Below are positions 1-64,000 of a stretch of 64,000 bases of DNA, piece after piece (position 1 is the stretch's first letter; the number at the start of each line of letters is the position of its first letter). The notes beneath the pieces are model-generated. The model made no database searches, had not been told where the DNA came from, and saw only the letters and a program-made list of their open reading frames with translations. The position numbers were made by a program, and so were the translations under genes. Source of the DNA: Owenia fusiformis (taxonomy: Eukaryota > Annelida > Polychaeta > Sabellida > Oweniidae); NCBI GenBank assembly GCA_903813345.2, contig CAIIXF020000004.1, positions 17,407,513 to 17,471,512 of the forward strand, in the 5' to 3' direction.

Positions 1-2411
1 TAGCATATCAAAAATATTTTGAAACATTAGTGATGTCACTAAGGTACCAAAAACTTTTTGAAAAAAATTGAAATTTTTTTTTCGATGTCAATCTTTTTTA
101 AATATGCTAGACTTTCATAAAAAACAATGTTGAATGTCTAACCAGGTTAAAAGGAAGAATAAATTATGTTTTAGATATCATTGTACCATTGGTTTCTATG
201 AGAACTAAAATTTTGAAATCCATTTTTCTCAGAACCATTTTCATGCACTGATAAGTTCATTTCTCGCTTATTTATGAACCGATTTTCTTAATTTTTTCGG
301 CAAAAAATATGGGAGGATGAATGCTATGCATTGGTATGAATTGTGGCTAATTAGAAGATATGAGTGACCTCTAAAAGTTGGTTTTAAATAAATTCACAAA
401 TTTTGGAACAAAAAGTCTATCAAAAACCACTTTTTGAAATTAAAAAAAAAGTTTTACATATCACACTTTGATAACATTGGGTAAGACTACAATATAAGCC
501 AAAGTGGTTTAAACTTTATATGGGGCCTCAAACAGGAGGCTTTAAAATAAAACAAGATTATGAGATTTCCACATGAGAACGGTCACAGTGGTCACCAGAA
601 CATGTAAAATATAAGAGCAGAAAATGAAATAAAATAAAATATACGGGGATAGTATAACATAACAAATGTAACATGTCCATTGAATGTCCAGAAAATGTGT
701 TAAATCTGTAATTTCTTAATTAATTATTCTGGAATTACTTTATATTTGTCAGTTTCTCTGTAATTCTTCTGAAATTCCTCTCTAATTCCTCTGTGATTCC
801 TCAATATGACTCGTCTCTATGAATATTTACGAGCATTGATACATATTAGAGCAGGAACTGTAAGAATGAGTGTTCATAGTGCGAGGTGCCACTTGAAGTG
901 TTATTTATTAGCAGCTTGGGAGACATTAGCATGAGCTGGGACAATACATCTTCGAAACATTGCTCAATGTAATTCTCAATTCATCTAACAAGAGTTAAAA
1001 AAGTGGAAAGATGAGCATATTGTGATCATTGTATTCTTTCTTTTTCCCCCGCATTTGTTTGGTATTATTCTGTCTCCATATCCTAACTCCATCCCTTAAG
1101 GATGAGCTGGATATTGTATCTCTGCAATTGTCCCATGAAATGTTCTCTTCGAGGCATGTAAAATATCAAAAATTGTTAAATGATCAGCATCTTGCAAAGT
1201 GGTACCATATTGTTATCTCCAACCTTTTTATGTACGATGTGTTCGATGGTTGGTGTTTGGCAGTGCAGTTGTCATTCGGCATCTGTAACAAATAGTAGGG
1301 GGTGACATTTTGCATTAAGTCTTTCTCTCATAGAGAAGGGGTGTGGGGTGATACAAATGGCAAATAATTAATGTCTACGTTGCTCCATATTCTGGGATAG
1401 AATGTCATTTTCTCTAATCTTAGAGATTTGTGTGAGGAAGATCGCTAAGTTATTCTGTAAAAAGACAAATATGTTTGATACGTACATTTAAAATTATGCA
1501 ACAAGCTCAGTATACACACGAGGATTTCAGAGAAATAACACACTAATTGATTGAAATATATAGCATGTAACATCTCTCCGCACCATACATTTATTCCGAT
1601 ATTGAACTGAAGTTATATCTGAGAAAATGCCACCAGGGAATGTATCAATACACTGCACAGATTAGGTTGTGGTAACTTATGTTTTACCACAAAGCTCCTT
1701 TAAGTTGGCATTTTCGAAACATTGTAACTTATGTATAACCACTAAAGCCCCTTTAAGATGGCATTTTGAAGCAATTTGAAGCTTTCAAGTCTTTCAAGTT
1801 CCACTAAGCTCTTCAAAGTGGAGATTTGCTCTTCAAAGTGAAGGACATCTCTATTTGATGTCCTATCATAAAAAGATACTGTGATTGGTATTGAGTTATT
1901 TTCGTGATTTGTATTCATAAAACCGCTGATCTGAATAATCCATCTTTAATTTGACAGGTCCTTTAGTTTCTATAAACTTATTGGAATAGAAATAAGCATT
2001 GAAATAGTAGACCTGTACTAGGGGCTCATTTAAAATATTCAGTTGGTCTTTGGACTCTGAAAAGTGCTTCACTATCAGAGGTGTTCCACTTCTAGAGGTG
2101 TTCCACTTTACAGGTTTCACTGTACCAAGATTTGGGTGATAAAGTAAATAGCCTATAGATTCTACAAAATTCAAGCTTTAGTTCTACCTTTATGTGGTAT
2201 TGCATTTAATAAATGATAACGTGTATTGTGCACCCGTCTTTGATCCCAACCCCATAACACACCTACCTTCTACACAAAGATTGGAAAGTAGATAGTGAGA
2301 AGGGACAGATACGAGATAAAGCTTATGTAATAGGTTGATTGATTGTTTGTTTGTTTGTTTGTTTGTTAGCTTTTTGCTCATGCTTATATATTGATTGTTT
2401 GTTTGTTGTAG
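1..2411. other. Sequence upstream of the first recognisable ANOS1 exon
   Basis: No convincing exon was found. The expected 5' ANOS1 exon (signal peptide and first cysteines, ending in phase 0) was looked for and not seen, so it probably lies before position 1. Visible content is A+T-rich sequence, a dispersed repeat near 1195-1325, and a decayed element around 2040-2125 with the words GTGTTCCACTT and TTTCACTGTA, which recurs near 23.6 kb. Confidence 0.5.
1195..1325. repeat. Dispersed repeat with GTAACAAAT and GGTGACATTTTG blocks
   Basis: The blocks GGCATCTGTAACAAAT and GGTGACATTTTG recur in the same order near 9895-9990, 11440-11565 and 20490-20555, and in reverse complement near 29735-29860 and 30165-30250. 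This looks like the end of an interspersed mobile-element family. I did not identify its class or its exact termini. Confidence 0.55.
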
Positions 2412-2489
2412 AGGAGACTTGGAGGTACAGAAGTCAGCATGGTACGTGCGAATGCAGACAGATGCAGAGTTGACAGAAACTGCTCTACT
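2412..2489 (+). CDS. ANOS1: ANOS1 exon a: start of cysteine-rich box (26 codons)
   Basis: A very short exon, phase 0 to 0, with acceptor TTGTTGTAG and donor GTAAGT. It reads through RCRVDRNCST. Joined to the next exon it gives Cys-x5-Cys-x2-Cys-x3-Cys, the spacing of the anosmin cysteine box. Spacing plus flawless splice signals are the evidence; there is no long open frame. Confidence 0.8.
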
Positions 2490-5400
2490 GTAAGTAAAAA
2501 GGATTTGATTTAAAGTACATCGTTTATTTATTATTATGGGCACAGGCAACGGCATATAATCAACTGTACAATAACCATTTTGTTACGCGTTATGTTTAAA
2601 ATCAGGAAGATTTCAAAAAGATGCCATTAGTTGACAGAAACTTCTCCACTATCAGTAAAAGGTATTCAATGTTATAATGGGTGGTGTAGGCACAGAATCA
2701 ACTGTTCGATCAGCATTATGCATTATGTTTGAAATTAGGAAGAATTCAGAGAGATTGCTGTAAGTTGACAAACGCTGAAGTCATTGACAATAATGTCATG
2801 ATTTAAGGCTACATTTTTCGTATAAATCTTGCTTTATCATCGGATATAAATCTGCATCTTTCCTGGCCTGAGAGGATAAAACATTGATGATGAATTGATG
2901 TTCCTCTGCCTGGGAGTGAAGTGTCTTGGCACATTAGCCTGTGTCATGTGTCTTGTTTCTCATTCGTGTCATGCACATTTTATGCATTTCTCAGTAATAT
3001 TTGAATTATTCAAGTTTCTGACATATATTCACAATTTAGAGTGTTGAGTATTTGAGTAAATTTTATTCCTTGCTGATTTCATTCTTTTTTCAATTTAAAA
3101 CATGACCTCTGTGAGGTTTATTTTGGTGACATTGAGAATTCAAAAACTGGAGAATAAAGGTGTAAATCAAGACAAATGATATTCTGAATATGATATAGGA
3201 ATTCTTTGCTTGCATTTTATCATGCTTTGTTCATTCCTTGTGAATTCCCCAAATTTTCACTCTATTTTCCAATCTATTTACAACTCCAATGACATTTTGT
3301 CAATGGGGGAATTTCTAAGCGTTGAAGCGTTACACAATTTTCGAATTTATATTCTTTATCCTTAGTCAGCTTGACCCAAGGGTGTCATCATTTAAAACAT
3401 ATCCTTATATCGTATCATACCATATATGAAATTGTAAGGAGAATTCTAGAAAATAAAATAAGTTTCAAAGGATTGAGTGAACAAACATATACGGAGGACA
3501 CTGACTGATTTGACATTCTACAAAGTTATAAGAATTTTAAGCATTTTTTGAAAAGTTTAGGAAAATGAAAGTTATTGATTTATTCAGCCGTCTGCAATAT
3601 TTTGTATTGGGTGACTCATGGGGCTCATTACTTTTTGCTGGATAATTTGTTGACATATCAAACAGTTTTGAACGGAGAAGATAGCATTCCATCGGGAGCT
3701 GGGGACAAATAGATATCATTTCACGATCGGCACTGAGAATCCTCATATTTTCCCAAAACTTTGCTTATTCATATTATCAGGAATCGTCTAATGTTTTGAC
3801 ATTTTCATATCATTTAACACTGAAAGTAACTTGATCAGTTACATGATTTTTCCTTAATATGGCTGTAAGGTTGACTTTTGTTCAGTATATACCAGTTTGA
3901 ATAAAAATCTGTATATTTACTCTTGTGTTCACTGATATCATCGAATTGAACAGCAATATTAAGTAAAATGGCAAATAGACTTAAAATATGATATAGGCTT
4001 TTATATCCAAGGCTCCGGGTAAAAATATTTATATTACAATAATGCAGAAGGAAATTTGTATGGAAAGAATCAATTTAAAAAAAATTGAACAATGCTTGGG
4101 GAGCTTAGTCTATGGAGAGTGAAAGCTGGTTTGAGTGAGGGGCCATCTTAAGTAGGCTATTGATGTATCATTTTTAGAGTAAATAAATATTGTACACAAT
4201 TACATGATATATTGTATAAAATGTATTGAATAGATTTGACTTAAGGATGACCACACAGACAGACTGAGAGTTTTCATTCCCTAAATACTAGCAACTCACT
4301 ACTTAATTCAGATTTCTTTCTTAAAGAATACATTAAGATTGTGAACTGTCCCCTTTAAGAAATCAAGGTCGAATAAGAAATGTATCAGCCCCAATCCCCA
4401 TAGTCTACCATGAGGACAGCTTGTTTTCACAGCTCATTGATCCATGATTGATCCAGGTATTATGGCAGAGGCGCCGCTACCACTTGACCCAACACCTTGC
4501 TATAATTAAAATAACATGGTGATCGTGTTTAGAAATGTAAAATAGAGTGAAATACAGAGGAATTGTCAAGAAATAAAGTTGACAAACATGTAGTGAATAC
4601 TTTAAATTGTACAGAAATGTAAGAAAATAATGGACTTCATTGGAATTTTTTGAGAAAATTGTGAAATGATCATGATGTGAGTTGTGATTGATTTGTAGGA
4701 CCCCTTATACCAAAGGATCTGTTGTCAGTCAATAGCAAGCGACTGGATGATTTATATTAAGACCCCTTAAATCTCTATTAACCACAAACACCTGATATCG
4801 ATAATGAAGAATCAAAATGTTTCATTCTGTTGGTATCTTTCTGGGATTGTTGAAAGTTGTTTGATATATTGTTATAAGGTAGACGTTGAAGAACAAATAC
4901 TCTGGCTATTTTATTCCTTCCACTGACACAGCCAGGTCCAAAAGTCCTTTCCTTGGTCTATGTTAAACCAGAATGCACATGGGACAATATTTAAAGAACA
5001 AAAAGTAAATACCCGAGAAACATATCAACTGAAAAAAACGAAAAATCATTGATGAAACAAACTAGTCTTGTAAAAGCCTAGCTTGATAATGCTAGCATAG
5101 ACAAAATGCAGGTTAAAGAACAATAATATGACACCCATGCAATAATTATATGAATTTGAAGTCTATTGTGAACAGTGAGCTGTTTTCATTTTTTCTCCAA
5201 GATTAAAGCTTGAGTGATTTTGTTTACAAAAAGCTCTCTAAAATATGTTGGGGTAATACAAATTCACAGTCTCCCTAAAAATATTGATCACACCTAGTAT
5301 GTGTAGAATTTGCTTTTAATATTTTTCCATTTACTGAGAATTTTTATTGAAATTTCACAGCATGCTCGGACTATTTTTCACAAATGTGAACAAGTTTAGT

Positions 5401-8400
5401 CAATTTGATTTCGAAAAATTGTAACAGAAACAAAGATATACTTAAAATTTTAATACAATGATAATTCACAATTTTTGGAATCACAGAAAAGACAGCTGGG
5501 TAATACAGCAACCAAGAAATATAATTCCATCTAGGTTGAAGTGTATTTTGGGCCTTATGGATGAAAAAGACAAAATTTGAAGAAAATAAGTCAACAGTGT
5601 TTCAGAGATATTATAAAATCACCAATAAATCTCAGTGGTTTAGGAATTCAATTTGATTTCACAGAGAAAAGGGGTGAATTAAGCATGAACAAAGTGAGGA
5701 ATTTGGTTAGGCTATTATGCCCACCTTCAGGCATTCACTAAATTAACATTGAAAATATGTGAAGTGTGACTCTATTAAAGGAAACCACACTTTAATTTCA
5801 ATTTGTCTTCTGGTTTGAGGAATGAATACAATAATTAGACCTGTTTTATTGACCATTAAAAGTTATTGTCAATTCTATAGCAATAATTCCAAAATAACAT
5901 CTTCACTGGTAGTGACAAAATTACATTATGGCGTATACTGATAGACTGAAATGAAAGCCTGAGAAAATAAAGGTTGCGTTTTCAACTTTGTTTTGTGATT
6001 GAGAGCCTTCTTAAGAAAAAGATAAACTTCTTGAACATGCAAAATTTCAGCAGTATCAAAATGTAACTTCAAAACAGACAAAAATTATTTATTGATGATG
6101 TAAAAATGAAATATAAATATTCCTGCAGCATAAAGAGAAAAAAATTTTCCATCTTTTCTTCGCAAGTGTATTGAGGTAAAAAAGTATCATTGTATATACA
6201 GAGAGGTTTTTCTTTATGGTATCAAGCTGAGATGTCTTAAGAAAATCTAAAGATCATTCAAGTGAACGGCCACATGTTGCATTAGACAAAGTGTCGCCAG
6301 TCCCTCTTGTAACCTTATGTTGGGGGCATATCTAGTATCCACCAAATTAAAATGACGGAAATTGCCCCTGTAGAAATGACTTTATGTCTATTGTCACCTG
6401 GTTTCTCTTTACAAATAAATTAGATGTACGAGTGTCTTTGGATTATTAGGAAATAAAATTGATATGCATTAGAATATATATCTTTTGAGTTTTATTCATA
6501 ATTATGCTTTATCTTGTTCATTTTTAATTCTATCAACTTTAATCTGGTTAAGATGTGATTGTGCTTTCATATTCTTGTCATTGATTATATCCTTTATCAT
6601 TCAAAACAGAAAAATGAGGGAATTAGCATACCTTTATGAGTCTGTCCACAGCCTAACACCATCAAACAAAACAAAGATTAATTTAAAAAAGATTGACAAC
6701 TGCATACCTTGTCATTTGAATAATGTATGACATAGGAGGAATAGTTTAAAAACATGTCAATCCTTTGAACAATTATTAAACAGAAAGCATATTTGCAAAG
6801 AGGAAGAACTTGATGAAATTGTAACAATGAAGGTGTTTACATGTTCATAATAGACAGGTGTGAACAAGTGGTTTGATTCAAGACAGGCGCCAATTTATTA
6901 AGATGAGTTTATGTCTGGAATAAACCAGTTAATTTCAATTAGGATTTTAATAATCAAAAATTATTATTGAATAAATTAAGATGTATTGTATCCAGTCTAT
7001 ATATTCTCTACAATCCCCCCCCCATATAACAGACAAACTTTATACATGGTTGGTAGTAGAGGGGATCAAATGAGATGAAAAACAATTTGAAATAATAATT
7101 GAAATAAATGAATTTATAAATATATTAATTAAATAATACTAGATATAATGATAATAATAAAGAAATAAAATAAAGAAATAAATGAATAAAATGATAGTGT
7201 TAACAAACTCCTCCAAAGTTGCAAAGAAGCAATTTTATAGCAAGGGGGTTCAACCTTTGATAAGCGGATCCATTTCACACCTAAAAGTAGCTTCATTTAC
7301 AGAAACAAACCCCTTAATTCTTAGTCCTGACGCATGGTTCCTTTATCATGTATGGGAGTCAAAAGAATATACAGAAATTGGGAACAAAAGATGCACGTTC
7401 ACTTGAGAGGTGTTCAGATATTTTAGTTTAGTGTATAATTAGCAAGTGTGAACTGAATAATAATCATTGTGCATTTAGACCATTCGGATTTCAATCTATA
7501 ACAATAGTGCTAGTTAGCCTGTCCCGGCTGGGTCTATAGGGAGACAATTCAATTTAACCCATATTCCCTGAATTCTCAACCGATCAATTGTGAATTAACA
7601 TCTCAATGTATTTTATGGTTTTGTTCGTTTTGATTATTATTTTGATATCTGAGATCAACTAGGCTCTCAAAAAGTGTTCAAAAACGATTCAATATTATCA
7701 TTTATTCACTATGCCGCTAATGTTATTAAGTTAACAAAGGCATACTTTTGTATTTATATCAATATCAAGGAAATTTAAATAAATAAATTGAAAAAAAATT
7801 ATTTATTCAGTTAGAATCTGAAAGTGTTCAATTAGAACCACACAAAATACAAACTCCTATAATTCATCAAAATCAATAATCTTAAAGTTAAAATGATCGT
7901 TTCTTGCTTATTCTTATTAAAAGACCATGTTTTATCTTTCATTGGTAAAGAACAGAAAAAGAAATGAAAAATGCATATTATACAGTACAACCTGTATATT
8001 GGAACACCTCTTTAATCTGAACATCTCTGAATGTGAACACTTTTCCTTGATCCAAATTTTGGTCTCCCATTAATTCACACACTGAGCAACCTAGAAATGT
8101 GAACACCTGCATATCTGAACACTTAAGTTGGCCCCAATGGCATTCAGATTAGACAGGTTTGACTGTATATTAAAATGACTTCAACCTCGACCAACTCTAC
8201 CAAAATAGCAAGATAGAGCAGTTAGAGATGAGCTAGGAAATGACAGAGGACAATAACTCATATGGCAGTTAATAGTCCCTTCACGACCCAACTCCATGAC
8301 TCAGTCTGCTTTATTACTGCACCCCTTGCTTTATTAGGAGCAATAACTTGGAGATGATTATACTGGCCATGCTCTATTTCAATACATTAACTCTACTTTA

Positions 8401-11400
8401 GGTAACATTTCTATGTCTGTTTTACAGTAAATTTAAGAGGAAAAGGAACCACTGGGTGTAGCAGTGGAGTGGGGCATTAAAAAATTATGAGCCCATTTTC
8501 TGATGCCTCTCTATACCACTCCTGCAATCTGTGCCTCCCCTCTCCTCGGATCTATTTCAGAAATTTGTAAAATATTGGCAATAACGGGGAATGGAGCTGT
8601 AACAAACGGTACAAGAATCTATCTAGCAAGTTAATATTTGTTGGGGGGGGGGGGGTTGATGGTCTTTTACAGGTGATGACACCCCAGTTTTGACATCAAA
8701 GTTTTGACACGGGTTAAGATTCACATGTTGAGCAAATTCCATCAAAGTGTCTATGGAAAACATCTGTTTGTTTAGCTGACTCTGATATCCTGAATCACTG
8801 TATGATAAAGTGCAAACAGATAAAAACAGAAGCGTGTCAGAAAAATGGAGAGACTATCCTCTTGAATTGATCGTTTCACACGTTTAGATAGAATTATTGC
8901 TTGTCATCTTAGGACTATAATCTTTTCAGCAAATATTAGAAATAATTATCCGATGGGTTCTGTTGATAGATTCTATTGGAATTTCTTTCAAGTTGGCATG
9001 CCTGTCTGGACCATTAGCGTGTAATTGAATTTTTACTGTTATATATTCCTCCGTGAATTGAGAACTGAGCAAGGAATATCTGGAAAATATATTGAAAATC
9101 ATGAATCACACAGAGACCCATATTTGACCTATAGAAACTTATTTGGTATCATGCTCACATTTGAAAATCACTTGAAGTAAGGTTTGAGCGTGGGTTACAG
9201 CATAGAAAATGAGTTTGCCTGATTGATTTTAATAGAAAAATGAATGGTAGAGAAAAGCTGTGACATTCTTGTATAATAAGGCTTTCGTCTCTTGAGGAAT
9301 CAACAAATCAAAAGCAAATATTTTTTCTATTTAAATTGCAAATATTAATTTAAAAGTTAATAGAGGTTTCAAAATGTCAATGCCAGCGTAAATTAGATAT
9401 TGAATCTTTTGTTTGCATTGTTAAATTATAACTATGGTGTACTGGTCTAGCAATAGGTGGCAGCATATACTTGGCATGTGACTTATTTTTAGCTGGCAAC
9501 CAAGATATTCCACAAAAAGAACAGAACATCACTTCATTGTTCTAGAACATCACTTCATTGTTCTAGAACATCACTTCATTGTTCTAGAACATCACTTCAT
9601 TGTTCTAGAACATCATACCATTGTTCTAGAACATCATTTCATTGTTTTAGAACATCACTTCATTGTTCTAGAACATCACTACATTGTTCTAGAACATCAT
9701 TTCATTGTTTTAGAACATCACTTCATTGTTCTAGAACATCACTACATTGTTCTAGAACATTATACCAATGTTCTACAACATCACTTCATTGTTTTAGAAC
9801 ATCACTTCATTCTTTTTTCATTTTGTATTATGCCACAACTACAAAGTGATAACATATTATATAACAGCCTTCGTTTCTATGACTGGCATTCTGTGTTGTC
9901 CAGCTCTGGTTACTGCATGGCATCTGTAACAGATTGTCACACTTTTGTAACCTTTAGCGGGTGATGACATTTTGTCATGTTAATGCCCTGTCTACATATT
10001 GCACCAAAAAGTATGAATATTTTTTCTCTCCACCCATTTATTTATGTGTTTGATAGCAGACCTGTCACTACTCCCACGTGGGAGTAGGTATTAGGTGCTC
10101 AGGGCTTACATATTTTTAATAAATTTATTTTTCATTTTCTACTTCCAGTGTAGCAGACCATGTTCTACTTTGGTTCATAATATTGCTGCATGTACAGCTG
10201 CTTGTCAAGTAAGTTGTTTGCTTTTCTGTATAATTGATTGATTGTTTCTTTGATTTTTTGTTTGTTTATTTGTTTATTATCTGCCATTTTCTCTTGAAGC
10301 TGAACACTGAATTAGACTTCTTGGAAGAAATATACATTTGATTTTCTTACAATTGTCATTTGAATTCCTGTTTTTATTACCACAAACCAGAGTAAATGGT
10401 TTGATCATAACTAGATTGGGAAAACACAAAGGGCAACATTTGGAAATTGAGAAAAAGCCCTGTTAATTATATGAATACTAATTTTATATTTGAAAAACAA
10501 CATAAAACTCACTTAAATAGTTTTATATCTATTTTCATATTTTTACAGAATGAAACTGCTTGTCTGTTAAGTTGCCATTTTATACGTCATATCCATACAA
10601 CTAAACATGGTCAGTGCCCATCAAGGACAACGCTGGATGAGAGTCAGGCCCAGTGTACCGTGACGTGTGATAAAGACACAGATTGTGGTGGGGTAGAGAA
10701 GTGTTGCGATAATGGATGTGGGTACACGTGTCAGAGTGCCACCAATGCAGATGTGGGTAAGTGGCGAGACTGGGCTGATACTGAATATGATCTCTGGGTG
10801 GTTCAAAATCAACTAGGGGATGGGTAAAATGTATCTTTTGTAACATGGATTTTGCTAGTGGAGGGGTATGTACTGTACTGCTAAAGTAACAAAGCAAGGT
10901 ATTGATGCATGGATTGAAAAGGATTCACATTGTTAATTATCAGCTTTCATAGTGTTATTGAACCCCCATTTGATCAATCTAATATTAAGATATTAAGCCT
11001 ATGGCGTATATTGGAAAAAAAAGTTGAATTCAAACCCATTCTAACAATTGAATTAATAATCAAATTTTATCTTTAGGCTTACCAGAGACAACCACTGCCC
11101 CTGAAGTGAGAGAGCGTCCCAAGGGAAAGTCAGTTGAGCTAACCTGGGAGATCCCATCATACAAGACCCCCATTGTGTACATCATCCAAGGCAGAACCAG
11201 TGTGGGGATGAGTGGCAACTATGGACCCTGGCAAATGGTCATGGAGGTACAGTGTATTTTAGACTTATTAATTATACAAGACCCCCATTGTGTACATCAT
11301 CCAAGGCAGAACCAGTGTGGGGATCAGTGGCAACTATGGACCCTGGCAAATGGTCGTAGAGGTACAGTATATTTTAGACTAATTAATTATGTCACTACCA

Positions 11401-14400
11401 AAAGTGATGTATTGATATAGTCTTCAAACAGTCTTCAAATGTGGATTGTGTTCGGCAGTTGATCTTTAACAGTGATCTGTAACAGTGTTTGTAACAAACG
11501 GAGGCTGGGTGCCTGTAACAAATGGCACATGTTGACATTTTGTTTGTTAATGGCTTGTCTCAGTGATACTATATATTCCAAAAGTCCAAATCTGCAAAAT
11601 GAGGGTTCTTATCCACAAAAAGTATATTTCTTCACAAATTGGAATTAAGAACCTTTTAATCGCATAGTGTTATATTTCTATTAAAATAATTGTACAGGGT
11701 AAGTGATACTGAGTGATTAGATTGAAACATTTACTAAAATGATTTTTGATCAGTATATAATCTATAAGTGAGCGATATAGCATCTCAGTGTTTTTCATCA
11801 AACCAATTGAGCCTCTTTGTGTTAACATTGCACACAGGCATATACATACATGTTTATAATAGTTGTTCTCCTCTTTGTTCCAGTCTACCAGACCTGGGGC
11901 TATATGGAAGGGGGTGAAGGCCGGACACTGGTACCAGTTCAGGATCGTTTCCGTCAACATAAACGGATCCAGTGAGCATTCTGAACACAGTGTGGACTTC
12001 AAGTTAACTAAAGGTATGTCAGAACCATTCTGATACTCATCGCATCTCTGTTTCATCCCAGGCACAGGTGATATCATATTTACAAGTTTTATGATCCCAA
12101 TTAGATGAAATATTTAGAGGTTATGTCACTATGACGTGAAATATGCCTGAGTTCTCCCAATATAGGCCGACCTTGGGAGGCTCTATATTTGGGCAAGAAC
12201 GAAGGCATATTTCACGTCATAGTGACATAACTGATGTATTACATGCCTTTGTTCCCATGGTTACTTTGTATCAATGACGTGACGTCATGATATTATCATG
12301 GTTATTAAAGAAATCTAATATCAAAACGAGGTAAGCGGGCTATATCGGGGTAATCGGGCAATATCGGTGGATATAGCTCGCTAACTTTCCCATTGACTTC
12401 CATACAAATGCTTCGCTAGGTATGTAATACAAGCTGAGATGAAAGATATCAAAAATCCTCAAATCTGGGCTCTAAATTCAACCTATTATATCATGGCATC
12501 TCACAGCTGAGAAGAAATGAAATATCATGGTTTATCATGATGTGTCAGAAAACATACAAAAAAGGTATATCTTCTTCAAGGTATTCACTCTGAGTAGTAA
12601 TTGTTTTATTTCATTGTAAAGGACAAGGTGCAATTATTGGCAAATATCCCTATGGTCAAAATGAATCATTCGTAGGTGTAACATGAAGAATAAAATGTCA
12701 TATAATACTTTGGAAAATATTAAAGTGCTCAGACACACATAAGCTGAGATAGGGATCATTTCGTTCAGTAAGGTTGTATTGACTTACATGGGGCTGTGCA
12801 CCATTGACTTAGTATGAGGATATCAGCAGATCCCAATAGAGGCCATTGGTTTCAATTGATTATCACAGAAATACCAAAAATACACTATGACCTGAATCGA
12901 TTGCAAACTTAATAATTTCACAATACGACACAAATGGTTTATCTCATCAAATGTGCAAATATGAAGTTTGCAATCGATTCAGGTCATACTTAAAATTAAA
13001 AGATTGTACATTTTTTCATCATTTTTTTCCCTACAAAATGGCTATAGAAAAATGCTCCAAAAACAACTTTTACACTTATCAAATATCATACAAGTTTGTA
13101 AAACCAAAGATTATACTATTATATTTCATTATGTAGTAACATATTTGGATAAGATGCAGGGATGCGTAGGATGTAAATGGATTTTGACAGACACAAAAAT
13201 ACTTCCTGGTTTGGAATCTATGCCTCTACACTTCATGATTGAATTATGACCCTAATAAGTGGCCTATACATCAATACAGTGATGAATATAGGTCAACAAG
13301 ATACTAGTGTGCATATAAATGTAATAATTGAAGCAGAATACTCATTTTGAAAAATCAGATGAATTATTTTTTTCCCATGGGGAGATCCCAATGGCGGGTG
13401 TATAAGGTCCTTTTCTCTGGTGATTGATATTTTGTGGCTTGCTCTTTTAACTTCAATACACATTGATGGGCTGTGTTGCTTATTAGATTGGCTTTATGGG
13501 TTACGATTACCTGTTGGATGTTTTTTCAGTGCTCAGAATGTTTCTCTTTGTGTTTGAAATGTGATAGGAAAAAGATTGACACAACAATACATCATGATGA
13601 GATATTGTTAATATGGTGTCTGATCTGAATAGATACAGTAGAACTAAATGTGATCTCTTTAATGTTTCTGAATGAGCTACAACCCTAAGCTCTAAATCGG
13701 CTTTAATTTCTCAATTTATAAGTTGGTAAAATTGCAAATACAGGAAATGAAGATAGAGACATAAATAGTGTCTATCTGCCCAATAAGGAGTGAATTTTAT
13801 AGCCTTTTGATTTAAATGCCATTGATTGTCAGGGTATAATTGAACAATGATATGCAGAGGCACACTGCGAAGATCTTATATGGACCAGTGAGTCACTAAT
13901 GCGGGCATAAATTCCCTTGAAACATATCCAAATATTTTCGTGCATTTTCTCACTTTTGAACCCAAAAAGAGGAATCAGTGAGGAATATTATGAAAAGGCA
14001 TTCAGTGCTTGGTTAGGACATCCAAGAATCTTAAAGTTCAGCTGAAATCTTTAAGGGGAGAGATAGAAATATATGAAGAACCTGGAATTATTGAAGGAAA
14101 AGATATTGAAACCCAGAAATTAATGGCCCCTTGATGACAATCCTATCTAGTTATTTAGGGGACACAATTGAATATTTAACATTGAATTATATGCCACAAT
14201 AAAACTTATTAATCTTCCTCAAAATGATTCGGTTAATTTCAAAGGACATTCAGATGCACCTAAGCAAACATCGCACACGTTTTATGTCTTTTTCTGGCCA
14301 TGTTTCTTTCACTTAATTATTCCTTTAAATGTCTATGAATTAGATTATTTTATGTTATTTCTTCACAATTTAGAATGTTTACTACAATGCTTGTTCACTT

Positions 14401-17400
14401 TATTCCTCTTTGATTCTACTCTTTTCCACTCTATTTTGGATTTCAAATCAAGATCAGGAAAATGATTTCCTCACGGGAATTTCTTTAAATGGAATTTAAG
14501 AATTATTTATTGTGTTTCAGAGCCGAGAAGTCCATCTGAACCAACTGACTTTAGGGAAGGGGGGTTCACTCTGCATGATGGTATGGTGAATGTTCGTCTT
14601 CTTTGGGAGGAACCTCGCAAATCTGACCTCCCTATCTCTAAATACAAGGTAAGTTATAGAAGCCATAATCTTCCATGGTTGGCTCCAGTGATCCTACATT
14701 TGTGATCGCCTCAGAAACAATATAATAAGGACCAGGGGATAGCCTGGAGTGGTCTGGGAGAGGGGGCAGAAACTAGGTAATAAGGGCCAGGGGATAGCCT
14801 GGAGTGGTCTGGGAGAGGGGGCAGAAACTAAATAATAAGGGCCAGGGGATAGCCTGGAGTGGGCTGGGAGAGGGGGCAGAAACTAAATAATAAGGGCCAG
14901 GGGATAGCCTGGAGTGGGCTGGGAGAGGGGGCAGAAACTAGATAATAAGGGCCAGGGGATAGCCTGGAGTGGGCTGGGAGAGGGGGCAGAAACTAGATAA
15001 TAAGGGCCAGGGGATAGCCTGGAGTGGGCTGGGAGAGGGGGCAGAAACTAAATAATAAGGGCCAGGGGATAGCCTGGAGTGGGCTGGGAGAGGGGGCAGA
15101 AACTAGATAATAAGGGCCAGGGGATAGCCTGGAGTGGGCTGGGAGAGGGGGCAGAAACTAGATAATAAGGGCCAGGGGATAGCCTGGAGTGGGCTGGGAG
15201 AGGGGGCAGAAACTAGATAATAAGGGCCAGGGGATAGCCTGGAGTGGGCTGGGAGAGGGGGCAGAAACTAGATAATAAGGGCCATGGGATAGCCTGGATT
15301 GGTCTGGGAGAGGGGGCAGAAACTAAATAATAAGGGCCAGGGGATAGCCTGGAGTGGGCTGGGAGAGGGGGCAGAAACTAGATAATAAGGGCCAGGGGAT
15401 AGCCTGGAGTGGGCTGGGAGAGGGGGCAGAAACTAGATAATAAGGGCCATGGGATAGCCTGGATTGGTCTGGGAGAGGGGGCAGAAACTAAATAATAAGG
15501 GCCAGGGGATAGCCTGGAGTGGGCTGGGAGAGGGGGCAGAAACTAGATAATAAGGGCCAGGGGATAGCCTGGAGTGGGCTGGGAGAGGGGGCAGAAACTA
15601 GATAATAAGGGCCATGGGATAGCCTGGATTGGTCTGGGAGAGGGGGCAGAAACTAGATAATAAGGGCCAGGGGATAGCCTGGAGTGGGTTGGGAGAGGGG
15701 GCAAAAACTAGATAATAAGGGCCAGGGGATAGCCTGGAGTGGGCTGGGAGAGGGGGCAGAAACTAGATAATAAGGGCCAGGGGATAGCCTGGAGTGGTCT
15801 GGGAGAGGGGGCAGAAACTAGATAATAAGGGCCAGGGGATAGCCTGGATTGGGCTGGGAGAGGGGGCAGAAACTAGATAATAAGGGCCATGGGATAGCCT
15901 GGAGTGGTCTGGGAGAGGGGGCAGAAACTAGATAATAAGGGCCAGGGGATAGCCTGGATTGGGCTGGGAGAGGGGGCAGAAACTAGATAATAAGGGCCAG
16001 GGGATAGCCTGGAGTGGGCTGGGAGAGGGGGCAGAAACTAGATAATAAGGGCCAGGGGATAGCCTGGAGTGGGCTGGGAGAGGGGGCAGAAACTAGATAA
16101 TAAGGGCCAGGGGATAGCCTGGATTGGGCTGGGAGAGGGGGCAGAAACTAGATAATAAGGGCCAGGGGATAGCCTGGAGTGGGCTGGGAGAGGGAGCAGA
16201 AACTAGATAATAAGGGCCAGGGGATAGCCTGGAGTGGTCTGGGAGAGGGGAGGCAGAAACTGTGTGACAGATATTGATACTGAAAAAAGTAAAAGGTGTT
16301 TCATATAAGTTTTTGAGTTTGATGTCAATTAGTTGCAGTAGTCCTTGATGACAAACACTTTTTATGGGATCCTTAAAATATATTAATGCTTATATAATAA
16401 AATCTATCAAGTTGAAAACCTCTATGAGTCTATCACTTTTGTACAATGAACACGTTTCACAGTCCTGTGACCATTGACTTAATGTAATTTAAACCTCTAT
16501 ATGTGGAACATCTAAGTGGAACACAGAGCAAGAGTGATCAATGTAATTCTGGACCTCGTCCTGTACTGAAAGAGCTACCCAGAATAAATACAGTTTTCAA
16601 ATCAAATCAACTTACCAGATCTACTGTATCTGCACATGAAAACTAACTTTAATTGTTGTATATAATAGTATATAGTATTTATATCATTGTTGTATATAAT
16701 ATTTGTAGATATTCTGGACCAAGCAGACCAACAAAGTACCTCTTGTAGGAGAACCAACTGGTGAACACAAGAGACTCATAGCAGCAGTAAGATATCATTT
16801 ATTATTCCATTTAAGCGAGGAATTTCTTTCTGTTCATTTGATGATGCTTTTAGCATGACCCTTTAATTATGAGTTGATATAATCAGGCCCATAGCTCCCT
16901 CCCCCTCTCTTGTAAAAAATCAAGCAGTCTTTTCCATTCTGAGCACTTTTCAAGTGATTTTGGCCATATTTGGGACTAAGTTGTCAAAGTACCCCTCTTT
17001 GAATCTTTTTAAAAAGCCGGCTACAGGCCTGGTAATTTTGAATATCATATTATATTAATTTGCATCAATTCTCTAGTACAGCATTCTGAGCATTCAATTA
17101 GCTTTCTATCAGTACCTTAGTATAATTAATGCTATGTAGAGTCATACAGTATGAATTCTTTGCAATGCAGAGATAGCCTCAGTATCATAATGGTATTGAC
17201 AGCCAACCCATTATATATTGGCTTACCCAGGCTGTGGGTATTGTATATTTATTAAGTAAATCCTGCCTGATGTTAAACTTTTGTGACCCCTGTTTACAAG
17301 GAACATTTTCAGCCAGTGTAGAGGGTGTTTTCTGTACACAGGTTTTACTGTACATTATCTAATGAGACGGGGTCTGATACAAGACTGGAATGTAACTTTT

Positions 17401-20400
17401 AATAAAATAAAAATAAATGTGTTTTTTTATTTTATTTCATCAGGATAAAAGGGAGTTTGAGTTGAAGAACTTGGAACCAGACACTAGGTATATGATACAG
17501 GTATGTCATATATATAAGCTGTAGTATTATAGATGTCACTTATGTCTTATACTCATGTTAACCTAACAAAAATTCTCTGATTGTGAAAAAAGACAAGGAG
17601 GATTGGCTCCCAGAATCGAAGTCGATATTTTCCAACAATGAAAACGCCGAAATGTCGTTATTTTCTGAAATTATAACCGATTATAAATTCAAAATAAACA
17701 GTTCAAAATATTCGAACCAATATCTCGATCATTTCTTGTGAGTTTTGGAATTTTTCGTTGGGAAATAAGACCAAAATTCACGATTCAAATGTTGAAGTGA
17801 ACAAAATGGCGGTCGTTGGAATTCAAATTTTGTAGCACGACATGCCCATATATGGGGCAGAATATCGATGTTGCACTCTGGGAGCCAATCCTCCTTGGAA
17901 AAAAGATAAACTAAAAGATAAAAAAATTCATAAAAAAACAAAATAAAAAATTTGTATAAAAAAAATCATAAAAAAAATAAAATAAAACATTTGTTCATAT
18001 AAGTTTCATGTGCAAGCCAAAGTAGTTCATTTGATGAAAACAGTTCTATATGCAAGACATTAATATGATAAAAGTTACAAATTGTTACAGATGCCAATAA
18101 CTGATGTTGATTGCTGACCACCAATTGCAAATGCTGCTCACAAAAAATTGTGTCTGTTATAATGTTTTACTTCTTGGTGGTAGCATAAAAATTGAGCTTC
18201 AGTCTTATAAACATTTCCATGTGCATTTATCCCTGTAGATCCAAGCTCTGGCGCCATACGGAAATAGAAAGTTGAAGAGTGAGAAAGTTTCCTTAGAAAT
18301 AGAGACTTATCCTTTGTCCCAGTCTACAGAGAGAGATAGAAGTGAGTACAAGAACCCATTCATACTAATATTTTAAATAAAGGGAATTATGAGGGATAGA
18401 GAGTGTATAATATTGGAAGCTATCTTTCCTAACATCCTAATTCTTTTTTTCTGGATAATATTGTGAATTGAATCTGATCAGATGTTGACATTATTGAAAA
18501 TTGAATCTGAATGACAACACTATGTTAACTGGAATAAGCATAATTTAGACACCATTTTATGCCTTGAATAATATTTTATCAATGTTGTCACCAGTTCCTT
18601 CAATTCACATACTGTATTGTTCATTATTTTTCCAGCAACACCCTCACCTTCTATAATAACTGAAGTGGACACTGCTCCACCGGTGACTTTCCCGATTCCT
18701 GGTACCGTCCAAAACATAACATTTGAGAAACCATTTTACCAAAATGGTCTGCTCAAGGCGAGGATATCATGGCTCGCCCCAGATAGTTTTGATGATGGAA
18801 TACTGCGATATGACCTTCAGTGGTCGCCCAATGCCTGTATAGCACTGGAGGATAGAGTGAGAACAATGTCAGATCACACTGAGGTATGTCAGTTTTTTGG
18901 AAATAAGAAATACGTATTACATGTAGATGTTCTCCCATGATTTTGAATTTTGGTTACTTTTTTGCAAAAGCGTGCAGACTAATACTGTATTTAATGATAG
19001 CTCATTATTAACTATAAAAAATTATTAAAAATGTGGAACTTGCAAATCTTCAGTAAATCATTTATAATTTTATTTATTATAATTTTAGAATGAATATTTT
19101 GAGCTGTATGACCTAAAATTTGACTGCCAGTACCAGGTCAAGGTCATTCCTGTGTCGACCAATCATATTGTTGGTATGGTTGGGCATGCCATCTTTTATA
19201 CACCTGAATGCCCAGATGTTCATGTGATGGGAGAGATTGTACCTGACTGCCCCACTGATAGTAAGTGTAAAGTCTCATCCTAAACCAGTGTAAAATTACA
19301 TGTTGCAATAGCTTAACTTCGATATTTTTAAACAAGACAGCCCATGATAAATATCATGCTTCAAAGAACAAAATGGCAGCCTTGTGATTTACCCAGTGTG
19401 CCCAAAACATAATCTCTGTAAAAGTTTTTCTTGAATTTTAATATTTTCCCCTAAGAGATATAAATTCAATACTGTTATTTCAGCTCCCAGTGTGCCTCGG
19501 GAACCTCAAAACATCAACTATAGATTGATAATCATAAACCAAAACATCAGCGCAGAAATAACATGGTCAAAGCCTCAATCTGATCGACCAATCATAAGCT
19601 TCCGTGTCACGTGGGGCGCTGTCTTGCCTATGGATGAGATGAAAGAGTTTCCGCATATGGACATGAACACAGCTCTAACTAAAGTTTTATCAAATGTAAG
19701 TAATGGTTATACATGTATAGTAATGGTTATTTTTTGATTGAGACTTATTAATAAAGATTCTGTCTCAACGAACACTTTAAGCTAGGAGTAGGCTACCAAA
19801 GGTACTTGTTTCACTTTTTTAAATAAAAAATTTGAAAATAAAATGTTCTTCATGTATATTCCTGCTAAGTGCTAGAGCCTCACAGCACTTGCTGCCCTGT
19901 TGCCAAAATTAATTGAACACCATTGCCTATTATTGGGCATTTTTTGTTTGTCCCTCATTTTTGGTTGTACTTTTATAAACTACTGTACTGTTTGTAATAA
20001 ATTCTGTTCTTAAAAATTGTATAAATGAAGTGTGTTTGTTTATTCCAGAAAGCCAAATTGTTCAGTATAGATTCCCTAAGAGAAGGTACATCATATATAG
20101 TACAAGTACAGGCCCTGTCTAAGGTTGGGAGTGGGATGATAGGACAAGTACAGTTTGAAGTTCCCTTCCTATATTCCAGTAGGATCAGGCCACCAGGTAT
20201 GTACATGTATAGGGTGACCCAAAAATGTGGGGCCAGAGATATATCTCTCTGGTCCCACTTTTTGGGTCACCCTGTAGATTTGGTTTTTATAGCTCAGAAG
20301 GGTAGACCTGCAAATCCCTGGGATTTGAACTCAAATGAAGATTTTGTTTCTGTTTCAGTGTATGTCAGTCATATTTAAGTGCTTCTTTATTTGTTCAGAA

Positions 20401-20800
20401 AAATAGGCAAACAGCAAAATGTTTGTCCAGGCGATCATAAATATGGGTGAACAATCGAAAACATGTTCTGGTGTATTAACTTAGATTTCTCTTGATTGGT
20501 GTCTGTAACAAATGGCATGTAGTGTCATTTTGCATGTAAATGCCTTGTTTAATATTTGTTTATTTATATATTTCAGATCACGATATACAGCACCAAGAGC
20601 CTAGCAACACAAAACATCTCCATAGTAACAAAGCAGACACTGCTGTAGACGTAGACGCCCAAGTGGAGCAGGACAATAAAGACTCTAGAACACAAAGCAC
20701 GGACACTTTAAAAGCCAGTGCCACTTGTCCCTCCATAACTACTGCAGTGTTAATAATATCAGTGACTCTGGTGCCTTGGATAGCTTGGCCATTACCCTGA
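2412..20800 (+). CDS. ANOS1: Anosmin-1 orthologue (14 exons, 5' end incomplete)
   Basis: Joined exons: 2412-2489, 10149-10208, 10549-10756, 11077-11246, 11884-12013, 14521-14648, 16709-16786, 17444-17500, 18239-18341, 18636-18883, 19089-19260, 19484-19695, 20049-20196, 20577-20800. They total 2016 nt (671 residues plus stop), close to the roughly 680 residues of vertebrate anosmin-1, and every junction is GT-AG and phase-consistent. Order: cysteine-rich box (residues 1-65), WAP four-disulfide domain with eight cysteines (about 69-106), four fibronectin III domains (about 116-215, 216-337, 338-477, 478-597), and a tail ending in about 20 hydrophobic residues. Family knowledge: anosmin-1 is a secreted heparan-sulfate-binding matrix protein acting in cell migration, axon branching and FGF signalling. 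The hydrophobic end suggests GPI anchoring here, an inference. The signal-peptide exon was not found. The gene is convergent with the polycystin-like gene. Confidence 0.93.
2630..2750 (+). repeat. Decayed tandem copy of the ANOS1 exon a region
   Basis: The order of words in 2471-2610 (TTGACAGAAACTGCTCTACT, then the intron start, then ATAATCAACTGTACAATA, then CGTTATGTTTAAAATCAGGA) is repeated with substitutions and deletions at 2630-2750. The cysteine codon TGC of the exon is TTC in the copy and the donor GT is lost, so the copy looks non-functional. Confidence 0.65.
7981..8170. mobile_element. Inverted-repeat element, TACAGTACAACCTGT termini
   Basis: The left end TACAGTACAACCTGT faces right end ACAGGTTTGACTGTAT. 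The inside contains repeated GAACACCTC / TGAACATCTC words. Related decayed copies with GTGTTCCACTT and TTTTACTGTA lie near 2040-2125, 17270-17360, 23624-23817 and 24300-24355. Probably a non-autonomous DNA transposon. Confidence 0.5.
9521..9815. repeat. 21-bp tandem array (about 14 copies) with TTCTAGAA palindrome
   Basis: The unit reads GAACATCACTTCATTGTTCTA. Junctions between units create the palindrome TGTTCTAGAACA. Several units carry substitutions (ACTACATTG, ATACCATTG, TTTTAG), so the array is partly decayed. It lies in the intron about 330 bp before exon b. Confidence 0.9.
9895..9990. repeat. Dispersed repeat copy (GTAACAGAT / GATGACATTTTG)
   Basis: Contains GGCATCTGTAACAGATTGTC, then GGGTGATGACATTTTGTCAT and GTTAATGCCCTGTC. 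Same family as 1195-1325, 11440-11565 and 20490-20555. Confidence 0.55.
10149..10208 (+). CDS. ANOS1: ANOS1 exon b: cysteine-rich box (20 codons)
   Basis: Acceptor ACTTCCAG, donor GTAAGT, phase 0 to 0. It encodes CSRPCSTLVHNIAACTAACQ, four cysteines of the N-terminal box. It is too short to be found by open-frame searches. Confidence 0.85.
10549..10756 (+). CDS. ANOS1: ANOS1 exon c: last box cysteines and WAP domain
   Basis: Acceptor TTTTTACAG, donor GTAAGT, phase 0 to 1. The first residues (NETACLLSC) finish the cysteine box. A complete whey-acidic-protein four-disulfide core follows, with eight cysteines including the adjacent pair EKCCDNGCGYTC. WAP domains are protease-inhibitor-like folds; in anosmins this one supports interaction with the first FnIII domain and FGF receptor. 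Confidence 0.93.
11077..11246 (+). CDS. ANOS1: ANOS1 exon d: first half of FnIII-1
   Basis: Acceptor ATCTTTAG, donor GTACAG, phase 1 to 0. Contains VELTWEIP, typical of FnIII strand B, and YIIQGR. The last 86 nt and the donor are duplicated 115 bp downstream (see 11276-11390). The proximal donor is chosen because only it keeps frame with the next exon. Confidence 0.9.
11276..11390 (+). repeat. Tandem duplicate of the 3' end of ANOS1 exon d plus its donor
   Basis: A 115-bp direct copy of 11161-11275, nearly identical, including the second GTACAG donor at 11362. It has no acceptor of its own. Because 115 is not a multiple of three, splicing from the distal donor would shift the frame, and the added sequence would read as non-FnIII residues. 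Confidence 0.9.
11440..11565. repeat. Dispersed repeat copy in ANOS1 intron
   Basis: Contains GTGCCTGTAACAAATGGCAC, then TTGACATTTTGTTTGTTAAT. Same interspersed family as 1195-1325. Confidence 0.5.
11884..12013 (+). CDS. ANOS1: ANOS1 exon e: second half of FnIII-1
   Basis: Acceptor TTGTTCCAG, donor GTATGT, phase 0 to 1. Contains HWYQFRIVSVNINGSSEHS, the canonical FnIII strand F/G pattern (tyrosine corner). Confidence 0.92.
12120..12231. mobile_element. 112-bp palindromic element (29-bp perfect arms)
   Basis: Left arm 12120-12148 begins GTTATGTCACTATGACGTGA; right arm 12203-12231 is its exact inverse complement, and pairing continues imperfectly inward. Typical of a miniature inverted-repeat element (MITE). 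A weaker inverted pair, ATGTATTACAT near 12234 and ATGTAATAC near 12421, may mark a larger element. Confidence 0.75.
12887..12987. mobile_element. 101-bp element with perfect 24-bp inverted arms
   Basis: Arms 12887-12910 (ATGACCTGAATCGATTGCAA, then ACTT) and 12964-12987 are exact inverse complements, separated by 53 bp. Perfect arms suggest a fairly recent MITE-like insertion. Confidence 0.75.
14521..14648 (+). CDS. ANOS1: ANOS1 exon f: start of FnIII-2
   Basis: Acceptor TTGTGTTTCAG, donor GTAAGT, phase 1 to 0. It encodes EPRSPSEPTDF followed by VRLLWEEP and DLPISKYK, the strand A-C part of FnIII-2. A G-rich 55-bp array begins about 65 bp after its donor. Confidence 0.92.
14715..16262 (+). 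repeat. 55-bp G-rich tandem array (about 28 copies)
   Basis: Unit words in order: GATAATAAGGGCCAGGGGAT, AGCCTGGAGTGGGCTGGGAG, AGGGGGCAGAAACTA. Each unit carries five runs of three or more guanines on the transcribed-sense strand of ANOS1, enough for G-quadruplexes in DNA and pre-mRNA. Copies differ by a few changes (GGGCTGGG or GGTCTGGG; CCAGGGG or CCATGGG) spread in blocks, suggesting repeated amplification. The array occupies most of the intron after exon f. Confidence 0.95.
16709..16786 (+). CDS. ANOS1: ANOS1 exon g: middle of FnIII-2
   Basis: Acceptor ATATTTGTAG, donor GTAAGA, phase 0 to 0, 26 codons beginning IFWTKQTNKVPLV. It matches the conserved anosmin strand C segment (family pattern YKVFW) after joining to the preceding exon. 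Confidence 0.88.
16883..17034. mobile_element. Decayed CAGGCCCGTAGCC-type inverted-repeat element
   Basis: Ends CAGGCCCATAGCTCC and GGCTACAGGCCTG, with the family interior (AATCAAGCAGTC, GAGCACTTTTCAAGTGATTT). Other copies: 43384-43580, 49893-50102, 50200-50392, 51735-51869, 55508-55617; half ends near 21275-21344 and 62310. Confidence 0.6.
17444..17500 (+). CDS. ANOS1: ANOS1 exon h: FnIII-2 strand E/F (19 codons)
   Basis: Acceptor TTTCATCAG, donor GTATGT, phase 0 to 0. It encodes FELKNLEPDTRYMIQ, the FnIII L-x-P-x-T-x-Y motif. Confidence 0.9.
17595..17896. mobile_element. 302-bp inverted-repeat element (AAGGAGGATTGGCTCCCAGA)
   Basis: Left end 17595-17614 AAGGAGGATTGGCTCCCAGA and right end 17877-17896 are exact inverse complements. 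Internal words GTCGATATT and AATATCGATG are also inverted. One end recurs at 22428-22443 and another copy starts at 55664. Probable MITE within an ANOS1 intron. Confidence 0.75.
18239..18341 (+). CDS. ANOS1: ANOS1 exon i: end of FnIII-2
   Basis: Acceptor CCCTGTAG, donor GTGAGT, phase 0 to 1. It encodes IQALAPYGNRKLKSEKVSL, FnIII strands F/G, then a polar linker. Confidence 0.9.
18636..18883 (+). CDS. ANOS1: ANOS1 exon j: linker and most of FnIII-3
   Basis: Acceptor ATTTTTCCAG, donor GTATGT, phase 1 to 0. Contains PFYQNGLLKARISWLAP and YDLQWSPNAC, matching the anosmin FnIII-3 patterns (F-Y-Q-x-G and W-x-P-x-A-C). Confidence 0.93.
19089..19260 (+). CDS. ANOS1: ANOS1 exon k: end of FnIII-3
   Basis: Acceptor AATTTTAG, donor GTAAGT, phase 0 to 1. 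FDCQYQVKVIPVS is the strand F pattern, with the extra cysteine typical of this domain; further cysteines follow in the linker. Confidence 0.92.
19484..19695 (+). CDS. ANOS1: ANOS1 exon l: first part of FnIII-4
   Basis: Acceptor TGTTATTTCAG, donor GTAAGT, phase 1 to 0. Contains PSVPREPQNINY, ISAEITWSKP and SFRVTWGAV, matching strands A-C of the last FnIII domain of anosmins. Confidence 0.92.
20049..20196 (+). CDS. ANOS1: ANOS1 exon m: end of FnIII-4
   Basis: Acceptor TTTATTCCAG, donor GTATGT, phase 0 to 1. IDSLREGTSYIVQVQALS is the strand E/F motif. A 63-bp perfect-type hairpin lies 14 bp after the donor. Confidence 0.92.
20211..20273. mobile_element. 63-bp hairpin with AGGGTGACCCAAAAA termini
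   Basis: The arms start AGGGTGACCCAAAAA and end in its inverse complement with almost no loop, so an RNA copy would fold into one long hairpin. The terminus resembles those of mariner-like elements; a related half-copy lies near 37250. It sits just inside the intron after ANOS1 exon m. Confidence 0.7.
20577..20800 (+). CDS. ANOS1: ANOS1 last exon: histidine-containing tail and hydrophobic C-terminus
   Basis: Acceptor ATATTTCAG, stop TGA at 20798-20800, phase 1 entry. A polar, acidic stretch (residues about 600-645, with HLHSNK) is followed by SATCPSITTAVLIISVTLVP and ends WIAWPLP: a small-residue cluster then about 20 hydrophobic residues with no charged tail. This is GPI-signal-like, whereas vertebrate anosmin-1 ends in a histidine-rich hydrophilic tail. 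The stop codon lies inside a downstream tandem repeat. Confidence 0.85.
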
Positions 20801-21005
20801 GATCCCCCCAGATAGCCACATTAAACTCTTACTATGAGCCAATGAGATTTAATGATCTCAATTATCAGATTATAGCTTGGTCATTACCCTGAGATCCCCC
20901 CAGATATCCACACTAAACTCTTACTATGAGCTAATGAGATTCAATGATCTCAATTAGCCTACAGCTTGGTTATTACCCTGAGATCCCCCAGATTTCCACT
21001 CTCAA
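20780..21005 (+). repeat. 90-bp tandem repeat, three copies, containing the ANOS1 stop codon
   Basis: AGCTTGGCCATTACCCTGAG starts near 20782, 20874 and 20963 (spacing about 92 and 89), with a decayed fourth remnant near 21205-21245. The first copy holds the last eight codons and stop of ANOS1; the others lie in the 3' UTR. Confidence 0.85.
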
Positions 21006-22216
21006 CTCTGACTATGACAGATAAAGGTGATTGTTACAATATTCATGTTAATAAGAACTAAATAATGATCACCAGTGTAGCTTGGTTAATACCCAGGAGT
21101 TCATTTTTGGAACGATCTTAACTCATGATTCCAAGAAAACCATTATTTATTTTCTTCACAAACAATGACTTGCGACCAAACAGAAGTTACGTTGATTTCA
21201 AAAATGGACCCCTGAGACTCCAGCTGGCCACACTAAACTCTGATTAAAATGGAGGATCTTGCACTGTGTTGATGTCAAATGTGAACCCCCCTGGAAATTT
21301 TTGAAAATTGAACCCCCCCTTGGCAAATCCTGGCTACGGGCCTGATTCACCACAAAAATTCTATTGTAACCATAGTAACAGTGTCATAGAAAGAGTACAA
21401 CAATCGACTTAAGAAATTCTTGTATATTTAAGAACTGTTCTAGTAATGTGCATGTACCCCTTGAGGTGATTTGGAAAGTAGTGTGGAGTCTACTCCTAAT
21501 TGTCTCACAATGTAAATGTGTCAATGCCATTAAAGACATTTGAACTTCCTAAAATATAATTCACTGAACTTTTAGAAAAGTGATTAACCTAGACATTAAC
21601 ATGTTGCACGTAGGACATTAAAACAGATCCAAAAGTCGTCTTGCCTACCTTAATAGGAAGTAATAATAAAGTGGAGCCAGTGGATGATATGAGGCATAAA
21701 AGTTGGAATCTACACTTATAGATTTAAGAGAGAGAAGAAAATGAGATTAAACAGTGATATTGAAATGGTATTATATGTGTGTATACCACATAATCAAGGT
21801 CATGCACCACACCACTACATGTAAATAAGAACATGCACCACACCAAACCATTAAGGATGTGCACATGGAAACCACACCATTTTAGTGTTAAACCACACCG
21901 TATGGTGAAATAAACCACACCATATAGGCAACTTGAACCACTCTACTAAGATGATGAACCACACAATATTGATGTGTTCCAAATTAGTTATGAAAAAGTG
22001 AATCACCATTTTGCTGATACTATACAACTACTTAGATAACAATAGTAAAGTGATGTATCATGCAATATTGTAAATCATAAAATATTGTATTAATTTTTTA
22101 AATTATTTTGTCTTAATTTTTAGCTAATTTGTTTAGTTATTTATATATAAGGGGTATGCTCAGAATATCGGTGTCTGTCAAATGACATAAGATTGGTATA
22201 TTTTCTGGGCTGTTAA

Positions 22217-22222
22217 AATAAA
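22217..22222 (+). terminator. Candidate ANOS1 polyadenylation signal AATAAA
   Basis: AATAAA followed within 40 nt by a GT-rich stretch (CTTCTTGTGGTTATGTG). It would give a roughly 1.4-kb 3' UTR. Other AATAAA words occur nearer (about 21664) and further (about 23470), so this is a weak choice. Confidence 0.3.
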
Positions 22223-22979
22223 AGCAACTTTGGCTCACAGCATGCCTCTTCTTGTGGTTATGTGACTCACAAGTGACAGCTTGCAAATTGGCATAAAGGA
22301 CCAGAATTTGCTAATAATACTACCATTATTGTCATCTTCCCACAATACTTGATCCCGAGATGAACATTATAGTAATATTATTACCAAATTGTACCCAGCA
22401 AGGCAAATGAAGATGGGAAGGAATCGTGGAGCCAATCCTCCTTGTTTTGATATTATAAAGAGGTCAAGTATTAAGGTACACAATATGATTTGATGTGCAT
22501 TGATATTCTTACCCAAACCCTTTATGTAATCTGTGAACGTAATATGAAATACACTGATTTTGTAAATAATGTATATTGATGTACATAAATGTAAAAATAA
22601 TGTAAAATATGTAAATATCAATCGTAACTGATAACGATGATTGGAGAGCACAAAAATCTCTTAAAATTTCTGGGAAAATCCTACTGTAAAACAAGAATTA
22701 ACGTGCAATTAATTTTTCAGAAAAGATTATGAAAAGATTATTGAACTTATCAGAAAGAGAATTTTCAAACAGGCTTTTGTAAAGTCTTATTAAAGGGAAT
22801 ATGTTTTGAGGAGCTTGATAAGGGGTAGTTTGCTAAGATCTTTGGACAAAATTCAGAAAATAAAGACAGTATTACTATACTGGCTGTTTCTAGGATTTTG
22901 ATATTGTATATCATAGTATTAATACTGTACACAAATAATGGCCAAATTGAATTGGACAAAAAATAGATTTTTTAGTTTT

Positions 22980-23290
22980 ACAGCTATGGGGACAGGTAGT
23001 ATCTAATACAACCCTCTCACATTACAAGGATATGGGTTATCCTGATATAATATATATGTAGCCTCCTATTACACTTCAAGGATATAGGGTTATCCTGTTG
23101 TTATGTAACCTATTACATTTCAAGGATATGGGGTTATCCCAAGTAACACTTTAACATCAAGGATATGTGTTTTTCCCAATATCTTATGTAACTCACCATA
23201 ATATTTCATGGATATGGGGCTATCCAGATATCTTATGTAGCCTCCTATTGCATTTCAGGATAAGGGGTCACCGTGACATATTTATTATGT
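22980..23290. repeat. Decayed tandem repeat, about 60 bp, five copies
   Basis: The words CAAGGATATGGGGTTATCC and CTTATGTAGCCTCCTATTAC recur in order about five times with substitutions and indels. Old array in the convergent intergenic region. Confidence 0.7.
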
Positions 23291-23623
23291 AACCAATATT
23301 TGCAGTAGTAAGTGGTGTTCAATAGAACAATTGTAATTAGATTATAATTGATTTTTGATGAACATAAATAAATCATTAATAATATAAATTATATTGTGAA
23401 GTAATTGAATTGTTCTGTTCTATATATTGTAGTTTTGGGTTGTAAATATTTAATGAAGATATGTTCAGGAATAAAGAAGATTCTATAATTTGCCGTTTAA
23501 ATTATCAACCAGATTTTATTGTGTTCATTTGGTTGTAAAAAGACTGACATCTCATGCTTGAGGTCTTTAATAATCGCCAGAATAAAATCTTAGATCACAT
23601 ATTTCATCATAAACTTTAGAAAG

Positions 23624-23817
23624 TGTTCCACTTTGGGGGTGTTCCACAGAGGTTCATTTATTAATAATTTATTCTGGCCCAAATAAAAAGCTGATTAAAA
23701 GATGGCTGAACTAGTTTTCATTTAATTATTCAGCTATATAGAAACTATCTTGTTGCTCATGGGACTCTGAAGTGTTCCACTTGAAGGGGTGTTCCACTTT
23801 ACTGGTTTTACTGTATG
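23624..23817. repeat. Fragment of the TTTTACTGTA / GTGTTCCACTT element family
   Basis: Contains GTGTTCCACTTTGGGGGTGT, then GTGTTCCACTTGAAGGGGTG and a TTTACTGGTTTTACTGTATG end. Related to 7981-8170 and 2040-2125. Confidence 0.5.
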
Positions 23818-24409
23818 TGCAAGATTATTTTTGCATTAATCCTTGAGACCACCATCTACATCTCTATCATTAATGATTCATTAATTGTCACTCTAACACA
23901 TGATATGAGTGATTTCACAATAGCTAGAAAAATAGATGAAATGCAGGGTGTCAAATAAATATGTTCTCTCCTCTTTAGCTTGAACATCCACACAATGTTG
24001 GATAACTTTTTTCTCTATATATCTGAATTGTTCTTTGCACATCAAAACTAAGCTTCACAGAGCAACTGCACAAGAAGTTTCAGATGACTAGCTCAACTGG
24101 ATGTACTTTTTGTCATTCTCTTGAAATTAAGGGAGTAACATATTTATTTGACACCCAGCCGTGTTATCTGATCCGAATTAACCACCTGGTGGAGAAACCG
24201 ATAATGACCTACTGGCATCTAGGTTATTGATTTAATGGTTTATATTGGGTAGTATGACTAGACTTTCATTGTAGACCAGTAATAATAACAATAACAACAA
24301 CAACCTCAATTCTGGTACCATATGTGTTCCACTTACCCAGGTTTAACTGTAAGGTAAGCAACTGTAATACCAATTAATGCAAGACTAACTTTGCTCATAA
24401 TACACCATA

Positions 24410-24415
24410 TTTATT
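24410..24415 (-). terminator. Candidate polyadenylation signal of polycystin-like gene
   Basis: TTTATT on the plus strand reads AATAAA on the coding strand, about 247 nt after the stop codon. Sequence after it on the minus strand is T/G-rich in part. Unconfirmed. Confidence 0.4.
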
Positions 24416-24661
24416 TACATGATTAGGTTCAATACAATATACATATTAAATACAAAACTAGAGTAAAAATTAAAATACATTTTTAGTTCACATAGGTGAA
24501 CAACATACAGTATGTTATTACCCACTTGTCTAATCTGTAAACATTTTTATACATCCTGTTCCTATTTTTGATTGATATTCATTGATTTTCTTGTACCACT
24601 GTACGTTTGCATCTAAAGTATCTACAGGAAAGCACATAATGAATTACATGTCCGCATTCTT

Positions 24662-25971
24662 TTACAGTTCAAAGGTAAACCCATTTGGTTCTTCCTCTTC
24701 AGTAACAGTACCATTAATGGTACTGTCAATATTGACATTTTTAACCCAAAATTTTTTGAACTTTTGATAAAATTTTGCATTTTTCAGTCCAGTATGCACC
24801 TTGAACTTCCTTGCAACAAACGACAACATAATTTCCCTTTCTGTTGGAATACGTCGTACAGTGGTGAATGAATCGTCCAATATTGCAAGCATCAAGTTTA
24901 AGATCATTAAATAGACAGATACAAAGAAGACAACTATGAATATGATGCTCATTAAGAGGCTGTAGTCCATTATGTGAGCAGCATCAAACTCAGCAAGCAA
25001 CATGTGGAGAAATGTTATAATGGTATTCATGCCTGAGCTGAATTCTTCAAATGAAGCCCCATAGTATAGGATCGCAAAATGAGAGTGTGCCATGATGATG
25101 ATGGCCAACATGATGAAGAAGTTAATAAGGGGCTTCCCTGCGACCATGAGAGTATTTGATAACATGCTCATCCTTGTGTTAAAATTCAACATCTTGAATA
25201 GCTTCAACACGTTCAGGATCATCAAGAACGCGAAGATGTAATTGAGAATGTAGTTCCAGAAAACAGCTGGGTAGAAACTGACGAAACCCTCGCCTTTTGA
25301 GTCATGGAATTTTGCGATAATGTCATTTACGATGACCAAACGGTTGAAAAACACAGCAATAGCTGAATAGCTCATTAGAATCTCCAACAGTTCAAAATAT
25401 TTCCAATTATCACTTTGGAAATAAGCCTTCAGTTCACCATGTGCTCTGACAGATTTAACTTCCCTCACAGTGGATATCAATAAGATTATCACAAATATTA
25501 TTTCACAAGCTTCCATAACTTTCACGAAATCATTGGACTGACTGTACAGCTTTACAGTTAGGATGCTATAGAAGGCGCCTATCTGGCCTGTGGTGAGAAA
25601 CTCAAACATTAGGGTGCACATAGAGAATAAGTTTGTGTTTGGGTTGAATGTTGTATACTCCACTATGATGACCCTCGTTCTCTCATCCACCCAGCCGTCA
25701 GTTTTAGCACCATCTAAGGCATTTTGAGATCCTCTCCTTGATTTTGTCAACTCCAGGATGTATCCTCCTCCAGAGTAAGTTCTGTGTTCTCCAGCCAATG
25801 GCAGAGTATTCAGCTTGGATGCCTTCTGATAGGACCATATGTCCTGGCTTGGGGGCACATCTTGAGGGCCCCAGTAACGCCCATAGTTTGAAGAGTCCTC
25901 GTTAGTCCAGGTGAATGGAGCAGTGCAGTAGGAGAATTGTTTCCTTAAAAATGAATTCACCTCACAAGTAC
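24662..25971 (-). CDS. Polycystin-like last exon: TOP domain end, helices 7-11, pore
   Basis: Acceptor ACTTGCAG, then GTACTTGTGAGG; stop TAA at 24662-24664; phase 1 entry. It encodes 435 residues. WVDERTRVIIVEYTTFNPNT is the diagnostic TOP-domain motif. Five hydrophobic helices follow, with the pore segment MLLAEFD. The pore filter reads L-A-E where family members usually have L-G-D or L-G-E. The tail after the last helix is about 70 residues, basic then acidic (TEEEE). Confidence 0.95.
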
Positions 25972-28900
25972 CTGCAAGTTTAGAATATACAGTACATGTA
26001 TAGAGTGGACCAAAAGCCATCCACCTTTTTTATTATTCTAATCAGGTTTAGATTTTCATACAAACTAAAGAATCACTTAAAAAATGAGTCCCTGCCTGTA
26101 GAGGGTCTAACTGGCTGGATATGAAGTCACAAAACTTGAAAAATGATTTGCTATGAAAAGATTTAAAACATTGAAACGAATCCATACACAGTATGTACAA
26201 ATATTCAGTTACGTTGAGGAGATTACACTGATGTTACCTTACACTGAGGGAAGAGGGAAAGATTAATGAACATATCTGCAACATTTCTCTACAAAGATTC
26301 TGAATGCTAAATGCATTCAACAATGAAGTACTAGATATAGTAATGAATTATATCCTTTGACTGCCTTGGTGGCAAGTTTTGTTCTCAAATGACTGATAAT
26401 AAAACATGTTAATAAGGCATGACGCTGTGGTGATTTTTATTTCAATTTTACCTTTCTCTATTCTCTGCTGTCTCAAGCGAACCACACCAACTACGACTGT
26501 GGCAAGGTCACTGGCAATCCCGAGATGGGTGATGTTCTCTCCATTGTACATGTTCTCAGCATAGAGACTGGGGACCATGGTGTTTCTCAAGTACTCCCAT
26601 ATATCATCAACAGTGGACACCTGGATATAAAAAGTATAATAATATGTATATGTAGCATATACAGTATAGGGCATAACATTACAAAATGTCACCACCACAT
26701 ATACAGTATAGGGCATAACATTACAAAATGTCACAGCCACATATACAATATAGGGCATAACATTACAAAATGTCACCACCACATATACAGTATAGGGCAT
26801 AACATTACAAAATGTCACCACCACATATACAGTATAGGGCATAACATTACAAAATGTCACCACCACATATACAGTATAGGGCATAACATTACAAAATGTC
26901 ACCACCACATATACAGTATAGGGCATAACATTACAAAATGTCACAGCCACATATACAATATAGGGCATAACATTACAAAATGTCACCACCACATATACAG
27001 TATAGGGCATAACATTACAAAATGTCACAGCCACATATACAATACAAGGCATTAACATGACAAAATGTCACCACCTAGTTGCTCACAATATTATGAGTTC
27101 AAACTTTTTGAGAACTTGTAAAGTCAAATTTGAACTTCTGAAAAGATGTAGATGATTTTGAAAAAAAAATTTGGTCAATTTGAAGCAAGTTGAAAACAGA
27201 CCTTTTTGACCTTTTTTGACCTTGACAAGGTCATTGAAGGTCAAATGTCAAATCTAAAGTCATATTTGAATTTCTGAGAACATGTAGATGATTTTGAAAA
27301 AAAATTTAGTCAATTTGAAGCAAGATGAAAAAATACCTTTTTGACCTTTTTTGACATTGAGAAGGTCATTGAAGGTCAAATGTCAAATCTAAAGTCAGAT
27401 TTGAATTTCTGAGAACATGTAGATGATTTTGAAAAAAAAAATTAGTCAATTTGAAGCAAGTTGAAAAAAGACCTTTTTGACCTTTTTTGACCTTGACAAG
27501 GTCATTGAAGGTCAAATGTCAAATCTAAAGTCATATTTGAATTTCTGAGAACATGTAGATGGTTTTGAAAAAAAATTTAGTCAATTTGAAGCAAGATGAA
27601 AAAATACCTTTTTGACCTTTTTTGACATTGAGAAGGTCATTGAAGGTCATATGTCAAATCTAAAGTCAGATTTGAATTTCTGAGAACATGTAGATGATTT
27701 TGAAAAAAAAATTTAGTCAATTTGAAGCAAGTTGAAAAAAGACCTTTTTGACCTTTTTTGACTTTGAGAAGGTCATTGAAGGTCAAATGTCAAATCTTAA
27801 GTCAAATGTAAAGTCAGATTTGAATTTCTGAGAACACGTAGATGATTTTGAAAAAAATTTTTAGTCAATTTGAAGCAAGTTGAAAACAGACCTTTTTGAC
27901 CTTTTTTGACCTTGAGAAGGTCATTAAAGGTCAAATGTCAAATCTAAAGTCAGATTTGAATTTCTGAGAACATGTAGATGATTTTGAAAAAAAAAATTAG
28001 TCAATTTGAAGCAAGTTGAAAAAAGACCTTTTTGACCTTTTTTGACCTTGACAAGGTCATTGAAGGTCAAATGTCAAATCTAAAGTCATATTTGAATTTC
28101 TGAGAACATTTAGATGATTTGAAAAAAAATTTAGTCAATTTGAAGCAAGATGAAAAAATACCTTTTTGACCTTTTTTGACATTGAGAAGGTCATTGAAGG
28201 TCAAATGTCAAATCTAAAGTCAGATTTGAATTTCTGAGAACATGTAGATGATTTTGAAAAAAAAAATTAGTCAATTTGAAGCAAGTTGAAAAAAGACCTT
28301 TTTGACCTTTTTTGACTTTGAGAAGGTCATTGAAGGTCAAATGTCAAATCTTAAGTCAAATCTAAAGTCAGATTTGAATTTCTGAGAACACGTAGATGAT
28401 TTTGAAATTTTTTTTTAGTCAATTTGAAGCAAGTTGAAAACAGACCTTTTTGACCTTTTTTGACCTTGAGAAGGTCATTGAAGGTCAAATGTCAAATCTT
28501 AAGTCAAATCTTAAGTCAGATTTGAATTTCTGAGAACACGTAGATGATTTTGAAAAATTTTTTTAGTCAATTTGAAGCAAGTTGAAAACACACCTTTTTG
28601 ACCTTTTTTGACCTTGAGAAGGTCATTGAAGGTCAAATGTCAAATCTAAAGTCAGATTTGAATTTCTGAGAACATGTAGATGATTTTGAAAAAAAAATTT
28701 AGTCAATTTGAAGCAAGTTGAAAAAAGACCTTTTTGACCTTTTTTTACTTTGAGAAGGTCATTGAAGGTCAAATGTCAAATCTTAAGTCAAATCTAAAGT
28801 CAGATTTGAATTTCTGAGAACACGTAGATGATTTTGAAAATTTTTTTTAGTCAATTTGAAGCAAGTTGAAAACAGACCTTTTTGACCTTTTTTGACCTTG

Positions 28901-31900
28901 AGAAGGTCATTGAAGGTCAAATGTCAAATCTTAAGTCAAATCTTAAGTCAGATTTGAATTTCTGAGAACACGTAGATGATTTTGAAAAAAAAATTTGGTC
29001 AATTTAAAGCAAGTTGAAAACAGTCCTTTTTGACCTTTTTTGACCTTGAAAAGGTCATTGAAGGTCAAATGTCAAATCTAAAGTCAGATTTGAATTTCTG
29101 AGAACATGTAGATGATTTTGAAAAAAAAAATTAGTCAATTTGAAGCAAGTTGAAAAAAGACCTTTTTGACCTTTTTTGACTTTGAGAAGGTCATTGAAGG
29201 TCAAATGCCAAATCTTAAGTCAAATTTGAATTTCTGAGAACACGTAGATGATTTTGAAAATTTTTTTTAGTCAATTTGAAGCAAGTTGAAAACAGACCTT
29301 TTTGACCTTTTTTGACCTTGAGAAGGTCATTGAAGGTCAAATGTCAAATCTTAAGTCAAATCTTAAGTCAGATTTGAATTTCTGAGAACACGTAGATGAT
29401 TTTGAAAAAAATAATTAGTCAATTTGAAGCAAGTTGAAAACAGACCTTTTTTGACCTTGAGAAGGTCATTGAAGGTCAAATGTCAAATCTAAAGTCAGAT
29501 TTGAAGGTCAAATGTCAAATCTTAAGTCAGATTTGAATTTCTGAGAACATGTAGATGATTTTGAAAAAAAATTTAGTCAATGTGAAGCAAGTTGAAAAAA
29601 GACCTTTTTGACCTTGAGAAGGTCATTGAAGGTCAAATGTCAAATCTAAAGTCAGATTTGAACTTCTGAGAACATGTAGATGATTTAGAAAAAAATTGAA
29701 GTCAGTCTAAACAGTATTTGTTAAGTTATAGGAAGTTGTAAGAAATTGTTACAGACGCCGGACGCCAACCGCCGGACACCGGACGCCAACCACCAACCGC
29801 CGTCGCAAAAAAAAACGGAGACCATAACAATATGTCACCACTTTTGGTGGTGACATAATAGGGCATAACATTACAAAATGTCACCACCACATATACAGTA
29901 TAGGGCATAACATTACAAAATGTCACCACCACATATACAGTAAAGGGCATAACATTACAAAATGTCACCACCACATATACAGTATAGGGCATAACATTAC
30001 AAAATGTCACCACCACATTATACAGTAAAGGGCATAACATTACAAAATGTCATCACCACATATACAATATAGGGCATAACATTACAAAATGTCACCACCA
30101 CATATACAGTATAGGGCATAACATTACAAAATGTCACCACCACATATACAGTAAAGGGCATAACATTACAAAATATAAGAATATATAAGAATTTGTTACA
30201 GATGCCAACTGCCAAACACCAACCACCAAACATCATCCAAAAAAAAGACTATAACAATAAACACTTAAATACTTCAATTGGCATTTTGTAATTTGGAGTG
30301 TTTGCAATTTTCAGCAAAATTTTTATTTGAGATTAAGTTATCTTCTAATTATAGATTTAAAACTTCCCTTTGGATGCTCAGATCCTGATTAACTTCACTT
30401 TAGTCTTGAGCCAGATATTTTTGATCCAGTTCAGAAGCGTTATTTTTGATAAAATTACAATAAATTCATGCAACCCCAAAATACATATACATTTTCTCTT
30501 GTATGCTGTTCATTTCAGCTCTAGAGCCTCAAGAAGATAACTCAGAATTCAAAGATGAACTCATCTTCATGTAAAAGTGAACCTTCAAAAGTTCAGTTAA
30601 ATGGAGATAGTTTCATCTTCGGATTCTGGGTGATACCCTTTTTGGCAGCACTTACATCCCCAAAGGCTACATCTCCCTCATATGCAGCATTGATGACCAT
30701 ATCTTCCATAGACTTGGTCTGCCCATACGCTCTCAGATCATGATGACCATGAACCACCACAATTAGGGCGAGTATAAACACCACATATAAAACTATGTCT
30801 TTAAATGTCTCCCACATACTCTGTTCTTTAAGGCGTTGCTCTCTATGCTGTGCAAGCAGCTTGGGATCTGGGGGTCCGTAGTTCCTTTGTGTAATCTTGG
30901 TCTGCATGTATTGGTCCAATTTCTCTGACTCATTTAGCTTTTTGTCAACTGGAACTGTCCAACAAGTTGCCATTAATTAAACTAGACAACAGCAACGCCA
31001 AAGCGTGGCAAATCCCATCGAACAGCCATGGCTGGCATTTTTACAAACAAAGTATATAGCAAAAGGCAGCCATTTTTCAAAATGGCCGCCTTCTACCAAA
31101 AGTGTCATTAGACAGTGAGCCATGCTTATAGTATTCACATACCAAATATGAACAAAATTGCTCGACTAATTTTCGAGTTACAGCAAAAATCGTAAAATAA
31201 CGAGTAAAGGCAGCCATTTTTCAAGATGGCTGCCATGTGCTTCTTTGATATCTACATTTCTAGCTTTGTTAATGTCCTTTATAATTTCTTTACATTTAAA
31301 ACATACTGCTATTACTGTTTTACATATTGCACCTAAACTACTGTAAAATCGGCACTAGAATGATTGCCATTTTTAAATGAGTGGCCATTTTGAAAATCAT
31401 TTTTCGAGCAGAACTTAGCCCCATAGGGTATGTGTACAAAATATGAACAAAATCGAGCCAACAGTATTTGAGTTATTGCCCGGGCAGATGTACATACGTA
31501 CGGATGGACAGATGGACGGACGGAGGCGTTCCCTATATCCCTCCGAACTTCATTCGATGGGATAATAAAATGACTATAAAACTGAATGTTGTTTTGAAAT
31601 GCTTTGTGAGGTCATGGATGTATACCAACTATATCCATGGTTAGGTGACCTATGGGATAAATAGAACATCCTATGATGTACTATACTATACTACTATGAT
31701 TTTTTCATGATATCATTTTAATCCACTCATTGATATCAATATTCTGCACTCATTCGCTATGCTCACTCGTCCAGATATTGATATCAACTCGTGGATAAAA
31801 ATGATATCTCTCAAAATCATAGGATATCCTATACTCATTCCATACTTACTGTGATAGTAACAGGATATCACGTAAAAACAAAAATGGTACTAGTGTAATC

Positions 31901-34900
31901 AGTCGAAAAATATAATATTTTTGGCAAAGTTTCACTGCACCATCTACTGCTTGTGTTATCTAATACAGCATCATTGTCTCATGACTACTTGAAATGTCTT
32001 ATCCAACATCAATATCTCTCGACTACATAGAATGTCAAATGAATGCAACATCAATATCTATTGACTATTGTGATGTCTAATGCAACATCAATATCTCTCT
32101 AATTGTTTGTGATAATTCATGCAAAATCAACATCTCTTAATTGTCTGTGACTGTCGATGTAAAACAAATATTTCAAATTTCAATCATTTGTGATGTTTTA
32201 TTGTGATGTCTAATGCAACATCAATGTCTCATGACTACTTGAAATGTCTAATGCAACATAAATATTTCTTGACTACATAAAATGTCTAATGAATGCAACA
32301 TCAAAATCTATTGACTCTTGTGATGTCTAATGCAACATCAATATCTCTCGACTTCATAAAAACATGTCTAATGAATGCAACATCAATATCACTCGACTAC
32401 ATAGAATGTCAAATGAACGCAACATCAATGTCTCTCGACTACTTGAAATGTCTAATGCAACATCAATGTCTCTCGACTACATAGAATGTCAAATGAACGC
32501 AACATCAATGTCTCTCGACTACTTGAAATGTCTAATGCAACATCAATGTCTCTCGACTACATAGAATGTCAAATGAACGCAACATCAATATCTATTGACT
32601 ATTGTGATGTCTAATGCAACATCAATATCTCTCGACTTCATAAAAACATGTCTAATGAATGCAACATCAATATCACTCGACTACATAGAATGTCAAATGA
32701 ACGCAACATCAATGTCTCTCGACTACTTGAAACGTCTAATGCAACATCAATGTCTCTCGACTACATAGAATGTCAAATGAACGCAACATCAATATCTATT
32801 GACTATTGTGATGTCTAATGCAACATCAATATCTCTCGACTTCATAAAAACATGTCTAATGAATGCAACATCAATATCACTCGACTACATAGAATGTCTA
32901 ATGCAACATCAATGTCTCTCGACTACTTGAAATGTCTAATGCAACATCAATGTCTCTCGACTACATAGAATGTCAAATGAACGCAACATCAATATCTATT
33001 GACTATTGTGATGTCTAATGCAACATCAATATCTCTCGACTACATAGAATGTCTAATGAATGCAACATCAATGTCTCTCGACTACTTGAAATGTCTAATG
33101 CAACATCAATATCTCTCGACTACATAGAATGTCAAATGAATGCAACATCAATGTCTCTCGACTACTTGAAATGTCTAATGCAACATCAATATCTCTCGAC
33201 TACATAGAATGTCTAATGAATGCAACATCAAAATCTATTGACTATTGTGATGTCTAATGCAACATCAATATCTCTCGACTACATAGAATGTCTAATGAAT
33301 GCAACATCAAAATCTATTGACTATTGTGATGTCTAATGCAACATCAATATCTCTCTAATTGTTTGTGATAATTCATGCAAAATCAACATCTCTTAATTGT
33401 CTGTGACTGTCGATTAAACAAATATTTCAAAGGAGTTGGGTAAACTAGCAACAGAGAGTGCCCCAATTGAAGTGTGAAAAAACTTTTTTTAAGAATAAGA
33501 GAAAAAAAACATCAGAAATGCATAGATTGAAGTCTATATTTTTGGGTAGTATTTTTAAAAAAATTTAGAAAAAATTGTTACAGTGTCTGGAGACCTTTAA
33601 AGAGGGTGGGGGCCAGAAGGAAAAAAAATTCACATATTTTGCAACCCTCTTGATGAATTCCAATTTACTTAGCTATGAATGAATGTTTTTGATTTATCTG
33701 TCCAGGATTATGTAAATATATATTTATTTGATCCATACATACAATTGATTTAAACAATATGTACAGTTTAGAGGTAAGTAAAGCTTTGAAAGGACATTTC
33801 ATGCTGAGTCTGGGTGACATTTTTATTCACTGGAGGTAGTAATCCTTTGAGTGTTTTCACATAGAGCATAACAAGTCTCCACTCTAATAAGTTCTTCTTT
33901 AGTTACATAAATGTTATATTGTTGCATACAAAGAATAATTTTGATGGAGACTTATTATGCTCGATATGAATTTTAGAACTTTATAGAAAATTTTGCCTGC
34001 CATTTTTGTTGATTATTCAAAATGGCCAAATGCTATTCATGCTGCATATGTAGGAAGCAGGTAAATTCTCCTAGAAAACGGAGAAAGGTTACAGAAGATT
34101 TAGCTTCACAAGTCAAGAATGCCAAAGTTGGACAGATAATATGCAATAACTGTCGTCTAGATTCAAAACGAACCAACCATAATGGCAACTTACCACTGAA
34201 GGATGACCATACTGTGTCTCCATTCAAAATAGCATTCAAAACTAAACGGTAAGAGTAATTCATAATTTTTAATTACCCCTAAATTATATCTTTGTAAATT
34301 ATCTCATGATTACAACAATATAGGGTAAAAGAAAGAATACTGACTATTGCAACTAATAAAAGAAGTGATATTGAGGTAATATAAGCTTGATTTGGGAGGA
34401 GATTGTTGTGATATTAGGTAATATCAGAACTTATATTTTTTTATATTGCATATGTAATGGCAATATGTTGGTAATTGGGCAGATATAAAGTTCATATTGG
34501 ATTGATATTTGTCAGAAATTGCTATCGAATTGGGCTTATATTTGGGTGATATTGCTATAATATTGGGCTAATATTTGGGTGATATTGGATTGATATTGGG
34601 GTGATATTGCTATCATATTGGGCCAATATTTGCTTGATATTTGGGTGATATTGCTATCACATTGGGCCATAAAGTATTTTCATTATTTTAGGTACTTTTG
34701 TTCTCTTTCAGTGTTGCGTGGGAAGGGCGGAATATATTAATATAAATATCTCATTATTGGCAAATTGCCAATTTACTATATATTGTAATTCCAACCTCTA
34801 TGAGACTAAATTCCTACAGATATTTGTGACATATTAACCAAAAAGGTATATTTTGGTAGAAAATAATGAATTTTTTTAATTTGACCTTGACCTGGGGAGT

Positions 34901-37900
34901 ATGACCTTGACCTAAATTTTCATACATTTTTGAAACACATATATCACATAGATTAATAAAATAAAGAGAAAACTTGAAAATCAGGTGGGGCTCAAAATGG
35001 CCTTGTTTACCCAACTCCTTTCAATCATTTGTGATGTTTTATCCAAGATCATTTTCTCAATGTTTCTCAATTCTAGCTTTCCCTGCAGTTACAGTACAAA
35101 ATCATAGTTTAGTGCTTTCATCAATTTTGCACAAGTGGTTAATTTCTGAACCATACGCAATTCAGGCAACCTAAGTTGTTTTTTCCATCTTTGGTGTACA
35201 ATCTTTGAATTCTTTTTTGTTCCATATATGTATTGCATGCCAAGTTTGTTATGTTTGTCTTCTGAGTTGGTGTTGTTCCTGATCCAAGTTTTGACTTCAT
35301 TGGGGAGGATCAGGCCAAGATCTGCATAGAGTTTCTGACTTTGCATTAATGGATTTTCACTGAAATCTTCATATTTAATTAGCAATAATCTAGGTTTATT
35401 ATTTGTCACCTGGTAGCTCTGGATGAATTTTAGATTTTGCAGCATTGATTTACAAGTTGTGTCCATGTCTTCTGATTTTGAGTTAAGGGAGGAGTGTTTA
35501 TAAGCGGGACTTTCATTATTCCTGGAATTGAGCAGCCCTCGTGGATCCCGGACAAGAAACAACAGAGCCGTGTCATTGCCAAAATACCCACTTAGTCTTT
35601 GAAGTGCCGTGTTATCTCGTATTCTTATCGTTTTTGCAACGACTAATTTTTTATTAGAACATAATTCTGATAGCTCTGTCAAATTTTTCTTCGCCAAATC
35701 TACAAGGTTCCTGTTCATTAGTATTCTCCAAAACCAGGCCTTTGAAGTGGTGAATAAGGACGTGCTTTGGAATCGACAGTTCATCAACTCTTGTAAATAA
35801 ATCGGCCCGGTGAGTTGTATATCTTCAATTGGTTTCCTGTTATCATGTATTTGGCCTATGAATGGTTCAAACATGAAAAATACACCAGAATTGCTGCGAA
35901 AAAGTTCAGCAATGAAGCTAGATCCTGTTCTCCTGTAGGTTACTATAACAACCTTGGTTACTGTAGTTACCCCAATGGATGTGTCATTCTCAACATTGAC
36001 AGCCACAGTTTTGAGCCTTTCAAAAATGATTACATGTATTTGATTTCATAACATTTCTCATTTCATAATAAAATAGTATACATTCATTCTAGTGTACAGT
36101 TCTCAATATAAAAATTGAGAACAGATTTACTTTGTTATTTTCAATATTATGAGGATTGCTTAAAAATCAATGCTTGTCTGTTAAACCCCTCCCTCTCATT
36201 ATAAACAAAACTACATGTACATGTATAGCTTGATACAAAATCCGAAAATACCTGTAAGTGAAACTGGCTAATTTTTGCTTATATCTGTCAAAATGAAATT
36301 TTCTGAATTCTTGAGGCATTTGAATAACCGTGTATTAAAACAAAACATGTTATGAAATCAAACATGAAAAAAATGATGACATCCATTACCGAGACATCTC
36401 ATCCAAAAGTGACTCCTTCTCTCTGCCACTTTTAAATGTAAAAAAATTGCTGACTCCTAATGAAAGAATTACTAATATGTACATCAAGTGGTTCTTCCTT
36501 TTGTATAATCTTTTTATTCCTAGCATAAAGCACTGTATTCTGGTCTTTTTTAGTGTTGTCGGCATACTTCCCGATCAATCCAGTATGTCCACATAAAACT
36601 GGAATATTACTAGCTATATAATGATCCTTTCAATGTGAGGTACAGTACAGTCATGACAACAGAGAGGCTACTGTAGGCTATTTATTGTTCTGTCACCCTT
36701 GACATGGTATCTATCATCGCAAAAATTCTCAATTGCAAAGACAGGGAACTAGAGAAAAATTCCAATTGAAATTCCAATGTTTATTTTTGTCATGAAAAAT
36801 TAATTTAAACTCTTCACCTTTTCAATTTTTACATTTAATTGACACAGAAAGAGAATATACTACCATGAAATAATAAAAAAGATTAAAAAAGTCATGGTGT
36901 GTGATTTTGTTAAAACATTCACGACATTGATATATAGCATGAACATGATGAATAAAATGTTTAAAACCCATTCAAAGGATATAATTAGGTTGGCCATGTC
37001 TCTTTGACAATCATCAATGTAGAATATACAAAGTGATAAATAAAAATAAATGTTTAAACCATTTCAAATAAATATTGACAAAACAAGATAAAGATTTAAA
37101 CCATTTCATTGGGATGTACTTGTTGAATATTGGTGATACTTTTATAGACAACTTTAGTGTTCAGTTAAACTTGTGTGAAAGAAAAAAACAATAATGGAAG
37201 ATATTAATATTGGATGACATTTGACTTATTTAAAAGGATTTATACAGAGTGACCCAAAAATGCAACTCTCTAATTTTGGCATTACTTATTCAGTTAAAAT
37301 TATCAGTGTACAAACTGTTCAATCAAATTCAAGTACTATATGGATATAAAACATCAACCACTTTGTGTTGCAATTAAGAGAAAAATCATTTTACTATCTA
37401 TATGACTGTGTACATGTACTTTCAAATCAAATCATCCTCAAATGTCTAAGAAGGCTCTTTTTGCCTTATCAAACATACTGTTAACAAAATGTAAATGGTT
37501 ACAAAAAATGTAACAATTTGTTACAGATGATAACTAAATAATGCCTACAACTGGACACTGATCACAAAAGGTGGCTGTAAAACATGTAATCAAAATGCCT
37601 TATTACATGTACCTCTTTTGAAACCCTGTAGAACAATGTCTCGGCATGGAAACAGTGTGAGGTGAAGTTGAGTAAAAGTTGGGAGCTCCACTCTCTAGAC
37701 CTGTCAGCCAACTTGACAACCCCAAAAAAGGTTGTTTCATCAGCCAATCTGACTAGGGGGGACATATGTTAACACTCAGACATACCAGAGGTAACATTCC
37801 TTCACAATACAACTTATTAGTGGTCCTTTCCATTGGCACTTGTTCGATATTAACATTCATATACACATTCACAAACACAATTACCTCAACTGTCTTAAAG

Positions 37901-40900
37901 AACCCAGAGATATTTGAGTGGCCAAGGATCATTTCTCATTTGACCATTTATTAAATAAGGAAGGTCCTAGTAGATTTTTTTTTATTTATGTATATATTGT
38001 CTTTTTATTACTTTTTTTATTCATAAAAGAACATATGGAATCACTTTACATTTACATATACAATATTGCTTTGTACATGTCGTAGTACTATAATAATCAC
38101 ACATTTCAGAATTTTCTTGGTATCTTGGATGGGCCCAGAAAATAGAATGGGCCCTAAAAGGCCTTAAGGCTCCAAAAAGTAGGCCTTTATGGCCATTACT
38201 GGGCCTTTAAAGGCTTTATTTTTTAATTTTAGGCCAGATTTTGAAGAAAATGGGCCTCAATTTTTCAAAATTAGAGCCCATCTTTTGGTTTTAGGGGTTC
38301 ACACTACTTGAGTGTAGTTCCCATAATTGCCCACATTTCCTCTTTGTCTGTCTGTTTATCCATATTACATTAAGTTCTTAGATTTGCATTATATCCTTTA
38401 ATGTTGGTCTTAACATTGAGTGTTACATCTGTAAACAATTTATGAATATACGCAACATATTTGTTAGGATAGTTGTTCTTAGTTATTTATACATACTGGT
38501 CCTATCAGTATATTCTGATTTGTACAAACTACTGTCAATTCCTCAGGTAACCAATTTTCCATTTCTTCTATCAATTCCATTACCGCTTAAAGCATCATAG
38601 ATGACAAGACAAATTGTCCCTGGTTCTTCTTTACAAAAGGTACAAAGATCAGACCATTGCCTTTTATATTCTTCAATGATTTTGAACATTTTGGTTCTTT
38701 GTAAGCTTTCCTAAGTGTTATATCACTCAATTTTAAAATGTTCTTTGTCTCCTTCTCTTTTGGTTCAGTGTATGTTCTAAAAATGGAAACAAAATCCTTC
38801 CAAAATTTGTTTGAAATAATTTCTTCTATTTTCTATTAGGATTTTGAATCATAGGTAGAGTTCATTTTTCGTCCTACATGTAGGTATTTTAATGATGAGA
38901 CAGATCATACAATATAAGATGGGCAAACTTACCTAATTCACTCATGTCAATCTTGTCTCGTCTATCATCAATTTCAGCTTTCCTCTTACAGATCAATGCA
39001 CACAGAATTGCCATGGCAACCACTTTGATAGGTTGTAGGACCACTATACTTGTGAAAATGGACGTCAAGATAGAGGTGAGCCACTCAATGCTTGCCTGGT
39101 AGCCATATTTCAAGCCATATAACATGATAAAGTATGTACACGTAATGCTAGTGAGGCTGCAGAGTGTCCAATTGATGTACAAGAACCACCATGGCAGCCT
39201 AGGGGAATAAATAGAGGTTGTTTCATGGTTGATTTCCAATGTGAATTTTGTTCCAGGGTAATATGACATTGACTGAGGATGATATGATATTGACTGAGGG
39301 AGATATGATATTGACTGAGGAAGATATGATATTGACTGAGGGAGATATGATATTGACTGAGGGAGATGTGATATTGACTGAGGGAGATATGATATTGACT
39401 GAGGGAGATATGATATTGACTGAGGGAGATGTGATATTGACTGAGGAAGATCTGGTATTGACTGAGGGAGATGTGATATTGACTGAGGGAGATGTGATAT
39501 TGACTGAGGGAGATGTGATATTGACTGAGGGAGATGCGATACTGACTGAGGGAGATATGATACTGACTGAGGGAGATGTGATATTGACTGAGGAAGATCC
39601 GATATTGACTGAGGGAGATGTGATATTGACTGAGGAAGATGTGATATTGACTGAGGGAGATATGATATTGGCTGAGGGAGATATGATATTGACTGAGGAA
39701 GATATGATATTGACTGAGGGAGATATGATATTGACTGAGGGAGATGTGATATTGACTGAGGGAGATATGATATTGACTGAGGGAGATATGATATTGACTG
39801 AGGGAGATATGATATTGACTGAGGGAGATGCAATATTGACTGAGGGAGATATGATATTGCCTGAGGGAGATATGATATTGCCTGAGGGAGATATGATATT
39901 GACTGAGGGAGATGTGATATTGACTGAGGAAGATCTGGTTTTGACTGAGGGAGATGTGATATTGACTGAGGGAGATGTGATATTGACTGAGGGAGATGCG
40001 ATACTGACTGAGGGAGATATGATATTGACTGAGGGAGATGTAATACTGACTGAGGGAGATATGATATTGACTGAGGAAGATCTGATATTGATTGAGGGAG
40101 ATATGATATTGACTGAGGGAGATGTGATACTGACTGAGGAAGATGTGATATTGACTGAGGGAGATATGATATTGACTGAGGGAGATATGATATTGACTGA
40201 GGGAGATGTGATATTGACTGAGGAAGATCTGGTATTGACTGAGGGAGATGTGATACTGACTGAGGAAGATGTGATATTGACTGAGGGAGATATGATATTG
40301 ACTGAGGGAGATATGATATTGACTGAGGGAGATCTGATATTGACTGAGGGAGATGTGATATTGACTGAGGAAGATCTGGTATTGACTGAGGGAGATGTGA
40401 TGCTGACTGAGGAAGATGTGATATTGACTGTGGGAGATATGATATTGACTGAGGGAGATACGATATTGACTGAGGGAGATCTGATATTGACTGAGGAAGA
40501 TCTGATATTGACTGAGGGAGATGTGATACTGACTGAGGAAGATATGATATTGACTGAGGGAGATATGGTATTGACTGATGGAGATGGGATACTGACTGAG
40601 GAAGATATGATATTGACTGAGGGAGATATGGTATTGACCAAACGATTGCAGCTCCAACAAGAGGATTTCGAGAGGGCAAAATAAGATGGTTCAAATGAGA
40701 GCTGAGAAATCCATAAATGGTTCTAGTTCATATATGATATAATAAAAGAACTCATCTAAAATCATTATGTTAAAATGTACAAGGACCGACAAACAAGTGG
40801 GTGATTAGAATAACTCATTACATGTTTGGCCTCATATGACAAAGCATACACATACCCAACTGGCTCTTTCTTCTTCACATGAAGTTCAACATCACTTTGG

Positions 40901-43900
40901 CTCTCCCCAACACTCCAAACATCCTTTTCTGCATGTTGTTTCCACCTCACTAACACAGACTTTTTCCTTCTGCCATCCTCTAATATATATGTTTCAGTAG
41001 CCTCTGCATCGAGCGCAGTAGGCCTTGGAGTTGCAGCTGAAGGATCATGTGAATCAGGCAATATTTTCTTTGGTTTTAACTGTTCCCCATGAAGTTTAAC
41101 ATGCTCATTGGGGCGCTTTATTTCTGCATTTTCACCTTCTGCTTCATCAGCCATGAAGAAAATATCACCACTTCTAATTTCAGTTTCGGATGCTTTCTTG
41201 CCCATCGTCAATTGCTCTTTGAAATCTGATGAATCAAACCTACTCTCAGTTTCCAGACTAGCGTATGATTCAGTATTGAATTCATCATCAATTTCTTGCA
41301 ACTTGCTTGGTTTTGCTTTGGTTAGTCTAAAGAGTTGCACAATGATCACGTTAATTGGGAACATGAGGAGACTACATTCTAATCCCATCACTATAGCTGA
41401 TATTGATATATGGATACTACCAATCTGTTGTTGTAGCTTAGGCTCATCACTTGGTACATCAAAAAACATGATTTTGGTCAACATGTAGCTCAGGAGCAAT
41501 GTAAATGCACACATTAACCGCTGTACCCGTGTGAAATGACTTTCAACAGGTTTTGAGAATATGCTCAACCAGAGATGATCCTCACGCATATTTTTACTAG
41601 CGAGACCCGGGAACGCTGTGCCAAACTGTTTCAAGTCTTTTTCATTTGTAGGAAGTAGTGTACATGAGGTAGTGAAGTCACCACGGTCAACAGCCAACCA
41701 TCTGTTGCACATAAATTGCCAGACATGGTCTTTCTGTAGATCTCTCACAGTAACTTGGGTCAGATACCTGCAGAGGAAGAGGATATAGATTGTTTTGATA
41801 AACTACATGCCATCTTTTGATCCATCAGAGAAACTATAATGTAAAGGCTAGGCTGATTACGTTATTAGCAGTAAGTAGAAATCTGTCCATGCAAAAATAG
41901 TATTAATTAATTTGCTAATTTTGAATAAATAGTACCGTGGGTACTGGGCTCACATGGTGTTGCCCAAAAGTGAATGATGGCTAAAATGACAGAAATAAAA
42001 AAAACGGATATAACTTTTGTGCCGATTTTTTGTAACAAAATCATATCATACAACTACTCTTTACAAGGACATGGCTTTTTACAATGCAGGACACCTGAAA
42101 TTATTTGTAAAGCTAGGAAATGGGCCAAAAGTGAATTTCACTAGAAAAAAATGGTGGCCATTTTGAAAATAGGCGAGCTTTTGAAGCAAGAGTCATAGGG
42201 GAGTTTTTTGTATTGATGTTGAACAACATGTGAGCTAAAAAGTACAACCTATGACATCATATATTATAGTTTCACAGATGGTTCAGTTTATAAAGCCTTG
42301 GGTATAAAAATATCTATACTGTGAGATGGATTATGTTTGAATTCATAACAATAAATAGAGTGATCATCCTACAAAGAAAAATATTGGAAATATAATTACA
42401 TAGGTTGGAAGAGTGATATGAAATATACATGTAGTACTTTTAGTGGGGCATAAAAGGTATTTTAAAAGGTGTTGCTTAAAAAAAGTTCATTAAACTAGTC
42501 AACAGGACTTCATTCTTTTGACACCTATTTCCTGTAGATAAGTGTCCTTTAACGAGAGGTGTTCAATAGGGCATGTTAAGTGTCCTTTAAAGAGAGGTGT
42601 TCAATAGGGCATGTTAAGTGTCCTTTAATGAGAGGTGTTCAATAGGGCATGTTAAGTGTCCTTTAACGAGAGGTGTTCAATAGGGCATGTTAAGTGTCCT
42701 TTAACGAGAGGTGTTCAATAGGGCATGTTTTAGTATCTTACCAGTTTGGATTGTCTCCAGTGTTGTCGTGCCATATGGTTACAGACCTTGGATAGCTCAT
42801 ATTTTCATCTGTTGTCATTAAGAAATAGTCCTCACTTCCATTATGAAACATCTCTACCTGCTTTCCCCTGTGTTTCAAATGGTGGGGCTCGCTAGATCCC
42901 CCGATTCCATTTAGTTGAAGGAACACATTGGCACTTGTACCTGCATCATGACGCCAACCTGTTACTATGGTAATAAGGTAACCATAGTGATGTAAAGGAT
43001 TGTTGTCTTCCAGTAAAGTAACACCAGTCTAAAACACATTCAATGACCATAATGGTTGCTATCATATAACATTACCTTGTTCGATATATCAATGGAAATC
43101 ATAACTGAGACTCAACTGGAGCAAATTAAATAAATAAAAAAATTAAATATTTGATCCTTGATGCTGATTTTTGAAGAATATATTTGCAGAATCAATAAAA
43201 GATTTAGTGAAATAAATTAGAGGATAGCTTCAAAGGCCAATATTAAACTATGAAATGCTAACTTGGGCTCTTCATCACCAAAAAGTAAAGTTAAATTGCG
43301 AGGGAATTTATGAACAAACAATAGGTGCAACATGAACCTCTATATAAATTACTCAGACAAGTATTGTAATGATTCATTACAATCAGGCCCGTAGCCAGGG
43401 GGGTTTTATGGGTTCGAGCCACCACCCCCCCCCAGCCAAAAAATCTTTCAAAATCATGCAGTTTTCACCATTCTGAACACTATAAAGTGATTCTGGCCAT
43501 TTTTGGACCAAAATTGCCACAAGTGAACCCCCCCTGGAATTTTTCAAACTCCTGCTTGCAAATCCTGGCTACCGGCCTGACAATACTTTTTTTTTTTTTT
43601 TTTTCATGTTATCGATTTATTTCAAATAAAAACATAGATGTACAAGGTTAGCTGATTGCCAAAGTTTTGCAACATTAGCGGCAATTAAGTAATATAACAT
43701 AAATGAAATAATAGATATAATATAAAATACAAAAGGTTTACATATATTCTTAATTCCAAATCACTGAATCAAGGAAATCCCATGGGCGGTGATGATGAAA
43801 AAAAGGAAAGAGCAGAAAAATGAAGAAACGGAACCTGTTGTCACAGACGTGATATGATAGTGAAACTCGTGTATATATAATAACTAACAATATGAATTAA

Positions 43901-46900
43901 TTCTTCATTTGTTGATGCATCTAAATCATCTTTTCCAAAAAGTAAAAATTGTAATTTATCATTCAAATTGTAGCTGTTAAACAGGTTTCCTAAATTGTAA
44001 GTATGAAGGCCTGCAATGAGGTTGATTCTTTCATCATGGAGCAGTGGGCAATTTAAAAGAAAATGCAAGGTAGTCAATGGAACACCACATTTACACAAAG
44101 GGTCACTAATGACAATACTTGTGGATCCGATTCTGGCTACTGATTGGTAAATCATGAGGGATTTATTTTCAGCATCAAAAGTATCAAGCCAGTCACATTG
44201 CATGAGCTTGACATGTGACCCTGGCATTTGAGAAAAACAAAGAGATTAAGAGAAATTAATAATACAAATAGGATTAAGTATTTTCGGTCAACTAATTTGA
44301 GTGAAAATTTCTTACTCGAGTAAGCTACTATCGACGGTTAACCAACTGCCAAGCATATTGTAACAAGCCAGATAGACTATGACACAGACATGAAAGAAAG
44401 TATGCTAAATTCAATACCCCACGTGGGAATCGAACCCAGGACCCTCAGTTTCAGTCTGATGATCTACCACTGAGCAAAAGGGCTTAAGCCACTACAGCTG
44501 GCCTGCAGTAGCAACTTGCTATCCAGGGTGATACAACAGGTTGACAACATACAGTAATTACTTACATGTAAAAGATCTTTCCTGTCCCTTTTCCTGGCAT
44601 ACACTGCAAGTATGACAAACAGCGCCCAAACAACAATCATCATAGACACAGTCACTGGGTTATCAAAGAAGGTCAAGAACAACTTGGCATCATTGAAGGG
44701 GTCTATCTTGTTGGGAAAGGCAATGAAACTGCCAGTAAATATTGTCATTTTTAGCCTACAATCACAGAATAAACTTTCTGGTGTAGAAAGCCTTGATACC
44801 TGAAATGTAATAGATTTCATGTAAAACTTGGCATAAAAGGGTAAATGTTTAAAAGCCAATTCAAAAGGTAAATGTTTATAAGCCCATTCAAAATGTGAGG
44901 AATTATCATTTTCATCACTTATGTACAGTCTGAGAGTACATGTACTATATTTCGACACAAAAAGTTGTTTTAGCCATTTTTGGAAAAATTTCAAATATCA
45001 TATCCTGATCATAATACATGACAATACAAGTGGTTCAAACTTTACATAGGGCCTTTAAGGCAGTGTGTGTGCAAGATCTTTTTCAGAAACTCTAAGATGC
45101 TTTGCTACTAAAGCCATCTTTCAAAATTAAACAAATTACTGTGATGATACAGTTATGGAAAAATGTAGCTGTCATCATTTGTGAACATTTTGGAAGTTAA
45201 ATGAATTGAATTAAGATTCAGCTACAAGTAAAATGGTAAAATTTTGTAGACATAATCCCCTAAAACTAAAACTTACAAGACAACCAGAATTGCTCCACGA
45301 CTGTGAAGACTCACTCCAGAACAAGCAGTTTGATGTATAAGTGCCAACATTCAGCTCTATGGACAGAGCCTTAGTTTCATTCTCAGGCCTACCATTCATA
45401 CTGTAACTTGCTATAAACTCTGCATTTGCTGTGTCATTATCAAGTAGTATACCTACAAATACACATTGCTATAAACTCTGCATTCACTGTGTCATTATCA
45501 AGTAGAATACCTACAAATACATACTGCTATAAACTCTGCATTTGCTGTGTCATTATCAAGTAGTATACCTACAAATACATATTGCTATAAACTCTGCATT
45601 TGCTGTGTCATTATCAAGTAGTATACCTACAAATACATATTGCTATAAACTCTGCATTCGCTGTGTCATTATCAAGTAGTATACCTACAAAAACATATTG
45701 CTATAAACTCTGCATTCCCTGTGTCATTATCAAGTAGTATACCTACAAATACATATTGCTATAAACTCTGCATTCGCTGTGTCATTATCAAGTAGTATAC
45801 CTACAAATACATATTGCTATAAACTCTGCATTCGCTGTGTCATTATCAAGTAGTATACCTACAAATACATATTGCTATAAACTCTGCATTTGCTGTGCCA
45901 TTATCAAGTAGTATACCTACAAATACATACTGCTATAAACTCTGCATTTGCTGTGTCATTATCAAGTAGTATACCTACAAATACATATTGCTATAAACTC
46001 TGCATTCGCTGTGTCATTATCAAGTAGTATACCTACAAATACATATTGCTATAAACTCTGCATTTGCTGTGCCATTATCAAGTAGTATACCTACAAATAC
46101 ATATTGCTATAAACTCTGCATTTGCTGTGCCATTATCAAGTAGTATACCTACAAATACATATTGCTATAAACTCTGCATTTGCTGTGCCATTATCAAGTA
46201 GTATACCTACAAATACATATTGCTATAAACTCTGCATTTGCTGTGCCATTATCAAGTAGTATACCTACAAATACATATTGCTATAAACTCTGCATTCGTT
46301 GTGTCATTGTCAAGTAGTATACCTACAAATACATATTGCTATAAACTCTGCATTCGCTGTGTCATTATCAAGTAGTATACCTACAAATACATATTGCTAT
46401 AAACTCTGCATTCGCTGTGTCATTGTCAAGTAGTATACCTACAAATACATATTGCTATAAACTCTGCATTCGCTGTGTCATTATCAAGTAGTATACCTAC
46501 AAATACATATTGCTATAAACTCTGCATTCGCTGTGTCATTATCAAGTAGTATACCTACAAATACATATTGCTATAAACTCTGCATTTGCTGTGCCATTAT
46601 CAAGTAGTATACCTACAAATACATATTGCTATAAACTCTGCATTTGCTGTGCCATTATCAAGTAGTATACCTACAAATACATATTGCTATAAACTCTGCA
46701 TTTGCAGTGTCATTATCAAATAGTATACCTACAAAAACATACTGCTTTAAACTCTGCATTTGCTGTGTCATTATCAAGTAGTATACCTACAAATACATAT
46801 TGCTATAAACTCTGTGTTTGCTGTGTCATTATCAAGTAGTATACCTACAAATACATATTGCTATAAACTCTGCATTTGCTGTGTTATTGTCAAGTAGTAT

Positions 46901-49900
46901 ACCTACAAATACATATTGCTATAAACTCTGCATTCACTGTGTCATTATCAAGTAGTATACCTACAAATACATATTGCTATAAACTCTGCATTCGCTGTGT
47001 CATTATCAAGTAGTATACCTACAAATACATATTGCTATAAACTCTGCATTCGCTGTGTCATTATCAAGAAGTAAACCTACAAATACATATTGCTATGAAC
47101 TCTTCATTTGCTGTATCATTATCAAGTAGTATACCTACAAATACATATTGCTATAAACTCTGCATTCACTGTGTCATTATCAAGTAGTATACCTACAAAT
47201 ACATATTGCTATAAACTCTGCATTCACTGTGTCATTATCAAGTAGTATACCTACAAATACATATTGCTATAAACTCTGCATTCGCTGTGTCATTATCAAG
47301 TAGTATACCTACAAATACATATTGCTATAAACTCTGCATTCGCTGTGTCATTATCAAGTAGTATACCTACAAATACATATTGCTATAAACTCTGCATTCG
47401 CTGTGTCATTATCAAGTAGTATACCTACAAATACATATTGCTATAAACTCTGCATTCGCTGTGTCATTATCAAGTAGTATACCTACAAATACATATTGCT
47501 ATAAACTCTGCATTTGCTGTGCCATTATCAAGTAGTATACCTACAAATACATACTGCTATAAACTCTGCATTTGCTGTGTCATTATCAAGAAGTATACCT
47601 ACAAATACATATTGCTATAAACTCTGCATTTGCTGTGTCATTATCAAGAAGTATACCTACAAATACATATTGCTATAAACTCTGCATTTGCTGTGTCATT
47701 ATCAAGTAGTATACCTACAAATACATATTGCTATAAACTCTGCATTCGCTGTGCCATTATCAATAGTATACCTACAAATACATACTGCTATAAACTCTGC
47801 ATTTGCTGTGCCATTATCAAGTAGTATACCTACAAATACATATTGCTATAAACTCTGCATTTGCTGTGTCATTATCAAGTAGTATACCTACAAATACATA
47901 TTGCTATAAACTCTGCATTCGCTGTGTCATTATCAAGTAGTATACCTACAAATACATATTGCTATAAACTCTGCATTCGCTGTGTCATTATCAAGTAGTA
48001 TACCTACAAATACATATTGCTATAAACTCTGCATTTGCTGTGTCATTATTAAGTAGTATACCTACAAATACATATTGCTATAAACTCTGCATTCGCTGTG
48101 TCATTATCAAGTAGTATACCTACAAATACATATTGCTATAAACTCTGCATTCGCTGTGTCATTATCAAGTAGTATACCTACAAATACATATTGCTATAAA
48201 CTCTGCATTCGCTGTGTCATTATCAAGTAGTATACCTACAAATACATATTGCTATAAACTCTGCATTCGCTGTGTCATTATCAAGTAGTATACCTACAAA
48301 TACATATTGCTATAAACTCTGCATTTGCTGTATAATTATCAAGTAGTATACCTACAAATACATTGCTATAAACTCTGCATTTGCTGTGTCATTGTCAGGT
48401 AGTATACCTACAAATACATATTGCTATAAACTCTGCATTCGCTGTGTCATTATCAAGTAGTCACTACAAAAACATATTGCTTATAAGTAAAATGATCTAT
48501 TCTTGCTTATATAATATACTTCCATGAAAACCTTTTTGGGTTTTAAAGCTTTTTGTCAAGATCACCAAAATATATATATATAAAACTAAAATGATTGCAT
48601 TTTAGTCTTAAAGGGTTCCGATTAGCATCCCGTATAAAAACAATATGGCGGCTCCAGGCGAATCAACTGGATCAGTCCATTTTTAAGAAATAAGGGGAGT
48701 TCTGTAAAATCCAGTTTATTGAAATTGTCTTTGAGATAAAGTAATCCGTTTATAATGATTTTGAAAACGTTATCCAAAGAGTGATTGCGTTCAAAGAATA
48801 CATATACAACAGCCAATATAAATCCTTGTATTAGAAACCGGTTTGTCTTGCTTTGTTTCATTTGTAGGATATTTTATATGCAAAGCTGTGTGCTATTACG
48901 TTATGGGGAAATTTAGATACCAATTTTTCCTTATTATACACAAATAGAAGATCCTGAAGCTTCATCCATAAATGTGGAATTGATTTGTCAAAATAAAAAT
49001 CACCCTTTTATAAATGTGTGACGATCTATAATATACTTATGCTAAATAACAGTAAGAGGTGTTGACACAACGACCTCGAACCTGTGAACCCTTGAGTATT
49101 ATTCCGGGATCGGGCCTTTTATACTAAACGGTGAGCAACACCAGAAATGAGCGTTCGATTTGCTAAACGATATGCGTCACCCTTTAAATCAACCTTTATG
49201 ACCCCCCCCCCCCTACAGCCCTACACTCTGGAGGTCACGTAGGTGGGGGACTAGTTCAATACTATGGAAATAAGAAGTGGATGAGCCAAAACAAAACAAC
49301 ACTTTTTTTGTCAACTTCTGGGTCAATTTTTCATAATCAAGTCGACTCGAATTTTCTCCATGACTTTCACCATTAGAAGTTACATGCTTTTTAGTTGAAT
49401 GTCTTACCAATGAACAATGTTCTATGAATGTCAGATCTAGGCAGATATATCATATTAGGTTGAGCTGTCTTATTTGTTCGTGATCGATAGAGTGTCTCAT
49501 TATTGCATGGTATCGTCATGGTTTCATTCCTCATATCATCCATATTTGGTCTTTCACCCTCTTTAACATGCACCTTAAGAGTGATGTTTTCCATGACAGG
49601 TTGAACCTTTATGACAGGAGTTTCACCCTTAGTTACATGGAACCTCAGGACAAGTATATCTTCATCTTTGAACTCTGGCAAGGTGAATGTGTTAAAGGTT
49701 GAGTTTTCCTGGATTGGTACTGTAAGGGTGACACTCCCCATCTCAGGTATATCTGAAACAATAACCTATGTGCAATATCTGTTGCACAAAGTAGTGATGC
49801 ATGAATGTCATTGTTTGTTTTTCTGTATATTTATACTATAGCTTGCTTATCAGGTGAAACTACAAGTATGCACTTACATGTATATATACATACAGGCCAG

Positions 49901-52900
49901 TAGCCAGGGGGGGTTCGCAGGGTTCGGGCGAACCCCCCCCCCCCCCGGCCAAAAATTCTTTCAAAATCAAGCAGTTTTTCACCATTTTGAGCACTTCTCA
50001 AGTGATTTTAGCCATATTTGGGCCAAAATTGTAAAATGTGATCCCCCCTTGAAATTTTTGAAAAATGAACCCCCCCTTGGCAAATCCTGGCTACGGGCCT
50101 GACATATATAGTTTTGGATGAACAGAACTCAGATTAATATAGCATGGATCCAGTATAGAGGTTATTATTCATTAAATCAGTTGATACAGAATCATATCAC
50201 AGGTCCATAGCCAGCTTTTGCCAAATGGGGGGTTCACTTTTTAAAAAAAATTCAGAGGGTTCGCATTTGACCATTTCTGCCACCAATCACTTAAAAGTGC
50301 TCAAGATGGTGGAAATCTACATGATTTTGAAAGATTTTTTAGCAGAGACCACCGCTTGAACCCGCGCCATCCCCCTGGCTATGGGCCTGTAACTTGGTCA
50401 CAATGTCTTGATTGTTATATCACACAAACTACAATTTTCTGAAATAACAAAGAAGTCCTATCATATATTTGCCCAATTTCGAGTACCTCTTGTGGGGAGA
50501 TGTATTGTGAGATCCTCTGCTATGCTGTCTACATTCAGTGCAAGGCCATGTGAATTCCTCATTGAAAGCCCTATCAGATCAGTGGTCACATTGTCACCAG
50601 TGTCATCCCAGATGAACGGATTCTCCTCCATCTGGTACAACTGCAAACACGAATCAATCAACCAATACAGTAGAACCTGTGTAATTCAAATATCCACTGG
50701 GACTGGCCAAATGTGTTTTGATTGGCAGTTGCATGGTTTTAACATGAAAGTGTATTATTTTATATGGCAGATAAAATAAAATTAGACCAAATAGTCTTCA
50801 GATTAAGAGATGTTCAGAAAGGAGAGGTGTTTTGATATGGTTCAATAATATGAATGTGCATGTATATCCCTAGGCATCAGCATATCAAATTTAATCCAAA
50901 TCAGTCAACTGGTACTTGAGTTATCAAAGATTACATTTTAAATGAAAAATAGTGGAGATTTTGATAAATAGTGCTTGAAAATCTTGAAAATTTCTTCTCG
51001 AGTAGAGCTCCTTTATCTCTAGGCATCAATATATAAAATTTAAAACATTATCTTTTTTAATGAAAAATGGCGGCCATTTTGAAATTCAGCTGACGCCTTT
51101 GAAATTTCCTCTGAAAACAGATCTCCTTCTTCCCTGGACATCAGCATGTAATATTGGAACCAAATCCATCCGATGGTATTTGAGTTATCAATGATTATGT
51201 TTTTACGAAAAATGGTGGCCATTTTGAAATTCAGTGGCCATCTTGAAAATGTCTTCTTGAACAGACTTCCTTTGTCTCTAGGCATCAGCATATAGAATTT
51301 GAACCAAATCATTTATGAGTTATCAAAGATTACGGTTTTTACGAAAAATAGCCGCCATTTTAAAATTCAGCAGCCATCTTGAAATTGTCTTTTTTAACAA
51401 GACTCCTTTTATCCTTAGGCAACAGCATATAAAATTTGAACCAAATCGGTCAACTAGTATTTGAGTTATCAAAGATTTTTTACAAAAAATGGTCGCCATT
51501 TTGAATTGAGAAAATATATTATTATTATATGTTGGAAATTCCTTCTCGAGCATAGGTCCTACAACCATAACGCATAAGTCTATATAATTTGAATTAAATC
51601 CGTCAACTGGTATTTGAGTTATTACCTGGACAGACGGCAAACAGACCGACGGCTTTCCTATATCCCCCTCGAACTTCGTTCGGTGGGATAACAACAAAGT
51701 CCACCAGCCCATAGACAGTTGGAGTTGAATGGTTTGAGGCAAAAAATATTTCACAATTTTGAGCACTGTTCAAGAGATTTTGGGCCCAAATTGTCAAATT
51801 TGAACCCCCCTGAGAATTTTTCAGAAACTGATCTGTCAGACTCTGGCAAAAGCTGGCTATGGGCCTTTTGAGTGAATAAAGGGAGGTAGATGTAGTAGTG
51901 GAAAAGCAAGTAACGGAGGGGGGGGGTAGGGGGGGGGGGGTAGGTACGAAAAATTTCGAACGGAATGCGTGACATATTCGTAATTCGCGTGAAAAGTCCG
52001 AACGAAATGCGTACATTTTTTTCCGGCGTTCGTATTTTTGCTGTGTAGACGATCTTTTTTAGAAATTTTTCTACAGAAATATTTTTGCTTGACAATTACC
52101 AGGTAAAATGCGTATTTGCGTGACATTTTCTGTCACGCAAAAATAACTGGCGTGACTTCAAATTCTTCAGCAAATGCGTGACAAATACGCAAATTGCGGG
52201 ACAGTTGACAGGCCTGATAACATAAATGTACAATAGTTTATTGTCAAAGACCACTTACGTATAATTTGTAGGCATCATCAAAGATGTCTTTACTGTCAGT
52301 TGCCCCAATCTGGGCTGCCTTAAGTGCATGTGCACTTGGAAGAAGAATAGTTGCAGGGGTGCTTCCCTCTGGTGGTGAGCCAACTGATAGTTCCTTATTA
52401 CCTATAAAAAAATAATTGATTATGTTTGCAGCCACTATGAAATTCAGTTGCCATCTTGAAAGATTACATTTTTTTCAAAAAATGGTGGCCATTTCAAAAT
52501 TCAGTGATCATTTTGAAATGATCTTCTTTACTGTTCCTTTTCTCCCTAGGCATCAGCATATAAAATTTGAACCCAAACGGTTGACTGGTATTATACCCAG
52601 TTTTAAGAACATATGTAAAATTTAAAACATATTTTGAAAGAGAACAATATTTAAGCCTCCAAAACAAAAATCACAGGCAACCATTTTCACAACTGAGATT
52701 AAGTTCACATAAGTTACAAATAGAACTGGGTAGACATGTGAAACCACAGCCAAAACCTGAATATGAAAGATTATTTAACTTTTGTGGGGGAATAGAAAAT
52801 GAAGTTCATTTCATGATTAAATGCCAAATGCATAGAGAAAATAGAAAAATATTATTTGACAACATCACTAGCAAAATTAATATTGATGAACATCATCCTG

Positions 52901-55900
52901 AAAATGCATTCATTATGTTAATTTCTTCAAAAGATAAATATGTTCAAAAGCAAGTTGGGAGTTTTATAACAAAATCATTCAAAAACTTGAAACTGCTTGG
53001 AGATTAGCATTTTGGGTGCATCACACGTAAAGTATATTGTAACATTATGCAAATAGTGACTGCCATTGAGGGAAATGGTGCAAAATATTTTTCTCCTGTC
53101 CATTGACAATTCAGTGGGTGGACAGGATATTCCCGAAGGGAAAATTTTTACACTTCTTCGCGAAAATGTGGCAGTAGTGACACATGTAGGTAAAAACTAT
53201 CCAATTCTGCACATAGAAGGCATGCATAATACCAAAAAATGCTGGGATTGAAATACATTTGTATTAAGCCAATTTACTGACTGAATTACTCAGTTGGAGT
53301 AACATTCCTTGGGAAACTTTCCCGGGGACAGATAATTGTTCCATCTATTGACTAAACAAGGTAATATACTTCACTCCACCTTTTGTAAATGAGGACTCAT
53401 ATATATATTTGATTAATCAAAGATTATATTTTACCAATATAATATTATATATTACACATGTTTCTGAAAATTCCTTCTCGAGCAGAGGTCGAGGCATTTG
53501 CACCAAATCCATTGACCAGTTTTTGACACAGTAACGAACAGACGTACGGATGAACAAACAGACAGACAGTTTCTTTATATGACTTCGAACTTCTTTCTGT
53601 GGGATAATTTAGTTATATAGAAGGGGTTTTACTCAGACTTCCCACTTTCAACAAATGTACATATATGAAATGGAATACACCTGTTATTTATGGTCAGTTT
53701 TGGATATAGGGTTTATCCCTCAAGAAATATGTGCATCTGTATCAAAAATCTCCCAGTACATGATCCTTACATGTACAAAATTGGTGAGGATAGACTTGCC
53801 TCAGGCAAACTCATTCAAACCCATATGAAAATAAAGCCATAGAATTTAGAATTTTTTACTTAGATACTAACCATACTCTTTAATCTCTATTCAAGAAGAC
53901 TTTATGATTTAAAATGCAATACAGGATATATTCTGCTTGAGAAATTCTATATTGGAACGAGACAAAGTTGAGTGCCAATACAGAATATAGAGACAGAATA
54001 TATCCTGTATTGCACTTCAAATCATTCAATAACGTTTTTATCGTATGATCTTAGGCCAGTACATTTTTATATACTTAGAAGAAAATCACTCAGAAATATT
54101 CTGTATTCTCTGTATTGCTACTGAGACTGTCCACTTCGTACCAATATTTTTTTTGTATTGCTATGGAGATGATTAATGGGGACAATCTGAGAGTAGCAAT
54201 ACAGATTGGTACAGCATAAGAACTGGCCAATCAGCGGGCTTCATTTTACAGATCATACAATAAATGCTATTATTATAACCTGGAATATTCTTTTACCAGT
54301 GAAATTGGTCATCTGTTGCATCCTTATACTTTCAATGCAGTGTGTTATTTTCATATTAAACTATTTAACATTTGAACATTTAAAGTACATCATTGGTAAG
54401 CTATATTAAAAGCACCCCATGCAGACAGATCATCTAAAATTACATTCGTATGATAGTCTAGAAGAAAGCCACGAGGGGGTCGTTTTGGAGTATATACAAT
54501 GTTTTATTGCATAATATGTTGGTCTGATGTGTTCTGATGAAAATTTGACAAATATGCAGTAATGTTACCGTGAGCAATTTTTTCTGCAAGGTCAGCAGAA
54601 TTTACAATATTCCATAAGTAGGGATTTTAAGAATCTAGTTTTAAGAACTTATATACTTGCTTTTACATGATTTTAGTGATTTCATGTCACATTCACATGA
54701 TTAACTTTGAACTGAACCTTGAAACTGATAAAAATAAATGTCGTAATTAAGTGCTGAGTCAGCGGTAATAGTTATTTTGCTCATTTCAATTGATTTTACA
54801 TATCTTATCAATTTACAACCATATATTTGGACTTTAATGGTCAAAACTTAATGTTTTAAAGAACAAGGTTACTCTTTTAACTAAGATGTCAACTTTATTC
54901 GAAATATAATATGCTGACGTCAGCAAAATACTTCATCAAAATAGCAAAGCAGTCTTAAGCTTTAAATATTGTTAATTGTAACAGTAGCAGGAAGCCTAAT
55001 ATAAACAATTGAAATCTTATACCATGCAAAATATGGATTTATTAGCTAATTAATTAGAAGCTCTAAGGGGAGGGGGTAACAAAAGGCCCTCACAGTTCAG
55101 TTTTTCTCTAAAACTTTTTAAAGGCAACAGGTAGAATCTTCAAATTCTCAGTAGCTGGATCTAAAGATATAACAAATGTAAATATGAAAAATCAGCAGAA
55201 TTGTATGAAGGGTAATTAATTTATTATGATGTAATCATCAGCTCCAAGAGACAAAACCTTATTATATAAACTCAGAATCACTAATTCTACCACATTCACT
55301 TTTATAGCGTGTGTAGAGGAGGATGGAGGATGGGACCAACCGAATATGAAATGTTTAGTGTCGATTTTTAGTTCTAATGAGCACTGATTTCTTGTATGAG
55401 TTTTGCTACTTGTAAATATATACTATAAATGGGGGGAGAGAGTTTGTGGGATATGGCATCTGTCAGGTGCATTGTTCTACTTACATGTAGCAGAAATGAA
55501 GGCACTGCAGGCCCGTAGCCAGAATTTTCCAAGGGGGGGTTCGTTTTTCTAAAAAAATTCTAGGGGGGTTCACTTTGGCAAATATGGCCAAAAATCCCCC
55601 CTGGCTACAGCCCTGCACTAGAAACTGAATGCATGAATCCTACCAGTATGCGCTTAAATGGTCAAGGAGGATCGGCTCCCAGAGTGCAACATCGATATTC
55701 TCTCCCATATATGAGCATGTTGTGATACTAAATTATGGTGGCATTGTCATTCGAAGATCAAAGAATCAGTCAGTTGTGTTTCCATAGATTAAGCGCTAAA
55801 AAACTATAAATAAATATCACAAGCCATTTCATCAGAATATTAAAACATAGTATTTGCCCATTTAATTCAATTCTTTATAATAGTTTTTTCTGAAAAGTTA

Positions 55901-58900
55901 CTAATTCACAACGAGGCAGAATTGTATCTTTTAGAATCAATATTTTATAATGAAGTGTATTTTTAGAATTTAAATCTTAATGAAATAGGATAAGTGTCAA
56001 AATGAAATGGATTACATCACAATTTAATAAATGAGAAAAGATAATCTTGAACCATTAACAAGACAAAATGCCACAAAGGTTATCGCAAACAAATGAATAG
56101 ATAGGATTCAACCATTTACTGTGTTTATATATGTAGTGAATTAGTCCAGTTCGTATCTAGAACAAGAGCAGGGTGTCTAGGAGCAAAATTGTTTCTTCAG
56201 AATATTACAGTTATACTAATTGGCCATTTAATTCAAGACTGAATGATAGTTTTTTTCTGAAAAGATACGAATTCACAATGACGGAATGGGGTATCTTTTA
56301 GAATCAATATTCTATAATGAAGTATATTTTTAAAATTTAAATCTTAAATAAAATAAGATTAGTGTCAGAATGAACTGGATTACATATTACAATAAAAAAA
56401 GAAATGAAGGAACGAGACTCTTTTATGATCAATATTTAATCGTGCTGAGTCTTGGCTCATACCGCCAAACTAGTGACAAAAACAAATGCCAACTCAATTG
56501 ACATTAAAAGATAAACTTGCAAGAATTAGCAAGACATATAGACAATTGCAAACAATTTCAGACATAAGTGAAGATGCGATGTTTGGATATTGTTCTAGAT
56601 TATATAAGAATTGTATCCTTGACATTACATGTATGTCTTGTTTTTATAACATTTTTTTGATATAATTACTAATTTCCCTCATTGATCATGTAAATTACTG
56701 AATTAAATAATTTTAGTTGAATAAAGTAAAATATAAGATTTTATAAGCAAAGTTGTTTTAATACTGAATATTTAATTTCAAGTCTATCTGCTATTACATG
56801 TTAAAGATTTTTTTTTGATATATTTTGAAGTTATGAAATACTTATGTTATGTATATGTTCAGGTTCAATTATATCAGGTGACAATAGATTAATAATACCA
56901 GAAGTAAGAGTAAAATATAAGCTTGCATTCGTAAATGCAACTAACAGCTAGCGACTACCGGATTAACCAACTATTTTATGACCAATTCATTTAAATATGA
57001 ATGGAATAGTGGCAGGTACTATTCATATCTAAATGAGTTGCCCATAAAATAGTAGGTTAATACAGTAGCCAACAGCGTTAGTTGCATTCGCGAATACAAG
57101 CTAAGACTGATATCATAGTGTATTATATTGCACTAATAATCAAATTGAGTTAATGTAAAAAAGGAATTAAAATTTATATGTTAATTAGTAAGCTTATTAA
57201 TATGCATAAAAACACACTTGTTATACACTTCTTTTACCCCTATACTCATAATTGAAATACTAGATCGTATTTATTCTACTCTAATTTAGGGTTATTGTTA
57301 TTCAAGTGCAATTAACTCCACTTGCAACACATATATATTTTATAATAGAATTGATTCCATATTCTGCACATTCTTAGCTTTACAATGATACCAAATCTCT
57401 GTTCTACCAAAGGTGAACCTGTTATAAAAATCAGACAATCGTTACTGAACTAAGTTTACATTGTTCCGGTAGTGTTGATTTAATGACTTAATTTGCATAA
57501 TTACTGTATTTTTTCAGAGAGAGAATGTTCACAGGTAGATAACTACATTGTAAGTCATAAATTAAACAAAAATCACTGATAAGGGATGTTTAACTCCATT
57601 TAAATACATGAATACTACCAAATGTGCCACGCCCCCTTTCAGAAATATTACATAATTTTAAAAAGACAATAGAAAAAACGCTCAACCTACCACAACTGCA
57701 TATTTGTGGCTTTTTGACCAGGACATGACTAACTATCAAAAAATGCAATAAAACATTGTATATACTCCAAAACAAGGTTCAGTGATAAATCCTTTGTTTT
57801 CATCTAGACTATGATGCAAGACTTGACATTAACCAGGAAACTAGAAACATTTTGCCACCCTTGAAGCAAATTAATTTTTTACTGCTTAATAAATGGTCAA
57901 TGATAGTCACAATGAGTTCAATAAGTATGACAACAGCATAACCTATTGATATATCAAGGTAACTCGTTTGAATAGTATGACAACAGCATAACCTATTGAT
58001 ATATGAAGGTAACTCGTTTGAATAGTATGACAACAGCATAACCTATTGATATATCAAGGTAACTCGTTTGAATAGTGATGGCAGTGATTGAAATTATGAT
58101 GTAAAGATAAAATCACAATGAAATACTTGTAGATTTCTTTGAAAAACTAAGAAATATGTCCATCACATATTGAATCTTTCAAAACAGAAAAAACATGTAT
58201 AAATAGTAAAGCCTGCAGGTCCGATTCCCCCTGGTAGCATCAACATTGGTCTTGTGTATGTCTTACAGTTAATATTTGAAACAAAACTATTATTCGAACT
58301 TATAATTGGACATAAGTATGATGTGTACTTCAAGGTAATAAAGAAATATCATACTAATGTCCGAAATGATTTTCATAGTTTTTCATGGTGTTTGCTGTGT
58401 TAATAATTTACAAATGCAGAAAATGTTAAAATATTGTTTTGAACTATACATTGTATCATATATTTGAACTGTATATCACATCAAATTTCTGTTGGAACTT
58501 GGTATATACCAACAGTTTTTGAAATATCAAGGAAATGACAATGGCAAAAGATCCATTTGTAAGATTTCAGAAGTGTTTATTGTATGTAATACTCTGCCAT
58601 TATAGATCAATCTCTCTTCAGTGTAATCACTATGCTTTATTCTGTGTACAGTTGGGTAGCATTGTACAACCTCTGAACAATTTGCATTTCTCATAAAGTT
58701 CTTCAAAGTGACTTTTCCTGTAAAATGGTCTAAATGATGATAAAGGCATTTGAATTTCTTGTTTTTGCATTTGGCTTTGATCTCAGCTTGCGGGTGTCTC
58801 ATGCATGGAAACCAGCCATTGTGAAATGGTCGATCTTTGATGGGGTAGAAATCTGCAAAAGCAAGGCTCTCACCTGGCACAGTGTTAAGTGTTCGTGTAA

Positions 58901-61900
58901 AGACATGAGTTTTGTTCTGTTCAAAAGGGAAAATGTCTAAAAAAGGAAGCTGGAATTGCAATGGTGGAACAGCCTTCGGACCCGAACATTTAAACATCTT
59001 TACAAAGAGATTTAATTGATTGTCGCCATTATTCCAAACCTTTCTCCAAGAATTCAAATCTCGTTGTTTAATTCCACACTGCAGTTCCCTGAAAATACCA
59101 TAAGAAGAACTGGTGAACCCATATTTCCCTGTAAGAGCTAGTTCTTGAAACGCTGTCACCTGCTGTTCAAAGTCTCTAATGTCAACATGTAAGTCAATAT
59201 CATCATCCCAGGGTATGATGTCATGGAAAAGGTACGAGCCAATCAAAGATCCACCTGAAAGGACGTACCTCACATTTTGTTTCTTAAAAGCGCCATCTAG
59301 TGCATGTAACAACTCATACAGGTCAAAATACATTGAATCTGGCATCCGACGTGGTAATACTGAACAATTTGTAATGAACAATGGGTTCAATGATTTCTGT
59401 TGTACAAGGTCTTTCCTTAGCGTGAAGTTGTTCTTTCTCACTAAGTCTTTCTCTTTCACTTGGATGCTTTCCCTGCTTTCATCAAACTTGTTTTTGTTGA
59501 TGTAAAACTTGGCAATGTTCATATGATTGTCCTTTAGTTTGTTTCTAGATAGATAGAGTCCAATCATTATAACAACAATTACACCAATCAATAGTCTTAA
59601 TTTGGTCTTCATCTTGAATAATTTCTGAAGCTGACAGGCCTGTTACTTTTTGTAAATTTGTTATAGTATTTTTTACTTTCTGTTATTATTGAATGTAACA
59701 AAACAACATGTGAAAAGAGGGGAAGGTCATGTGATCAGTGTGATCAGTGTGGAACTTAAATCAATATTTTAATAACTAGCAAGTAAAATGTTGTATACGA
59801 GGGTTAATCAAGAAGTTCTCATAATATCACTCTAATTTCTTTAACAGCATGTGCAGCATAGAATGCCTTATTAATTCAGCTAAAAATATCTAGAAATGGT
59901 AGCCATATGCACACAATTTTAATATTTTGTGGTATTTGATGAAGTCTGAGATAAGAGTCATTAGTGGCACAATCGTTTTCATAGGTAATAAATCATTAAT
60001 TCAATTCTCCATTATGCCGTTCGTTCTTTTATTGAGAAGGAACGAAAATATGTACCTAAAAAGCCCCGAAAAAGGACAAAACTTGATTGGTCCATATTTC
60101 CCTACGATGCATTTCGCGTAGCTATTTGCGTGACTCGAAAGTACTAAATCAAACTAATTACGCAATTTTGTTTTTATACCCGAAGGCTAAATAAAACAAT
60201 GACACCATTGGAAATATTTTCTTTGTCAATACTTTAAGGGTCAGTATACCAAGTTTAATCAATAAAACCTTCTATAATGATCAACAATATTCAGAAACAA
60301 GTACTCTAGGTTTACTTTCGGACATTGAACCAATTGACCTAGGTAATAGCGAGGCATCTTCTCTGGTCAAATGTTCATTCGATTGTGGGTTTTCAAAGTA
60401 CAGTAACTCTATAATGTAAATTGAAGATGAGTACTTTTATTCAGTTGTCGCATTGATGTTGCAGTTTGTAGTGCGGTAAGGATGGAAAGTCGAATGAAAT
60501 TATTTTTTCCAATATGGCGATTATAGTCAACTGATCACATGACCTTCCCCTCTTTTCACATGTTGTTTTGTTACATTCAATAATAACAGAAAGTAAAAAC
60601 AGCAATTGAAATATAACAATGTACAGCACTATATTTTTCAAACAAGATTAAATGAGATAACAAAGATACATAAGATATGGATTAATACATATGTCCAATC
60701 AATGTTCGCCTGTCTCTCATTGTTGATTTAATATCCTTGATGATCCTTGATGATCGTATGAGAATGTTCCAGAAGAGACCAAGTGTTTATGATACTTTTT
60801 TCTCCAGTCGGACATAGTGAGTGGTCGAACATATCGATTGAAAATAGTTATGAACATCCACATGCTAAACCAATGAGGGAAAAACAGGAAGGAAGTAAGA
60901 ATTTGTTCCCCCCGAATTGCATCGTGAGTTATATTGTGTCCATATAAGGAAATACTTCCACATCTCCTTGTTTAAAGAGTGAACCGCGAATAGGGGATTC
61001 TTTATTATTATTATTATTATATCTTGGTTACCGCCATATTTGGCGAGCAATACCTCATTGGTATATTCCATATTTTACGCATTTTTACACTCGAAGACAG
61101 AGCCAGAAACCCCTCCTTGGAGGAGCCCTGTGTTCTTTTTTGTGCACAGGTACACAGACATACAGGTACACACCACAGCCTTTTATACGAGTCGTGAACC
61201 ACTCAGTCAAACACCCAGAATTACATAACGCACAAACAAACTTGTCTGAACCGGGAATCGAACCCGGGGCCAAGCGATATTGGTAACCTTGCTCTGCCAC
61301 TGAGCCATAGCGGGTGGTACACTCTTTTATTATCAACATGTTATAATTTTATCAATTTTTTGAGTTTTTGGCTAGTATGAACAAATGACAGAAATCATAC
61401 TTCACCCTCAGTTATAATAAAAGAAGGCACAAGGTGAACAATATTGTACCTAAAACCATGGGCTTTCAATTATCTAGTTAAAAGCCCATGCTAAAACATA
61501 GCAGTGTGGACTTGATGACCCAGAAAAAGTGCCAAAAAGTTTATCAGTTCTAGAACTTCTCACCATGTAACATGAGTGACAATTTGAAGTAAATCCGTTA
61601 CGTGGTTTTCCTGGAAATGCAATGAAAAGATTTCTCCAAAATCTTCCACGATGGATGCCAGAATCCAAGATGACAGCCGAAAAGTTAATCAGCAGTAGAA
61701 CTTCTTACTATGTAACATGTGTGAAAATTTAAAGTAAATCCATCAAGTGGTTTTCCTGGAATCGCGATGACAAGATTTATCTAAAAACTTCCAAGATGGC
61801 CACCAGAATGCAAGATCGCTGCCGAAAAGTTAATCAGCTTTAGAACTTCTTACCATTGATCCATGTGTGAAATTTGAAGTAAATCCATCAAGTGGTTTTC

Positions 61901-63988
61901 CTGGAATCGCGATGACAAGATTGATCTAAAAACGTCCACGATGGCCACCAGAATGTAAGATGACTGCCGAAAAGTTAATCAGCTCTAGAACTTCTTACCA
62001 TGATCCATGTGTGAAAATTTGAAGTAAATCTTTTAAGTCGTTTCCCTGGAATTTTGATGACAAGATTTCTCTTAAAACTTCCAAGATGGCCTCCAGAATG
62101 CAAAATGACCGCCCAAAAGTTTATAATCAGCTCTACAACTTCTTACTATGTAACATGTGTGAAAATTTGAAGTAAATCCGTCAAGTGTTTTTCCTGGAAT
62201 TGTGATGACAAGAAAGTGAGACGCCGTGTGCCTGGCAAGCTGATGACAATATCGTACCTTTTTTTAGGTACGATAAAAACATAAATGATGTGTGTAAAAT
62301 GTCAGCCATCAGGCCTGTAGCCAGGGTTTCTCTAGTGGGGTCTATATTTGGGGCATTTGCACACACGTAGCACAGCCTAAAAGATATTTCTGTCTTCATG
62401 GTCAGAAAATAGTTTTAATCTATAACTGTCTGAAATTATTTGCGATAACCTAAGTGGCCTTTTGTCTTAACAATGTTTCGAGATTACTTTAACGTCAAGT
62501 AATTTAAATTGTGATATTAGTATTCCATTTCATTCTGACACTTATCTTATTTTATTTAAGATTTCAATTTTTTAAAAACACAATTCAATGATATTGATCA
62601 TTTCATCACTTTCAGTCTATGACACAAATCTTATTTATTTTGAGATTTAATTTTTTGTAACAAAATTATTTCATACAACTACTTTTTACAGTGACATGGC
62701 TTATTACAATGCAGGACACCTGAATTTATTTGTAAAGCTAGGAAATGGGCCAAAAGTGAATTTCGCGAGACAAAAATGGTGACCATTTTGAAAATAGGCG
62801 AGCTGTTGAACCAGGAGTCAAAGGGGAGTTTTCTGTCTTGATGTTGAACAAAAATAACTTAAAACAGGAATCTTATCGACAGAGGTTTTAAGGCAAATGG
62901 TCCAAAAGTGGATTTCGCAAGACAGATTGACAAATCAATTTTAACTAAAATAGCTGAAAATAAAAAAACAGATATAATTTTTTGCCGATTTATTGTAACA
63001 AAATTTCATACAACTACTCTTTACATTGACATTGATTTTAACAATGCAGGACACCTGAAGTTACTTGTAAAGCCAGAAAATGGGTCAAAAATGAATTTCG
63101 CGAGATGATAAAACATAACGCATTGGCTGAAATGAGAATCTTTGAAATCTCATTCACATTTTTGCTAATGATAGCATACTGTTTTATTTTTTGGATGCTT
63201 AAAGGTGACCATATTCAGTGGTAAACAATATTTCAGATTACAATAATAGCTTTTTAATCATTAAGGGTACTGTAAAAGTATGTAGTCTTTGAATCCTGAA
63301 AATGGACACATATAACATCATCTGATTCCATCATGTAGAATACAGAAAAATATATCAAAGAGTATGGTTAGTAGATTTAGACCTCTGTCTGTATAACAGT
63401 TAATCCTCTCCAACTACATTGTACTTGTGTTGTACTCACCTAATGACTCAGGCTGACTCTGCATTACAGTAATAGAGAGTGCCTCTGTCTGTATAACAGT
63501 TAATCCTCTCTAACTACATTGTACTTGTGTTGTACTCACCTAATGACTCAGGCTGACTCTGCATTACAGTAATAGAGAGTGCCTCTGTCTGTATAACAGT
63601 TAATCCTCTCTAACTACATTGTACTTGTGTTGTACTCACCTAAAGACTCTGGCTGACTCTGCATTACAGTCATGGAGAGTGCCTCTGTCTGTATAACAGT
63701 TAATCCTCTCTAACTACATTGTACTTGTGTTGTACTCACCTAAAGACTCTGGCTGACTCTGCATTACAGTCATAGAGAGTGCCTCTGTCTGTATAACAGT
63801 TAATCCCCTCCAACTACATTGCACTTGTGTTGTACTCACCTAAAGACTCTGGCTGACTCTGCATTACAGTCATGGAGAGTGCCTCTGTCTGTATAACAGT
63901 TAATCCTCTCTAACTACATTGTACTTGTGTTGTACTCACCCAAAGACTCTGGCTGACTCTGCATTACAGTAATAGAGAGTGCCTCTGT
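24662..63988 (-). CDS. Polycystin-1-like protein (PKD1L family), 3' part, 12 exons
   Basis: Exons in coding order: 63940-63988 (or one of its tandem copies), 52259-52401, 50487-50640, 49408-49752, 45277-45452, 44566-44799, 42742-43028, 40856-41767, 38933-39198, 30656-30954, 26452-26620, 24662-25971. Total 4344 nt, 1447 residues, all GT-AG and phase-consistent. Order: GAIN-like region (about 1-289), GPS (about 260-310), first membrane helix, PLAT/LH2 (about 375-490), helices 2-5, helix 6, the extracellular TOP/polycystin domain (about 890-1130) and the channel with helices 7-11. Family knowledge: these 11-helix receptors pair with PKD2-type subunits in mechano-, chemo- or fertilisation-related signalling, often on cilia. 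The exact paralogue (PKD1, PKD1L1/2/3, PKDREJ) cannot be told without the N-terminus. Two other genes lie in its introns. The short cytosolic tail has no obvious coiled coil. Confidence 0.92.
26452..26620 (-). CDS. Polycystin-like exon: TOP domain (VSTVDDIWEYL)
   Basis: Acceptor TTTATATCCAG, donor GTAAAA (weak), phase 0 to 1. VSTVDDIWEYLRNTMVPSLY and GVVRLRQQRI match the conserved start of the polycystin extracellular domain (D-x-W-x-W/Y-L and V-R-L-R-Q-x-R). A 42-bp tandem array starts about 20 bp upstream of its acceptor. Confidence 0.93.
26641..27060. repeat. 42-bp tandem array, about 10 copies (left block)
   Basis: Unit words: ACATATACAGTATAGGGCAT, then AACATTACAAAATGTCACCACC. Because 42 is divisible by three and the unit lacks stops in some frames, long spurious open frames appear on both strands. 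The words GGCATAACATTACAAAATGT resemble the GGCATTAACATGACAAAATG terminus of the dispersed family at 1195-1325, so the array may have grown from a mobile-element end. Confidence 0.93.
27061..29720. repeat. 136-bp satellite, about 19 copies, rich in AGGTCA half-sites
   Basis: The period is about 135-137 bp, measured from recurring GTAGATGATTTTGAAA (for example 27148, 27285, 27420). Each unit carries TGACCTTTTTTGACCTTGA and AAGGTCATTGAAGGTCA, with several AGGTCA half-sites in direct and inverted arrangement. Some units have an extra AATCTTAAGTCA insertion, giving sub-types that alternate. Intronic in the polycystin-like gene. Confidence 0.95.
29735..29860. repeat. Mobile-element end at the array junction, with hairpin
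   Basis: GTTACAGACGCC, then repeated GGACGCCAACC words, then a 27-bp hairpin at 29831-29857 (TATGTCACCAC, loop TTTTG, inverse). It is the reverse-complement counterpart of the dispersed family at 1195-1325 and separates the 136-bp satellite from the second 42-bp block. Confidence 0.55.
29861..30175. repeat. 42-bp tandem array, about 7 copies (right block)
   Basis: Same unit as 26641-27060, with some units reading CAGTAAAGGGCAT. Its presence on both sides of the 136-bp satellite suggests the satellite, or an element bearing it, interrupts one older 42-bp array. Confidence 0.92.
30656..30954 (-). CDS. Polycystin-like exon: helix 6 and start of TOP domain
   Basis: Donor GTAAGT, phase 1 to 0. 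Contains YMQTKITQRNYGPPDPKLL, a basic stretch, then helix FKDIVLYVVFILALIVVVHG and the luminal start of the TOP domain (INAAYEGDVAFGD). The acceptor is ambiguous: TTGGACAG (start 30954) or TTCCAG six nt further (start 30948). Both keep frame and differ by two codons. Confidence 0.92.
30973..31565. repeat. Dispersed repeat with GGCAGCCATTTT blocks and TTCGATGGGATAA end
   Basis: AAATGGCCGCC/AAGATGGCTGCC blocks about 130-180 bp apart, ending in a GGACAGATGGACGGACGG stretch and CCGAACTTCATTCGATGGGATAA. The same ending occurs near 51615-51690 and 53520-53610. An interspersed family; class not identified. Confidence 0.6.
31985..33428. repeat. Satellite of GCAACATCAATATCTCTCGAC units with higher-order structure
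   Basis: Units of about 35-45 bp built on GCAACATCAAT, CTCTCGACTAC and AATGTCTAATG alternate in a mixed order. A 90-bp non-satellite block (CTCTCTAATTGTTTGTGATA, then TCTGTGACTGTCGAT) is present at both ends (32095-32185 and 33350-33430). The second copy is interrupted by the 1.6-kb element 33429-35021. Confidence 0.92.
33429..35021 (+). mobile_element. 1.6-kb element with perfect 17-bp terminal inverted repeats
   Basis: Ends AAAGGAGTTGGGTAAAC (33429-33445) and GTTTACCCAACTCCTTT (35005-35021) are exact inverse complements. The uninterrupted paralogous site at 32165-32195 reads ATTTCAAATTTCAATCATTT, showing where the element sits. Inside are a small zinc-finger-like exon (34022-34248), a decayed repeat of ATATTTGGGTGATATTG words (34380-34670) and two TGACCTTGACCT words (near 34882). 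No transposase domain was recognised, so this is probably a non-autonomous or decayed DNA transposon. Confidence 0.8.
34022..34248 (+). CDS. Small CxxC-type zinc-binding exon inside the element
   Basis: Opens with ATGGCC in good initiation context and reads MAKCYSCCICRKQ, then a basic stretch PRKRRKV, then IICNNCRL. Two cysteine pairs about 30 residues apart could bind one zinc ion. The frame runs into a perfect donor (CG then GTAAGA at 34249), so it is probably the first coding exon of a spliced gene whose other exons are missing or unrecognised. Family not identified; likely element-encoded. Confidence 0.45.
35089..36045 (-). CDS. Carbohydrate sulfotransferase (CHST type), catalytic domain; 5' end unresolved
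   Basis: An open frame of 319 codons ending YDFVL then TAA. It carries both PAPS-binding motifs of Golgi 6-O-type carbohydrate sulfotransferases: 5'-phosphosulfate loop VTYRRTGSSFIAELF and 3'-phosphate motif LFLVRDPRGLLNSR, plus LIKYEDFSENP downstream. Family knowledge: such enzymes transfer sulfate from PAPS to Gal, GlcNAc or GalNAc of glycans and are type II Golgi proteins. Oddity: there is no in-frame ATG before the first motif, and a stop occurs at 36046-36048, so either an upstream exon (tail and membrane anchor) exists beyond 36 kb or this is a pseudogene. A possible acceptor is TTTTTGAAAG just inside the frame. It lies within an intron of the polycystin-like gene, same strand. The body has no internal stop or frameshift. 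Confidence 0.85.
   Translation of the reverse strand, partial: NQIHVIIFERLKTVAVNVENDTSIGVTTVTKVVIVTYRRTGSSFIAELFRSNSGVFFMFEPFIGQIHDNRKPIEDIQLTGPIYLQELMNCRFQSTSLFTTSKAWFWRILMNRNLVDLAKKNLTELSELCSNKKLVVAKTIRIRDNTALQRLSGYFGNDTALLFLVRDPRGLLNSRNNESPAYKHSSLNSKSEDMDTTCKSMLQNLKFIQSYQVTNNKPRLLLIKYEDFSENPLMQSQKLYADLGLILPNEVKTWIRNNTNSEDKHNKLGMQYIYGTKKNSKIVHQRWKKQLRLPELRMVQKLTTCAKLMKALNYDFVL
36046..38559. other. Intron stretch upstream of the sulfotransferase frame
   Basis: A+T-rich. No membrane-anchor exon for the sulfotransferase could be recognised. A CAGAGTGACCCAAAAATG word near 37248 is a half end of the 20211-20273 family. GGCC-rich low-complexity sequence lies at 38125-38285. The open frame near 37562-37765 shows no domain pattern. 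Confidence 0.5.
38560..38870 (-). pseudogene. Decayed LINE reverse transcriptase C-terminal fragment
   Basis: Broken minus-strand frames read FWKDFVSIFR, then (another frame) EEYKRQWSDLCTFCKEEPGT. The C-x2-C-x-E-E-P-x-T pattern is typical of the zinc-knuckle-like tail after LINE reverse transcriptases. The frame shifts at least once and the expected His/Cys partner is altered, so it is not functional. Confidence 0.5.
38933..39198 (-). CDS. Polycystin-like exon: helices 4 and 5
   Basis: Acceptor ATTCCCCTAG, donor GTAAGT, phase 2 to 1. LPWWFLYINWTLCSL, YGLKYGYQASIEWLTSILTS and VVLQPIKVVAMAILCAL match the conserved polycystin-1 helix 4/5 region (L-P-W-W; L-Q-P-x-K-V). The upstream 21-bp array is open in this frame, so an unspliced message would also read through; splicing is preferred because the previous exon joins perfectly. 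Confidence 0.94.
39255..40640. repeat. 21-bp tandem array (about 66 copies), open in four frames
   Basis: The unit reads GATATGATATTGACTGAGGGA on the plus strand. A 21-bp period means seven codons, so stop-free frames run the whole length: on the minus strand LPQSISY, SQYHISL and ISPSVNI heptads, on the plus strand ILTEGDM. Substitutions are mostly at few positions (GGA/GAA, ATG/GTG/CTG). Intronic, 57 bp from the next exon's acceptor; the long open frames are by-products unless the intron is retained. Confidence 0.93.
40856..41767 (-). CDS. Polycystin-like exon: PLAT end, helices 2-3, cytosolic loop
   Basis: Acceptor CCTCTGCAG, donor GTATGT, phase 2 to 2, 912 nt. YLTQVTVRDLQ and FMCNRWLAVDRGD finish the PLAT/LH2 domain. 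LWLSIFSKPVESHFTRVQRL is the conserved polycystin-1 motif before helix 2 (MCAFTLLLSYMLTKIMFF). Helix 3 is near GLECSLLMFPINVIIVQLF. A charged loop of about 150 residues follows before helix 4. Confidence 0.95.
41990..42235. repeat. Dispersed repeat (CAGGACACCTGAAATTATTT type), copy 1 of 3
   Basis: Words TTTTACAATGCAGGACACCTG, AGCTAGGAAATGGGCC and TTTTGAAAATAGGCGAGC recur in the same order at 62640-62860 and, partly, 62900-63107. The class is unknown; copies differ by point changes. Confidence 0.75.
42538..42729. repeat. 38-bp tandem repeat, five copies, 12 bp from a splice donor
   Basis: The unit is AAGTGTCCTTTAACGAGAGG followed by TGTTCAATAGGGCATGTT, starting near 42540. It lies at the very start of the intron after the PLAT exon (donor at 42741). 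Words match the GTGTTCCACTT/TACAGTA element family in style. Confidence 0.9.
42742..43028 (-). CDS. Polycystin-like exon: PLAT/LH2 domain
   Basis: Acceptor AATGTGTTTTAG, donor GTAAGA, phase 0 to 2. TGVTLLEDNNPLHHYGYLIT leads to VTGWRHDAGTSANVFLQLNG, the signature start of the PLAT domain; DYFLMTT and SVTIWHDNTGDNP are the next strands. PLAT domains bind lipids and partner proteins on the cytosolic face. Confidence 0.95.
43384..43580. mobile_element. Inverted-repeat element, CAGGCCCGTAGCCAGG termini
   Basis: Ends CAGGCCCGTAGCCAGG and CCTGGCTACCGGCCTG are inverse complements; the inside has runs of C and AATCATGCAGTTTTCACCA. A MITE-like family with at least six further copies in the window. 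A LINE poly-A end abuts its right side. Confidence 0.75.
43587..44240 (-). mobile_element. 5'-truncated LINE with poly-A tail
   Basis: On the minus strand a frame (44227-43841) encodes SDPLCKCGVPLTTLHFLLNC then PLLHDERI, the C-x-C-G-x5-T-x2-H-F-L-x3-C motif at the C-terminus of many non-LTR reverse transcriptases. A 3' UTR, an AATAAA word and an 18-nt poly-A follow (plus-strand T run 43587-43604). Only the last part of the element is present; it is inserted beside the inverted-repeat element at 43384. Confidence 0.8.
44416..44484 (-). mobile_element. tRNA-like SINE head
   Basis: On the minus strand GCTCAGTGGTAGATCATCAG resembles a polymerase III A box, and GGGTTCGATTCCCAC a B box, with spacing typical of tRNA. 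The acceptor arms pair poorly and sequence continues past the CCA end, so it is a tRNA-derived SINE rather than a tRNA gene. The body probably extends toward 44280. Confidence 0.65.
44566..44799 (-). CDS. Polycystin-like exon: second half of GPS and first helix
   Basis: Acceptor ATTACATTTCAG, donor GTAAGT, phase 0 to 0, 78 codons. VSRLSTPESLFCDCRLKMTI is the C-terminal part of the GPS; family members have C-x-C-x-H-L-S/T-x-F, here C-D-C-R-L-K-M-T-I-F, lacking the histidine and one residue longer. SFIAFPNKIDPF is the tethered-peptide region. Helix VTVSMMIVVWALFVILAVYA is followed by RKRDRKD, the typical cytosolic basic motif. Confidence 0.94.
45277..45452 (-). CDS. Polycystin-like exon: first half of GPS
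   Basis: Acceptor TATTTGTAG, donor GTAAGT, phase 1 to 0. Reads ILLDNDTANAEFIASYS, then CLFWSESSQSWSNSGCL, the GPS pattern C-x-F-W-x7-W-x3-G-C. The exon's first 44 nt and its acceptor are the last unit of the adjoining 58-bp array, so this acceptor is one of about 52 near-identical ones. Confidence 0.93.
45410..48470 (-). repeat. 58-bp array (about 52 copies) carrying the GPS-exon acceptor
   Basis: On the coding strand each unit contains GTATACTACTTGATAATGAC, ACAGC[GA]AATGCAGAGTTTAT and AGCAATATGTATTTGTAG. The last word is the 3' splice site and the first two are the first codons of exon 45277-45452. Units are very similar (TTCGC/TTTGC, GTC/GCC, few indels). Because 58 is not a multiple of three, entering at any upstream acceptor leads to a stop within the next unit; only the gene-proximal acceptor reads on. 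The intron lies on the right. Confidence 0.95.
48480..49407. other. Intron stretch right of the 58-bp array
   Basis: TA microsatellite near 48576, otherwise no recognised exon or element. The open frame 48622-48861 (minus) has no domain pattern. Confidence 0.5.
49408..49752 (-). CDS. Polycystin-like exon: GAIN-like region
   Basis: Acceptor TATTGTTTCAG, donor GTAAGA, phase 1 to 1, 345 nt. Beta-rich sequence: DIPEMGSVTLTVPIQENSTF, TPVIKVQPVMENITLKVHV and a basic stretch ending RTLFIG. No single motif, but position, phase and composition fit the region before the GPS of polycystin-1-type proteins. Several N-x-S/T sites indicate an extracellular location. Confidence 0.85.
49893..50102. mobile_element. 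CAGGCCxGTAGCCAGG inverted-repeat element
   Basis: Full-length copy: left CAGGCCAGTAGCCAGG, right CCTGGCTACGGGCCTG. Interior shares AATCAAGCAGTTTTTCACCA with 43384-43580. An apparent open frame over it is spurious. Confidence 0.75.
50200..50392. mobile_element. CAGGTCCATAGCC inverted-repeat element, reverse orientation
   Basis: Ends CAGGTCCATAGCCAGC and CTGGCTATGGGCCTG; the interior is the reverse complement of 49893-50102. Two copies in opposite orientation lie within 100 bp. Confidence 0.65.
50487..50640 (-). CDS. Polycystin-like exon: GAIN-like region with NPF motif
   Basis: Acceptor CGTGTTTGCAG, donor GTACTC (weak), phase 0 to 1. LYQMEENPFIWDDTGDNVTT contains the N-P-F/W pattern common before the GPS of polycystin-1 relatives, followed by LSMRNSHGLALNV and EDLTIHLPTR (beta strands). 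Confidence 0.88.
50860..51690. repeat. Old tandem repeat, about 130 bp (AAAATGGCGGCCATTTTGAAA)
   Basis: Words AGGCATCAGCATATAAAATT, TTTGAGTTATCAAAGATTA and ATGGCGGCCATTTTGAAATT recur about five times with heavy divergence, ending in GGACAGACGG and GAACTTCGTTCGGTGGGATAA as at 31565. A further partial copy is at 52440-52600. Interspersed family in this gene's introns. Confidence 0.7.
51735..51869. mobile_element. Partial CAGGCCCATAGCC element
   Basis: Right half only: CCCCCCTGAGAATTTTTCAG, then AGCTGGCTATGGGCC. The left end was not found. A G homopolymer follows near 51920. Confidence 0.5.
52259..52401 (-). CDS. Polycystin-like exon: GAIN-like region
   Basis: Acceptor TTTTTTATAG, donor GTAAGT, phase 1 to 0. 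Reads NKELSVGSPPEGSTPATILL, then PSAHALKAAQIGATDSKDIF and DDAYKLY. Phase 1 entry fits the 49-nt mini-exon ending in phase 1 in the array at 63.4-64 kb, 11 kb upstream in the gene. Confidence 0.85.
52640..53007 (+). mobile_element. LINE reverse transcriptase C-terminal fragment
   Basis: The plus-strand frame reads FSQLRLSSHKLQIELGRHVK, then LFNFCGGIENEVHFMIKCQM, the R-x-S-S-H-x-L-x-I-E-x-G-R and C-G-x3-E-x-E-x-H-F-x3-C pattern of the end of a non-LTR reverse transcriptase, finishing NLKLLGD and TAG. Open without stops over about 120 codons; the rest of the element is absent. It lies antisense in the polycystin-like intron. Confidence 0.75.
53904..54025. mobile_element. 122-bp palindromic element (32-bp arms)
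   Basis: Left arm ATGATTTAAAATGCAATACA at 53904 and right arm ending TGCACTTCAAATCAT at 54025 are near-perfect inverse complements; AATACAGAATATA words are repeated further right up to 54210. Confidence 0.65.
55508..55617. mobile_element. Short CAGGCCCGTAGCC inverted-repeat element
   Basis: Ends CAGGCCCGTAGCCAG and CTGGCTACAGCCCTG, about 110 bp, an internally deleted version of 43384-43580. Confidence 0.65.
55664..55740. mobile_element. Fragment of the AAGGAGGATTGGCTCCCAG element
   Basis: CAAGGAGGATCGGCTCCCAG then AGTGCAACATCGATATTC and CCCATATATGAGCATG match the reverse complement of the right side of 17595-17896. The other end was not found. Confidence 0.6.
56930..57102. mobile_element. 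173-bp palindromic element (AGCTTGCATTCG termini)
   Basis: Left AGCTTGCATTCGTAAATGCA and right TGCATTCGCGAATACAAGCT are imperfect inverse complements, and pairing continues inward (CAACTATTTTATG with CATAAAATAGTAG). A moderately decayed MITE. Confidence 0.65.
57925..58074. repeat. 50-bp tandem repeat, three copies
   Basis: GTATGACAACAGCATAACCT begins at 57925, 57975 and 58025 with near-identical 50-bp units. It is a recent small array, about 450 bp downstream of the LicD-type gene's stop. Confidence 0.9.
58527..59612 (-). CDS. LicD/fukutin-type nucleotidyltransferase-fold membrane protein
   Basis: Intact single-exon frame, 361 residues, ATG at 59610-59612 with AAG before it. Residues about 6-20 form a signal anchor, giving type II (Golgi-like) topology. 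The core has the LicD signature: LSGGSLIGSYLFHDIIPWDD (118-137) continuing DIDLHV, with the D-D-D-I-D metal-binding acidic cluster. QLPFLDIFPF is a second family motif. Family knowledge: LicD-fold enzymes include bacterial phosphocholine transferases and animal fukutin/FKRP (ribitol-5-phosphate transferases); substrate here unknown. Several N-x-S/T sites (62, 82) suit a luminal protein. It lies in a polycystin-like intron, same strand; absence of introns could mean retroposition, but no poly-A trace was seen. A 70-bp perfect inverted repeat begins 58 bp before its ATG. Confidence 0.87.
   Translation of the reverse strand: MKTKLRLLIGVIVVIMIGLYLSRNKLKDNHMNIAKFYINKNKFDESRESIQVKEKDLVRKNNFTLRKDLVQQKSLNPLFITNCSVLPRRMPDSMYFDLYELLHALDGAFKKQNVRYVLSGGSLIGSYLFHDIIPWDDDIDLHVDIRDFEQQVTAFQELALTGKYGFTSSSYGIFRELQCGIKQRDLNSWRKVWNNGDNQLNLFVKMFKCSGPKAVPPLQFQLPFLDIFPFEQNKTHVFTRTLNTVPGESLAFADFYPIKDRPFHNGWFPCMRHPQAEIKAKCKNKKFKCLYHHLDHFTGKVTLKNFMRNANCSEVVQCYPTVHRIKHSDYTEERLIYNGRVLHTINTSEILQMDLLPLSFP
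59670..60599. mobile_element. 930-bp unit with perfect 70-bp inverted repeats
   Basis: Arms 59670-59739 and 60530-60599 are exact inverse complements over 70 bp (left arm starts TTTTTACTTTCTGTTATTAT), enclosing 790 bp without recognised coding sequence. Perfect identity implies a young event or gene conversion. No target-site duplication is obvious. It may be a non-autonomous transposon or an inverted duplication of the LicD gene's upstream region. Confidence 0.75.
61001..61321 (-). mobile_element. tRNA-derived SINE with TAA-repeat tail
   Basis: On the minus strand the head CGCTATGGCTCAGTGGCAGA (A box) and CCCGGGTTCGATTCCCGG (B box) is followed by about 230 bp of unrelated body and a (TAA)n tail (plus strand TTATTATTATTATTATTAT at 61002-61020). 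This is the complete structure of a SINE. The tail type suggests mobilisation by a LINE with a short-repeat tail. Confidence 0.8.
61500..62225. repeat. Old 145-bp tandem repeat, five copies
   Basis: Words TCCAAGATGGCCACCAGAAT, CCGAAAAGTTAATCAGCT, AGAACTTCTTACCATG and GTGGTTTTCCTGGAAT recur about every 145 bp with divergence. Similar in style to the 130-bp repeats at 50.9-51.7 kb, but a different unit. Confidence 0.75.
62310..62345. mobile_element. Single end of the CAGGCCTGTAGCCAGG element
   Basis: CAGGCCTGTAGCCAGGGTTT matches the terminal repeat of the family at 43384-43580; the other end is missing. Confidence 0.45.
62640..63107. repeat. Two further copies of the CAGGACACCTGAA dispersed repeat
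   Basis: Copies at about 62640-62860 and 62900-63107 carry AATGCAGGACACCTGAA, AAAGCTAGGAAATGGGCC (or AAAGCCAGAAAATGGGTC) and GAATTTCGCGAGA, matching 41990-42235. All are in introns of the polycystin-like gene. Confidence 0.7.
63440..63488 (-). CDS. Polycystin-like mini-exon (copy nearest the next exon)
   Basis: Phase 0 to 1, 49 nt, encoding TEALSITVMQSQPESL plus one base that completes a glycine codon with exon 52259-52401. The peptide reads smoothly into NKELSVGSPP, which supports its being real. Which of the six or more copies is spliced cannot be decided from sequence: all have intact acceptor and donor. Confidence 0.65.
63640..63688 (-). CDS. Alternative mini-exon copy with Met variant
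   Basis: Same splice sites and phase as 63440-63488, but codon 6 is ATG (Met) rather than ATT (Ile), and serine/proline codons differ synonymously. Copies 63740-63788 and 63840-63888 share Met; 63540-63588 and 63940-63988 have Ile. Including two copies would add 98 nt and break the frame. Confidence 0.5.
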
Positions 63989-64000
63989 CTGTATAACAGT

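Follow-up and report, generated by a model that had tools for sequence, protein, structure and literature searches.

A 100-bp tandem array with a complete 49-nt exon in each full copy at the edge of a polycystin-like gene

In the 64,000 nucleotides analysed here (the window), a 100-bp tandem array lies at one edge of a polycystin-like gene from an animal, and a complete coding exon of 49 bases is contained in each full copy of its unit. In sequence terms, the results support an array built such that just one copy would be usable per message. The original prediction had offered two alternatives for this arrangement, namely an exon-choice system in the polycystin-like gene or a satellite that captured an exon, of which the exon-capturing minisatellite is favoured.

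Structure of the 100-bp array

The array far exceeds what would be expected by chance (TRF: period 100, 6.2 copies, 96% matches, 0 indels, score 1140, at 63382-64000). Its six 49-nt exons lie at 63440-63988 with a spacing of exactly 100 bp, and their coding strand is the minus strand, which the original prediction did not give. That prediction described 100-bp units in six copies, each with an acceptor, a 49-nt open exon and a GTGAGT donor, and this description was confirmed: the acceptor AG and the GTGAGT donor are present in 6/6 copies, and frame 0 is open in all of them, reading TEALS[I/M]TVMQSQPESL + G. Six full copies is a lower bound; the array continues past the end of the window, and the copy numbered 1 in Table 1 is the first within the window. 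At the downstream end of the array, a partial seventh copy is followed by unrelated sequence.

When the six copies were compared, variation was found at 5 of the 49 exon sites and at 3 of the 51 spacer sites. Four of the exon differences are synonymous and one exchanges Ile and Met, in agreement with the earlier description of the differences as mostly synonymous plus Ile/Met, and the six copies encode two peptides only. The codon-level check named at that time placed all five variable exon sites at the third codon position (hypergeometric p 0.0023).

Within positions 1-63381 of the window, neither blastn with the 100-bp unit (best match 13 bp, E 0.15) nor tblastn with the array peptide (best match E 1.8) gave a convincing relative of the unit. 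In addition, a degenerate pattern of the exon matched no sequence exactly in viral_contigs or genome_contigs, neither of which is a collection of animal genomes.

Table 1. Coordinates of the array copies, the modelled exons and the nearby junction repeats within the window
Feature	Position	Strand	Description
Exon copy 1	63940..63988	-	49 nt, TEALSITVMQSQPESL, donor TGG|GTGAGT
Exon copy 2	63840..63888	-	49 nt, same sequence as copy 4
Exon copy 3	63740..63788	-	49 nt, TEALSMTVMQSQPESL
Exon copy 4	63640..63688	-	49 nt, TEALSMTVMQSQPESL
Exon copy 5	63540..63588	-	49 nt, same sequence as copy 6
Exon copy 6	63440..63488	-	49 nt, TEALSITVMQSQPESL + G; closest to exon B; AG acceptor, GTGAGT donor, frame 0 open
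Truncated copy 7	63382..63388	-	first 7 exon nt; acceptor AG at 63389-63390
Exon B	52259..52401	-	predicted phase-1 junction with the array exon, over an intron of 11,038 nt
Exon C	50487..50640	-	LYQMEENPF...; phases consistent
Exon D	49408..49752	-	part of in-phase model
Exon E	45277..45452	-	acceptor and first 45 nt copied in 58-bp array
Exon F	44566..44799	-	GPS motif and first transmembrane segment
Exons G-L	24662..43028	-	PLAT, polycystin domain, channel, stop
58-bp array	45408..48486	-	about 53 copies (TRF 53.2); acceptor TTTGTAG| and first 45 nt of exon E
115-bp x2 duplication	11159..11390	+	exon end and donor, anosmin-1-like gene (donor mirage)

Gene model and use of the copies

Among the exons visible in the window, the array exon is compatible with the first position in a polycystin-1-like gene, and the model that includes it comprises 12 exons, all joined in phase, in a single frame of 1,445 aa. 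This in-phase model supports the earlier assignment to polycystin for the downstream exons, and the membership of the array itself in the gene is less certain. The GPS motif of exon F matched Pfam GPS at E 6.2e-4 with 20.7 bits, which is below the cut-off of 22.5, and the transmembrane label of this exon was assigned by eye.

The copies had also been predicted to be used one at a time, and in sequence terms this part is supported. Joining a single copy to exon B left the frame open in 6/6 cases, and joining two to six copies led to a stop in all 57 ordered subsets. If the array is skipped, a stop is reached at aa 66, provided that the phase is 0 at the end of the upstream exon. The spacers between the array exons are 51 nt long, compared with 205 nt for the shortest modelled intron.

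Interpretation and comparison with amphioxus

The 58-bp array is a putative acceptor mirage, a junction minisatellite of decoy acceptors in the same polycystin-like gene as the 100-bp array. The anosmin-1-like gene with the duplicated exon end is a neighbour of this gene.

A minisatellite that captured an exon is favoured because the copies encode only two peptides and because the polycystin-like gene has this second junction minisatellite. The other alternative, a new exon-choice system that makes diversity in the polycystin-like gene, is disfavoured on the same evidence, since a choice among the copies would yield nothing beyond the Ile/Met difference. On the favoured reading, a mirage has captured a whole exon, and the redundant exon copies would be used one at a time.

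Minisatellites of exon junctions, or 'mirages', have already been described in amphioxus (PMC3087553), and both the 58-bp array and the anosmin-like 115-bp duplication resemble them. The 100-bp array, with a complete exon in each full copy, appears to be a variant of the amphioxus exon-junction minisatellites in which the exon as a whole is repeated.

A putative whole exon in each unit of a minisatellite

The 100-bp array occupies the final 619 bases of the window with a period of 100 and no indels (TRF), and on the minus strand each of its units reads ...TTATACAG, 49 nt of exon and then GTGAGT. We put at slightly better than even (roughly 0.55) the probability that a minisatellite of the type called a mirage, which spans an exon-intron boundary and is known from amphioxus, has captured a whole exon of a polycystin-1-like gene, and that its interchangeable copies are used one at a time. 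According to this explanation, the minisatellite would have arisen in place at a small coding exon and taken in the whole exon together with both splice sites. The mRNA would take one copy, joined at 52401 to exon B, the next exon of the gene, and the other copies would be removed with the large introns; messages with at least two copies would meet a stop, with degradation as the expected outcome. The copies would be interchangeable, held alike by unequal exchange and coding constraint, and the protein would not be diversified.

The original prediction of six full copies with no disabling change holds throughout, since the AG, the GTGAGT donor, the open frame 0 and the exon length of 49 nt are each kept in 6/6 copies, which are homologous in sequence, and the unit spans both boundaries of the exon, provided that the exon is real. 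The downstream end of the array is marked by a seventh acceptor followed by just 7 exon nt (63382-63388), with unrelated sequence beyond, and the upstream side continues past the window edge, so that the six complete copies are those inside the window. The units are 96% alike. The 15 pairs of copies differ by 0-4 changes over the 49 exon nt, and the exon sites that tell copies apart are 15, 18, 39, 45 and 48. When the copies are numbered toward exon B, the exon sequences of copies 2 and 4 are identical, as are those of copies 5 and 6, which is the pattern expected from tandem exchange. The G+C content of the window is 34.7%. No convincing relatives of the unit were found elsewhere in the window, and a dispersed satellite within the window was rejected for the same reason.

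The gene model that the array exon would begin runs on the minus strand from the array to 24662 and consists of 12 GT-AG exons (A to L, the array exon being A), in which all phases agree and which encode 1,445 aa ending at a stop. Pfam domains recognized in it are Polycystin_dom (2.2e-42), PKD_channel (7.9e-31) and PLAT (2.2e-16), and a GPS motif falls slightly below the curated cut-off (20.7 vs 22.5 bits). Exons F-L match the solved structures of PKD2L1 (the best, 5.7e-64), polycystin-2 and polycystin-1 (best 4.9e-48), and no solved structure matched the 367-residue stretch that begins with the array exon and runs to exon F (best E 0.32). The name polycystin-1-like rests on the domain order GPS, PLAT, channel, which we take to be typical of the polycystin-1 family. 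With phase 0 at its start and phase 1 at its end, the array exon has the phase that exon B (52259-52401) requires at 52401.

Features of the window that bear on the array exon and its use
Feature	Position	Strand	Description
Six complete 49-nt exons of the 100-bp array	63440-63488, then each +100 to 63940-63988	minus	AG, GTGAGT and open frame 0 in 6/6
LicD-like single-exon gene	58530-59642	minus	intact; between the array and exon B; Pfam 2.5e-11
58-bp array	45408-48486		unit repeated head to tail ~53 times: exon E acceptor plus first 45 exon nt, without donor
Sulfotransferase-like single-exon gene	35092-36045	minus	intact; within the exon I-J interval
115-bp tandem duplication	11159-11390		in the anosmin-1-like gene; exon end and donor copied

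Reading frame, spacing and coding constraint

A single copy joined to exon B leaves the frame open in 6/6 cases, and every ordered subset of at least two copies joined to exon B leads to a stop (57/57), at the latest by aa 41; with zero copies, an upstream exon in phase 0 would run into a stop at aa 66. The earlier claim that 49-nt exons and 51-nt introns make the copies mutually exclusive is therefore borne out in its frame consequence, and its other half, the spacing, is probable. The spacer measures 51 nt vs 205 nt for the shortest of 19 intron intervals in the polycystin-like and anosmin-like models (one of these intervals, anosmin-like and 3,987 nt long, likely holds more than one intron). 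The sole yTnAy branch candidate in the spacer lies at position 40, 11 nt from the acceptor, and in a study of human mutually exclusive clusters potential steric interference was counted where donor and branch point lie less than 50 bp apart (PMC5740500). At this length the spacer probably cannot be spliced out as an intron joining neighbouring copies.

Coding constraint was sought in the differences among the copies. Five of the 49 exon positions vary, and all five are third codon positions (hypergeometric p 0.0023) when counted in the frame that fits exon B; four of the changes are synonymous and one exchanges Ile for Met, so that the six copies encode two peptides only, three copies each. 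Coding on the plus strand was rejected, since the sole plus frame in which the variable sites fall at third positions has a stop in 6/6 copies. The spacers vary less than the exons (3/51 vs 5/49 sites), and therefore constraint is visible only in where the exon varies and not in how much. The 58-bp array, which repeats the acceptor and start of exon E, provided an internal control, for which 51 of ~53 units were compared and units with indels were left out. Variable sites in its exon part number 7 at first, 7 at second and 9 at third codon positions, and the share of third-position sites was 5/5 in the 100-bp array vs 9/23 in this control (Fisher p 0.020), a degenerate edge unit included; without that unit the control share is 8/20. 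The ratio of synonymous to nonsynonymous changes, for which the edge unit was also left out, was 4:1 vs 8:12 and did not differ significantly (p 0.14), with five variable sites being a small sample. When singleton sites were removed, third-position shares were 4/4 vs 3/6, numbers too few for a useful test. The codon-level test put forward with the original prediction gave no significant synonymous excess over the 58-bp array. The coding evidence for the array exon is consistent but small, and the third-position pattern suggests that the copies in the window are now, or were recently, under coding constraint.

Alternative explanations and other junction repeats

The splice sites of the array are unequal in quality. 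The donor is good, ranking in the top 0.9% of 3,379 GTs in five of six copies. The internal acceptor is a weak one, its score being reached by 12.8% of 3,407 minus-strand AGs and exceeded by 10/11 modelled acceptors (9/11 with each left out in turn). These acceptor figures come from a pooled-tract model, which replaced a first, stricter model with small pseudocounts because 11 training sites over-fit; the first model rejects the array acceptor (-6.5 to -5.6 vs 4.7-16.3). An acceptor hairpin is possible at 63455-63512, pairing AGAGAG of the spacer with CTCTCT of the exon; this 58-nt piece was chosen by eye (z -1.95, 9/200 shuffles as good) and is not counted as evidence.

The furthest-reaching possibility for copy use, for which we can argue only tentatively, is an exon lottery, in which any copy may be drawn and exactly one enters each message; no regulators would be needed, because the rule would be imposed by the reading frame and the length of the spacer. 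If every copy could be drawn, selection would keep every copy coding while unequal exchange altered their number. It is doubtful, though a serious rival, that one terminal copy alone is used; the likeliest such copy would be the 5'-most, which would lie past 64000 and have a normal intron upstream of it, and the copies in the window would then be intronic decoys like those of the 58-bp array. The internal acceptors are weak and lie behind 51-nt spacers, and so the copy adjoining the normal upstream intron may win. Furthermore, splicing to the exon-side acceptor of the 58-bp array would preserve the frame and 11/11 nearest decoys tested lead to a stop 23 aa on, and the amphioxus mirages are reported, in the account cited, not to disturb regular splicing (PMC3087553). 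Against this rival, the copies in the window vary at third positions only, in contrast to the exon parts of the 58-bp array, which vary at all codon positions, although this difference is reduced to 4/4 against 3/6 once singletons are set aside.

That the array lies outside the polycystin mRNA, as a satellite with a chance open frame or as exons of another transcript, for example the 5' part of the downstream LicD-like gene, appears unlikely. The LicD-like gene does intervene on the same strand, and the weak acceptor would fit; the sulfotransferase-like gene is a second single-exon gene in a large intron, so that such neighbours are not unusual in the polycystin-like gene. Among the 188 phase-1 exon candidates in 52402-64000, the five rankable copies stand at ranks 4, 5, 6, 11 and 12, the other places among the first 12 being taken by fragments of the LicD-like gene or extended forms of array exons. 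This ranking is undercut by its controls: random 11-kb Markov sequences reach at least 15.9 in 33/100 cases and at least 17.6 in 12/100, and such candidates also occur in control intervals (5 on the wrong strand of the same interval and 12 in other polycystin introns). Exon score alone is therefore poor evidence. Against non-membership stand the third-position pattern in exactly the required frame and the remainder of the A-B intron, which measures 9,867 nt once the LicD-like gene is set aside and whose best phase-1 candidate scores 14.3 vs 15.9-17.6 for the array. A regulated mutually exclusive cluster choosing among functionally different copies is highly improbable, for although equal length, same phase, homology, a length not divisible by three and a donor-to-branch distance below 50 nt are among the criteria or mechanisms stated in the reports cited (PMC3228551, PMC5740500), the two peptides are only Ile/Met apart, RNA folding of the array (z -1.15, 20 shuffles) and of two single units (z -0.60 and 0.10) does not support a docking-selector structure, and the spacers are nearly identical, leaving no clear copy-specific selector. 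Thus, of the two possibilities raised originally, a cryptic exon-choice system is little supported and a satellite that captured an exon is favoured, the same gene having a second junction minisatellite.

That second minisatellite, the 58-bp array, keeps the AG in 50/51 compared units, and both it and the 115-bp duplication have mirage anatomy. In the duplication, the first donor is in frame with the next exon (exon 2 to exon 3) and the second donor loses the frame. The gene that contains it, a plus-strand neighbour, has a WAP domain (1.9e-9) and is presumably anosmin-1-like, a name based on its domain order. Its model was drawn by eye, with nine exons that fail to join in one frame (29 stops), and was used solely for the exon 2 donor and intron lengths; exon 4 is, as we read it, out of phase with exon 5, so that the model has probably missed one exon or more between 14648 and 18636. 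A 55-bp array of 28 copies lies within this interval. The unit lengths 58, 100 and 115 each leave a remainder of 1 when divided by three.

Further arrays were seen in the polycystin-like gene. A 21-bp array of ~65 copies (39261-40638) lies ~63 nt upstream of exon I, and its unit has an acceptor-like CTCCCTCAG and several open frames. Two arrays of one 42-bp unit family (26656-27075 and 29858-30174) also lie within the gene, and one of them stops ~36 nt before exon K. When 49 TRF rows were hand-merged to 29 arrays and compared with 40 junctions, a general tendency of tandem arrays in the window to lie at splice junctions was not supported, with 3 arrays spanning a junction (circular-shift p 0.90) and 8 spanning one or within 70 nt (p 0.20). 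At score cut-offs of 90 and 300, the latter counts were 8/19 (p 0.060) and 7/14 (p 0.063), and without the 100-bp array 7/18 (p 0.073) and 6/13 (p 0.083). Since repeats with mirage-like anatomy occur in both genes, at two exons of the polycystin-like gene and one of the anosmin-like gene, they may be a habit of this genome and not a curiosity of a single locus.

Comparison with mirages and exon clusters

In amphioxus, minisatellites across exon-intron boundaries are described in Adh3, TnC, the globins BflGb6 and BflGb9, and PGBD5, with units of tens to ~160 bp that carry a splice junction and a partial exon, splice signals in many units, and a copy number that differs between haplotypes or assemblies (PMC3087553, PMC3902484). 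In the globin report, each array involves one exon boundary, regular splicing is believed to go on undisturbed, and haplotypes carry different numbers of copies (PMC3087553); in PGBD5, 60-bp and 108-bp repeats overlap splice sites in numbers that differ between assemblies, with an unconfirmed predicted exon within the 108-bp repeats that covers most of two units (PMC3902484). In contrast to the one boundary of the globin arrays as described, each unit of the 100-bp array holds a whole exon and both splice sites, and the mirage cases compared here all come from cephalochordates. The earthworm metallothionein clone Lr6F14 has duplicates of its fourth exon in a gene with minisatellite-class repeats, and these copies are absent from the final transcript; the features described for it in the account cited do not include an array of short units that each carry an exon and its two splice sites (PMC12783039). 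In the literature searched, with subscription papers mostly outside its scope, we found no description of a minisatellite in which every unit carries one complete exon.

The mutually exclusive clusters of myosin heavy chain, Dscam and others, as presented in the reports cited, share with the 100-bp array equal length, phase, homology, a frameshift if copies are combined, and very short spacers (PMC3228551, PMC5740500). Unlike them, the array has units 96% alike, two peptides only and no visible selector, and its single-copy use is a prediction from sequence. If the exon lottery is true, it would be a start state from which such clusters could evolve, and interchangeable use of the copies would make the array a present-day case of an exon multiplying without harm to its gene, as well as a plausible forerunner of mutually exclusive clusters. 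We do not file it as such a cluster, because its copies give essentially one peptide and their single use is only predicted. With a whole exon in each unit, unlike the mirages described, the 100-bp array is best called a putative whole-exon mirage, which would resemble a mutually exclusive cluster by its rule of frame and spacing.
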